Below, piece by piece: positions 1-64,000 of a stretch of 64,000 nt of DNA. Origin of the DNA: Ceratodon purpureus. Its lineage: Eukaryota > Streptophyta > Bryopsida > Pseudoditrichales > Ditrichaceae. Within the stretch, counting starts at the first letter, position 1; the number at the start of each line of letters is the position of its first letter. The stretch lies in NCBI GenBank assembly GCA_014871385.1, contig CM026423.1, positions 6,610,967-6,674,966 on the forward strand, given 5' to 3'. Both the position numbers and the translations under genes were made by a program. The notes under the pieces were generated by a model that was not told the origin of the DNA, made no database searches, and saw only the letters and a program-made list of their open reading frames with translations.

Positions 1-1585
1 TCAAAATTTTGTGGGTTTTGTGATAAAAAAATCCAAAGACTTGCAAAGTCAGAAAGACATAGAAAGAGTGTCACCATATCAATTCGTTGAAGAAATTTAA
101 CATTCCTTTAGACACAACATTGTATGAATTCATATTATTCTACTTTTTCCAACCAAAAGGTGAGATTCCTCTTCATAAATTACATTATTTTCGAAAGATT
201 GAAGGTTTTAGTGTACAATTTGTTGTACATTTACACACACAATAGGAGACTTTCATGCTTACAATAGTGAAAAGAAGCATAGGGAGCGTTTGACAATTCT
301 GGGGCTTTCTAACCATTCATAGTGATTTTGATCGATCTTCTAAAATTTCAAATGCCTTACAAAATGATTAGTTTGTTTAAGTGTTTCGTTGGAAATATTG
401 CCGGCACAAACTACAGCCATTTATTTCTTCAGTATTTCTGAGGACATCATCAACCTCATGATCAAGATCTTCAGCATTCGCCTGCGATGCCAATTGCTCA
501 TCAGTAGTTGGAGGCAGTGGTCGTTCGTTTTTCGCATATGTCTCCAAGTTGTCTCGACAAGTAATCCATTCTTCAAACAACTCGATTGATTTTCGTACGC
601 GCTCTAACATTGCCAAAATAATTATTTTTGTGCGCTGTGCTGTGGAGAGTTGAATAGCTCCATTCGATAAACTCACGAATGGATTGAATTGGTTACAATT
701 ACATACATCATCCTCATCCTCATCTTTAACATCATCCTCATCATTATTTTCATTTCCATTTTCATCCGCATATTCATCCGCATCTTCATCCGTATCTTCA
801 TGTACATCTTAATATAGAACTTTTATCATCGATGGTGTAACAAACAAAAATTGTTCTAGATTTGTTGAGTTTTGAAGTGTTGAGGATACTGACTATGTGA
901 GTTAACTATTCACTTTAATATGAACTTATCTTATATAGTGATTGTGATCTACATTGTAGGTATTGTTATTGTTCATAAATCCACTCAAAATTTCGTGGAT
1001 GCTTTAGAGTATTCTTGTCATTCTGGAAGAGCTTCTTTGCATGTTACAAACCCGTCCACATTGTTGTACTTGCGTTTTGTTTTGTGTAAGGGAATATGAT
1101 ATGCCACAAAACTACGTTTCCTTTTTAATTATACATTATCATGATTATTATTTTTATTAATATTTATTGTTGTTTCTAGATATTAATAGAAGCAAAAATA
1201 GAGATGTCTTAGAAAGAAAGGATGACACAAGCTCAGAGACCGAAGACGTCAAAATTCTATGGGCTTTGTGATAAAAAAATCTTAGGTCTTACAGAGTCAG
1301 AAAGAGATAGAAAGAGTGCCCACCATATCAACATGTTGAAGAAATTTAATATCCTTTGAAAACAGAATTGTATGAATTCATATTATTCTATTTTTTCAAA
1401 CCAATAAGTAAGATTCATCTTCATGAATTATACCATTTTTTGAAAGATCCAAGGTTTTGATGTACAATTTGTTGTAGACCTACACATACAATAAGAGACT
1501 TTCGTGCCTACAATAGTGAAAAAAGCATAGGGAGCGTTTGACAATTTTGGAGTTTTTACCATTCACAATGATTTTGATCATTCTG
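1..1585. repeat. Pair of diverged direct repeats flanking an acidic ORF
   Basis: Positions about 1-340 and 1249-1585 are direct repeats of the same sequence, diverged by many substitutions and small indels. Both begin with a short stretch that translates to a Cys-x2-Cys, Lys/Arg-rich peptide (FCGFCDKK in copy 1), which recalls a zinc-finger start of a transposon protein, but both are broken by stops. Between them lies the acidic ORF listed separately. This looks like a decayed mobile element or a local duplication; I cannot assign a family. Confidence 0.55.
377..814 (-). pseudogene. Acidic ORF fragment, unknown
   Basis: The minus strand is open from about 814 to a stop at 377. The N-terminal part is a run of Asp/Glu with Asn (from the GAT/GAA-rich repeat at about 710-810), followed by a helical stretch of about 95 residues (LERVRKSIELFEEWITCRD and onward). 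There is no clear ATG; a stop codon directly precedes the acidic run, so if real it is an internal exon or a remnant. It lies between two diverged direct repeats, which suggests it belongs to a decayed mobile element. No family was recognised. Confidence 0.25.
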
Positions 1586-4500
1586 AAGAATATATCAGGA
1601 TTTCTTTATTTTCTTCTGAGTTTTGGGGTAATTCATATCCTTTGAAGTATGAAGATCCTCTTGTGGATTTTTTCACAATTGCATGTTTTAGGGCCCAGGG
1701 AATTTCACTTCTTCTTTGTATTTGGAGAATCCTCAGAGTTAAGTTACAATGAAAATTGAATGAAGAAGAAAAAATTTAACTATGATGTAGATGTTGCTGT
1801 GAAATGCCTAAGCCGAATCTATTATTCTACACTTTTAATTAAAGATGTTGCTATCATAGGCATCATTGCTTTCTATGATATTTCACCACAAAAATGCACC
1901 CTTACAAAAGAGATTAGTAAGGTTATTTACTTTTGTGGTGGAAAAGTACAAAGGAAAAAAAAAAAAAAAGGCAGAGTGGACTGATATGTGCGGATGGAGG
2001 AGGGACATAGGAAAGCAGATGTTGATCAGTTTGGAAGATCTTGTCTCCATCACATTATTTTATTTTCATTTTTGTTTTGTATATATATTTCTTAAATTTT
2101 TATCATATTAATTTTATTTTACAAACTTGTACATATGTAGATACTCGCATAGTGTACGAGCAAAATCGCAAAAGAAAAATGTTGGGAGAAAAAAATTGAA
2201 GTATATGTCAGACCTTTAGACATGTGCATTGTTTGCACTAATCATTGACTACCAATTTGGGAGTTATTTGAAGGATTTGAAAAACTTGGTTTTTATAGCA
2301 CTATGTAACGGTACCACATTTGCTTTCTCTATTAGTACAATTGTTCATTGTACAAGGATGGCCTACGGATATGGCATTGTTGGAATGTCATGTTCTGTGA
2401 AGAAAAATGTAGAAAAGAAAGCCCTTATAAGAAGTGAAGAATTTTTTTGGCATTTTAATAAAAGTAAGTGTTCTTAATTTTATTACCTTTGTATTTTTAT
2501 TTGGAATATAAGTTTCATAAGTTTCGTATATTAAATAAAATATTTAAAGAATTATTTGTTATTATTAAATTATTTAATTGTGTTATCATTTATTTTGGTA
2601 CAGTGGAGGAGATGCGGCAATTAAAATTTTAGAATGAGGTTGAAGGAATACCTAAAAAGACTCCTCCTATTTGCAAGGCTGCTGTTCAAAAGTCAGTTGT
2701 TCATAAAGTTGCTATTCATAAGGCTATTGTTCAGAAGGCAGTTACAATAAGGAAAACTCAAGGTTAATGGCCCTTGCTTTGAAGAAGGCACATAAACTCA
2801 CCTAAACCTTCTAGAATATGATACTATGCATTCATCCAAAGGCCTCAATCAGCCAAAATTGATGTTAAGGATTTCCATGTTCTAGGTTTTGATGACATTA
2901 TTCATTCCTATTTTTTACAAAGACAGAACTTTCTTGTATTTGATTCAAACTTGGGTGAAATAAGTATGATTCCCATGATCCAGTTCAGAAAGGAACTTTT
3001 GGCATCTTATGAGTCACACTGTTAATCCATTGCCTTCGTTAATACTAAGACATGACATTTTTGCCTGAGGTCATTTGTTCATAGAAGATTAACTTTTTTG
3101 AAATTATGTTGGTCTAGCAAAAGTTTATAAATCAAATAATCTTTCATCTCCAACAAATTTTATGTCATTTGAAGACTATATGCAAAAATTATGCGTGTTA
3201 TAAAAAAGAAGACTAACTAGGTGCTTCACCTCAAAGTTCACATTTCCCATATACATTGTTGAACACAACTCGACTCTATTTGCATAAAGCATAGAGCATT
3301 CTCACCTCTTACTCACATCTACCTTGTGATCCAATGCAAAAGAGATGTAGAGGATTAACCCCTAAAGCATCAACTCAACAGTTTTGGTATGATTTAGGGT
3401 CTGATCAGGCTCCTTATGAGTCAAATTTTATCGGATGTGGCTGTAACTTTAGCACAACATGGAAAATTGTCATATCTTTCTAACAAGACCAAATTTTACT
3501 TCAAGTAGTCAAGAAATAATTCGTGTTTAAAGATCAAAATTCAATTCAGGGCACTTGGTGCAGGTTTGTGGCTGATAGTAGTGGTGTATCAAATCTATGA
3601 CAGTCTAAAGTGACTTCCAAATGATCTAATTTTTTTTTTGTAAAAGTCGATTTTGAATAATTCAACCATAGAATCTTGTTCAGAGCCATCCAATTAGTCT
3701 ACGTTCCAAGTTTTGTAAATTTTGACCGTACGGATCTTGAGATATATTCAGTCAAAGTTCCAAGTTTTATAAAAAAATTCAAACAGATCAACAATGATTG
3801 GGTCACCTTCGCCACCCATTTTTCCTTCACCATTTTCTCCTCCTAAACCACAGTATATGCTGTAAAATTCATATCTATTTTGGATTTATTTATTTTTCGG
3901 ATTTTTTTCCTCTACAATTTCTTTTCCATACAAATGCATTTATACATCGTTTGGATTTCAAAAAATAGATGATCTTCTAAGCCATTTATAGTGTGGAAAA
4001 AGAGTCAGTGTATGTGCATTTCATTTGACTCCCGTCACTGGAAATGTGGTTTTCCAATGCTTTTGTGTGTTGTATTGTCTTTAAATTTTTTGAGCATACT
4101 CCCAACTCACATTAGAATCTAAAACTGAAGAGCCTCCAACCATACAATCTCAAAAAATTGGCTGTTTCACTCTCCGAAGGGTGGCTGTCCCTGCCGGGCA
4201 ATACCAAAATAAACTTTTCTCTGAAGTTCAAACCTTATGATCTTCCAAACGGCGAGGAGTTACAATCTGAAATTTTGTGTACACATACATGTACAAGTTA
4301 GGTACTAGATCCTACGGTTAGATTCTTTAAAATACGTTCGAATTTGCATAATTCTATCTTGAACTAAAAGAGGGCAGAATTGAGGCAGAATTTGGGATTT
4401 TATGGCCAAAAACTTGAGGGGTTAAAACTTTAGTAAAAAACTTAAAAAAGGCTTTTAGACGAATTTAAAAAAATTAACAAAGAAAGTTGCCTACATTTTG

Positions 4501-4700
4501 AATATACTATTTTAAGGTGCCAAACACTAAAATTTGTAATTAATTAATTATTCAGCAAGAGAGCACCGGAGTTGCCTCTAAGCTATGGTAAAATATTTTA
4601 TAGCAAAGATAAAATCCATAAACCTAAATATAATCCAAAAGCAATGGCATCATTCAAAAAGGTTATCTATGCATTGTTTTAGATGGGAAGTTTGGATGCA
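1586..4700. other. AT-rich intergenic stretch, no gene seen
   Basis: About 3.1 kb of AT-rich sequence. Short ORFs of fewer than 85 codons occur at 1760-2477 but have no recognisable motif, are AT-biased and overlap each other in different frames. No repeat with defined ends was seen. Confidence 0.5.
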
Positions 4701-5659
4701 GACAAGAGTCACTTCAGAATTACTCCATTCATAGGTCAAAGGTAGTTTTACTCGGCATCTGATTGGAAACTCGAGCTCCAAGAGAAGTGAAGAGCAGCCA
4801 CAAAGTTAGGATAACAAATGAGGAGAGGCTATTCCCATTTCACATAGACAGACTCCCAGATCAAGGTACAGGTGGCAAAACTTTGTGCATTAACTACACA
4901 ACAAGACCCCACCACCATGTGGAGTACACATGTAACTTGTCAAGAATAACGAAATTCCAGTCCCCTCTTTTGAAACTGTGGCCACCAGGTGGTGTGCTAA
5001 CCAGGGGCATTTTCACATTCGAAGAATCCAATATTTCATTTCTACCTCCACAAACACAATTCCCCTCCCCAAAAGTCAGCCTTTGGAAAGAAAAAACTAT
5101 GCAAAGGGGCCGAAACTGCTGCCAAGGAGGTGAACCTCCAGGGTCACCTTCCACTACTTCCCGACACCATTCCGACTTGCCGACTTCCGGCTCCTCCGAC
5201 TTCCTTGGGACATCGATCGTGGCAGAGCAGTGAGCTGCGATGTCCTCGACTCCGCATGGCCGGCTCACTCAATAAGCACATGTCCATATTGCGATCTGCG
5301 GATGGGGCCCATGAATAGTGCCGCTCAAGGCAATGAAAGTCATGGAACTCTTCATGCAGCTCAACGTAACAGTGTCCTGGATTCATTCATATGTATACTG
5401 ACACGTCCAGTGACCAGTGAACTTGTTCCAGTGACCAGTGGTGTCCAGAACTCGACACACTCCCGGCGCTCATGATGAGGCTGTTATAATGAAGGGAGTG
5501 ATACCAGTTCCAGTTGTGAGGCTGCAGTGCAGCTGGAGTTTCAGCTTCAGCAGTCGCCTGTGAGGCTGCTGTGCAGCTCGGTTTGAAGGTTTAGATTCCG
5601 CCGGTGTTGTAGATTCGAAGCTTCAGGATCTAGTACTCGCATCAGCTCCGGACAGGTGG
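4701..5659. other. Upstream region of bHLH gene 1, no convincing gene
   Basis: This stretch is richer in GC than the preceding 3 kb. Overlapping ORFs exist on both strands (longest 4763-5233, +, 156 codons from a non-ATG codon), but none shows a domain or a credible start. It may contain promoter or 5' leader sequence for the bHLH gene that starts at 6885. Confidence 0.35.
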
Positions 5660-6381
5660 TTGTGACTTGAGACAGGTAATTCATAGCGCATTGGGCTCAT
5701 CATCACGAGTTCATCTCCCGCGTGCTAACTGATATTGCAGTTCGATTAATATTTCAGCTTTGAGAAAGCAACTGTGTGGGGTAGAGCTGGGCCCTGTTTT
5801 GGTTTCAGCTCCAGCGCGACGGCATGATGATTTCCATTAGTGCAGAAAAGAAGAGGAAATAGTGCGGGTGGAGGTATCTGGTGCAAGTTGTATTGGTGTA
5901 GTACGAGGAGTAGCTTCCTTGCTGCGACGTGAGGCTTTTGAATCTGGAGGTATCTGAGTGGGGATCACGAGCTCTGTAGTGCCGGAGACGTCACAGCTTG
6001 GACGTCTAGTAGTGACTCTCAACAAGGTCATTGTGCATTGGGCTCATTACTTCACTCATCTCCCTCGTGCTAGCTAGCTAGTCATTGCAGTTCGATTGAT
6101 ATTCCAGTTCTTAGGAATTAACTGTGTGGGGTAGAGGGCCCTGTCTTGGTTTCTAGCTCCAGCGCGATGAAATCCGAGCAAAATTGATTAAAGGAAATAG
6201 TGCGGGTGGAGGTAATCTTGTAGACTTGGGCACAAGTCGTACTCGTAGACGTAAACGAGGCGTAGTTTCCTTGCTGTGTAAGGCTCCTGAATATTCTAGA
6301 GGCATCCGAGTGGGGATCTTGCTATAAGGTTTTGACTCCTTCACAGAAGCTCTCAAGTGGAGACCTCACAGCTTGGACGTC
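5660..6381. repeat. Tandem duplication of about 350 bp upstream of bHLH gene 1
   Basis: Two head-to-tail copies, about 5660-6006 and 6007-6381. Shared blocks, in order, include GCATTGGGCTCAT, ATTGCAGTTCGATT, AACTGTGTGGGGTAGAG, CTCCAGCGCGA, GGAAATAGTGCGGGTGGAGG, ATCCGAGTGGGGATC (TCTGAGTGGGGATC in copy 1) and CACAGCTTGGACGTC. The copies differ by substitutions and indels, so the duplication is not recent. It ends about 500 bp before the first coding exon of bHLH gene 1 and could be promoter or 5'UTR sequence. Confidence 0.8.
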
Positions 6382-6884
6382 AAGTCTGGTTTTTCGGTTT
6401 GGTGTTGTTTTCAATGGAGTCTGAGGCGCACGTACTCACTGACTATTGAGAGGACCATCAGTGCTGTGGCGATTGACCGTTTTTAGAATCATGGAGTAGA
6501 TTCTAGGACTGGCCATGGGCGGTGCTCAAGCATAGCTAGATGAAAGCGATTTTTCTAGATTCTGGGTTCATTCGAATGAAATGAAACCAACAGTGCTTTG
6601 GACATTTCATTTGACCCAACTCCAACTTCCAACTTCCAAGTTTCACTTCTAGAAAATTTAGGTTTTTGACGGGTTTAGTAGTACAAGACCGATAGAAGTG
6701 AAAACTGCAAGTGAAGAGTGGAGCTGCTTTACATAAGATAAAAATGGAGCGAGTACTTGGTGCTGAATAAATCTGGCATTTGTAGAGGTTCAAGGTTCAT
6801 ATTGATTACAGATCTTAGCAATAACTATTAGGTACGCTTGTGTAAATTAATTACCTTCCGGATTACGCCCTGCAGCTGGCGGAA

Positions 6885-9800
6885 ATGGAGAACTTGGTGC
6901 AGGAGCTGAAGAAATTAGTGAGCTTATGCGGGTGGACTTATGCTGTTGTCTGGAAGATAGGACCTGATCACAGGTGCGTTAGTCCTCAAATTTATTGGAC
7001 ACTTTGTCAATGTGATTAGTTTCTTCGCTGGGAAGAGTGAGATAGATCAAGGTTTCAATCCTGTTTACAAAATTGGCCCTGTCTGGCATTAATAAGTTGG
7101 CTGAGGACTTCGTATTAGAGAATTCAATGTAACTAGCTGCACTTCTGTAATCAATCCTTGAGAGAATCAGTTCTGTGTTTGTAGGACTCCTATTTGGCAC
7201 CAGAGTTACTTCAATGAATTTGAAGAGAGAGAAATTGGACAAGCGCAGCGTTTTGAAAACATTTTCAAAAGTTGCCAGTTTACGGCCGACAGGCCAGGGT
7301 AGGTCTCTCCGAATGGTTTAAACTTTACACCCAGGTTTCCTGCATGATGAATTCATAGTGGTAATATAAAGCCATGCGTGTCAGAAAAATTTAAAACTTG
7401 ATCTAATCCAGGGTTTTTCCAGTGGGTGAGTGGTTTCTATTCAAAAAAATTGAATTTGAATCTGATCTAGCGAAGTAATGAATCCCTAACCCTAGAACTT
7501 GTGGTTTGCAGGTATGCTTATTTGGCTTGGCTTCGTCAATCTCCCTACTGGTGGTCAAGGCAGCTCATGGTCCCAGTTCCCACTGACGAAAACAAAGAGT
7601 TATTCTTAACGGTATGACTTCACCGCATTATATGGATTCAATTTTTTCTTTGGGACGCACTGAATGGATTTTTCAAGCTCCAACGGCGAAGTTAAACCTG
7701 TTTTTCGCAGTAACTGTCCATTCAAGTCTAGATTTGTCTACTTTCCAGACGGATAGCTTTTTTAGGCCATGGTCTCACTTTGTTTACTAATTTTTTGTGT
7801 GTGTTAAACACGGCTTTTGTCATTCAGGAAGCTAAAATCCAGGTACTGTGTCACTGAGCAGGCTTATTCACTTTTCATTGTGCTATGGCTTTAAGATGTA
7901 AAGATTGTCGTGGTGTTGCACTCATTTTAAAATCTAGCCGCAGCTGGGTGTGATCACGATGGCCTCCACCATGAACAACCTGCTGATGTAACATCTAAAG
8001 TTCCTTTTTTTTGGTGTCCAAGCAGACATTAGTATGCTTTCCAGGCCGATTACCCGCTGATGGCAGTGGATACTGCGTCGAAGTCGCTTCCACCTCCCCG
8101 GTACTCATCTATTGCTCATATTCCCATAACCTTTCTTCCGTCTCTTTCAGACCCTTTCCATGAGTAAAATGTATGCCTTATCTTTTTCCTGTAGCCAACT
8201 TGTATGCTCCACCGTGAGCCTCCACAATTGGGGAACAATAAGCATTGATTGCTGGAATCTTTCGTAAAAAATATGAGATTGCAAATCGAGGCTTCTGAAC
8301 TCTTCTCGTGAGCGTGTAATAATGTAAACATTAGGAAGCGCTTACAGGAACGCCTCTTTGAGATGAGATTGAACTAGAGTGGAAGAGCTGACCTAGCGAA
8401 AGGACCATCCAGCAGTTTCGGATGACACTTCTATGACACAACTTCTTGTTTTGTTCGTAAATTTTTCGTTTTTAATTCCCTTCTCGCACATGTAGGGTAG
8501 GTAGGGAGATGCCCTATTCGAAACTCCTAGTTCTGTCTGTTTATTATATCTTTTTAAATAGGCAGAACTTGGTCTTTGTCCATTCCTTTTACACATTGTT
8601 TCAAGATAGGATCCCAGAAGTTTGTCATGAGTTAAGTTAGAGTGTGTTCCTATCATCCCATGCGACCACTCAATCCGACCTGACTTTTGAACACGTATGT
8701 TTTCAGGTGATTTTAATTTTGAACTCTTTTCCATTTAATTTAGTGTTATATTCTTCTCTTTGTAATGCGGGGTTGGGTGGTCACATGGAAACTCACATAC
8801 TCTTACCCTCCATTCACAATCCTTAAGTAGTAAACATTTACTAATAATCAGACTCATTCACATGGCTATTGGCATCTTACTACCTATATCACCACATGGA
8901 TGAAACCATGGTTACATCATAGTATTATTAATTTCAATACCGTCCTATGCCTACCTCCAAATTCTGTCGGTATTGCTTATTCTAATGATACTCTTTAGTT
9001 GCTAAAGAATTGCGAGACTTGGTGTTAGTCTGCTGATGAAGTCAAGGGCGGTTACCGGGGGCGGAGTGAAGGAATGGGTTCCCTTTCTGTCTGGATAAAG
9101 TTCTAGCAGGAAATGACCGAGCATTGCAACAGAGCAGTTCGAGCCCGGAGCTCTCCCAGATCTTCCTGCTGCTCTTGTCAAGTGCTCCTCTTGGTCTTCA
9201 CACTTCAATTGGATTCATCGTGAGAAACGGAGTTGACGAGGAGTTGACTGAGGATCCTGTTGCCATAATTTCATATCCATCGCTACATGTTTGGAGTGCA
9301 TGACACGGTAGTCCGGACTTTTGCGTACAAAGTTCCGACTTCACGCTTTGTTGGTTTCTCTTTGAAGATCATTAGTTTTAGTCCAGGCTACAGTTTGAGG
9401 GACGCTCCGAATTTAGAATTGTAACCATGCCTGACGTTTGCACACCCTTACCTTATGCTAGAGTTTCCCCGCGCAATTGCAGTTATGAAGCGCCGCTGTG
9501 ACAAAAGGACTTATGGCAGGGTCTTCTTAGACAATAGTTTGGTGTTTCCCCTTTGTTTTGAGGACTCTGTTTCCCCAATTCGCAGTGTTGACCCATTCTT
9601 AGGGATCTGTCTAACCTGTATTACACGCAGGAAGGGCATTTACCCATACCCTTGCAACGAGAGTAGTGGCATGGTTCACCCAGTGAAGTTGGTTGAAGAA
9701 TTCAGTGCCTTAGAGAGTTAATTGTCAAAAACTCTTTTACGAGATTTGAGTGAGATTTCTCGACAATCAGAAAGCAGCGACCTTGAGATGTTGAGAGGAT

Positions 9801-12684
9801 TTTAGAGGCGTTATTGACAAGAATCAAGTGAAGCATCACTTCGCTCTAGAATTTATAAAACAGCGACCTGTGAGACGTGACGGGATTCCATCGAACTTGC
9901 GCAATAGAGGAGTAACAATAAACCTAGAGGTCATCAAGCAAGACTTCAGATCACTTGGCTTGCTTTCCAGACGGATAGTTTTCAAGGCCAAAATCTCCTC
10001 TCTCTCATCTACTTCGTGAATTAGGGCCAACTCTTTGTCACCCTGGTCGTGGCCAGATTTCAATTTTCTACTGATATGGATCTAGCTAATGAAACTGTTG
10101 GTGGTTTTGGATTTGTTTACCAGGTTTCTGAAAACGAGGCCTTTAAGGCCTCCATTCGAGATTTCATCTCAACATCCATAGCCCCGCACATCTCTTCAAC
10201 CTCATCCTACCCATTGCTGCAGGAAATGTCAAATCTGGAGGCCATAACCTCCTCGACCTCCATGTCAGTACTAGAAGCAGCCCAAGCTGGTATAGCCGCC
10301 GCAGTAGCACAACAGCAAGACTCTGCCATCTTGACAGACATAACCAGTCAAGCCGCCATTCATGGAGAGGACGATGCAATTGTAGGCTTCGGCAACATAG
10401 TGAGATCGGATGAGCCTTACTACCCCTGGACTCAGTCAACCTCGCACTATGTCAGTGCAGGTTTGTCCAATTACCCATTAGCAAACTTCGGCGATTATAA
10501 TTACCCAAACTTTGACATTGGTACTTTCAGTTATGGTGGCTCTTCTCCAGTTCTTGACCCGTTTCAGGCTGTAGAACCTAGTCCCGAGTGGGCACCAGCT
10601 GCATCTGGTACTGCCACTACTACTGCTCATGGCTCTAGTAAAGGTAAAGAAATTCTAGTTGAACCTGAGCCTGAACTAGGTAGCTCAACCCATCGTAAGC
10701 AGTCCCAGACCATACCACCCACTTCGCCAAATTTAAGTTCGTTGCAGCAGGAATTTTTAGACAAATTGAGGAAACCCCCTTCTCTGCAACAGCAGACATC
10801 CGGCTTAGGACCATCTGCGGAGGATAGTTCTCAAATGGTTCTAGTTCATTCTGGAGTTACAAGCTCCGGATTCCAAATCTCATCTTCTGCTTCCTCTGCC
10901 GGGGTGAGACCAATTTCGGGCCAAGTTCCACCCGGGCATAGTCCAACGTCGAAGTTTCAACCCCGCAGATACCCCCAATTCCCTGTATTTGGAGCCAGCT
11001 CTAAGAGACCGTCTTTGATTCATAAGTGGGCGACGTCTTTAGCACCTCAAATTGTGAGGATGAGAAGGGGCATGCAAGGGCCGGGTAGTGGTGGTGCAGA
11101 AAGACCAGGTAGTTTTGAAAGTCCAGGGGGCCTTAATTTTGATCCCAGGAGTCCGAACAGTAGAATGCTTGATTATCAAGCAGCTGAGATTCATAAGCTC
11201 AAAGAGCGGAAGCGGAGGTCTAAGATGAACAATAAGTTGCGCACTTTGATCTCCATCGTCCCTATCATCGACAAGGTATGAATTTTAACCAGAACTAGTA
11301 CGTTTGGATTATTTTAATTTTTTTTCATTGTTTAAAAAAACTGTCCTTCAGGTGTTGAAGAAAACAGAATGTCCTTTAGGATAATAACTGTCAACTCCCA
11401 TGTATGTACATGAGTTTTTTTTTCGTACTTTTCTTTCCTGAAATAGCTTTTCAAGTATCGAGGGGTTGTTAGCAGTACTTGGAGTTGTTCAGGAGTGGTT
11501 CAGGACTTGTTATGGTTCAGTGATGCAGATAGAATTCGGTTTTGAACTCATAGTCTCATTAGTGGTATCGTGCTTTGAAGAGCTGCAAAAGTATGTTATT
11601 GTTAGGAAGCAGAGCAATACCTCGTAAGTAGCCGCGAGTAATTCTAGGAACTGTCATGAAAAAATACAGGTTTGTCGCCTTTAAAATTCATCCAAGAGTG
11701 CCATGAGTTGAGTAGATTGTTTCATTTCCTGTGTTTCATTCTTTGAAGTGTCGGAATTAGATATTTTTGTTATGACTAGTAGTACCCTTACTCTCCTCAA
11801 AATGCTCGAATAGTGGGGCTGTTGAAAAAGTTATTTTACGACCAATATATTGAGAATTTGAACTTGTTATTATCCAAGTTTCTCAATATTTTGAAAAGTT
11901 GACGGTGTTGTAAAAATACTCAATTCTTGCATGCACATAGCCTACCCAAATTGAAGGCTTTTCTAATTCCCTGTATCAATATTTTCGCAGAAGGACAAGG
12001 TTTCAGTACTCACCAGCACCATCGAGTACATCCGACAACTGACCTCACGAATCTCAAACCTTGATAATAGGGAGGAAACAGCAGCTGCACCGGCAACGAC
12101 GTCTAGAATGGAGGAAGAGGCATCGATGAGTATGGACAGAGAAGAGGAACTGCAACTGCTTAGTAACGTCGACACAGGTGGAGCTGGCCCTTCCTCTTCT
12201 TTTGGAGGTCCTGTTGCAGTGGAGATAGAGGACTCCCCAGATGGCGAAACATGGCTGATCAAAGTGCAGGCAAATAATCACACGCGGTCGTTGATTCAGT
12301 TATTAAACGTGTTCCAAGAGCTTGGCCTTGAGATTATCACTGTGGATTATGGTGCCACGAATGGGCGGTTCCGTGCTAACTTATGCATCAAGGTATGGTT
12401 TATTCTGTTCTTGCCATTGAATTGAACCAAGTGCAAAAATTGGATATTATCTTCAGTGTTTCTTCTCATGGATCGTTTGTAAGTTATGATGAATTTGCAG
12501 CCCTCCTTTTTCTCTATTTTTTTCTGTGTATTTTATTTTATTTCATTCTAACTAGCATGTTCTTGTGAATTTGTTGGTTTGATTTCAGGATTCAAGGAAT
12601 TCAAGTACAAGTAGCAGTGTGCTGAAGGAGACACTACGCAGAGTACTTGAGACAGGTGACAGCTCGCTCACTGGGTCCGAATAG
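6885..12684 (+). CDS. bHLH-MYC_N transcription factor, gene 1 (7 exons, 642 aa)
   Basis: Predicted nuclear DNA-binding regulator of plant bHLH group III. Exons: 6885-6973, 7512-7611, 7828-7842, 8026-8100, 10124-11275, 11991-12392, 12589-12684, all with GT-AG introns and an open frame. The ATG at 6885 opens a MYC_N-type start (residues 1-29, with WTYAVVWKIG). The 15-nt third exon encodes EAKIQ; exon 4 gives the MYC_N strand TLVCFPG...CVEVAST. Exon 5 is a long Ser/Pro-rich linker ending in the basic region HKLKERKRR (about residues 450-458), which keeps the H-E-R E-box contacts. The intron at 11276 splits the loop after PIIDK; helix 2 follows in exon 6. Residues about 553-611 resemble the ACT-like domain of this class. 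The MYC_N domain is shorter than in gene 2. Exon 1-4 assignments rest on homology with gene 2 and splice sites; exons 5-7 are the firmest. Target pathway unknown. Confidence 0.82.
8101..10123 (+). other. Large intron 4 of bHLH gene 1
   Basis: A 2.0-kb intron between exons 4 and 5. Donor is CCG|GTACTC at 8101 and acceptor TTTACCAG at 10116-10123. It contains an 88-codon + ORF at 9455-9721 and several shadows, none with a recognised domain. The open frame in front of exon 5 continues back through the acceptor to an in-frame ATG at 10076, so an alternative shorter transcript starting there is possible. Confidence 0.55.
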
Positions 12685-15600
12685 TTACGTATGCTGAGAT
12701 TTTTTCTGATAACGACGAAATAACGTACAATAGATGCATTTCCGAAAGAAAGAAAGAAAAAAAGATTGAGGATTTGTGTACGGGCATAAATTGTAGTGAT
12801 TCATTCATTCCTAGTCTTTTCATTCTTGGGACGCACACCAAAAGATTATTTCTATTGTGCCCTGAGTTAACCAGGCAGGGAGTCTAGGCTCATCAAGAGT
12901 GATGCAAGAGTGATGCTGCAAGACTTGAAATAGTAAAGGTTTCGATAATGGTAGCAAGTTTACAAATCATGCAATGGACTCAATTGCATTGGTTTTCTCC
13001 TGTGGCATACCGTAGTGTAACCTTCAAGAGTTGATCTCTTATTAAATTTCAGTGCATGTAGTTGTATCAAAGTAGGGCAATTTATTCTGTAACGATTATT
13101 CGCCTGCATAATTTGTAACATATGTATAAGTGATCTGCGGATCCGGATTGACAATTATAAATTTTTCACCCATTGCCACATTCCATTTCCAAGAAAAATA
13201 ATACCTGTATAGCATGTCCATAACTGGTCACAATTCTTTTCTGTCCTTGAGATTATCACAAACAATACTGGGACCTTAGATCGATGCCCACCAACCCTGC
13301 TTATCGTGTTTTATCGGTCTAGGATTCTTGAGTAAAAATCCTGAGACTAAGATTCTTCCATTTCGTGAGGATCCTTCGCAACTCGAGACAACGTCATTTT
13401 ATAGGAACAAGGCGAATATTTTTATGAAGGATGTTACAACATTAATTATTCAAGATTTTCTATACAAGAGAATTGTCTGTAAAGGGAAGGGTCTATTTGT
13501 CGACAACAGAGAGTTGAACTGTGAATTAGAATACTTGGTGACTTTCCATACTTTAAGATCATGAAAGTTCATTCCAAGGGTTAATAGTGCTTTGAATCTT
13601 GTGTGATTTGATCATTTTTGAACCAACAAACTTCGTTACGCTCATTGAAACAACCACCCAATTATTCTACAAATAACTCTAATATTGACTTGTATATTAT
13701 ACATTTTAATTTGAGATAATTAACATGAATTATGTGAGTGTTGTGTTCTTTTGTAAAGAAGAAAATCTAGTGTTTATCTTTGTAACAACTTCTTTGAATG
13801 GGCCAATTCAACACCAACCCAATACAATCCTTCTAATTTTAGCCAAGTAGAAACTAATTGTTCCATGGGTTTGGTGCCAAAAAAAGACTCAAAGAATCTG
13901 TAGTTGATAACCACCAATTATATCCAATTCAATGTAGTTTCTTGAAATCCTTCTATAAATCAATAAAGAAAATTATATTGTTACCTAGACTTGTTGATTT
14001 CAGAAAGTAACAAACATACACAAGTGATATTGCATGTTCACCTGTAGAATAATCATAAAATATCATGTTCATGTTAATAAAAATCTAATTTTCCACTTCA
14101 AAAAATTGTAGTATTTCAATGTTAAGGACTAAAACATTTTTGTAAGAAAATCCATTCTTCAAGAACCATATTGCTTCACTAGAAAAAACTATCTCTTCAC
14201 TAACATACTATCACACGTAAGGTAGTGAACTGTGACACCCGATTTTAAGTCAGACCCAAAATTATTTCTTGCCCATATCTAGATTGTACTTCTTGATCAT
14301 TTATTGATGGACTAGATGGCGATTCTAGATCATTTACCAATGAAACTTTGATCTTTTTTAACTTTTTCATACTATATTCAAATCATGCATTCTTTGGTGT
14401 GTTGGAATCCTCTTGAACTTACTCACATTAAAATTTAGAAATTTGAAAATTCTAATAATAGCAAGTAGGTACAGTAGTTAAAGTGGCGGTTTTAGGTGTT
14501 ACTACCTTAGGCTGAATAAATATCCTTTTATCAAAAATCATAATTTTAGTCAAGTCAAGTCAAGTCAAGACCAAAATAAGATACACATGTGTCTACTATA
14601 GAACAAAGGCTCAATTTGTCTCAAAATTAAAAATCAAAAAAATAAGATATGCATGTAGATTTTAGATTGATGTCACTCAAGTGTACAGTCTTACAACAGA
14701 CTACACCAAAAAAGAAACAGTACAGTCTTATGGCGACCACTAGCCATTGCTCATACCAGGACCACACCAAAGACTTCAGTAGCTCGATTCACAAAAAACA
14801 TCATCCTTGATTATTCTGCATGAATCTTGGATGATATTATCAATTGGCTGGAGCTACTGGAGTGGCTGAAAGGAGGGGGCAGCCTTGCAACCAGCATTTC
14901 AACCAGCCCTCCTGAACTTGGCTGGGCTGCCCAGTGTGGCCCTGGTATCATTCTCATGAATCATTCTCATGAGTCATGGCCCTGGCCTCATGGTGATTAC
15001 CTCCACAAGTTCCGGATGGAGGTGCAAACTTAGAGTCTGTCTGCCAGTCTGCTTCTCCAAATAACTTCTTCCTCCGAGTCAAGTAGAGAACCAAGTCCAC
15101 ATTTGAATGTTCGCCTGAGTGCAATTGTGGAATCTCATCTTCAAGTACAAGAATCGAGTAGGGCACGAGAACTAGGGAACTGAGAGTTTATATTTGATTA
15201 GTTTCGGAAAGCAACTTTCTATTGCTTTGGAAGGGGCTAGCAGTATCTAGTACAGTATTCTCCGGAGGTTATCATTTTCATACTCAACGCTTGGGCACTG
15301 GACAGAGTTACTAGAGCATCGCATTGGACCAAACACAAGGTTCTGATGTGATATGGGTTCAGTGCTAAGGACAATCCTCTCATGCCTCGGAACAAATCAA
15401 AAACAATTTTCAATCGGAGACCCCTCAACTTGTGTCCAAAAAAATCTAAGTTGAAAATTAGAATAGTAGTTGGAGATCTTTCCAGATTTGGAAAGGAGGA
15501 ACCGTGACTGTTCGCCTTTGGGGATGAATATTTATCGAGATTGAACTTTGCTGTTTGCTTGAAATATTATAATAAAACATTGGTGATAATATTTTTGAAT

Positions 15601-17101
15601 CCTATTGTACATATAGTATTTAAATTCAAAACCTGCAGCTGTTGTTTACAGCTAAAATATTCCTCAAAATAATATTTTATAAGATTTTCTTTGAAATCTT
15701 TTATTTGATATACAAACTTGGGCAAGTTGGGCGTTAGGGGTTAATGAATTAGATGTAGATCCATCATATATGCATCGATTCACTGAAGGAACTATGGATT
15801 ATGTTCTGGACGATTGTGGATTCTGGAAAACGCTTGTGTTTAACAGAGACATGAAGCATTTTCAACGTGCGTAGTGTTGGACACACAGTGTTGCGGAACT
15901 TCATTCGGCTCCGGCCAAATGCCATCATTAATAGCATTCCCAACTTGTGGCCAGAGTAGTGCAAATTTAGCTGATTAGTCAGCTACCATTTAAACATTAA
16001 ACAATATATAATTTTTGGAAACAGGAGGAATAAACACCAAGTATTTCATATGCATGACCTCGACTTTCAAGTTGCCGCATCCTGTGTATAATCAGCTGCC
16101 TTCTGAATCCTGAATTCTGCTCCGCACAAGCTCAGTCACGACCTCGAGAGTTGAGCGATAAAGCTAACACTTTCAGAACTGACGAGTCACTTTATATGTA
16201 TTTTATTTTAGTTTTGTTTTGGATACAAAAAGGGAAATTCTTTTACCACGAGAGCCTGGAATTAAAAGGAACCAAAATACAAGAAACCCTTTGTAGGTTC
16301 GGCAAGAATCAGACCCCAGTAAGGTAACACAAGATGGCTGTACAATCAAACTGTTAACCCCTAGAGGCCTTTGAGACCACATTGTGGTCCCAGTACTTCT
16401 GGGCAGGCTATTCTAAGCTCCCACATTTTTGGAATATTTTGAAATTTTTACTACACATGTTTTTCATCGGTAGTTTTCTAATGGCTCAAATTTCATAACA
16501 TTTGGAGTTACGGTGCAAAAGTTATGGATTTTATAAGAATATGCTCTAAATCCGGGCAACCAATAACCAATCGAAATCTCCCATTTTCTGCCCAAGTTGT
16601 TTATCATTCACAAAGGCAAAAAGTTACAAGATAGAACACTAATGGAATTTCAAAGGGTGGGCACTTTCAAAATGATGGGCTCAATATTTTTTCATCCGTA
16701 CACATTCATAAAAAATTTCATCCAATAGGCATTCTTCATCTAACTAATTGTTTTCATTGAAAGAAGTTGAATTCTTCATCCAAATGACAATTTTCATCTG
16801 AAACTGATATTTCATCCAAATTTCATTTTCATCCATAAAATATTAAATTCAAACTTCATTTTTCATCCGGACTATAAATTTCTCATTGAGAATTCAAGAC
16901 GTGGCGAGGTCCATCCCAACGACCCATTATTTCAAAATTTGCCCGTCAAAATTACACTGAAAATTACCTTGTCAACTTCAAAGAATTCCAAAAATTTGAG
17001 TTTTACTCCAATTGCTTTCAAATTTTTTTAGTTCTTCCTCTTATTGACTACAACAATTCTATCGTTCGGAAATCCAATTGGACACGTTTAGATTTCCTTT
17101 T
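12685..17101. other. Intergenic, no gene seen
   Basis: The 3' flank of bHLH gene 1 followed by AT-rich sequence. Small ORFs (13328-13564, 14827-15428 on both strands) lack motifs. A short GTCAA tandem run lies near 14554-14573. No other repeat with ends was recognised. Confidence 0.5.
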
Positions 17102-17105
17102 TGGT

Positions 17106-17842
17106 GGGGGAGAGCACAATAAAGTGTACCACAAAGTGCAACATGTGATCACTAGGAAGTGAATATGAAGTGTGCTGTTTTTTATTACTCAAAGCTGATT
17201 TTGAGCATTTTGGTGTAGTTTTTGAGCATTTTAGTCACTTTTTTAGGTGTCACAAGGTATCTTACAGGCCTCTTTATAAAAAAAACATCTTCAATTGAAA
17301 CTTAATTTGACCGCTAGTTCTAAAAGATGAAAATGAACTTTTCCAAAGTCTTAATTTCTTCATTTGGGGCCGTCTATTGTCTTTAGAGGATGTTTTTCCC
17401 AATTTAAAAAACAATGTTCGGTGGAAAAAACCTCACAAAAAGTTTTGTGGAAAAGAGGTCCCCGAAAACATTCGAACGAAACTTTTTGCCTGTACAAACT
17501 TCCGAACGAACTGCTCAGGCCCATTTCATAAACCGCAACTCACAATCGGGGGGTACCGTGCAGTCAAAAGTGATTTCTGACATCTATGCACTCTTTTCTG
17601 TCCACTTCTTCAAATCATCGCATTCACTTTGTTGCACTTTCTGTGGCTCGTAAGGCATTGTACGAGCCACACATCGGTTCCGAAATTTCCTAGAGTCAAG
17701 ATGTACGAGTCTATTTTCTATACTCGAAGCTCATTTCAACATATCATCAAATTGTATGTCACTTTTCTTAGTGTTTACAACAATGGCTGAAATTGGCAAT
17801 GAGCTAAGCACTTTTGTGGTATACTTTATTGTGCTTCCCCCC
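17106..17842 (+). mobile_element. 735-bp MITE-like element, copy 1
   Basis: A non-autonomous DNA element with terminal inverted repeats. The left end reads GGGGGAGAGCACAATAAAGT; the right end, reverse-complemented, reads GGGGGGAAGCACAATAAAGT, and both continue into ACCACAAA-type sequence. It is flanked by TGGT on both sides (17102-17105 and 17843-17846), a possible target duplication. Two more copies of the same sequence lie at 61742-62479 and 62921-63660. The internal sequence carries no long ORF. The superfamily cannot be decided from these ends. Confidence 0.8.
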
Positions 17843-19700
17843 TGGTAGTTTTAATTTTGGAGAATGTAAAGCAATTTCAACACACCCCTTTTACAAAATC
17901 TAGGATTTTTTCTCCTTCCCATGCCCATATCAGACTCAAAACTGTGTGAGCGTAGACCTAACTTCTACACCTATAGGAATTGATGACCTTCCACAAATCA
18001 AATGTGTTTACAATGTATACTTTTTGGGCATCAAAACTTTGGTATACTCTCGAGACAGTGTCAAAAAAAACTTTTACAGTGACTTCAAACGTTATAATCT
18101 CGCAACTTGTCTAATGGATTGTGCTCCAATTTGGTGAGTTCCTTTTTTATAAGGTAGGTACAAGATCCTATGGTTACATATTTAAATTTCTATGTCTGAA
18201 CTTAGAAAAAATATGTCGCTATCAGTAGGGATATATTTTTGGCAATTTAAGCTCCAAAAATACCAAGAGCCTTTAGAGGTTAAAAGAAGGCTAAATTAGA
18301 CACACTCAACTATGACAAGGACTTAAATCCATCTCAATCTATGATATCTACTTATTTTTAGTTCTTTAAATTTGATGGTCATAGATAATTATGGTAGATT
18401 TATTTCATAGACAATCAATCCATAATTGGGTGATAGATGTAACGCCGTATTCATTAAATTGGCCAATTTTGATTATGTTGGTAACTTAGGTAGTGTGATT
18501 TCAATTCGTTTTCTCTCTTTAGTTGAATGATATGGCCAATTCAATGAATATGGAAAATCAATCACAAAGAAAAGAACTATATAATTACACACAAGTTCTT
18601 GTTACAATTGGGTAAGGAGGTATGTCAACAATGAGCATTCTAATGCTTTCCATTTACCCTCAAGTGTAGTTCATATTATTGTTGACAATGAAACCTACTA
18701 TTATGCGTAATTTTACTTTTCAGATGAAGTGAGTCATTTTTGGCCAGTGGCATTGCATTGGGAGATGAGGCGCATGCAACATGAAGTATTTGCAGCGAGT
18801 CGAATGGGTCGAACCTAAAACGTCATGGTTGGTTCTTCAGAGCTTTGTGCCCCTCCTCCTGCCTACCCTCATCTGCTAGTTTAAGGTCATTCCGGACCAT
18901 GTCAACCCTTTTTTGCTCCATGAAGTAAAGCAAGAAGGGTTTGACAAAGAGCAAGGGTCTAAAAAGATGTAGAGTTCTTTTTGTCTAAGGACATATTTAA
19001 AATGACACTAGTTAAGACCTAGGATCAATTTAATTTACTATTAGATTGTAAGACTTCAATTCTATTCTATCCATATTACATAAATCAAACCTATCAAATA
19101 AGCCATGAGTGATTTTGATATAAGGGCTAAGGATAGGTAGGACTCAAAATCCGCACTTTAAAATTTCAGAAATTGAGATAAAAGACTAAAAAAATGTGAA
19201 TTTTTCAAAAAAAAAATGTGCTACCTTCAAATCTTAGAAGTGTAATTATGTTGAAGAAATAGAAAGAACTAAGGAAGAGCTGTCAAACGGCTTATAGGCA
19301 AGCTTGCTGTAGTTAGCCATATCTGCTTAATAATTATGCAACATCTACATTTGATATAGCCTTTAGTGATAAGCAGTAGTAAGGCTCAAAACTTCATTGA
19401 AAGATAGAATGTGAAGAACAATGTAGGTTTGGAAGAAGCTAATCTCAAACATCACTATAGTAAATGCAACTTGGAGGTGCCAAAAGGACTATGTTAAACA
19501 GAGAGGTCTCAAGTAGATAAAAAACAACATCTAAAAGTAGATAAGCGAATACAACTCAAAAAAACACTAGAGAAAATTTGGGGTCTCCAGGTGCCCAACT
19601 TGCATTTTGAATTACTTTCCATTATAAATTAAAATAAGAGCCTCCACCCTAGCAGATAAGGTGGTGACATTGAATATTCAATTGTTGCCACCAATGAAAG
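17843..19700. other. Intergenic, no gene seen
   Basis: AT-rich sequence with a few ORFs of about 60 codons and no recognisable protein motif, RNA gene or bounded repeat. Confidence 0.5.
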
Positions 19701-19739
19701 TACATTGTGGAAAATAATATAATATGTTGGTACCATCAG

Positions 19740-22215
19740 TCATGGTATTGTTGGAAACAATATCAAATTTATCTACCATTGTTCCATGTCCTTCAGATGT
19801 GAGTTAGAAACCTTATTAAATTTATGTACCATTGTCTTATGTCCTCATGATGGAGTTATAAACAATATATAATTGTATGTACATCCACGGACTAGTCCTA
19901 TGTTTCTATCGTGGAGCCACCAACGATGTGACCACAACGGTCAATGTTGTGATCAACAAGTGCATTTTAAATTTGGTGGGAATCAAGAGCATGGAAGAAA
20001 TGAGTGTGACACTAAATTGGAGGATTGGTGGACACACCACTATTGATGGGTTGTTGGGATGCATTGTATGTCTGAATGCATGCAAGTATTTGCTTCTATA
20101 ACGTTTGGAGGTAACGTGGTTGATGCATGTGCCAAGGTAGGCAAGGCAATAAAACAGCTGTCGTAGTTTTAATGTGGTTGGTTGTGCATTTTGTGATGGA
20201 GAATCGTAGGCCATGTTCCAAACAAACACAATGAACAAGCAGAGTGGATTCCAACAAGGTATGAGAGGTTGTCATGGGTAAGGCTAAATCCAAGGAGACA
20301 TAGAACTTGGGCAGAGAGGCTCGTAGGCATGGAGGTGAGAACATGAAGGGGTCGTACAAAGCTCAAGTGATAGCCTTTTCGATTCAAGCTTCATAAACGC
20401 AAGAATGTTTGCAACAAGCCCGAGTTGGAAGCAGTGTTCGTAAGACATGCATACCACAGGAATTAGGTGCTCCTAGATCCAAAGATTTGGGACAAATGGG
20501 TTTCATCTAATTGTAAGTGTACATGACTTTGTTGATGCCACCAAATTTGTTTCCATCAAGCATCACTGCCTTTCAATTTCACATTGCAAAGCCATTGCAT
20601 TGTTCCCTAATGAAAATGATTGGCTGTAAAATGGTCCACCGGATTTTTAGTCACACCGACCTCAAGAGGTGGACCTGACTTTCTGGAGGTGTCTGTTGGC
20701 AACAATCATGTTCCAGTCCCTCTTTGATGACTGGATGGACCCGCTCTCTATACTTGACTAATTGTTGTCATGCATAGCAAAATTGTAGAAGCAACGCAGA
20801 ATAAAATGGTGCAGTTCGTTGTGTGATGAAGATTGTTTCATAGACTTAGTAAGTTGGAAACATGATAGAACTTTAGGTAGTGCGTCTTGAAAAAAAAATC
20901 ACATTGGCAACAAGGTGGGGGAATGGGAGAGTGCTTTTTTTTGAACTACCTTGATGGAAAGACATGCATTGTTGTGGATATAGTGCCCCATAGAGCAGCG
21001 AGTTGGAAACATATTACAGTCATGTAGTATGCTCGTTTGAATAGACGTTTGGAAACTAAGTAGTGTTTGTAAGGATGATAAGTAGAAACGGACTTATATG
21101 TAACCAACAGTTGTGATAGTAAATTTTGTAAGGCTATATTTATATATGAATAAACCAATTTTTTATACATTGTGCCCAACACCTCTTTGAGATGACATCA
21201 TCACTTTATAGATAAGGATTAGGAGAAGTGCTAGGATGCTCCAGTGTTTTAAATGTTGGAAACATATGTACGTTGGAAACACGTTGTGCCAGTTTGTAGC
21301 CTCTTTCAAGGGTACCGCTCTGATGGCAATAGGTGTGATTTACAAATTACAACACAAATGAAGATTCTGAGTACATCATGGCTCATATGTGTATACATCC
21401 TCACATTGAGTGTTCATTGATACAAATATGAAAGCATTGTATCTATGTAAGATAGAAGAAATTACATTTTTGCTTCCATCAAGGTTTATGTATTCAAAAC
21501 TAGAGTATAAAAATTAAAACAATATAGAAACATTAATGAGTACTTCTAAAGTGTAAGTCTAGATAATTACATGTTCTAAGCAGTAAGCCTAGAGCATGTT
21601 TCCAACGCCATGTCCCAACACTAACCCCTCTATGACCTAAGGCGTGTGGATTGTTGAGTAGTGGGTGGTCTTAATGTCATCCACCAACACATCTAGTCTC
21701 GCAGCATTAGGAGAAGTTGGAGGAGACTGCTTTGAGCTTGAAGATAAGCGAGTTGGAGACTCTTTGGTGGCAACCTTAGTACTGGTATCTCAACCTTAGA
21801 CTCTTTGGTGTCTGTACCCTTTGTCTTTTGATTTTTCCTAATGTCCTTTCTTGCCGTTGGCTTCATATTTATTCTTGTGTAGAGGCATCTTTTCCCTCTT
21901 TTCTTTGGCTACCTCTTCATTTGCAGTTGAAAACGGACCACACCCATTATGAACATTACCAGCATGCCCTGGAAGGTGAGTTTCCAACAATTGGTTTCCA
22001 ACAACAATGATAGAAACTAGTGTATCAAGCCGTTGCAAACAAAAAGCCCTATAAGGCTATAACTACTTGAGACTATAACTTATGAAGTTTCTAGCAACTA
22101 TTAAAACATGTTGGAAACTAGCAATGAGTTGCAAACAAAGAGTCAAGCAAGTGGAGAAGACTACCAAAACTACTTGTCGGAAACAACTACAATACAATTG
22201 GTGGAAACTAGAAAG
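19740..22215. repeat. Region with dispersed GTTGGAAAC 9-mers
   Basis: The 9-mer GTTGGAAAC, in either orientation, occurs about nine times here: near 19750, 20853, 21002, 21255, 21272, 21599, 21980, 21994 and 22110, with one-base variants between. Only two other copies were noticed in the window (about 49589 and 59259). Clusters of a short motif on both strands are typical of transposase-binding sites inside a DNA transposon, but I could not find its ends. ORFs here are short and unconvincing. Confidence 0.5.
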
Positions 22216-23060
22216 CACTCTAAAGGAACGTATCGTGAAGAGCTACGTACACCACAACTTCAGCAACCGCTTCTATCTTGTTAGATTCTCGCTTTTGAAA
22301 CATAAAATAAGGAAATCTCCAAATGTATTTTGTAGAACAAGACAAAGGAGTGGAGATTTTATGCTCAGCCTTACCAACCATAGGTGAGGGTCCCAGATCC
22401 AACGTTGCCATCTTTTGAATTGGTTCACCTTCAAATGTACCAAAGATCGGTCTTTTCTTATCATAGAGATGTCTGACTCAACGTCTTTGTTTGATTCACC
22501 ATTTAGTTCAACAACTAGAACAGAAGACTTGTTGGCATCAATGTCTTAAGTAACTTGTGGCTTTGGTGTTGCCAACGTGTCAATTTCTCATACACTCTTT
22601 TTGACGACATGTGAAAATCTATTCTTTAACACTACACTCGTTGTATATAAACTTACTTTTCTTATGTTGGTGATATCTTGCAATGTTGTATTCCCACAAC
22701 TGCACAAACGACATGCAAATTACAACAAAACAATGTTCAGTGTCTAAACACACGTGACAATTCAAAACACACGAAGGTGGCAACATGCTAAACTCGCAAG
22801 GTTATATGGTAGGAAAGGATGCCAACATTATAAGGTGACCATCGTGTACAACGCAAGTACCATCATGTCAAACACTAGTTTCTAGTTTACAACAAATTAA
22901 TCCATGTTTATTTGTGGTATATTACATGTTTTGGTACTTGAAGGGTTGCATAAAACTTTTAGCTCAAGATTCTATTTAAAGCAGGTCTTCATTACAGTTA
23001 CCAATACAACTACGTATTTGACACGCACCATTATTACCAATTTGCCACTTCGGCCTAGAC

Positions 23061-23130
23061 GTTGCCAACAAGGCCCACGACATTGCCAACAATGCCTACG
23101 ACATTGCCAACAATGCCCACGACGTTGCCA
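23061..23130. repeat. 21-bp minisatellite, about 3.3 copies
   Basis: Three copies of a 21-bp unit (form ATTGCCAACAATGCCTACGAC) at 23061-23081, 23082-23102 and 23103-23123, then a partial fourth. Because 21 is a multiple of 3, short ORFs run through it on both strands, but these are probably artefacts of the repeat. Confidence 0.8.
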
Positions 23131-24282
23131 CATCGGCCCATCATGGTACCAACTCAGCCATGGCTTCGGCTTTTGATTGGCTTGCGGAACTAATTGCAAC
23201 TTGCTGCAAGTACCATAAATGTGCAATATACGCCATTTTAGGAAACATTAAACTCATTTCCAAGCCAAAAGTACTCGCCGCAAAAGACCCCATATTTCCT
23301 TTAATGAAGGTTTTCAAATGGTCACATCCAAAGGGAGTGGGAAGAAAATTGAGATCACTATATTCATCATATTGGCCAATTCTAATCATAAGTTCGATTA
23401 AGGTGAATCATATCTTTGAAATTGAATTCCTTGATTTTTTTTTTCATAAAAACTTTATTTGAAATGACCATAAATGGTGGAGGAATAACAAATTACCACC
23501 CAAAATTTAATTTAATTTTATTTCTCTGGTTTTCATAACTTTTCATTTTCCTTTTTTCTTTTTATCAGACCTTCCTGTGATGCTACAAAATTCTTAATTA
23601 ATGTGAATCATAAAGTTCTCAAATAATGTTGGTTCAAAATGGAAATGATCCTCATGTATGAATGCATGAACAAGGGATTTTCAAATATGGAAATTTAGGT
23701 TGCTCAGAGTAATGTGATCCACACATGAATTAAAAGTGTGGACTCTAGACTCAAGAGTCAAGAGGCTCCAGCCTCCTGAAGATTAAATATAGGTTCAGCT
23801 TATCTGGAAATTCTAGATCAATGCATGAACATGAACAAGCATGGTGCACCACAAACATCCTGCCACCAAAAATTAATTCCATGGTGATGGACATCATGTC
23901 CAATTCTCATGAGTCATTCATGACAATACAATTATAAAGTATATTACTTAGTTATTCTTCTTTCTGAGACACAAGGAATGAGTTTTATTGATTACTTTTG
24001 TACATGGTTTATCTATGTATTTCAAGCAAACAAAAATTGCCCTTTGTGCAGGTAGAGTTAGGGCAGGAAGAATAGGACAAGAAGCTCCACAGCGCAAGAG
24101 TACAAAAGTACAAGAGTACAACTTTACAGGGGTTTTGCACATAATCAGGTGCATAAAACAGTTTCAACTTGGAACATACCTCCCCTGCAAGAAGTCTATC
24201 AGACTATCATAAGTTACACTATCATAAGTTACACTTATGCTACACAGCCTGATGCTTAACCCCTTACATCCCAGGTGACCAG
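23131..24282. other. Intergenic, no gene seen
   Basis: AT-rich sequence up to the LINE insertion point. ORFs of 60-100 codons at 23160-23462 and 23988-24212 have no recognisable motif. Confidence 0.45.
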
Positions 24283-24317
24283 AAAACTGGTCTCTCCTGA
24301 TTTTAGGGTTAGGCGTC

Positions 24318-26828
24318 ATGGCCGGCCGCCAAGCTTCGTACAAGTCCACCTTGGTGGGGGCGCCTTCTACTTCTCGTCCGCGCGCTCCCTCCCCCCCTGA
24401 TACCCTCACGGTACTGCACGAAGCTTATCGCTCTGGCCGCTTGGGCCAGGGAACCCTCCATCCCTTTCAGCCCCAACCCCACGAAGTCCTTCCGTCCGGC
24501 TTTTAGCGCACTTGTCAGGGTCTCCTCGTGCGAGACCAGGTCCGCCTTCAGCTCTCTGGCGCGGAGCAACGGATTCTTAGCGACGAGATTCGTTTTCTTC
24601 GTGACCACGTTCTACTGGCCAGCTTCCTCCCAGGTACACCCACTGACTCCTCCCTTTCCCGCTGGTGGGCTTCACTTCAGGAAGCCGCCTCCCCGGGTCG
24701 AGTTTTCTTTTACCGCAAGGCCGGACATGATTTTTACTACATTCGTACGGATGGTCCCTCGACCCTTCAACGGCTGCTGCTGGTTTCCCCGCACAGATTC
24801 GGCGATGCCCTGGCCATCTACCAAGAATGGACGCATGGTTTTAACCCGTACGCTCCTCAAGGTATTCTCACGCCCACTTGGATCTCATTTCCAGACTTGC
24901 CCCTGGAATTTTTTAAGCTTGCTTCTCGGGTGGCTCAACAGGTTGGTAAACTCTTAGGCGAAGACCCGGAACGGGGCCCTGAAGCCATCCCTCGTTTTTG
25001 CGTTGGGTTGGATCTTTCCTTAGGCTGGGTATCCATGGTCACTGGCACCACCCCCTCAGGAGAAACCTTTAGCATCCCTGTTCACTATGATGCTGTTGAT
25101 CTCCGCTGCGGACTCTGTGGCAGCCATCGTCACCGCTCGGCCTCCTGTCCCCGGCGAGGACACACCCCGGACCCGCCCTTTTCTGCTCCACCTCGGCCGG
25201 TAACAGATCCCCTCTCCCCTGACGTCCCTCGTACTGCTCGCGCCAGGACCCCCGCTCGCTCTCCTGGCCCCTACCCGCCTGCTGCATCCCGGCGTTATCC
25301 CGCCCGAGACCCGACCTCCTTGCCCAGAGCCAACCGCCGTCCCTCTCGGCCGCGTCAACCTCGGCCATCCGTTCCGTCCCCACCTCCCCCAGCTATCGAC
25401 AGCGATGGTTTTGAGCGAGTCCTTCCCCGTCGCCGCCCATCCCAATGGGATGTACGCCCCCCCAACCCCCCTGATGCCTCACCGATGGAGGTCTGCATCA
25501 CTCCTTCTCCAGTTATCACCTCCCCTCCTCTTCCCCCTCCCCCTCGGCCTGGCCGACGCATCCGACAGCTCCGCTGGGATGTCCCGCCTCCTGGTCTTAC
25601 CCCCTTACGTCCCAACTCGGGCCCTGGCCTTTTACCTACGCCCAACTTTGATACTGGGACCCCCTCCCCAGCTTTCACCCCCCCGGCCCCTCCCCACCAG
25701 GCCGTCGAGGTCTCCCCTCCCTCCTCCCTTCACCCCTCCACCCTCTCTTTTATCCCGATCCCATCTCTCCCTGACAATGACACTGATATGCTGGATGTCG
25801 ACGAATCCTCCGGCACTCCTTGTGCTCCGATTTCTTCCCCGACTGGCACACCCACTCTCCCTCAACCAGGCTCTTCTACCAATCCCAGGTTTGTAAGCGA
25901 CTCCCCCTTGGATGATGATTCCCGCCTCACACCACCCTATGAGTGGAATGGCTGGGAACGTGTCCCGAGGCCCAGATTCCCCATTCGGGGGCCGCCTCCG
26001 GCCTCCCCTGATCCTCCCCCACCATGCTCTGACTTGGTCGCCACGATCGCTCCGACCGACTCGGATCCTCGAGGGGCACCCTCCTCCCCATCCCATTCTT
26101 CACTCCAAGCCTCGGCCTCTTCCCCCGGCGCCTCGCGATCCCAATCCAATACAGCGGCCCCGGAAAGTGCCGGTTCCACATCCCCTCCTCATCCTGGTCC
26201 TGCAGAAACGCCTCAATTCCGAAATGTGGACATTGTCCCTTTCGCTCCTCCTCTGCCACCACCCCCGGTCGTCCCTGACCCTGGTCCCCCCCCTACCCCA
26301 ATTCTCCTTGACCCTGCCTCCCCTGATATTCCTTTACACCTCCCTTTCCCGGCCGATCCCCTCATTGTGCCGTCCGAAACCGCCCCCACCCTCTCGCCTT
26401 CCTCACCTTCCCTTCCCCTTTCCCTTGGTGCTTCGACCCCCGCTCAGCCGGTCTTTGCCCAGCCTGTCGGCGAGGACGAGGAGAATTTTGTGGATGCGGA
26501 TATTCACCTTGCAGCCCTCTCCCCCTCCCCCCGTAAATCTAATTCTTCCTCTCCCCTCCGTGGCAGCGTTTTCTCGGCCTTTACCCCTCCCACCTCCCCG
26601 CCTCCTCACACCACCCCTGGTGGCCATCCTCCTCCCTCCCCCCCTCGTTTAGAAACTGGCCCTTCACCGACAGCTCCCTCTTCTGTGCGTGCTATCCGAG
26701 CTGCAGCTCGGATCCGCCTCCCCACCCCTTCCCCTCGCCAACCTCCTCCAATCTCCTCTTACGACCTCTGGGGCTTTAGATCCGCCCCCAAACCCCGCGA
26801 CGGAGACGCGTCTCCTTCCTCGCCATGA
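24318..26828 (+). pseudogene. LINE ORF1 (gag-like, CCHC zinc knuckle), one in-frame stop
   Basis: This ORF encodes the RNA-binding protein of the LINE, which packages the element RNA with ORF2. The ATG at 24318 opens a frame interrupted by a TAG at 24504-24506; the same frame then stays open for 766 codons to 26828. The N-terminal third resembles plant LINE gag proteins, with a conserved block at WISFPDLPLEFF, followed by a CX2CX4HX4C zinc knuckle (CGLCGSHRHRSASC, about 25107-25148). The remaining 550 or so residues are extremely Pro/Ser-rich and probably disordered. The stop codon TGA overlaps the ORF2 start as ATGA, an arrangement used for coupled reinitiation in some LINEs. If the stop at 24504 is real, translation from 24318 is blocked; a non-ATG or later start could bypass it. 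Confidence 0.82.
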
Positions 26829-29800
26829 AGCTAAACCTTCTTTCCTTTAACGCCAGGGGCCTCAATGATGATGCGGCTGTCGCGCTCCTCCGCACCTACA
26901 TCCAAAACTCCCGACCTGCCCTGGACATTGTTCTCATTCAAGAACATAAGATTCTTGGACCTGGGCTTTCTCGTCTTGGCTCCCGACTTTGGCGGCATGC
27001 CATTGCATGGGGTTTGGCCGCCTCTGTAGGTTACGGTCATCAACCCGGCGACCTTGGAGCCGGTTGTGGTGGGGTTATCACCCTCCTTGCCCCTCGGTGG
27101 CAGCGGCAAATTGGTGGCCATGGCAGCTTAATGGACAATCGCGTCCAATGGTTCACGCTCACCGGCCTTCTTGGCGGGGATGTTGGGGTTGCAAACATCT
27201 ACGCACCCAACGACTCCCCCACCAGGTGCATTCTCTGGGAGACGTTAGCCCGGGATCTTCCTCCCTCCTCTCGCTGGATTCTTATTGGCGACTTTAACAT
27301 GGTCGAGCTCCAGGCGGATAAAACCCGCCAGAGCTCTTCCATGATCCCCCTCCGCGAGCGTCTCCTATTTGACGCCATGAAGACGTCCCTCAATGTCGCC
27401 GACAATCCCCGTACGGCCGGTAGCCTCCAATTTTCTTGGGATAACCAACGACCTGGGCCCGACCGGATACTCGCTCGCCTCGATCGGATGTACCTTTTTC
27501 CTTCCCCCCCCCATTCCCCAGGCCGGCAGATCCTGACTTACTCCATAGCTGGCGACTTTCCCCGGTCCGACCACCATCCCCTTCGGGTCACCTTACAATT
27601 TGACGCCGAGCCCAAACGCCCAACCCACTGGAAGATCAACTCGCAATGGTTCCAAGCCGCTCAACCCACGCTTGAACAAGTCTGGCGTGCAGCTCCCCCA
27701 GGGGAAACGTTTTTTACTAAATACCGCCGCATTCTCCACAGGTATCGCCAATATTGTAAGACCCAAGCTGCTATTTATCGGGTCGATGAGGCTGCTCTTA
27801 CTGCCGAACTCGAAACCGCCACTGCGGACCTTCAATCTGACCCCACTCATGGCCCCCATGCTATCCGCCGGGGCCTGGCACGCGAAGCGCTTGAAGCCTT
27901 CCAGAACCGCAAGATTGCCGACAAGCAAGTCCGCATGAGGCTCCGTTGGAAGCTCAAAGGGGATATGGTTAGCCGCGAATTTTTTCGGGCGGTCCAGGAA
28001 CGACCTTCCACTACACCTATCCTCTGTCTCAAAACTGAGGACGGCACCCGCCTGGAGGATCGCACCCTCATTGAGGCCGAAATCCTTCGCTTCTACTCTG
28101 AGCTCTACTCCCCTCCCCCTGCTTCCCCGGCCCGAACTCAGGCAGAAGCTGAGCTGCTGGCCCTGATTCCAGACTCCTTCACTTCGAAGTTCCCGGCTGA
28201 GCTCCTCGACCGGCTAGGGGCGCCCCCTGAGGCTCCTGAATTATACGCAGCCCTCAAAACCATGGCCCTCGGCAAAAGCCCGGGCCCCGATGGGGTTACT
28301 GTCGAATTCTTCCTCCATTTTTGGGACCTCTTGAAAGAGGAATTCACTGCGATGATCCACTCTGCCATTACCCTTGGCCGACTCCCTCGTGGTATGAATC
28401 GGGGGCTTCTAGCGCTCTTGCCCAAAGATGGAGACTTAGAGCGCCTCCCGAACCTGCGCCCCATTGCCCTCCTCAATACTAGTTATAAAATTTTCGCAAA
28501 GGTCCTCCAGATCCGGTTGCAGGTTCTCCTTCCCGAGGTCATTCACCCCGGCCAAACTGCTTTTGTCCCTTCCCGCTATATCCTTGATACCGTAATGGTA
28601 CAACATGAAACTATCGCCTGAGCAAAGGAATCTTCTCAACCTCTCATGATGCTGAAACTGGACTTTCGCAAAGCTTATGACGTTGTTTCTTGGAGCTTCC
28701 TCTTTGGCGCCATGGATCGGATGGGGATCCCACCCTCCTTCACAAGGATGGTTCGCATGCTACTGATGGACGCCCAAGCCTCCGTCCTCCTCAACGGCAT
28801 TCCCACGGCCACCTTTGAGGTTCGCAGGGGGGTACGCCAGGGGTGCCCCCTTGCACCGTACCTGTTTTTACTGGTTGCAGAGGCTTTGTCTACGGCCACT
28901 AAAGCCGCTGAAGCTCAAGGAATCCTTCACGGCATTCGCCTTCCGGATGGGCACACTTATCAGACCCTCGCTCAATACGCAGATGACGCCACCTTCTCCC
29001 TTCGCGGCCAGGAACCTGACCTCCGCGCACTCTCGACACTCCTTGATCATTTTGGCCTCGCTACCGGGCTGGACATCAACCGTGGCAAGTGTGCGCTTTA
29101 TTGGTTTAGCGACGCCCCCCCTCCACCCTGGCTGAACATCTTTGGTTGTGCTATTGCCCCTCCTCTTTCGCTGTCAAAACTTTTGGGTACCCCGTTCGGG
29201 GTCTCTCTTTCCACCCCGGATGTCGACCAATTTCTGGCATCCAAAATCACACGGAAGCTTCCTCACTGGACCTCTCTTCACCTCTCCTTGGCAGCCCGTG
29301 TTACCGTGGTGAATTCGGTTCTTCTCTCTACTCTCTGGTACTTCTTAAGTATCTGGGGCGGTTCCTTGACAATCCTGCGTACCATTCGGGCTACTCTCCG
29401 GAACTACATTTGGGCTGGAGTTACCGCACACACGAGAGCCCGGGTTAAATGGACAGATTGTTGCGCCCCTCGCAAGGAAGGCGGTTTGGGCATCATTGAC
29501 CCTGAAGTAGCCGTCGCTGCTCTTATGAGTAAATGGGTACTGAAGGCGCTGGAACCCGGTTATTCCCCTCTGCACATCCTCCTCCGTCACCGACTTCAAT
29601 CCATTCGCCCGCCTCGCACCGGGACGTGGCCCCCGTCCCTGCACTGGACGCTCCTTCCCCGCTTCTCCACGCACCGCGGTACTGGTTTGTGGTCCCGAGT
29701 TCTTCACGCCTGGCGTCTCACTTGCCCGGCTTTACAGGTCCGGCCCCCTCTGAATTACGACGAATTCCAAAACGTCCATCTGTGGTGGACCTCTTTCTTT

Positions 29801-31123
29801 TTTGCTCAGAATTTTGGTTTCACCCAGGAGAGGGCTCGCCAGCTTACACGCGCCGGTCTTACACACCTCCATGATATCCTGGATCCGTCCTCGCTCCAGC
29901 TGCTCTCTTTCGACTGCCTTCGCCGCCGGTTCCCCCTCAGTCCGGGAGATTTCCACAACTTGCAGCGGGCCTGCCGGCATCTTCCCCCTGCCTGGATCCA
30001 TACGGCCATTCAGACACGACACCAGAGTGTCAAGGGCGACTGGCTCGGCTTATATGCCTCGACGGATGACACTCTCCCGGCGTTGATTTTTCAAGCCGTG
30101 GCCGCCTACCTCCCTCCGCTGCCTGACTCTGCCCAAGACATTACCTTACCTGCCAATGTCCCGAGTTTCATTGTCGGCCCTATCTCCCACATGCTCCAGG
30201 CGTTACCCTCCCAATCCCATCCCCCACCAATTCATCACGGCCACCTCCGCCGCATCCGAGTTGTCAACTGTCGGCCTAGAGCCAAACCTCCGAAACCACC
30301 TATCTACAAATTCTTGGCCCCGATCTCCTCTTTGACTTTTGACCCGGGCGTGTGGCATTGGCGGAATGGTGATCCTCTTAACACTTACGCGGCGCGGACA
30401 GGTGGCGCTCTTCGCCCCCCCAGATCGTCCCCGGCGCTCTCATTCGAGGCCAAATGGTATCACCTTCTCCCGACCCCTTTTCCAGCGGACTGGCGTGCCG
30501 TTTGGCACACGGACCGGCCCAAGAAGGAAGCAGGCTTTCTCTGGAGCCTTTATCACAAGGCTATCGCCGTTAACCACTGGCGTTCTCAGGGACAGCCGGC
30601 AATCTCTGCGCTCTGCGACTGTTGCTCCACTGGTACCCCGGAAACTCTTCTACATTGCTTCTTTTTCTGTGAGCATGCCTTTCACGCTTGGGATTTCGGT
30701 ACATCGGTACTCCTCCAGGCTGCAGGGATCTCCCCTCCCAACCATCGGTATCGCCGATTTACCTGGCGTCAGTGCCTCCTTGGAGAGCCTCTACCTGGCC
30801 ACCTTCACCGAGTCGCCGATACTTGGACGCTCATCCGCGGCACCATTCTCTGGACCATCTGGCTACGTCGAAACGCGGCCGTCTTCTCGAACTCTCATTG
30901 GCCTTTGGAAGTTTTTAAAACCCGGCTTTGGGAAGCCATTTTAGATCTACCACGGGCGGCCTGGGCGTTAATCCAATGGTCACAGGAACATGAACCTGCG
31001 GCTCTCCCCGGCCGGGTGGACAGGTTCACCCTTACGTGGAAACATAATGACTTCTTCTTTACGGAGCGCGACGACTCATGCCTTTGGCACTTCGCCCGTC
31101 CCCTTTGTCCCCCGTTTACTTAG
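26825..31123 (+). pseudogene. LINE ORF2: endonuclease and reverse transcriptase, one in-frame stop
   Basis: ORF2 supplies target-primed reverse transcription. From the ATG at 26825 it has an apurinic-like endonuclease domain (FNARGLN, LIQEHK, NIYAPND, LIGDFNMVE, SDHHPL). The reverse transcriptase follows (GKSPGPDGVTVEFF, LRPIALLNTSYKIFAKVL, LKLDFRKAYD, RGVRQGCPLAPYLF, catalytic YADD at about 28978-28989). Then comes a zf-RVT-type Cys/His segment (CDCC...LLHCFFFCEHAFHAW) near the C-terminus. No RNase H domain was seen. A TGA at 28619-28621 splits the frame between RT blocks, where relatives usually have Trp (ETIA, stop, AKES). Reading across it, the frame continues for about 1432 residues. The protein is either dead or the stop is a sequencing or editing difference; all other motifs are intact. 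Confidence 0.9.
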
Positions 31124-31235
31124 TTCCCTCTTGGTTTTGGTTGTTTTCAGGTAACAGTTCCAGTTTTGGGACTTTTCTTTTGGTAGGTGGCTCAGGTTGA
31201 TTATTAGGTACACAAAACGCAAAAAATTCCTCGCC

Positions 31236-31251
31236 AGCAGGTTTCCCTGCT
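31236..31251 (+). other. Possible 3' hairpin of the LINE RNA
   Basis: In the LINE 3'UTR, AGCAGG (31236-31241) and CCTGCT (31246-31251) can pair around a four-base loop, about 55 bases before the poly(A). Some LINEs use a 3' stem-loop for template recognition by their reverse transcriptase; a six-pair stem alone is weak evidence. Confidence 0.3.
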
Positions 31252-31306
31252 CGGTTCGCAGGTTGTTACTTTTTCAAGATTAATTGAAGTGTTAACATCC
31301 TTGTTC

Positions 31307-31354
<48 letters not shown>

Positions 31355-31361
31355 GGTCTCT

Positions 31362-32677
31362 GGTTGGAGTTTTTTCAATATAGCTCCACATCTGTTATGA
31401 ATTGTGATGGTTGTTTGAAGAACGGTGATGTGCATCTAAGGTTGGTTGTCCTAATACCAACCACTGCCCCAAAACCAACCAGTAGATTTCCCAAAACCGA
31501 TCAGGCCTAATTCATAGATTTTGAAAAATAGATGTACCTCATTTGTACATTAGAGCATGTGATCGGAATTGGGTCACAGGTTACTTTGCACTTTGGAATT
31601 CTATAGAAATTTGAGAAATACATATTTCTTGTTGCAATTTTTTGCTATCCCCATGAAATCCTATTTTGAAATCGGTCATAATTTTTTTTTGAATTTACCA
31701 CTGGCAAATATAGGTCAGATTGCTTAAGTGGTTGGTTATAGGATAGGCTGCCTTAATGCAAAAAGAATTTTTTGATTTGGAGTTGTGAAGATATCAAAGT
31801 ACTTATGTACAAAACACCAAAATACTCCAAATACCTCAAAACACAAAAAATACTTACAAAGTACAATATATTTAAACTATAGACCAAAAAATTATTCCAT
31901 GGAGCTACAAAACTTGTGATTGGCTCATCAACTTGTCTTGAGATGGCTTGGGTTTACACTACTAGAAGAAAAGGGAAATGACCAAAGGAGTTGAAATCCT
32001 CAAAAGGCCTAAAAACACGATTGGTAAATAATGTTGAAAGGTTCTCCAGATTTTGTGGTGAGAGAGGAAAAATGGTTCTTTCATTGCCAAATGTGGAGAT
32101 TATAGGCATGAAATGATATTTTAATATTTTCAAACAATCTTTTTTGATAAGGGACCATGTTCTACGATAGCCATTAATATGTAATCATTTAAAAATCAAC
32201 GCATCAACTTTTTAACAAATATTCATCCCCCATGTCCAAGCTCGGTTTACACTTAGCAAGAGGCCCAAGAGTATTAAAAATTACATTTTTATGAAGTGTG
32301 ACCGTGGAATTAAACCATTTTCTTTGGTCTAAGAGGTGCTTAGACCAAGACAAAGACCCATAGACAAGGACATAATATAAGGGGCATTTTACACTTTGAA
32401 ACTCCATCAAACATGGCTTCAAGCCTATGCTTTGGAGAGGTGGAACAAAACCTTGCCCCTATTATTATATTGAAATGGGGCCCTATTTGAGCTCAAGGGA
32501 ACTTTGTAAGTAAATTGGGGCTGCAAGCCTAAAATTTGGCAAAAGTAAAAAATTAAAAAATGCCTCTAGAATCTCAAAATGGGTAGAGCCAAAAAATATA
32601 GCAGACTCAGCCTGGCTCGAAGCTATGCTCGTTGCCAGAGAATAAAGAGACTCATGGACTAAGAATAACATTAGTGT
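31362..32677. other. Intergenic, no gene seen
   Basis: AT-rich sequence between the LINE and the MULE-like element. Only short ORFs without recognisable motifs are present. Confidence 0.5.
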
Positions 32678-32686
32678 GTCTTCTTG

Positions 32687-33904
32687 GGGTCTCTCTAAAA
32701 ATCCCCAACGAGCGGTGCATAGCGGGCAGGTCTCCACGCGGGCAGCAGCCTTATAGGGATGTTGTTTTGTTCGTCATCCGTCCTCGCCAGGCCGGGGGGA
32801 CTCACCCACCCTTGTTCCCGCCGATTTCCCTACTCCGCTCCTCCGCACGGCTCCTCTGTCGCACTCCGCACCTGCTCGCCTTCGACGCCGCCCCCCATTC
32901 GTCCTCCTCAGCTCTGCTTGCTCCACTCTTTGCCTTCGCTCCTTGCCATGGCCCTCGCCCCTCGCCATCGCCATCGCCCCTCGCCCTCGCCGCGTTATGT
33001 TTTCTTTGCAAGTTATCTTCACAAACATCATTATTGGAAATCTCCAGGGCACGTCAAAAGATGGCATCGGATGGCGCTCCGGAGTCCACCACAAGCTGCG
33101 GAATGTTGAGAGAAGTTTGCGAAGGCTTGGTCCACAGATCATGGCATTGTTTCTAGTTAAGCAAATCTCGACCCATCACAAGACCCTTCATAAAATCCAC
33201 ATTATTGTCATAGGGATTCGGCAACTTGTCTGCTCCAACTGCTGAGGAGTGTCGCCAGAGATTCCACATGTACATGTAGCCAGGAGCTCGTTCTGCGGAT
33301 CCGATACAATTGTATTGCTGAGCTCAAAGCAAGCGTTGAAGTAAGGTTGAGTTGACAAAGGCATGCATGCAACAGGCTGGAGATTGTCAACGTAGAAAGT
33401 TTTCAAGCCCAAGTTGATCAGCCTCTCAAGTTGAAGAGCCACTTCGTTGACCAATAATTTTTTAAACGCGGTGAGTTTCTGCAAGAAATAGAAGGAATCA
33501 GCGTCGTTCCAGAACTCCATCGTTCCCCACTACGAAGCTGACAAAAAACAAACAGATCACGAACATGGCAAGGGCAATGGCGAGGAGCAAGGAGCGAGGG
33601 CGATGGGGAGGAGCAAGGGCAAGGGGCGAGGGCGATGGCGATGGCGAGGATTGAAGGCGAAGAGTGGAGCAAGCAGAGCTGAGGAGGACGAATGGGGGGG
33701 CGGCGTCGAAGGCGAGCAGGTGCGGAGTGCGACGAAGGAGATGTGTGGAGGAGCGGGGTAGGGAAATGGGCGGGAACGAAGATGGGTGAGTCTCTCCGGC
33801 CTGGCGAGGACAGATGTCGGACAGAACAACATCCCCACAAGGCTGCTGCTCGCGTGGAGACCTGCCCGCTGTGCACCGCTCGTTGGGGGTTTTTACAGAG
33901 ACCC
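32687..33904. mobile_element. MULE-like element with long TIRs and 9-bp TSD (possible Pack-MULE)
   Basis: A 1218-bp element with long terminal inverted repeats of roughly 300 bp. The left end begins GGGTCTCTCTAAAAATCCCC; the right end reverse-complemented begins GGGTCTCTGTAAAAACCCCC. It is flanked by GTCTTCTTG (32678-32686) and GTCCTCTTG (33905-33913), a 9-bp target duplication with one mismatch. Nine-bp duplications and long TIRs are the hallmark of Mutator-like elements. The inner 500 bp or so (about 33005-33545) is unlike the TIRs, shows no transposase, and contains a 110-codon minus-strand ORF that may be captured host sequence. Confidence 0.88.
33188..33520 (-). pseudogene. Possible captured gene fragment inside the MULE
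   Basis: The minus-strand ORF starts with an ATG at 33520 and runs 110 codons (MEFWNDADSFYFLQKL...). It reads like normal protein, with balanced composition, a helical N-terminal half and a Cys-containing C-terminal half (LLATCTCGISG). It occupies the non-repeated centre of the MULE, exactly where Pack-MULEs carry captured exons. I do not recognise the parent family. It could equally be the remnant of an original internal region. Confidence 0.35.
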
Positions 33905-33913
33905 GTCCTCTTG

Positions 33914-34988
33914 GAATGGATATTGATATAGTTTAAAGATAGCAGGGCTATCTTTGAAGGAAAAGGGAAAAAAAAGGAATAAAAATCATATTTAGCAGCT
34001 TCAGCAAATTCTTTGCTTAATGATTGGTATTTTGGAAGAAAATAGTTAGACAACATGAAAATTAATATATTTACATTAGATTTTGAAAAATTCAACAAAA
34101 TAAGGATGAGATGGAAATAGCAACAATGTTTTGTCAAATTTGGAAGCTGGTCGAATTTAACGTGTGTCGGCCGGCACTTACCACCGGTGTGTAATATGTT
34201 GCAGCTTGCAACATCGCATTCTTTTGTTGAAGGTTGGATTAATACTTGCTGAACAACATCAAATCAATGCCCGCAACTGGAGAACCAATATTCAATGTGA
34301 GCAACCAAGGCTTGCAAGAGTTTCCTAAATATCCTAAATCTATATCTTTCTCTTGCTCCCTTAATTCTTTGTTCAATTTATGTTGTGAACACAATCTATA
34401 GTAATATATAGCATTACTTACATTTTGAAATTGGAGGTTGTCCACAATGGTCAAAACCACAGCACATGTTCAATTACTGCCATATGCCAAAGTGCCCAAA
34501 ATTGTTTGAGCTACGTTCTTTCCTTTTGGCCAAAAAATGCAATTTATGCTATTTGCGGATATCCTTGCCTTTATCTATAAGAAGGCTCTCTATGTCTCTT
34601 GCATTGCCTTAATAGATTTTGCACCAATAAAACATCATCTTGCATAGAACTCCAATAGTGGATGAACGCCAACTTAGTTGAACCTTTTACAATAGTCACC
34701 CGTATACACATGTTATACGGAGGCTATTTTGTACTAAAAATCACCACGGTATCCGAAGCTAGAGAAGTTCTACAACAAATTCCACTTACCTTTGGAATCC
34801 ACCTTCTTTATCTTTAGCCGGAGAAAATTCAATTTGATCCCTGCAATTCAGTAGAAGTTAGCATTTCATTGATTTCAATTAGAATTCCATTCCTCAAATT
34901 AGATGATACCTTTTAAAGAGCCTTATTTGCAAACTGCCATCTGCTCCAAAATCGGTGGTTATTTGGATAACAAAAAATAGGAGGACAT
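33914..34988. other. Intergenic, no gene seen
   Basis: AT-rich stretch after the MULE with no credible gene. Its right end runs into the decayed gag fragment, whose upstream part may start near 34940 in broken frames. Confidence 0.4.
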
Positions 34989-35341
34989 TTGATGAAATCT
35001 TCAACCCCAAGAATATGTGTGTTAGTATCGGACGTCAAACTAAACCCAATCGTCCATTTTTCTTCCAATTTCACTAAATTCTACAGAAAATGGAGACTAA
35101 TCTCAAATATGAAGATATCCTTCAAAAGTGCAAATATTGTCTTGAGTTGGAGCACGATGCTGGTACTTGTGCAAAAAAGGAAAAAGCAAAGAAGCGCACG
35201 GACAAGCAGTCAAATTTGGCACAGCAAGAGATGGCAACTATAGAATCATCTAAAGATTCCTCCAACGTGGCTACCTCAACAGTAGTAGCACCATGGACAA
35301 TCCTTTTGGAGGAGAAACTGTCAGTTCCTTTTTCTACTTGA
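34989..35341 (+). pseudogene. Decayed retroelement gag fragment with CCHC zinc knuckle
   Basis: The frame 35090-35341 encodes KYEDILQKCKYCLELEHDAG followed by TCAKK, which contains a perfect CX2CX4HX4C zinc knuckle, then a Lys-rich tail. Just upstream, in another frame (34989-35090), the peptide RICVLVSDVKLNPIV resembles the strand that precedes the knuckle in plant LINE ORF1/DUF4283-type gag proteins. The two parts are out of frame and there is no surrounding coding sequence, so this is a broken remnant. It is not related at the nucleotide level to the GC-rich LINE at 24-31 kb. Confidence 0.55.
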
Positions 35342-35480
35342 AAAGTTGAATTATCTTTTTTTCAAACTAGATTAATTCCCTACAACCTAAGTAATGAGGT
35401 GTATGACCTCTTGTTCCCGCTTCATCTTATTTGCTAATCAAATCCTTGGTAATGGCTCCAATTTGTGGTAGGCTACTCAG

Positions 35481-35875
35481 TAGGAGAAAAATGAGCTCAA
35501 AATAAGGCCGTGTAAGCCTGCCCTTTCTAGGTGAACTCCCTACTTTGGGCACCTCTGCTGCTGGCAGCGGATGCCAGAGTTGCTGCCCGCACAGAACTGC
35601 GTGGCGCACTCACAACAAAGGTCCTCGGAATATTAGGTGAGTCATGAATGCCTTGGCTCGGGCTTTGGTCCCAAGTGGGCAGGTTGTGTCAGCCCGACAC
35701 TGTAGATGTGCCCTCCACACGCCTCGCTCGGAGGTCATTGGTTCGAGCCCCCGTGGCGGTTGCTGGCACCACGGTGGCACAGCCAGTGCCATGTCAAAAA
35801 GTACGCGGGCAGCGCCCGTTTTTTTCTCTCACGTGCCGCTTACACGGCCTTTTTGTGACCTGATTTTTCTCCTAA
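35481..35875. mobile_element. 0.4-kb MITE related to the 11.4-kb element
   Basis: Terminal inverted repeats: the left end reads TAGGAGAAAAATGAGCTCA and, further in, AAGGCCGTGTAAGC. The right end reverse-complemented reads TTAGGAGAAAAATCAGGTCA, then AAGGCCGTGTAAGC. The right end of the large element (48502, reverse-complemented) reads TTAGGGGAAAAATGAGGTCT, then GGGCCTTGTAAGAC, clearly the same pattern. The MITE also contains one copy of the 9-mer GCTGGCAGC (35570-35578) that fills the large element. It has no credible ORF. No target-site duplication was identified. Confidence 0.75.
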
Positions 35876-37096
35876 TGTCGCAGGTATGGTCATATATCTA
35901 GCACGGCTTCATGTTCCAACATCCGACCGATCATTGATGCTACAGCTAAGTAACACATTTTTTTAGAATACTCAATTTATTGATGAAGAAGAATGTATGC
36001 TTGGTGATGCCTCCTTTTCCTATGGGTGTAGATGGATGTAGCTGGATGTGTGCCATATCAAGAATTTGTAACACAAAGGTACAAGAAAATGGCTATTAAC
36101 TACCGAGCTTTCTTTTCAATGGGCAAATATTCCACTATAAAGTATAGGCTTGAGGTTATTGAATCATTCTTCAACAATTGGAGCATAGTGCAAAACTTAA
36201 CCTTTTCTAACTTGAATGGGTGGCGGAAGCTTCTCCGTCTGGTCAAGTTGGACATATTTTTCAAGTACAAAGGCCCTTCCCTCATGCCCTTTTTACTTCT
36301 TAGAGTTCCATTTTTTTGGTCATTCAAGTGACTTGATTGTCAACATTTCTTGTCTAAATCTGTTTATTGTTAGGATAATACCTTTTGAGGACATTTGCGA
36401 TCAACCTCTATCAACCTAGCCTTTGAATACTTCGGTTTTGTTTGATTGCTAGGATTTGTACAAATCATTGCCTTCAATCTAATGGAATGGCAGTAGAGGC
36501 CAGTTCTTCTGGTAAAGACAATGGATTTTTTAATGTATTCTACTAAATATGGATACCCAATTCCTTTGGCAAATAAACCTTAGCAATCACAACTTCACCG
36601 TAAACAAGTTGCTCTTAGTATTTTAAATGACAAATCATTTAGAACCATCCGAAGATGATGTGGTGCAAGCATAAACCGGCTAGGCTCTAGATTTTCTTTG
36701 TACATCATACTGAGGGTGCCACCTATTGGTTGTTGATACAAGATGATGCGTTTCCGTAGCAAATGCAAGTATTGTATGTACAACATATAGAAGCATGTAG
36801 AGCATTGTTTGTAGATGTGTAGCCTAGCCACTTCGGTTTGATAGACATTTGTCCTCATTTGAACCCACTTTTAGTCTCCTTCCGTTCTCTCTTATAAGAT
36901 AATCTTCACTACAATTCTTGTGTGCTCTAAGATGGCTAGGATGTATTCTCCTTCCAATCGAGCGCTTAGCATTGCATTAGATGTCTTACGTCTTTCAATT
37001 TTGCCGTATGTTTGGTAAGTCGGCTCCCATTAATCTTCACGAGGGAGTGGTTTGATGTCTTCTTTGTGTGTCAGCTAGCATGGCAAGAAACCATCA
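35876..37096. other. Intergenic, no gene seen
   Basis: AT-rich spacer between the small MITE and the large element. ORFs of up to about 100 codons on both strands around 36032-36858 show no motif. Confidence 0.45.
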
Positions 37097-37861
37097 TTAG
37101 GAGCAGTTTGGGGTCTCCAACGGGCCTTTTCCATGTTATTTGTGCCAAAATTTTGGGCATGCCCGTGCACTTTACCTGCTGGCACCAACTGTGCCAGCAG
37201 GTCGCCAAAAGCGAGCCAAATCGCGAATGGGGGGGTCCGGCCAATAGTCGCGCAGGAAGGCTTCCCTCCCCCGCGCGTGTAGTCCCGCAGGTCGAGAACG
37301 GAGCTTCTTCGCGCAAGGAATTCGAGCATTGCAAAAGGGTGTCAGCGGTGGTGGGCTTTATGAACTCCTGCAAAACTGACTCCACAGGCCACCTACCGAA
37401 ATCGAATTGCCGCTCCCCCTTTGAGATGCAACGTGCACAAGGTGTTGATGTCGAAATGCTGCCAACGGTCATTCCGAACCTCATGCGTTCCCCTGAGAGA
37501 GTTGTTGTCGTTGCGTTGTCAAGCAGGATGGAGCGGTGGAGGCCTCCAAAGGCTGGGCGAAGTTGTTCGATTTCGGTTGTGGGTGGTCACGCATTGTGCA
37601 GTAGAGATTTAGGGTTTAGCTGTAGTGGTCTTCCAACGCTGCCAGCGGTCTGCCATCCACATAGGTTGGAGAGAGTACCTGAGTTGGGAATTGGGGTTTC
37701 AGGATGAGGTTTTAGGGTAGGTCGTACCTTGGTTGCGAGGCCGTGGACGCAGGTTTCAGCCGTTCGTGATGGCGGAGGGTGTGTTGACAGCGTGTAGTTC
37801 TGGCGGTTGATGACAGCGACGACACCATTTGTAAGTTTTTGAGTTCACAGTCGAAAATTTC

Positions 37862-39200
37862 ATGCATTCTAGTGGTATGGCTTCACGGCCAAACTCCCTC
37901 GTACAGAGTGTCATTCTGCATAATACTCAAGACTTGGAGGGCAACTGGATCCCCATGAGGGTGGATCGTGATTCATGGGTTATGCTGCAACCAGCGTCGG
38001 ATGGGCCTTGGGGTAGAGAGGCAAGGCGACATGGTGGAGAAAATTTTCGGGGGGCCTTTAAAGCGCACATCAGAGATTTCTCTTGGATCTCCACGGAGCA
38101 TGGAGCATGCGACCTCGATAAGGTGCTTGTGCAACATGCATATCAACCAAGGCATCTGCGCTTGGATCCTACGGAGGCAGCAACCAAATTGGGAATGGCA
38201 AACTACCTGTACGCGTCGGTTTCGGAGGATTGGGTACATCCTGCATCTATCCTTGGTCCCATTCTTGTGCTCCATGTTGAGATTGGGGAGGCAACACGGA
38301 ATCGACAGAGCCACGCGGAGTTGCTGGACATAGGTACATTCTTCCTTGGTGGTCTGTATTTGCCTCCAACAGGTGACACGCTGTACGGGAAGGTTGAAGC
38401 ACTCCCGCTTCCAGGGTTCAACGATGTGGAGTGGCCTTTGCCAGACATGCACACATCTGAGGCGTTTAGAACAAAGCTCACTCTCGATTTTGCAAATGCT
38501 ATGAAAGCAACAACTGGTAGCAGCTTCGTCCACCAGCAATGGTTTATGCCAATCCATGTTATGGTTGATTTGTTTGCGGTAGCTGCTGACAGCATTAGGC
38601 GGACACCTACATTGTTTGTTTTGAGTAGTCCATCCGAGGCTCTGCTGAGCAGTCTAATGAACCCAGGGTGGAACGAGAAGTTCTACATTGGCCAAGATGT
38701 CATCAAGTGCGTTGCCAACAGGACCAGCATTGTTTTCCGCTATCACGTGGGAAGACAAACATTATACACCAGGTTCATGTATACAAGGTATAGGGGGGCT
38801 GCCAACAGTCAGTGGGAAGCGTTGGATCACCTACCAGAGGAGGTGATGGTGGAAGTGTCTTGTATGTTTAGGGGGAACTTGCTGCCAACATTCGAAGTTG
38901 GCAAGGGTTGGCCAGTATCCCACCTGCGGCACGAAATTGCAATGGCACTTGGAGATGACGTACCTGGGCAGTACAACCTGGTTTTGATAGAGGCCAACGG
39001 TGTTCGTGAGAAAAAGGTACGAGTCTAGCCGAATTCATGTAGTCGTTTTGATGTGTTGGGAATTGGCTGTTCAGAGCTCCTTGCTGCCAGCAAACGAAAA
39101 TGACAGGATTTGTTGGATGCAGATCAACCAGCGCCATGAGAGACACCTTACAGCTGCGGATGTCACGGTTCCCAAAAGGATGAAGATTGTGGAGCTGTAG
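37862..39200 (+). CDS. Transposon-encoded protein with ubiquitin-like C-terminus (2 exons, 410 aa)
   Basis: Exon 1 is 37862-39016 (ATG start, 385 codons), intron 39017-39122 (GTACGA...GATGCAG), exon 2 39123-39200. The first 320 residues or so are a globular, unrecognised domain (blocks FRGAFKAHIRDFSW and GRQTLYTRFMYTRY). Residues about 327-410 look like a beta-grasp, ubiquitin-like fold: VEVSCMFRGN, then LRHEIAMALG, YNLVLIEANG and, in exon 2, HLTAADV. The fold call is by pattern only. The alternative acceptor at the GCTGCCAG motif (39083-39090) gives a different, less ubiquitin-like tail. It lies inside the 11.4-kb element, divergent from the RING gene, and is presumably an accessory protein of transposition. 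Confidence 0.6.
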
Positions 39201-40179
39201 GAAAAGTGATTTCGGGGATGGGTAGTCACAGTATGTGGGAAGTCATTAGGTTCTTCGCGAAGTCGTTAGCGAGTTCAGGTAGTGGTTTTGCTTACCATTC
39301 AGGACTTTCTGTGGAACATCCTGTATTAACGTGTTATATGGAGGCAAATTTGTGATTACCCTTGATCTTCGTGCTGCCAGCGGAAATAGAAAAGAAAAAC
39401 AGTTACAATTACCAGTGGTGAATCCTAGGGTGCAAAATGAAAAATAGAATAAAATACAAGAAGTCTGAAGAATGGCCGGGGTTTCAGAGGGCCTGGGTCT
39501 GAATCGCAAAATTGCTTCGAACTTGTGGTGGCGCCATTGACGCTGGAGCTTGCTGCCAGCGCAAAATAAGAAAAGAAAAACAATTGCATACAATAGAGCA
39601 CATGACCCTTCAGAGGCACAAAATGGAGTTTGGCACTTGACAAATATGAAGTAATTAGGAAGGAATGTAAAGTCTGTTACTTCCTCCGAAGAGGCTCGCT
39701 CCTTCGTGAACCTGGAACTCTGAACTGGCAATGGCGGGCACAATGCAGCCCTTGGTGCCAACAAAGACGAAAAAATGAAGTTTGCAAATAAAAAAAGAAC
39801 CACGCTTGATTCTAATAGAACAAGATAAAAATAAAAAACAGTTGTACATAAGAGATGAAGTAGGTCGCATATGGTAAATAACAACAATGGCCAAAATTGA
39901 AAGGGACCATGGTGGCGAATAATGAAATAAGAAAAAAAAAAAAATGGCGGCTAAAGAGCAGCCCTTGCTGTCAGCAGTCCACAATAAAGAAGAAATACAG
40001 TTGCGAATAAAAAGGAAGGGTTACAAGAATGCCATATCTTTCAAAGAGACATGGCAGTCCAGAGGCAAATTGTTTTCAAGTTCGGAAAAGTTTAAAAAAT
40101 GTAGCCCATAAAAGTCCGGACCAAAAGTCGCTGCCAGCAAACCCCTAACCCGGCCTACGGAACTATCTAAGGTGGGAAT
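39201..40179 (-). other. Transposon segment with repeated motif-flanked AT-rich blocks
   Basis: Between the Ubl-like gene and the RING gene. Three or four similar blocks start with a GCTGCCAGC-type motif (39373, 39552, a GTGCCAAC variant near 39753, a GCTGTCAGC variant near 39966, and 40130) and continue with A-rich sequence such as AAGAAAAGAAAAACA. Read on the minus strand each resembles an intron 3' end: a long pyrimidine tract followed by GCTGGCAG. These may be introns and small exons of an extended minus-strand transcript, or remnants of duplicated exon-intron units. Confidence 0.4.
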
Positions 40180-42170
40180 CTACTCCACGGCTGCATCTGT
40201 GGCAATTGCCTCAACAAGGCTGAACAGTCCCTCCATGTTGGTGTCGTCCTCGTTCTTCTCAGCTGCACCTGGTCCTTGCGTGGTGGCGGATGAGCCCTTG
40301 TTCCCTTCTCCGGATAGGGCTGCCTGGGTCTCATGAGGAGAGCGTTGCGTGGGATCGAACGCCAGGGAGTCTGAGTCGGGGAGAGCATCCTCTGTAATTG
40401 CTGCCAGCAAACAAGAATTAGAAAACAAGAATTATTCGGATGTAACAACGAATTAGGCAAGTAGCAATGGGCAGATAGGTTAAGGGGCAACAAACCTTGG
40501 TCGCCCTTGGTCTTCTTCCACGGAGTCGCGGCCACAGAGGGGGCAGCGGGCCTCTTGCTGCCAGCACGTGGTGAAGTAGGCTCGGCCAGGAAGATCTCCT
40601 CCGTGAGACGTAACTCCTCCGCGGCCTTGGAGTTGAGGTCGAAGCTCCACTGCCCAAGCCATCCTCCAGTCATCCCCCGCTCGCATCGACGGCACCGGGC
40701 GTCTTGGGAGAAGACTGCCTCAAACATACAATGGGGATGTGCCAAGCAGCCGCAGAACAAAGGTACGCAGCAGGTGTCAACGAAGTAACGCTCGCAGAAG
40801 GGGCATGGGTCGTTCAAGGCTATTGGCAACACCTGGAACTCCAATGGATAACGAGCCAGCACCTTCTTCGGGCGCAAGAAAGCTGAAGCCAACTCCAAGG
40901 CCGAGATCTCCGCTGTCAGCGCGGAGACCTCGGCGTGGCGTCTCTGCTCATCGGCTTCCATCTCCTCCAACTTCTTGTAGACCCTGTCAATGCGGGCTTG
41001 GGCCTCAAGGAGTGCCTTGCTTGCAAGCCCCAGCTTGTCTTGGCCTAAGCAGGCCGCGTGATCAAAGCGCCTCTTCTCTTGGTCGTTGCCATCAGCCGCG
41101 GCCTTCTTGGAGGCCTCGCGGGCGGAGAAGATGTCGTCATAGAGCTTGGACTCCTCGGCCTCCTTGGCTTTGATGTAGTCCCGCTGGGTTGCAAGGTCGA
41201 CCTTCACGCGGTCCCGGCTGGCCTCCACCTTCAGAAGTGCCGCCTCCAAGGACTTCTTCTTGAGGCGCTGCTGCTCCAGGACCTGCTTCGGATCCGTTGC
41301 CACCAAGGGCTGCACCTTGATGGCAACGGCAGCAAGGGCCTTCACGGACTTCTTCTCAGCCACGGCCTTGGCAGGAGGGGGCAGGGATCTAGGTCCCCTG
41401 ACCTTCTTCGCCTCCGCGGCCGTGATCAAAGCCTTGGAGGTGGCTCCAACTGGCTTGGCTCCTCTGCTGGACTCCGCCCCTCCTCCCTTGCCCTTGCTGC
41501 CAGCACCGGGGATGTGGCCAGCGAGGAAGTTGATAATGGCTTCAATCTGCTCCCTCAAGGCCGGGGGAGTCAACTTCTGCGGATTACGCCCTGGCAGCTT
41601 CTCACGCCCCTTCACAATTGCCTCCGCCTTCTGGGCGAAGTTGACATCCACGCCCTTCTCAAAGTAGAGGTGGCAAGCCCGAAGGAAGGAGGTCCCGAAT
41701 GCCCAGTTGTCGGGGTCACCTCCATAAGTCCACCGGTACATCTCGCAGTATTTCCTCTGGGCCTCCGGATCCTCACAGTCAACAACGTAGTGCCGCCCAG
41801 AAGAACGCTCTGGCCATCTGTCGATGAAGTCGGCCTTCCTGCAATGCTTGTCGCCGCTCAGGTCACCGAACTTGAGCCCCTTGTTGGAGAGCTGCAAGGT
41901 GCGGGCGAAGAAGTCCTCATCGTAATCCGCAGCCTGCCTACCCAGCAGAAATGGGGCGAGGTGGTGGAGCTGTGCATGAAGTGCAGGGGGTAAGCCGTCC
42001 AAGTCGAAGGCATCATCCCACGGCGTCTCAACATCGTTGCCATCCTCCTTGCTGTCAGCAACCTCGACGACCTCCTTCTTCACGACGGCCTCCTTTCCCT
42101 TCCTACGGCTCGACATCCCTGGCGCTGGTAGTGCAAAAACAACACGTTTTACGAAAGGGGGATCGCGCAT
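40180..42170 (-). CDS. Transposon-encoded coiled-coil, RING-like protein (2 exons, 631 aa)
   Basis: Exon 1 runs 42170-40496 and exon 2 40400-40180; the 95-nt intron (40495-40401) begins GTTTGTT and ends TTTGCTGGCAG, and the frame continues exactly across it. Features: a basic Lys/Arg segment (about residues 19-32), an acidic segment, a globular part with WTYGGDPDNWAFGTSFLRAC (145-165), a Lys/Ala-rich linker, a coiled coil (about 298-430), then a RING-like zinc finger. The finger has C456 and C459, C473/C475, H478/H480/C481, and C493/C496. An acidic tail follows in exon 2. RING fingers usually recruit E2 enzymes for ubiquitin transfer, but the ligand order is not fully canonical. Translation could instead start at the second ATG (42116). 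It lies in the 11.4-kb element, whose + strand gene has a ubiquitin-like tail. No known family recognised. Confidence 0.65.
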
Positions 42171-42388
42171 GGCAGCTGAAAGGAGAGAAACGGACAGGGT
42201 ATTATTCTTGCAGATTAGAGATTTAAGCTACACATCTCTAAACCATTACCCCCCGCGACCCTAGCAGCCATTGCTGAGCAACTCTATTCTCTTCACCATG
42301 GTCGGAACGCTCCAACATGGCCAACCGCAACATAAGGAGGAGCAAGGTTGCAAAAAAATAGAGACGATCAGATCACTAACCTCGCAAT

Positions 42389-43350
42389 GCTTCACTGTCA
42401 GCGGTGGAAGACGGTGCAGCTTGAAGCCCCTCTCGCCGCGCGTGACAATGCGCCTCTAGATTCTGCAGCCGAGAAACCTCCACCTCACCCCACGCTCCCT
42501 GCCCTGCTGCTCCACCCCGCTTCTTCTGCTATAGCTCACCCTCCCCTCTCTTCGGCTGGCCTCGGTTCTTCTCCACTCCGCTCCTCACGCTGCAGCTCCA
42601 CGCTCGCTGTTCACTTCGCCAATGAGCTCCACGCCTGCTCCTCACTATTCGAGAGCTCCACCCCGCTCCTTGTGCTGTACCCCCCTCCCCTCGGGCTCCC
42701 GACCGTGCTGCTCCTCCCCACTCCTTGCGCTGTAGCTCCCATCCGCAAGAACTCGCCTTCAGCTCCACGGCCGCTCCTCATGTGACCCTCAACGCGAGCT
42801 CCGTGTAATGCAGCTCCGCCCCGCTCTATCACCTTCCGTGGTCCACCACAGTGCTTGCGCTTCCGTTTCTTCTTGCCAACGACGTTGCTGCTCTTCCTTC
42901 GTCCGCCTTGCTGTACCTCCCCGCAGCTCTCGACCCTGCTGCTGCTCCTCGCTCCCGACCTTGCTGTACCTCCCTGCAGCTCTCGAGCCTGCTGCTGCTC
43001 CTCGCTCCCGACCTTGCTGTACCTCCCCGCAGCTCTCGACCCTGCTGCTGCTCCTCGCTCCCGACCTTGCTGCTCCAAAACCGCTCACGACCCCCTTGCT
43101 CCACCTGCCGTTGAATCTCCACGGCCCTCCTCGACGGCTCGCTCCTCACGCTGCAGCTGCTTCGTGCAGTCGACCGCAACGGCCCCTTCCTTCAAAGTCG
43201 TTGCTGGCGGTACTCTTCGTCTCCTCACGCGATCCTCAACGACCCAAAGGGGGTGCGTGACTGTACCGCCCTCTGAACATCCAACTTCTCCACGGCGCCC
43301 ACAAAACTGCCAAGGTAATTGCAATCGCGAGGGCGCTTGCTGACAGCAAG
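42389..43350. other. GC-rich, low-complexity centre of the 11.4-kb element
   Basis: A stretch dominated by CTCC, GCTC and CTGCAGCTC words, open in several frames on both strands because of its composition. I do not regard the overlapping ORFs (for example 42348-42785, 42855-43343 on +, 43078-42611 on -) as genes. It contains the 53-bp tandem array listed separately and may hold promoter sequence for the flanking minus-strand gene. Confidence 0.5.
42908..43066. repeat. 53-bp tandem repeat, 3 copies
   Basis: Three nearly identical 53-bp units at 42908-42960, 42961-43013 and 43014-43066. Each begins TTGCTGTACCTCC and contains CTGCTGCTGCTCCTCGCTCC. Units differ by one or two bases. A partial fourth copy follows. 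The period is not a multiple of 3, so the reading frame changes from unit to unit. Confidence 0.9.
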
Positions 43351-43851
43351 AGGACGACTGAAGAAGACAGAGGAGCTGAAGAGGTGTTGGAGTCAACGGA
43401 GGGTGTCGTATGGGAACAAGGCAGGAAAAGAGAGAGGCCTTCCTGCCCGAGTCAACCACATGTGCGTCCTTGGAAACTAGGCCGGGTTTACTTCAAGAGG
43501 ATATTGGAACGCTTTTAGGGGAGGTTTGGGGGGCTTAGAGGGAGTTGAGAGTCTCAAACAGAGTTTAATGAAGGGAGGTTGAGGAGTTGGTGCAAAGCTC
43601 TCATTTCTCCCTTAATTGCCACTCCATGCAAATGATTGCCATGGCCCTAAACCACACATCCCCATTTGATGTGGGTACTTAGAAAATCGTCTTAGAAATT
43701 AAAATCTTAATTTGAGCGTGACCGGTACATATGATTACTAAGACCATTAATTATGAAGATTAATAATTGCATGGACTAGGCACTTTAGTGAGCTATCCAC
43801 AAAACAAGTTTAGGGTAGAAACATGGCCTAACTCATTCAAAAAAAACATTG

Positions 43852-44640
43852 TTGCCAGCCACATTCTACATAGCTCTAACATAATTACCAAAATACATTG
43901 TGGTCAAGTCACACACGGCCATTGCTCGCGTCGTCACTGTCCTCATTGCTGCCAGCGACCTCACTGTCAGTGGAGTTACTGCCTTCTCCATGGGTGCCTC
44001 TTTAATAATTATCGAGATTAACATAGCAATGGATAAGCCATTTTAGGCAATTCCTGGATAAAATCCGAATTTTTTTATAAATCTATTCGTAAATGGCTAT
44101 TCGCAAATGTCTACTCCGATTAAAAAAATTAAAAAATAAATAAAAACTTGCCACATTCTAGATAGGTATAACATAATTACCAAGGCACATTGCGGTCAAG
44201 TCACACACGGCCATTGCTCGCGTCGTCACTGTCCTCATTGCTGCCAGCGACCTCACTGTCAGTGGACTCCCCTTCTTCTCCATGGGTGCCTCTTTAATAA
44301 TTATCGAGATTAACTTAGCAATGGATAAGCCATTTTAGGGAATTGCTCGAAAAAATCCTCATTTTTTGATAAATCTATCTGTAAATGGCTATTCTAGAAT
44401 GAAACCAAAAAACATGTTAAAGAAGAACCACTGTCTACTCCGATCAAAAAAATTAAAAAAAATAAAAAACTTGCTACATTATAGATGTCCATCCAATGAG
44501 TTTAGAACGCATAATTTGTACTCAATTCATACAGGCTCGTTGCCAGCGTCATCGCTGTCCACGTTGTTGCCAGCGTCGTCACCGTCAGTTGAGTTGCGTC
44601 CTTCCTCAAGATCCACATTGTTGCCCTCCTCCCCGGGGTC
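43852..44640 (-). repeat. Triplicated terminal exon region of the transposase gene
   Basis: Tandem copies at about 43852-44145 and 44146-44468, with a third, diverged and partial, from about 44469. Each begins with TTGCCACATTCTA or a close variant. On the minus strand each holds a short acidic, Ser/Asp-rich coding end: ESTDSEVAGSNEDSDDASNG in two copies and NSTDGDDAGNNVDSDDAGN in the third, the last joined to the transposase frame. All end with a stop. The coding part contains the GCTGGCAGC motif. Confidence 0.75.
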
Positions 44641-47619
44641 ATCTTCGTTTGCAGATCCTCTTGCTTGATCATTGTTGGCTCCATCACCTCCAACGGTGTT
44701 ATCACACACCCAAGCTTTGCCAACACGCCGTCGCCTTGACCGCCAATTCTCCAAAGCCCTGGCAGCATTTGATCGATGCCACTATTCTCGCCTTCTACGT
44801 GTAGCCTCCATGCGGGCCTCATCGTCCGGGGTATTGAGAACCCTGGTGGACTCTAATTTCTTCTTATACCGATGCTGTATATTTCGGTACCAATGTTGGA
44901 ATTGTTGCAAAATAACACTGATGCGCTCTTTGCCACCACCGTGAGCTGTATGCGCTTGATTCGCTGCCTTCGCTTGATGATGGGATTTCTCCATACCCTG
45001 GCAACTCCATACGGCCAGACTACCGTATTCCTCCACAAACCAACTGCCATGCGTGACAATTACATGCTGTCAACAGCCACTCCAAGGTTAGTCCTGGATA
45101 GAGAATTGACAAAAGTGAGGTCAGCCATCAACCCCTAATTCATCCTAAACCTCGTTCATATAACTCACCATGTAGTGCGACACATGCTCCTCTCCAAAGG
45201 CCTCCAAAAATGTTCTCCCCCACGTTTCTATCTTCCCTTTGAACTGGAGTCGTTGTTCTGCTGTCAGCACCAAGCCGCTGAAATATGGTAGAACCTCTTC
45301 AAAGGCTTGCCACATAGCAGCCCTTGCCCTACGATGTGCACCGCCGCCACTATTATTGCTCTCTGCTTGACATATGTCTTTCCAGGCCTTGTCGTTTCCA
45401 GACCATACGTTTGGTTTAAATAGTCTGCTAGCAACAACCCCACTGAAAGATGGCTTCTGTGGCACATTCCCTGTGCTGCCACTCAGTTTCGGATCTTTTC
45501 TAATCTCCACATTGCCACCGTGAGCCCCGATAGCTGACAAGGACTTCTCCATTTGCTCTATGGCTGTAGCCCTCAGTCTTTGATCTTGTATGTTCCAGAC
45601 ATAAATGATGTGTTGATGCACAATCTTCTCCGCTAGGCGAACTAGGGCGTGAAGTGTACAAATGTGCACTCTTTGCAACGGAATTGGCAAGATAGGCCTC
45701 CACCTTGTATGTGCACGCATGTCACATGGTTCTGGCTCCACAGAGTTGGCAAACAGTCCCCCCACCCAGTTCGGTTTCCCACGTTTTCTGATGGCAGCAC
45801 TCGCCTGGCTTGCTGTCCCTACGGTAGGCTTAGCCCTCTTCTGCTCGCAGTATATGCAGTTCATCGCACACGACGGCCCCGACTGTAGCCCGTACATACA
45901 CTTGATCGTCTTCATGTCCGCAGCGAGATGCCACTCCACATGGAATTCTCCAACTTCAGGGACCGTGAGTTTCTCGCCACTGGACTGTGCTGCAATCACA
46001 GATGGAAATTTGGATTTCCCAAATATCCACGACAGAACTTCGTAGGACTCTTTTTCCACTTGAAAGGTTGCCACTGGCCAGATTTCCTGCTCCGACTGGA
46101 CTGAGAAAAACAGGGCATGGTTTCTCTGAATGTCTGGGTCGAGCACCCTATTCATCAATGTGATGCTCACCCGTTCAAACTTCTTGCCATTGACAATCTC
46201 GGCCTCGTCCAATTTCATGACAAATACCAGCGGTGCTCCTCTTAACTCTGTGGAAACATGGCGAGTGGATGTGTAAGTCATGGTTAATTGATAAATAACC
46301 CTGCTGGCAGCAAACTCTGAAAACAACAGTCTGAGGTGATTACGTTACCTTCTTCCGTGATGCCGTAGAAGATCACCATGCTCCTTTGGACCACCTCAAG
46401 GTCTGTGAATAGGGAATTCTTGTCAGTCAAAACGACTTCCTTTACCATGTCCTCGGACTTCTTGTTCTTCTTAGAACTTGCTGGCAGTGTAAGTCGACCT
46501 TCAGCATGGTAGTATTCGCCAATATACTGTGGCAGGTTTGCATTTAACTCCTGCCGAAGCAGTTTCACGTGATAGGGGCTCGGCAAAATACTCCCGGAGA
46601 CTCCTTTGTTCAGAGCAGCAATGGAGCCTTCACAGATTTGTAGAGAGCACCATATCCCCGATGGGAAACCCCTGCCTGGTCGCAAGCAGCAAGAATTTTG
46701 TCCGGTCCAATACTCTTACTAATCGATTTGAGCACATTTTTCGCAATATCTGACTGAACATGTGCCATTGCAGGCTGAGAAGCGAGCGCTACACCTTCAT
46801 GCCGTGACAAAATTCGAGCTAGTGCTACTGCAGTCCTATTTTGGGACTCTTTATCCCCCGCAGTCGAGAGCACTTCCGGTTCTCTCGGTTCCTTTCGACA
46901 ACAAACTGCACCACATCTGGTTGCAGCACTGTCCGCACAAGCTTCACTCTTGCTTTTGATCCACCTGATCCAGGTTTTAACTCGTGAATCCCTCTGAGAG
47001 CCCTCCTCCTATTTCGCATGCCCATGGGGGTCTCCTTCTCGAAGCTGGCCCTCCGCTGGCAGCGGTCAACGTCTTCTTGGAGACCCCGCACATGGCGCTC
47101 CAATTGCTCCACCCTTTGGGCATGGCAATCACGGACAGCCTGTAATTCAGCTTGCAAATCCCTGCATTTCTTCTCTAACTCAAGGCAACGCATTCTCCCC
47201 AATTGGACATCTTGGGCTGCCCTTGAGTTGCTGGCCAGAGCTTCGCCTCTCAGCTGAAGCACTTCTTCGCTCAACTCTGCCAACTGGATCCACGTCTCCT
47301 CCTGTGTAGGACCATGTACACAATGATCCAGCAGCCTGTGTGTATATCCGCGAAGACCCTGCTCTCCATGACATATGAATTCAACGAACTCTTTTAGCGA
47401 CTTGATTGGAGGTGGCTTCCCTGTCATTGGGTCAACAGGGTAAATGTCTCCATTGATCCACAAGTCAATGTTCGTGTCTCCACGCAACCTCCGTGTTGGA
47501 AACGAGCTCCTCATGCACAGCTCCACTTGCGTAGAACCTCGTCTCATGACCGGGGCATAGCGTGTGTCCAGTGCAAAGTGGGGAATGTACTGATTGCTTC
47601 GTTCAGCCCTTGCTGCCAT
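44527..47619 (-). pseudogene. DDE transposase-like gene with RAG1-like catalytic and zinc spacing, disrupted
   Basis: Minus strand. The first segment (47619-46860) begins MAARAERSNQYIPHF and has a coiled coil. The frame then changes at a G run (46855-46859) and again near 46626-46645 (SHRGYGALYK, then SIAALNKG), and once more near 46311-46348. The core segment (46326-45169) has a first Asp in MKLDEAE, a second in LAADMKT, and CIYC 20-23 residues later. An intron 45168-45067 (GTGAGT...GTTGACAG) joins to HVIVTH and a Glu in SCQGMEKSHH. A TAG at 44782-44784 interrupts the frame before a basic, then acidic tail ending at 44527. The D, D, CxxC, H-x4-H, E layout matches the RAG1 catalytic core, including the 20-residue step from the second His to the Glu. 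Probably the transposase of the 11.4-kb element; inactive here unless the breaks are assembly errors. Superfamily unassigned. Confidence 0.7.
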
Positions 47620-48502
47620 CGTGGACTCGATAGTCGGTAATCTTGATTGAATCTCCCCTGGTCACACTTGGTGATTTGCTGTTATTCGAGAGAACTTGTT
47701 ATGATCTTGGGACACCTCCTACACCCAATGAAAAACTAAATTCACAACCTCAAATACTCCGAACCTAATTCGATAGACCTGCGTGGCATCTACAAGCGCT
47801 ATCGACCACGAAACCTACATTGCCTTATGCCGTTGTGGCAGCAAGGGCTAATGAAATCGAAATTCAAATTGCTCAAAAACCCAGTAGCCCCTGAACACCC
47901 CACAAAGGTTTATCGAATTAGGTTAACTTACCTTCCCTTCAAGTACATCAGTTTTCATCTCTTCGTTGAAACCTTGGTCGCCGACTGAGAACAACCCCTC
48001 GCCGCCGTCGCTGCCAGCGGACGCTGCCAAGAAATGAATTGCAATCTCAATTTTGCTCCTCCGGTCTGGGGCGCCATCGCCACTCGGAATCTTTCTCGCA
48101 AATCACATACGATTGTGCGTCCCACAGTGCCAACAACGACTTGCTTGAAGCAGAACAGGGCGCTTCGTTTTCTTGGTGCTGAACGGCGTAGAGCCGGTGG
48201 CGCCATCGCGCCCAGACCGTTGTGGCAACAACTCGAACAATCCGTGGATCGAGGCAACGGATCGAGGCACTTCATTAATCGCCGAGCAATAAATCCCACT
48301 CCTTGGCGCTCAACAACCACCGTCCACGCCCTCTCGCCAACGAGGACCAACTGTGCCACGCAACTCCCGTCCGTCTCCAAAAGGCCGCTTCGGGCAGCGT
48401 TTCAGACCCCTGCTGACAGCGACAGAGGGGGTTTTGGGCAGGCAGCCCACCTAACCCGGGCTGTCTTACAAGGCCCGTTGGAGACCTCATTTTTCCCCTA
48501 AT
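47620..48502 (-). promoter_or_regulatory. Right end of the 11.4-kb element, probable 5' leader of the transposase gene
   Basis: This stretch lies upstream of the transposase ATG at 47619. A good donor, GAAG|GTAAGTTAACC on the minus strand near 47930, suggests an untranslated first exon spliced towards the coding exon. ORFs on both strands (48034-48501 +, 48380-47955 -) are GC-driven, and the + one runs through the terminal repeat, so I do not call them genes. The TIR lies at 48470-48502, and motif copies lie at 48010-48018 and, as a GCTGACAGC variant, near 48412. Confidence 0.4.
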
Positions 48503-51500
48503 GTTTTGATGGTATGGCTCTTAGAAGCCATATTCTTGAGTACATTGACAATTGTGGTCATAGTTGTAGGATGTCACTCGAGAAAGAGTTTAATCCGATT
48601 TGGTGTTTGAATGAGGTTATTTGCTTTCGATGATCTGTATTGTCTTAAATAGAAGTTTTCACGATCCCATTATGATCTACCAAGGTCCAACACCTTGTTA
48701 AGATCTATTTTGATGTTATTTATTTATTTATTTTTAATATGATCACTGTACATTTGAAACATTTATTCATAGATTTTACATGTTCTCAATAAGTTTCTTG
48801 AAAAATTCAACAATTAAAAAAATTTATTTGTTTTTCTTGTATATAATTCTAATGTAAGATATAGGTCTATTTACCAATGTCTAATTTTAAAATTACAAAA
48901 CATCTTCTATAATTATCTATCTATAAAATAGTTGTTTAAATTACTTCACTTACTATTATATTTATACAAAGAGAGAGAATTCTTCGAACAAATTATAATT
49001 AGAGCGAGTGAATTTCACTTTACAAGCTTGGTGGATATTCAATGTAGGTCATTGCATGGCATTTATTGGTTTAAAAATATGTAATGAAAATACAATACAT
49101 ACTAAATATTTTACTACAAATGTCATATATGAACTAAAAATGACATTGTTTTAATATGAAGGAATAACAGCCATTATATCGCAAAAAATGGTTTTTCAAA
49201 AGAAATGGATGAAAAAACTGTATATCATACGAAAAAGATAATCGCTCCACGCTCTTACCAAAAGTAGAAAGCCAACCAATCGACAAACTGGAGAAGCATC
49301 ATAAACTAGCCTCTCAAGCATCTTTACTGATACTTTCTCTGCATTTTGTTTATCGAGTCATACACCATGATCTATTTTCCAGATTTTTCTAAATTTTGCA
49401 GGAATTTTCATGTATTTATGGATCTTGAACTTTGAGCTTGGGCGATAGGACTTCACACTAAGAATTACTGCTCATGAGTATCAACTGGGTTACTGGTAAC
49501 TGGATTTACTGGAATGAACAGAGACTTGATCCTAAGTTTACATAACCCATCTACATTGAATTACTGTGCTTACTGAAATGATGAGAATGTTTCCAACTTT
49601 CCACCGATCTCTTTGACGTGGCTGAAGGTCCGTCTTAGAAGGCCTGCATGACCGGGCAAGCGGGGGCTATATTTATGGCCCATTGCCAGATTCATGCCGT
49701 AAGTCGGCGGTTTCTGGCTCGGAGACCCTTCTTTTGGAAACGATACCCAAAGAAACCTTACTGGGTGCGGCCGACTCTCCTTCGATAAAGGACGTAACTT
49801 TTATCCGAACTTATCTCACGTAGAACCGGAAGTGGTAGGTGAGCACAGATAAACTTCCCATCCTTGTGAGGAAGAGTAGTTCTGGTCCTTCACGAATTGA
49901 AGCCACGGATCAGGTGATGGTTTTAATGTAATTTGCACTGAGTTTTGTTTCAGTCTGAATAGGAGGAAGTAATTTATTTTAAACATCTGATTGACATTTA
50001 AGTGTCTGAGGAGCTCGTCGAATGCAAGTGCGTGGAATGTAAGTTTAAAATAAGTTATTTACCTTACTGGTATTCCATCTCTTGAATCCACGTTATCTAC
50101 ATCTTGATCTGGGGGATTCTGCTGTATCAGTGCAAGTTAGTTTTTTCTCTCTGGGGCACAAATAGACTTTCTCCACTGTTGAACGTCCGGGTTCAGTAAA
50201 ACCTTCAATAAAATTATCTGTCATTAGCGAGTGAAATGATCAGTGAAGCAGAAACTGTTGATCTTGAGTGGATACTTTTATGAGTAGAAATGGTGAAGAT
50301 ACTAATGAAGGGAGGAGAGCACCTGTCCACGTTGTATTTTAAGTTGCAGTGAAGCCAATTTAATATTACTGGGAATTAGTCATTGGTCTCGCTAATGCAT
50401 GTTTTGGGAACACTTGTGCGAATTATTCGAACCAACTTGAGAGTGTCATAACGCATAGGGCTCGGACTGAGGCTAAACCGCACGTGTATAATTTACGGGC
50501 TCCACTGAATCCACTGATCTGCGGTGCCAGGAGCCGCACATGCATCACTAGGGCTCATGTCAGCAGCAGACTAGGAGCAATACTCTAAGTTCTAGACAAA
50601 CACTCATCGACGCCAACTACGCAGTTCATTGTTAAAGAAAAACTTCATCGATGGCTCCACTGTAATCCTACGGAGTCACCATGTGACCGACTGGTGCCCA
50701 TTTTTCTAACACTGTTTGGGTTGGGCACACGGCGTCACCTCTGAGGACCGTGGCTCTTAGTGCACCATTGATGGAGCCTGGCCGAGCAGGAGAAGAAGCC
50801 TGAAGAAGAAGCCTGAAGAAGGAGAAGAAGACGAAGACGAAGAAGGAGGCTGGGTCTGGACTTAGGAGGTGGGTTACATTTGCTAACTTTTGGCTTTCCT
50901 CACCCTAGAATGCAGGTTAAGTTTAGTTGGATTCAGGCATTCATCTATGCGTGATTCGCAGTGACGATATGACAGTTGGTCTATCTTGAAAACTTTGAAT
51001 TCTTCCAGAAATGGTGAGTTTACCCTGGAAAAACATACCTGGGCCTGCGGGGCATGCATACACGGGAACGCCTCACTAATATGCAGACAGTGCGCTTCTC
51101 TAGTGTCATGCTTTTTAGCTGTGATTGGTAATCGGAACAGGTGATCATCTTATGCTTCAGGACGGGCAATAGAATGGTGATGATGCTGATAGTAGTTTCC
51201 TACAAGGAATGCTGTCAGTAGTTCAGGGTTGCTCCACTTAGGTTTGTAAAGAGAATGTTGGTTTGTGGTGTGGATTAGCGGACATTCGTAATAGCTGATC
51301 AAAGCATCAGAATCATAGTACCTAGCTGGCCGTGTGAAGGTTTTATGATTATCAATTTGAGAAAAGTTTGATTTTATGCAAGCTGGATCCTGACATTTTC
51401 CCCTGGTGGTCGTGGACTATTCAGGAAATGCGGCAAATGCCAAATACCTGAAAGTTTTCTGCTATTGCTGGATCAATCGAACAACCGGATTCGATGAAAA

Positions 51501-51753
51501 TGTCCACCAGATTTTTCAGCATTCTTAGCCAGCAATCATTAAGTTTATTCAGCTGATCCATTCAAGCTTGCTGCAGTGACACAATCAAGCTGATTCAGAA
51601 CTGGCAGTTTACTTGCAGTTTCTTATAATGTAGAGAGCTTCTGAGACTGATTCATAATATTCGACATGCATTTGCATAAGGAGTGATATTAGCGAAGTCG
51701 ATTCGGGAGCTTCTTAAGACCACAGCTGCTGCATGCACAAACATCTATTAACC
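48503..51753. other. Intergenic, then upstream region of bHLH gene 2
   Basis: The first kilobase is very AT-rich with no ORF of note. From about 49600 the composition becomes more even, with a GAA-rich purine tract at about 50790-50860, which may be 5' leader or promoter sequence for bHLH gene 2. No ORF over 60 codons with a motif was seen. Confidence 0.45.
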
Positions 51754-54700
51754 ATGAGTTCCAATAGGAGTGGAGAGTACGATCATGGAGAACTTCTGGA
51801 TGAAAGGCTTCGAATCTTGTTGGAACGTCTGACATGGTCCTATGTCGCCCTTTGGACACTAAACCCCCGAACAAGGTAAGCATCACTGATTTGTACCCCT
51901 ATTTCCTAGCTACAAATCCTGGGCACATAGAATCTATATATGCTGGCAAGTTCCGAATTGCATAATGCCAGCTCATTTGAGCATCCAGTTAATGCTAACG
52001 CCACAGACGCGATTGATTGCTTGGTTTACAAACAGTGCATGATTCTCAGGAATACTGAGCACTTTGGCGCCCTGAAACTAATCTTCAAGAATGTAGGGCT
52101 CCAAAACTTCTACCGAACTAATCTTCGTAGCTGTGAATGAGTCAATAGCAACTGTAGCCCACGAGATCATTGCAAAGTGGTCTCAATAGCACATGTGAAT
52201 TTATGAAATTTGAAATTGCAATTGCACGTGCAGTTAATGAACAGTGGACCACCTCGACTTCCCTCGTGCTTCTTCTAGAAGATTGTGAAAAACAATTCAC
52301 AGAATCTTTTGTGTGGATCGGCTTGGAACTCAAAAAGCAATGAAGTGTTGATACGACCTTCAACAGGCCTTCATGAGCTGCTTGGCAGAACTTTAATAAC
52401 ATCTTGTGAGTGTAGGGTGTTTGAATGGACTAGGGGTTGCTTTAATCAGGCACTGGGTGGCACAAAGGGATCGACAACAACGTCTTCGAGTTCTCCAACG
52501 GTTTGGGATGCGCAGCTCTTCTACACAACATACAAGTCCTGCTCATTCGCTCCATGTGCCGGGTAAGCTCATCATGTTTACTTACCTTCTTTTAAGTGAT
52601 ACTGTACTCTCTCATGATCCTTTGCATTGTTTTGCATGACTTATCGTCCAGCCTGAATGGATGGAGGGAGTCCTGGAAGACGTTTCCCCTCTGACCGGCT
52701 TGTTTGAAAGTCTTGGGGGGTAATATAGTACATTGCGGAAGGGATCACCTGGAGGGTAACGCCCTCCAGGGCTCCCTAGCTGAGGGATCGAGAATCAGTT
52801 CTTGTAAACTTTATTGATTAAGTACATGTAACTTGACACCCTGACTAATTAGCATCTGGAAAGAATTAGTTCGATTCTCTACTTTAGCATAAGGTGCGTT
52901 CAATATGTGCTGGAATCTATAATAGTTTATCGAAGAGATAGATCAACGGGACTACACAAGCAGTTCTAGAGGACACTGGCTAGGGATGAGTCGTGACTGT
53001 TTAATATTGCCATCATGCTAGACAGTGTCCTCTTGAAAGTTGATGTATTGGATCGTGTTATTTGGAATGTCGATCATCTGGGAGCATCATGTGACAGATC
53101 ACATGTCAACAACCTTAAGGTCACCTGATAAAAACTGTATAGCATAATTTGGTCGAAGAGTAAGTTCTTGCTCCGATTTCGGTCAGTACAGGTGATTTTT
53201 GATGAATTGCATGCTAAGATTGTATGGTTTTAAAGTCATCGTTTCCTGATCTGTGTACTATTGATGAATGCAGAGCTGTTGGTAGAGCCAATTTTGAAGG
53301 GAAAAACATCTGGTTGACTGGTGACGCAGTCTGCCAGAACGCCGTTTCATTGGAGCAATCGCAATTTCTAAGATGTTCCAAAATCCAGGTAAGAATTGGA
53401 ACTTCCACAACACCACTGGCCATGAAAAACGTACGATTTGTTTTTCCATACCTAGCTGCAAGTTACATCTCATGTAAGCTACTTGCGTTATGTAAGAATA
53501 CAGGTAGAACTAACAGTCACAGGATGTTCCACCTTCTCCCGAGCTGATTGTGGTAACTGTTCGAAGTCCTGTTGAATGATCCTGCTGATGGATTTTCTGG
53601 ATTTGTTTGCAGACGGTGATGTGCATTCCATGGATCGACAGCGTCCTCGAGATTGGCAGCACCAAACTTGTAAGCATAACTCCCTGAAACGTTGGCTTTC
53701 TTATTCTAAGATGCATTTGGCTCATGGCTTCTGTATATACAGGATCATGTGTTTATAGTGTTTCCGATGCTCTGGATTAGGACTAAGTACTGTCAAACAC
53801 ATTTTGGGCCAATTTTTAGAGCCATATTTTGTTTCTTCTTATGCGCAAGTGTCATTCTTACAACAGTGACATTCTTGTAGTATTTTCAAGCTCAGAGTGG
53901 GTCTTTCATTTGCATTTGACACAAATAGAGTCTAGAATGGATACTAATTTTCAGGAACGTGCACCAGTCAGAAAATGTTGCTTCTACATGCATACAAAGC
54001 CAGAGTTGAGAGACGGTCTTAGAAACATAATTACGTAAGTACTTGATATATGTCAGTGGCTAGTAGTTGCGTTAAGATTTTCGAATTTTTTTAACTCAAG
54101 AAGCATACGAAACTGGACAGCGAAGGACCCAGGTTACCTCGTCAGGGGGTACCCCTCTGGACACAGTGTATCAGTCTCTCCATGCCAGTTGCATAGACAG
54201 TCCCATTGTGGCCACATAAGTTAGACGCCAAACTAAAATTATAGCTGCAAAAAGGAACACCTGGACTTTATGAGTCCTTTGACCACATCCTGACTATATT
54301 AAGATGCCAGTTTCCGGGGCTCAATTATACCATGTACCCAAGCTCCAATGCAGTGTTAAGGCCACATGGGGTCTAGGTTGTCTATATAAAGTTCGCTACA
54401 CTAATTATTCTGGCCATACGCTACCTAAAGTATTGGAATACAGTGTACACTGCCTAAAGTAGAAACCCTTGATGAGCTTCAGAGTTCAGATGTTATCAGT
54501 GCAAGTTGACCCGATTTAGGTGGAGCCCTCCGGGCTTCATTTTGCTAGCATTTCTAGGTTTCCAAATTGTGGAAAGATGGCTCTCGCTAAACTGGGTAAG
54601 GTACTTGGGGTTACTTTATCGAATGGTTCAGCTCCCTTGAGTTCAAGTTGACAGCAGATTCTTTGGCAGTGTAGCATGGTCGCGTGACTCGCGTACAGTG

Positions 54701-57700
54701 CACAGTCCAACGTCGTTTAGGGTTTTGCTCTCTTGTTATAAGCTTTCGCGTTTGGTGACTAGTTGAGCCATCACTTGCGGGAACTGTCGTTTGGAAAGCG
54801 TTGCTCAGCAAATGTTAGTAGAAGGAAGGAGAATACAACTCTTGTCAATGAAGATAGTTGTTCCATCTCGCCTTGTAGCTCAGATCTGGCAGTTTTTGAG
54901 TTGATTACACTGTCGTGCTTGTAGAGGATTTTACTTGTTGAGCTTCTCAGTGTGTGTAGTGAAAAAGTGAACGAATTTTGTAGAGATTAATGCTGATGGC
55001 TGAAGACATGCTTCACCTCCTAACTCAACTTGGGGCGTAGGGTTTTGTATCCGAAGTAGAAATATGCAGATGATCATAGTCAAGCAATGTTACTTAGCTG
55101 CGATTAGTTCTGAAATCTTTTTAGTACATATATAATGTAGTGCTTTTACAGCCTCCGCATTGCATTGTTAGCTTCCAGGTGAGTACATACATGTACAAAG
55201 CGTGAAAATGTACCTGAAGGCTGATTTCCGTCGAGACCATTGGCAATGTGCGGTAGTAACTGGTTGTAATAGGGTGATTAATTGTTCAGTGTATGATTCT
55301 ACTAGGTCGGGGAGAACTTTCTGTTGATGGACCAGATCCAGGAAGTGCTCGCCAACGATCTTCTCGAACCGGATCCCTTTGAGAATGCGCCCCGAAATAG
55401 TGGGCCTACTGCATCTGACATCACCATGTTTCACCAAGCCCAGCTTCACCAGGAATCATTCCATGCAGATCACCTTACCAATTTGGCATTGCAACAGCCG
55501 TCTAGCATTGGGCGTAAATCCCCAGCCAGCAACCAGCGGTCAGCCTTCCAGTCTGAATTTTCTCTATCTGACCAAGTGTGGAGGTATGTCATTTCTCAAT
55601 CCTTTATTGATCAGCCCAGCTTGAAAAGCAAAAAAACCAACCATAAACATGTAGATCCTTTGTTACTCCATCTCTACACAAAAGAATATGTGAGCAATTC
55701 AGACTGTCATTTTTACCTTTAAGTTTATTGTTTTGACTCATCTGAAGTTGCCGAAACATGTACAACGCCTGCAAAAGCAAATATTGTATGACATTGTTCC
55801 AGACTGTTGGGTAGTTTAACAGTGGATTGCTACGAGTCTCTCGTTTTGAATGTAGTGAATATGATCACGCGTTGGTCATACTTGTCTCGCTTTAGAGTTC
55901 TGTTTAAAATGGTTACATCGTGTAAAGTTGGATTCAGTATCTGGGAATAACATGGATGTAACGACACAAAATTGGGAGCAGTGAACCGCCTGAATCAAAC
56001 GGTTGGTCTGTTTTTTTACTTCCTTAAGTCCTATCGAGGTGTAGTCAACTAACTAGTTTGTAGTGGCTGTACTCTCAGGTCAGGGAACAGCTCCAACTTA
56101 AGCCTAAGCTCGGACATATTCATGGAAGAATCAGTAATTCAACTAAACTCCAACATGAACAGGGTCAAGGAGAATCTCTCCTTTACATTAGAAACAGGAA
56201 CGCCGACGTCATTGCAGATGCCAATTGGAAGCACTTCTCCCCCAACCAATTGGAGGTCGGAGATAAATTTTCGTGACAGTCAACAAGCGGTGAATCAGAG
56301 CCATGGGTTGATGGTTTCACAAGCTGATCAGTACACATCATGGTCCGGTGCAGCGGCTTCCTCCAGTGTAAGCAGCCAAAGGGATTCGTCTGCGAGACCT
56401 TCTGTCTCCCCTGATCAGCTGCAGCCGCAAATTCATGCCAGTTATTCCCCTAATTCACGCTTCTCGGCACACGACAGGTACCTTCATCACGGCATTCTCG
56501 AAAGAATATTGAAGTGAACCATGAGTCTTCTGCAAAATCACTAGGACTCACCTCATGTGGCTAGTAACATCATGAGTCGTAATGGCCTCACATATGTCCT
56601 TAAGCATGATGACTCATGTCGAATAGCTATAATATAAGAGAACACTGTAGAATGACGTCTTTGAGAACATTCAATACGATGGGGTAGCTACTGTTCTCCA
56701 CCTAATGGACTAGGTAATGTGCAAGGAGCTCCTGGTTACGAGAAGGATCTTTCTCATAACCAGGGGCTGCTTGCACATTGCTAGACATACGTCAATGGTT
56801 GGATCGTTTTCAATCTTCTTAAGCGATATGAACTGAGGATCACAAAAGAAAGATATCATAACTTTAAACAGTCCCTATAATCCCCTAGATTACAGGAAAC
56901 AACCTTGTCCTTCTCATCCCATGGTTGCCTACCACCTCTACAGTTATGGGCTGCATTGACTGCATCGAGGTTATCCACCTCCTGTTTTTCATAACTGTTA
57001 AATTAGAGTCTGAGTAACTGACATATAGAAAAATTTAGCCCCGCATTAATGAGGTTTTGAAAATGATCACGTCTATTCACCATCCAGCAGCTCGGAGAAT
57101 TTGAACTGTCGGCTACACTGTCAAATTAACGCGCGTCGACTTTGACTTCTCAGCAGATTTTGCTCTAGCACAAAATTTTGCACAGAACCATCACAGAAGT
57201 CTTATATTTGATAGTTCAGAAGCTGTTATAATTCTCGTTATTTATGTATGTAACAGTTTGGTAGATGCCGGTGATAATGTGCTCTTATTAGAATTTACTT
57301 AAGCTTACAATGTGCTATGTTCTCAGAACGTCATCTTTAGTCAGACAGAGGCACAGCCAACTTGCGAGCCCTTACGCACGACCAGCTAGTGGAACCCGGA
57401 ACCTCAACCAAATAAGACGAACAACCTCCTGTGGTGACCAACATGAAGTACAGAAAGCTCTTAGCTTATTCGAAGCTCAAGAGATGCAAGATGAGTGGCG
57501 ACGACAAGCTCAACTACATCTTAATCCTGCATCCGATCTGGATGTCAGCAAGGATGTCACAATGGCCAAAACGTTACGTTCTTCATCACCTCAGGGAAGA
57601 TCGCCATCTCCAGCTCAGTATAACACGTCTACCAATTTGCCAGACATTGGGCAGAATAATTTGCAGTTCCAGGTATGGTGCCAACGAGATGGTGCTGGTT

Positions 57701-59195
57701 CACCTGACCCAACTGTACAGATTCAGACCAATGAACCTTCAAATAGGCCAAATCCGAAGCGAAGCAGCAATGCTAGTCTTATGAATCAGGTGTCAAAAGT
57801 GGCTGGACCATTGTTGAGAAGGCAGCCGGCCATATCAGAGGTGCTGAAAGAGGCTGATGGTACGTATCAGAAAGAAGCAAGAGAAGGCGTTTCCAATGAT
57901 ACTTACGACTTGAAGGTTCATCAAATATGTGAAGAGCCCAGACCATCTTCTATGCAGGTAATCCAATCCCACATGAAACGCTCCAGTAGTATTTAGCTAC
58001 CTATTACAATTCTGACCCATTTCAAATGCAACAAAGTAAGATGTGTGCTAAAGAATCTGTTTAATTTCTCATGCCTCCACATGCAAGCATTCTCAAGTAA
58101 CCATGCACCTCACTTTTGCCTCACAGTATAGAATTTCATTCATCTCCTTACTATTTTGATAGATCTTGTATATGTAGGATATGGATCGTTCCAGAATTCA
58201 AATTGTTTTAGAAGGTCGTGTGAGGCATCTGAAGAAAGCTATGTGGCTGTCAGGTCCTCTAAGTGTGTGAGACTGTTCAAAATGAAAGAAGCCGTTAGTC
58301 TAATTGGTACAATATTGAATGTAAGGAAAGACTATTTACTAGTACAATGAGGGGAGCAGCTAGCAATGACTCTGGTATGACGTTCTCCTACAATTTCAAA
58401 GACTTGTACGATGATTGGGACAAGTAATGAATTTTGTAAGAGGTTGTAATGAGAATTTTGCATGGAATGCAGATGAACACAGGGCCCAACTTAAGAGGTA
58501 GGCGAAGGGCGGTTGGAGTGGAGATCGCCGCTGGTCCGGTGCATGCTGGTCACGACGAAGCGGCCGTGAACCACATGATGGCTGAAAGACGCCGCAGAGT
58601 GAAACAGAAAGAGAATTTCACTGCTTTGAGAAGATTGGTCCCTATTATCTCCAAGGTTAGAAAATATACAACATTCAACAAAATATTATGCTTGATTTAC
58701 TAATTTCTATTAGGAAAAAAAAAAACCTTTGCAACCACAGGCACAATCCTACACAAATTTGGCAATAATTCTCTTACATTCAGAAATCTAATTTCAAACT
58801 TGTAAAATAAGCAGGAGAGAAAAAATGATTAAAAATTCATGACATTGTGGTATATATGATAGGCACTCTCTTTTTAAGTAATAAATTCCTATAACTTGTA
58901 ATTTTGAGTTACGTAAGTTGATATTAATTATATCTGTAATGCACTGTTCCAGGCGGATAAGGCGTCCACTTTGCTCGATGCAATAACATACTTGAAACAC
59001 CTGCAAAACCAAATCCAAGAATTGGAAGCCAGCAGGGAGGACATCGACCAACGATGCGAGAGCCTGGAAAATAGGTGCAAGAAGCTGGAGAAACGGAACC
59101 AGGAGCTGGTCGAAATCCTCTCCAAGGACGACCAGCCCAGCGGCGTGGTTCACCTGAACCAATTTTTGAAACTTCATTCTCAGAGGTCTATTTGA
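51754..59195 (+). CDS. bHLH-MYC_N transcription factor, gene 2 (9 exons, 724 aa)
   Basis: Predicted nuclear E-box-binding regulator. Exons: 51754-51875, 52416-52562, 53274-53388, 53613-53669, 55306-55583, 56079-56477, 57327-57957, 58473-58655, 58953-59195; all introns GT-AG and all phases fit. Exons 1-5 make the bHLH-MYC_N domain: LTWSYVALWTLNP, FEWTRGCFNQALGG, AVGRANFEGKNIWLTG, TVMCIPWIDSVLEIGSTKL, VGENFLLMDQIQEVL. Exons 6-7 are a Ser/Gln-rich linker. Exon 8 ends with the basic region HMMAERRRR (H617, E621 and R625 are the usual E-box contacts) and helix 1. The intron falls in the loop after PIISK, as in gene 1. Exon 9 gives helix 2 and a long coiled coil with IQELE, a feature shared with group IIIf (TT8/GL3-type) proteins. 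The stop at 59195 is tentative; open segments at 59475-59534 and 59799-59870 could be further exons. No ACT-like domain was seen. Confidence 0.88.
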
Positions 59196-61741
59196 TTATT
59201 TGGCCTACCTCAGGCTTATTTCCATATCTTAAACTTTGTAGTACAACGTCGGATGACTGTTTCCAACTTCGGATGAGTGCAGGCAGTGCACCCTGTCATA
59301 CCGTCATAATATATTATAGGTTCTTGGAAGTTTAGGATAGTCTTGATAGAAGATAGAAGTTGCACACAACCTGGCTACGAAAAGTGGGAGTTGATTTTTT
59401 GATGTTCGAGCTGGTTTGGTACCGTAAAGTCAATCACCTCCACCGAAGTCGTCACACTAATTCATTTCAATCAGCTGTTGGTTCGAAATCGGATTCATCA
59501 GGCTTTTATCGACCAAGCAAGCACTCCCTTCTCAGGTATGATGGGCGAGTCTAACTGTGTAATAGATCAAATAACCAGTTCAATTCATTTGCTGACGAGG
59601 TTTTTCTGGTATTAGATTACATGGTTATCGCGTAGTGCAACTGTAACATATTTTAACCACATCTAGTGTAGAGTAGGTTTGATTGAAACGGAACTATCAA
59701 TGTAATCATTTTTATTCTTTTTTGTTTTTTCCTAATTTAATGTGAAGGATTAACTTTGAACACACTCTTGCTGACGTTTGCGGTTAATATTGTGCAGGTC
59801 GATCATATCGAAGAGGGCGACGAGTTACAGACACAGAAGGATGAGAGGAAGCAGTGTGCTGAAGCCATAGGTTAGCACAATAGACGGGACACAAACTGGT
59901 TGATGATCTCTACTGTTTCATGCCACCCCCAACTTCTACTTAATTATCAGAATACATTACAGTTGCTGAAATTTCACTACTTTTTCCGTACGCTGTCATG
60001 AAAGTTGTGCGTTGTGTACCAATTCTATGTCCTGCACATTGTCCTGATTTTCTCAAATTGTTTTGAGCAGTTACCATTCGAAATACCCCCTCCAGATACT
60101 TTATCAGGATTATATTGTTTTCAAGGTACAGTGACATTCTTTCTGTGTGACAGCTACAAACTACATAGATCGAAACTGTGTTCCAATTCATGCACCCTGT
60201 CAACCATTGTAATGACCGCTCATCTACCCTATCTGTGCTCATCAAGGCTAGGCGTGCACCTTGGCAAGCAGACATCTGCTCAAGTTCTGGTGTGTCTTGA
60301 CCTCCACCACTTCCACCATCCAAAAATGCCATTTAAGCTTCAAACGAGTTCGGTCTGGTCCATTTGATCAATTAAGTCGCGCTACCCCGACAGACTCTTA
60401 ATTCATGCTGGTCTTTGTTACCGGAGTTACTCTTGTTCTGATTCCTTCACGTGAATTGATGCAAGTGCTGTACAAGAAGAACAGCGTGAATTAAGAATCT
60501 CTTGGGGATTTGATATACATCAATAATTTCATTTGGATTATTCTCACTTGGGTGGCAAGAAGTTGATTTTTCTTTGCGTTTAACAGTTGGTGCTTGAAGA
60601 ACGTTTTGTTCATGTATGCAGAGTGTGGTTTGTTGAAAAAGAGGGCATTCAGATGAATCCGATGATAAGTAGTAGAAGCACAATACAGTCGCAAGTGGAC
60701 CAAAAAGTGATTTATCACAATGTGTATTTCAGCCTCTTGCCAAAATCCCCGAATGGAAAGATGTTGAATTTAAATTACTATATTGGCAAAATAGATTTTC
60801 AGCTGAATCTTCATCTACAATCTTGAAACAAACAGGAATTTTAAAAGTTTAGAGTTTTAGATCTTTACAGCCAAGCAAGGTGAACGCAAGCTTTTGAAAA
60901 AATCATTTAAAATACATCAAAGTCATTGAAAATCACACAAATTTTGTGGTCCGCTTTCTATCTCTTCACGTACGTTGTGGTTTGTCTCATCACAAGTGAG
61001 CGTCAGAACATTGTCTGCATTTCTTCCTGCTCTGGTTTCCTTTGACGTACATGCTATTGTTCCGATGTTCAGCGTTTGGCCCTCAATTTTTGCACCAAAC
61101 AATGTGGTTGACGAGCATTTAGAGCGCAAGTCATTTAGAGGAACTCGAAGTTTTGCATTTAATTTAGTGGTTGTTCTAGATGGTCGAAAAAGATGTTGCG
61201 GTAGCATTTTATGCAAGCATGTTATGCCGTTGGGTGAACTCCTCGCATTATTAATTTCTTTCGGGTTTATGCAATTCAATCATGAGGAAGCACAAAAGCC
61301 CATGTACTAATGGTAAGGTGTGGCTTTTTGGTAGGTTTCTGCGTCCTACTCTTCTTGGTAGCAATGAGATGGATCCTTTACTGCACTTCACCAGTGCTTT
61401 TGCATGGAGTACTTGGGTAGTCCTGATGTTGGTGACGGTCCAACATGCCCTCCAAAATCCAGTCTAAGTGGAGTTAGGGTCACATACGCCACTTGGGACC
61501 CCCACCCCTCAAATGTTTATAACCAGCACATTCAAGGTGATTCATATGTACGCATTAGTAACATGCATTGGAGTAGGGTCCCACTGTGGACCATTCTACT
61601 CTTGTGAGCATGATGCCAACACTATGCTTTGTGCACTGTTAGACAACTATAGATTGTGTGCAGCATTCTTGTATTTTGAAAAGGACCTTCCGTTTAAACC
61701 TAGGTTTGCTATATAATTTTTCTACTTTTGCCTAGACCAAT
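59196..61741. other. 3' flank of bHLH gene 2, possible extra exons
   Basis: Two short segments look exon-like. About 59475-59534 encodes AVGSKSDSSGFYRPSKHSLL and is followed by a GTATGA donor. About 59799-59870 encodes VDHIEEGDELQTQKDERKQC and is preceded by TTGTGCAG and followed by GTTAGC. They could belong to an alternative 3' end of the bHLH gene, but no splice path from exon 9 is convincing. The rest, up to the MITE at 61742, has ORFs of under 120 codons without motifs. Confidence 0.35.
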
Positions 61742-62479
61742 GGGTGTAACCATAATAAAGTGGACCACAAAGTGCAACATGTGACCACTAACAAGTGAAT
61801 ATGAAGTGTGCTATTTTTTAAAGCTCAAAGCAGATTTTGAGCATTTTGGTGTAGTTTTTGAGCATTTTAGTCACTTTTTAGGGTGTCGCAAGGTATCTTA
61901 CACACATCTTCATAAAAAAAACATCCTCAATTGAAACTAAATTTGACCACTAGTTGTAAATCATGAAAATGAACTTTTCCAAAGTCTTGATTTCTTCATC
62001 TGGTGCCCTCTGTTGTCTTTAGAGGATGTTTTTTTCAATTTAAAAAACAATGTTCGGTGAAAAAAAAGTGACAAAAAGTACCGCGGAAGTGACCCTCTTA
62101 AATAACATCCTTGCGGTATTTTTGGAACGCTAAACCAATTAATGAGTATATGAATTGACTATTTTAGAATACCTCTTAAATATACAGAGGGCACCGCAAA
62201 ATTAAAAGTGATTTCGGACAAAACCCTAAACCGTTATGTTCACTTTTCCAAATGACTGCATTCACTTTGCTTGGATTTAAAGCCTTCATATAATAACTTT
62301 AAAGTGTCTACTTTGCACGAAACTTTTCCAAGTTGTAGAAAAACAAGTTGAGAATCCATATTAGCAAAAAAATTGACTTCAATTACATATTTCCGTCACT
62401 TTTGTGCAATTTTTGCAAAAGGGCTGAAACTGACAAATAGTTAAGCACTTTTTTGGTCCACTTTACCATGCTTACACCC
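61742..62479 (+). mobile_element. 735-bp MITE-like element, copy 2
   Basis: Same orientation and internal sequence as the copy at 17106-17842. The ends are GGGTGTAACCATAATAAAGT on the left and, reverse-complemented, GGGTGTAAGCATGGTAAAGT on the right, so the outermost bases differ from copies 1 and 3 but still form an inverted repeat. Internal blocks such as TTTGAGCATTTTGGTGTAG and AACAATGTTCGGTG are conserved. No long ORF. Confidence 0.75.
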
Positions 62480-62920
62480 GTTGATTTCACTATTTTAAGT
62501 GGAATGTTTGTAATTGGCCAAAGCACATTCTCAAAGTTGTTAAGTGAAGTAGTCCATGCCACGTGTAACACCATGTGAGCGATGAGATTGTATGGCAGAT
62601 TGGTAATCAATTATGTCAAAAAAACTCATAAATTTTCTAACCCTTCTAGATTACATGAAGTTGTAGAAGCAAGTGACAGAATGCATGTTTCAATTTCAAA
62701 GCCAATACATGTGTTTGCCGATTACTATAAGTTTCAATCTAGTAAATATACCTTGAATTGATAAGTTGCGGTCAATAGTAACAAAAAGTTCCTTGATTTG
62801 TACTTAACGATGCAATCATACTTTGTCGACCTTCTCTACATAACATGGCCATGCAAAGTACTCTAATGGAACATATGCACTTAGTTGATGGATTTTTATA
62901 GTGATTGTGGAAACCTCCTT

Positions 62921-63660
62921 GGGGGGAAGCACAATAAAGTGAACCAAAAAAGTGCTTATCTTTTCACCAATTTCAGCCCCTTCTGTAAACACTAGGGAAA
63001 GTGGGATCTATGTTATGTCGATGCAAGATTGAGTTTGGGATACGGAAAGTAGACTTGATCTTCTTCAACTTCCCAAAGTTGTGAGAGAGGACATTGAGTT
63101 TACAATGGAAAACGGAGACGTCGAACTCGGGCAAAGTGAATGGACTCATTTGGAAAAGTGAACAAAACGGTTTAGGATTTTGTCCGAAATCACTTTTAAT
63201 TTCGCGGGGCCCTCCGTATGTTTAAAAGGTATTCTAAAATAGTCAATTCATATACTCATTGATTGATTTAGGGTTCCAAAAGTATTGCAAGGATGCTTTT
63301 TAAGAGGGTCTTTTCCGCGATACTTTTTGTCACTTTTTTTTCACCGAACATTGTTTTTTAAATTGAAAAAAACATCATCTAAAGACAATAGAGGGCCCCA
63401 AATGAAGAAATCAAGACTTTGGAAAAGTTCATTTTCATGATTTAGAACTAGTGGTCAAATTTAGTTTCAATTTAGGATGTTCTTTTTATAAAGGTGTGTG
63501 TCAGATACCTTATGACACCTTAGAAAGTGACTAAAATGCTCAAAAACTACACCAAAATCCTCAAAATCAGCTTTGAGCTTTCAAAAACAGCACACTTCAT
63601 ATTCACTTGTTAGTGGTCACATTTTGCACTTTGTGGTCCACTTTATTGTGCTCTCCCCCC
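62921..63660 (-). mobile_element. 735-bp MITE-like element, copy 3 (inverted)
   Basis: Opposite orientation to copies 1 and 2. The left end reads GGGGGGAAGCACAATAAAGT; the right end ends ACTTTATTGTGCTCTCCCCC. CTT flanks both sides (62918-62920 and 63661-63663), a possible short target duplication. With copy 2, only 441 bp away, it forms a long imperfect inverted repeat. Confidence 0.78.
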
Positions 63661-64000
63661 CTTCAACCTTGGCTAATGGTTCCTCATCAAACTCATAGGC
63701 AGCTCACTATTACAGAAATGATGTTCAACAAAAAGTTGTAACAAAGCCCGCAATGGCCTGACACTGTTGGAATGGGAATTGCATGGCTGGAGGTTTCTTT
63801 GTTGGCGCCAACGTGTCGACGGTGTTTGATGAGCAACGACGGAGTTGTAATTACTGCTATGCACACAATAAAGTCTAGTGATCGGATCCCTTGATCCATG
63901 GTTTCAATGGTTTATTGGCACAATAGTTAGAACATGATGGCGCCACCGACTCTATGCCGTTCACCACCAAGAAAACGCAACCATGAGTTTTGTTGCTTAC
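63661..64000. other. Window end, no gene seen
   Basis: A few hundred bases after MITE copy 3; short overlapping ORFs on the minus strand (about 65 codons) without motifs. Confidence 0.4.

Follow-up and report, generated by a model that had tools for sequence, protein, structure and literature searches.

A large cut-and-paste transposon, recently active in the moss Ceratodon purpureus and very probably a Lanisha element of the CMCT clade

The window, that is, the whole stretch of 64,000 nucleotides analysed, carries a large, recently active cut-and-paste DNA transposon. In all likelihood, this is an autonomous element of the CMCT (CACTA-Mirage-Chapaev-Transib) clade in the moss Ceratodon purpureus, very probably of the proposed superfamily Lanisha. 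The RAG1-like layout of its transposase is not specific to RAG1.

Results

Borders, ends and accessory frames of the element

37095..48503, minus strand: whole transposon, 11,409 bp, with the transposase gene on the minus strand and the 5' end at 48503
48470..48503, minus strand: 5' terminal inverted repeat of 34 nt, CATTAGGGGAAAAATGAGGTCTCCAACGGGCCTT, with 82% complementarity to the opposite end
37095..37128, plus strand: 3' terminal inverted repeat, CATTAGGAGCAGTTTGGGGTCTCCAACGGGCCTT on the plus strand
35478..35877, unstranded: non-autonomous relative, 400 bp, each end of which matches the element's end sequence but for one mismatch
40167..42227, minus strand: second open frame of 686 aa; its Cys/His residues at 40683-40805 form a RING-like cluster
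37835..39028, plus strand: third open frame of 397 aa, in convergent orientation with the transposase

The extent of 44527..47619 given in an earlier note on this DNA was the span of the transposase gene; the element itself was much longer. True borders were obtained by comparing copies. Similarity stopped at 48503-48507 on the 5' side in all 20 copies compared and at 37092-37095 on the 3' side in all five joined copies; both ends were read in 13 of the 20 copies, the 3' end being unread in the other seven. The end motif proposed in the earlier note lay near the true termini, but the real ends (CATTAGGRG) started two bases farther out. That motif occurred 10 times in the window at up to 2 mismatches when 6.2 occurrences were expected, showing that the motif alone was no evidence. 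The 3' terminal inverted repeat had 293 genome matches at up to 3 mismatches and the control had 0. For GCTGGCAGC, first-order Markov samples served as control. The termini read CATTAGG..CCTAATG, which is the CA..TG type of the CMCT clade, and two copies of another subfamily began with an identical CATTAGG. Core-exon copies at 92-100% identity numbered at least 104 (104 scored, of 1111 candidates).

The second frame was 591-602 aa long in the five joined copies, and its best Pfam E-value was 0.32. The same 397-aa third frame was present in all six elements compared; 104 scored copies had 93-100% identity, some with stops. Its best Pfam E-value was 0.23, with neither kelch, as in RAGL elements, nor any other convincing match.

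Structure and condition of the transposase gene

44527..47619, minus strand: transposase gene from ATG to last stop, broken in the window copy
46349..47619, minus strand: exon 1, encoding the N-terminal part, where a helical region and a coiled-coil-like stretch occur; its frame is not open throughout in the window copy
46248..46348, minus strand: intron 1, GT..AG, 101 nt
45169..46247, minus strand: exon 2, encoding the RNase H-like core, in which D1, D2, CxxC and the LHA motif lie
45067..45168, minus strand: intron 2, GT..AG, 102 nt, at a site common to homologs and another subfamily in the genome
44527..45066, minus strand: exon 3, with HxxxxH, the presumed catalytic Glu and the C-terminal region

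The window copy was broken, with exon 1 not open throughout and a TAG at 44782-44784 within exon 3. In all five other joined copies, by contrast, exon 1 was open across 459 aa. The Pfam matches of exon 1 were weak coiled-coil matches only. The single-intron model proposed before was upheld for 45067-45168, where GT..AG ends were present and the site recurred in homologs, but a second intron was found at 46248-46348. The homologs P0023, P0062 and P0081 continued uninterrupted across the intron 1 position, and P0081 (898 aa) and P0083 (900 aa) carried the whole core without interruption. A GT donor at the intron 2 site followed by divergence was observed in 51 of the 52 homologs listed (of 78 searched), the donor being scored when the text after [TS][HQ][YF][MILV] started with V. 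The 52nd homolog listed, P0058, was a chance match elsewhere. A scripted search recovered this 102-nt intron at six of ten loci of the same genome, with HVIVRH and the Glu motif after it, and did not find the junction at the other four.

The core was under purifying selection: dN/dS was 0.073-0.086 (about 0.08), with dS of 1.46-1.67, when copies of the window family were compared with L031, L036 and L037. Four of the nine loci taken beside joined elements (L010, L030, L034 and L035) were without a core and were excluded. The recurrence of the intron site in homologs and the dN/dS of about 0.08 between subfamilies indicate that the transposase is a real gene.

Presumed catalytic and zinc-ligand residues

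46207..46209, minus strand: D1 codon (MKLDEAE), from the layout of the spliced protein
45916..45918, minus strand: D2 codon (LAADMKT), family D2 in register with RAG1 D708
45847..45858, minus strand: CxxC (CIYC), presumed zinc-ligand pair that aligns in register with RAG1 (with Transib likewise at loose settings)
45049..45066, minus strand: HxxxxH (HVIVTH), presumed zinc-ligand pair that aligns in register with RAG1 (with Transib likewise at loose settings)
44989..44991, minus strand: putative catalytic Glu codon (QGMEK), in register with RAG1 E962 by sequence alignment

The spliced protein had the layout described in the earlier note: a D, a second D 97 residues after it, CxxC at +20/+23, then HxxxxH and, 20 residues beyond the second His, E. 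The spacing of exactly 20 residues held in the window copy; however, E aligned at +19 in P0081 and P0083, showing that +20 is not a family constant. The CMCT residues were well conserved among the rows covering each stretch, with D1 in 70 of 71, D2 in 83 of 83 and E in 7 of 7 rows for the acidic triad, C1 in 83 of 83 and C2 in 81 of 83 rows for the C(2)C between D2 and E, and HxxxxH, corresponding to H(3-4)H before E, in all 7 rows having the last exon, 4 of which came from a script requiring H....H after the intron. The counts for D and C were partly built in because the alignment kept 79 of 106 trimmed rows that had a KLDE-like or WHxxDMKT-like word plus CxxC. Without row selection, D2 was D in 94 of the 105 rows with a letter, misaligned N-terminal pieces included.

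Target sites

Of 15 insertions examined for adjacent repeats, none had a target-site duplication of 3 bp or more; shorter adjacent repeats were 2 bp in one insertion and 1 bp in five. The 15 insertions showed neither the 2-5 bp duplication of the CMCT type nor the 5-bp duplication of the Transib/RAGL type. Insertion-site preference was weak, with A at -3 in 11 of 15 and T at +3 in 8 of 15. When the flanks were joined, an open frame was maintained across the junction in 5 of 14 cases, one of which was a piggyBac-like frame (Pfam DDE_Tnp_1_7). Chance alone would account for about 2 open frames in 14 (a rough estimate), so only the piggyBac flank carries weight. Spy, of the PHIS group, likewise inserts without target-site duplication according to part of PMC4482050, where its transposase is placed in another family; Spy inserts within AAATTT, whereas the window family had only the weak A and T preference.

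Profile similarity to RAG1 and Transib

In an HMM-HMM comparison of the kind proposed in the earlier note, RAG1 and Transib exceeded shuffles. With hhalign and 40 shuffles for each target, the family profile gave z 5.7 for mouse RAG1, z 6.5 for HzTransib, z 5.6 for a Transib composite and z 1.0 for Sleeping Beauty; single family members gave z 1.9-3.7, and combining RAG1 and Transib in one profile did not raise the score (34.7). In unguided alignment with RAG1, D2, C, C, LH-His, H, H and E were in exact register at all four settings, and D1 was in register at none of the four. In alignment with Transib, C, C, LH-His, H and H were in register at the two loosest settings, D2 and E, where the alignment reached them, were offset by 3 residues, the default setting covered the LH region only and the global setting covered nothing. 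The D2-E distance was 277 in P0081, versus 254 in RAG1 and 211 in HzTransib. The scores for homology of the core with Transib and RAG1 were obtained without a database-level match: Pfam searches with single sequences found neither RAG1 nor Transib, a further Pfam search had no transposase among the 25 weak families listed of 95, and single-sequence and profile searches of the PDB returned no RAG1 or Transib at E up to 10. No relatives were confirmed by pattern scans of viral contigs and prokaryotic genome contigs.

Discussion

Probable assignment to the CMCT clade

Part of PMC12730594 describes a zinc layout common to the whole CMCT clade, carried by EnSpm/CACTA, Mirage, Chapaev, Transib, Plavaka, ESTA, Lanisha and RAG1, with C(2)C, H(3-4)H and CA..TG ends as clade features. 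CMCT elements are reported with 2-5 bp duplications, unlike the window element. Lanisha, proposed as a new superfamily by Maumus, McDaniel and Carey (Repbase Reports 2020, cited in PMC12730594), is there given the same C(2)C and H(3-4)H motifs and said to resemble EnSpm; the Ceratodon purpureus genome preprint names two of the three proposers, from whom the occurrence of Lanisha in this moss is presumed. The suggestion that the family may be undescribed is therefore probably wrong. The name Lanisha, very probable for this element, was inferred from the motifs and authorship reported for that superfamily.

It is unlikely that the element belongs to CACTA/EnSpm or another CMCT lineage (Chapaev, Plavaka, ESTA or Mirage) instead of Lanisha, the RAG1 likeness then being a clade signature. 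Plant CACTA/EnSpm elements are large and have accessory genes and a repeated internal motif, as the window element has, and both have the CMCT signature and CA..TG ends; C(2)C and H(3-4)H are common to all these lineages (part of PMC12730594). However, the Transposase_21 (tnp2) core of CACTA was absent by Pfam from the window exon, P0080, P0081 and P0083, whereas a CACTA consensus did match that model. Scores against this single consensus were z 2.1 for the family profile and z 0.6 and 0.8 in further runs, not above shuffles; CACTA itself was undetectable by the same method against RAG1 (z -1.4) and Transib (z 1.3). The profile comparison for this alternative covered CACTA alone among these lineages. 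The CATTAGG ends and the lack of the 3-bp duplication of CACTA in the window family also stand against it.

Quite unlikely is a true plant Transib/RAGL element, a member of the superfamily that gave rise to RAG1. The profile scores for HzTransib and RAG1 and the LHAxxxxxE and ARxFF-like stretches in common point that way, as does the convergent second gene, which RAGL elements also have. However, Transib, RAG1 and RAGL have heptamer-like ends and 5-bp duplications (described for RAGL and Transib in part of PMC7204232), whereas the window family has CATTAGG ends, not heptamer-like, and a direct repeat of 3 bp or more in 0 of 15 insertions. The convergent frame was not recognisably RAG2-like and had no kelch or other convincing Pfam match. 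The Pfam RAG1 model had 0 matches in the genome, though the controls likewise gave none and were uninformative. The earlier note was right that the ends look like neither Transib nor RSS ends. Its proposal of a RAG1/Transib-type core or a sister superfamily was supported for a core with a zinc-bound insertion, as judged from the profile register, but not for Transib membership; a sister superfamily fits better because the ends are not heptamer-like and no 5-bp duplication was seen.

An unrelated DDE family with the same layout through chance or convergence is extremely unlikely: single-sequence scores were weak, D1 was out of register with RAG1 and HH-suite probabilities were low (14% for RAG1, 24% for Transib), but seven key residues were in exact RAG1 register across 309-365 aligned columns and the score was never reached by 60 human RAG1, 40 mouse RAG1 or 40 HzTransib shuffles.

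Proposed mechanism and significance

For the Lanisha-type element favoured here, the transposase would have an RNase H fold, with CxxC and HxxxxH holding the zinc of an insertion in its core. It may bind the 34-bp ends, perhaps with help from the two accessory proteins and from the palindrome GCTGNCAGC, which occurs repeatedly, and would cut by its D, D, E triad. The two ends would then be joined to points of the target that lie directly opposite each other, leaving no duplicated target bases. Tentatively, the family may represent a land-plant sister lineage of RAG1/Transib that inserts at directly opposite phosphates and carries a convergent accessory gene and a RING-like protein.

If the sister-lineage reading is true, a RAG-type core can run blunt integration. 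The apparent absence of target-site duplication would be exceptional within the CMCT clade. RAG1, the builder of antibody genes, derived from a transposon, and a plant lineage with a RAG1/Transib-like layout and profile similarity helps to place the branching of the clade. With its many near-identical open copies, the Ceratodon purpureus genome is a possible place to observe the element moving.

Transposase layout, splicing and selection

The earlier note had read a RAG1-like residue layout from the transposase gene (44527-47619, minus strand), and this was borne out: with 45067-45168 spliced out, the protein ran from the first presumed catalytic Asp (D1) over 97 residues to the second (D2), with CxxC at +20 and +23, then HVIVTH and a Glu at +20. 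The proposed intron is real. A V (the GT donor) stood right after [TS][HQ][YF][MILV] in 51 of the 52 homologs listed by our script (input, 78 homologs), with divergence beyond, and at six of ten further loci of the same genome a script search recovered a matching 102-nt intron with HVIVRH and then the Glu motif downstream of it; one extra junction, called by the same script in L036, was spurious. The spacing of the Glu held in the window protein, although the exact +20 was not constant across the family, because the Glu lay at +19 in P0081 and P0083, the only two of 129 homologs that a motif search read without interruption through the last exon.

In the window copy the transposase gene is broken, whereas exon 1 was open in all five copies joined to their downstream stretches. 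The genome also contained a second subfamily of the element (L031-L038), diverged at synonymous sites; several of its copies likewise had an open core. When the spliced 437-codon core was compared with the copies at L031, L036 and L037, dS was 1.46-1.67 and dN/dS 0.073-0.086, showing that strong selection has acted on the spliced protein.

Comparison with RAG1, Transib and other proteins

The family profile (83 rows, the last exon in 7) was set against single sequences in pairwise comparisons with shuffles, mouse RAG1 and HzTransib being drawn from PDB alignments. It scored 34.6 against HzTransib (shuffled mean 16.1, z 6.5) and 32.2 against mouse RAG1 (shuffled mean 15.7, z 5.7), with 20.8 (z 2.1) for one CACTA consensus and 17.7 (z 1.0) for Sleeping Beauty. 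As yardsticks, RAG1 against HzTransib gave z 7.8, CACTA against RAG1 z -1.4 and CACTA against HzTransib z 1.3. Kinship with CACTA is therefore compatible with its low score, because CACTA, a known RAG1 relative, was undetectable in this comparison. A combined RAG1 and Transib profile scored 34.7, without gain; single family members reached z 1.9-3.7 against RAG1 and Transib, and HH-suite probabilities were low (14% for mouse RAG1, 24% for HzTransib). In the unguided RAG1 alignment, seven residues were exactly matched in all four settings: D2, both Cys, a further His (LH-His), the two His of HxxxxH, and the Glu. D1 was in register in none of the four. With HzTransib, the two loosest local settings placed both Cys, LH-His and HxxxxH in register, with D2 and the Glu 3 off and D1 unmatched; the default setting covered the LH region only, and the global setting none of the key residues. 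Neither RAG1 nor Transib was retrieved at E up to 10 when the whole PDB was searched with family profiles.

Three protein searches returned 78, 109 and 6 proteins (130 distinct identifiers together), among which only P0078 was assigned to a named organism (the fern Adiantum nelumboides); the others were annotated at most as hypothetical proteins. Pfam gave no transposase family for the window frames, P0080, P0081 or P0083, and no transposase among the 25 of 95 weak families listed for 93 members of the family alignment. No relative was confirmed when viral or prokaryotic contigs were scanned by pattern.

Borders, copies and accessory features

Features of the element and its small relative (window positions):
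37095-48503, the 11,409-bp element
40167-42227, minus strand, second long frame, RING-like Cys/His cluster (best Pfam E-value 0.32)
37835-39028, plus strand, third long frame, 397 aa, convergent to the transposase
35478-35877, 400-bp non-autonomous element, bounded on either side by CATTAGGAGAAAAATGAG (one mismatch per end)

Copies were sought over the host genome (362.5 Mb, 151 contigs). Similarity stopped at 48503-48507 in 20 of 20 fetched copies, and the five joined copies set the opposite border at 37095. The terminal inverted repeats were 34 bp long and 82% complementary (CATTAGGRG..GGTCTCCAACGGGCCTT); the 3' end had 293 genome matches with at most 3 mismatches, compared with 0 for the control. 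The core exon had at least 104 copies with 92-100% identity (104 scored of 1111 candidates), and the convergent frame, the same in all six compared elements, at least 104 with 93-100% identity, some with stops (104 scored of 1104). The five joined copies measured about 10.8 kb versus 11.41 kb for the window copy; a stretch of the window copy at 42182-43749, partly of 53-bp tandem units, was not common to them.

The palindrome GCTGNCAGC had 20 occurrences in the window copy and 18-19 in each of the five joined copies, and may be a protein-binding repeat. GCTGGCAGC alone was observed 13 times, where Markov samples predict 0.26, and also lay inside the 400-bp element, which had no target-site duplication. 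CATTAGGAGAAAAATGAG starts two copies of the second subfamily, whose synonymous divergence is near-saturated. Outside the element, window positions 24507-31123 (plus strand) carry a LINE-type retroelement with DUF4283, endonuclease/exonuclease, reverse transcriptase and zf-RVT domains.

Ten of the 16 listed copies with identity of 95% or less were on one contig of 110.5 Mb (30.5% of the genome), presumably a sex chromosome. For the moss Ceratodon purpureus, published figures are a genome of about 360 Mb (358 Mb in one table), with U and V chromosomes of more than 100 Mb, about 30% of the genome, in agreement with the share of this contig.

Target sites

Both flanks were known for 15 insertions (the window copy, 13 other elements and the 400-bp relative). 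None was immediately bordered by a direct repeat of at least 3 bp; one had a repeat of 2 bp and five of 1 bp. The longest common words of the flanks (3.20) equalled those in shuffled pairings (3.16). Read from these flanks, insertion would leave no duplication. A weak preference (A at -3 in 11 of 15, T at +3 in 8 of 15) was symmetric about the joint itself, a pattern that would fit insertion without stagger. One copy (L019/L048) sat within a piggyBac-like transposase frame that was open across the junction, with no duplicated bases.

Identity and mechanism

By the clade features given in PMC12730594, the layout in the earlier note is the signature of the whole CMCT clade (CACTA/EnSpm-Mirage-Chapaev-Transib). 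The element resembles that clade, as described there, in this signature and in its CA..TG ends; however, it differs in the apparent lack of the 2-5 bp target-site duplication reported for the clade. Carey and Maumus, two of the authors of Lanisha (a superfamily proposed in 2020), also appear on the Ceratodon purpureus genome preprint, and the genome figures of this moss agree with those found here; on these grounds the element is very probably Lanisha. It most likely moves by cut and paste, with a transposase built on an RNase H core like that of RAG1 and bearing an insertion held by zinc. That core would supply the cutting chemistry, GCTGNCAGC would be a putative binding site, and the RING-like and convergent proteins may play accessory roles.
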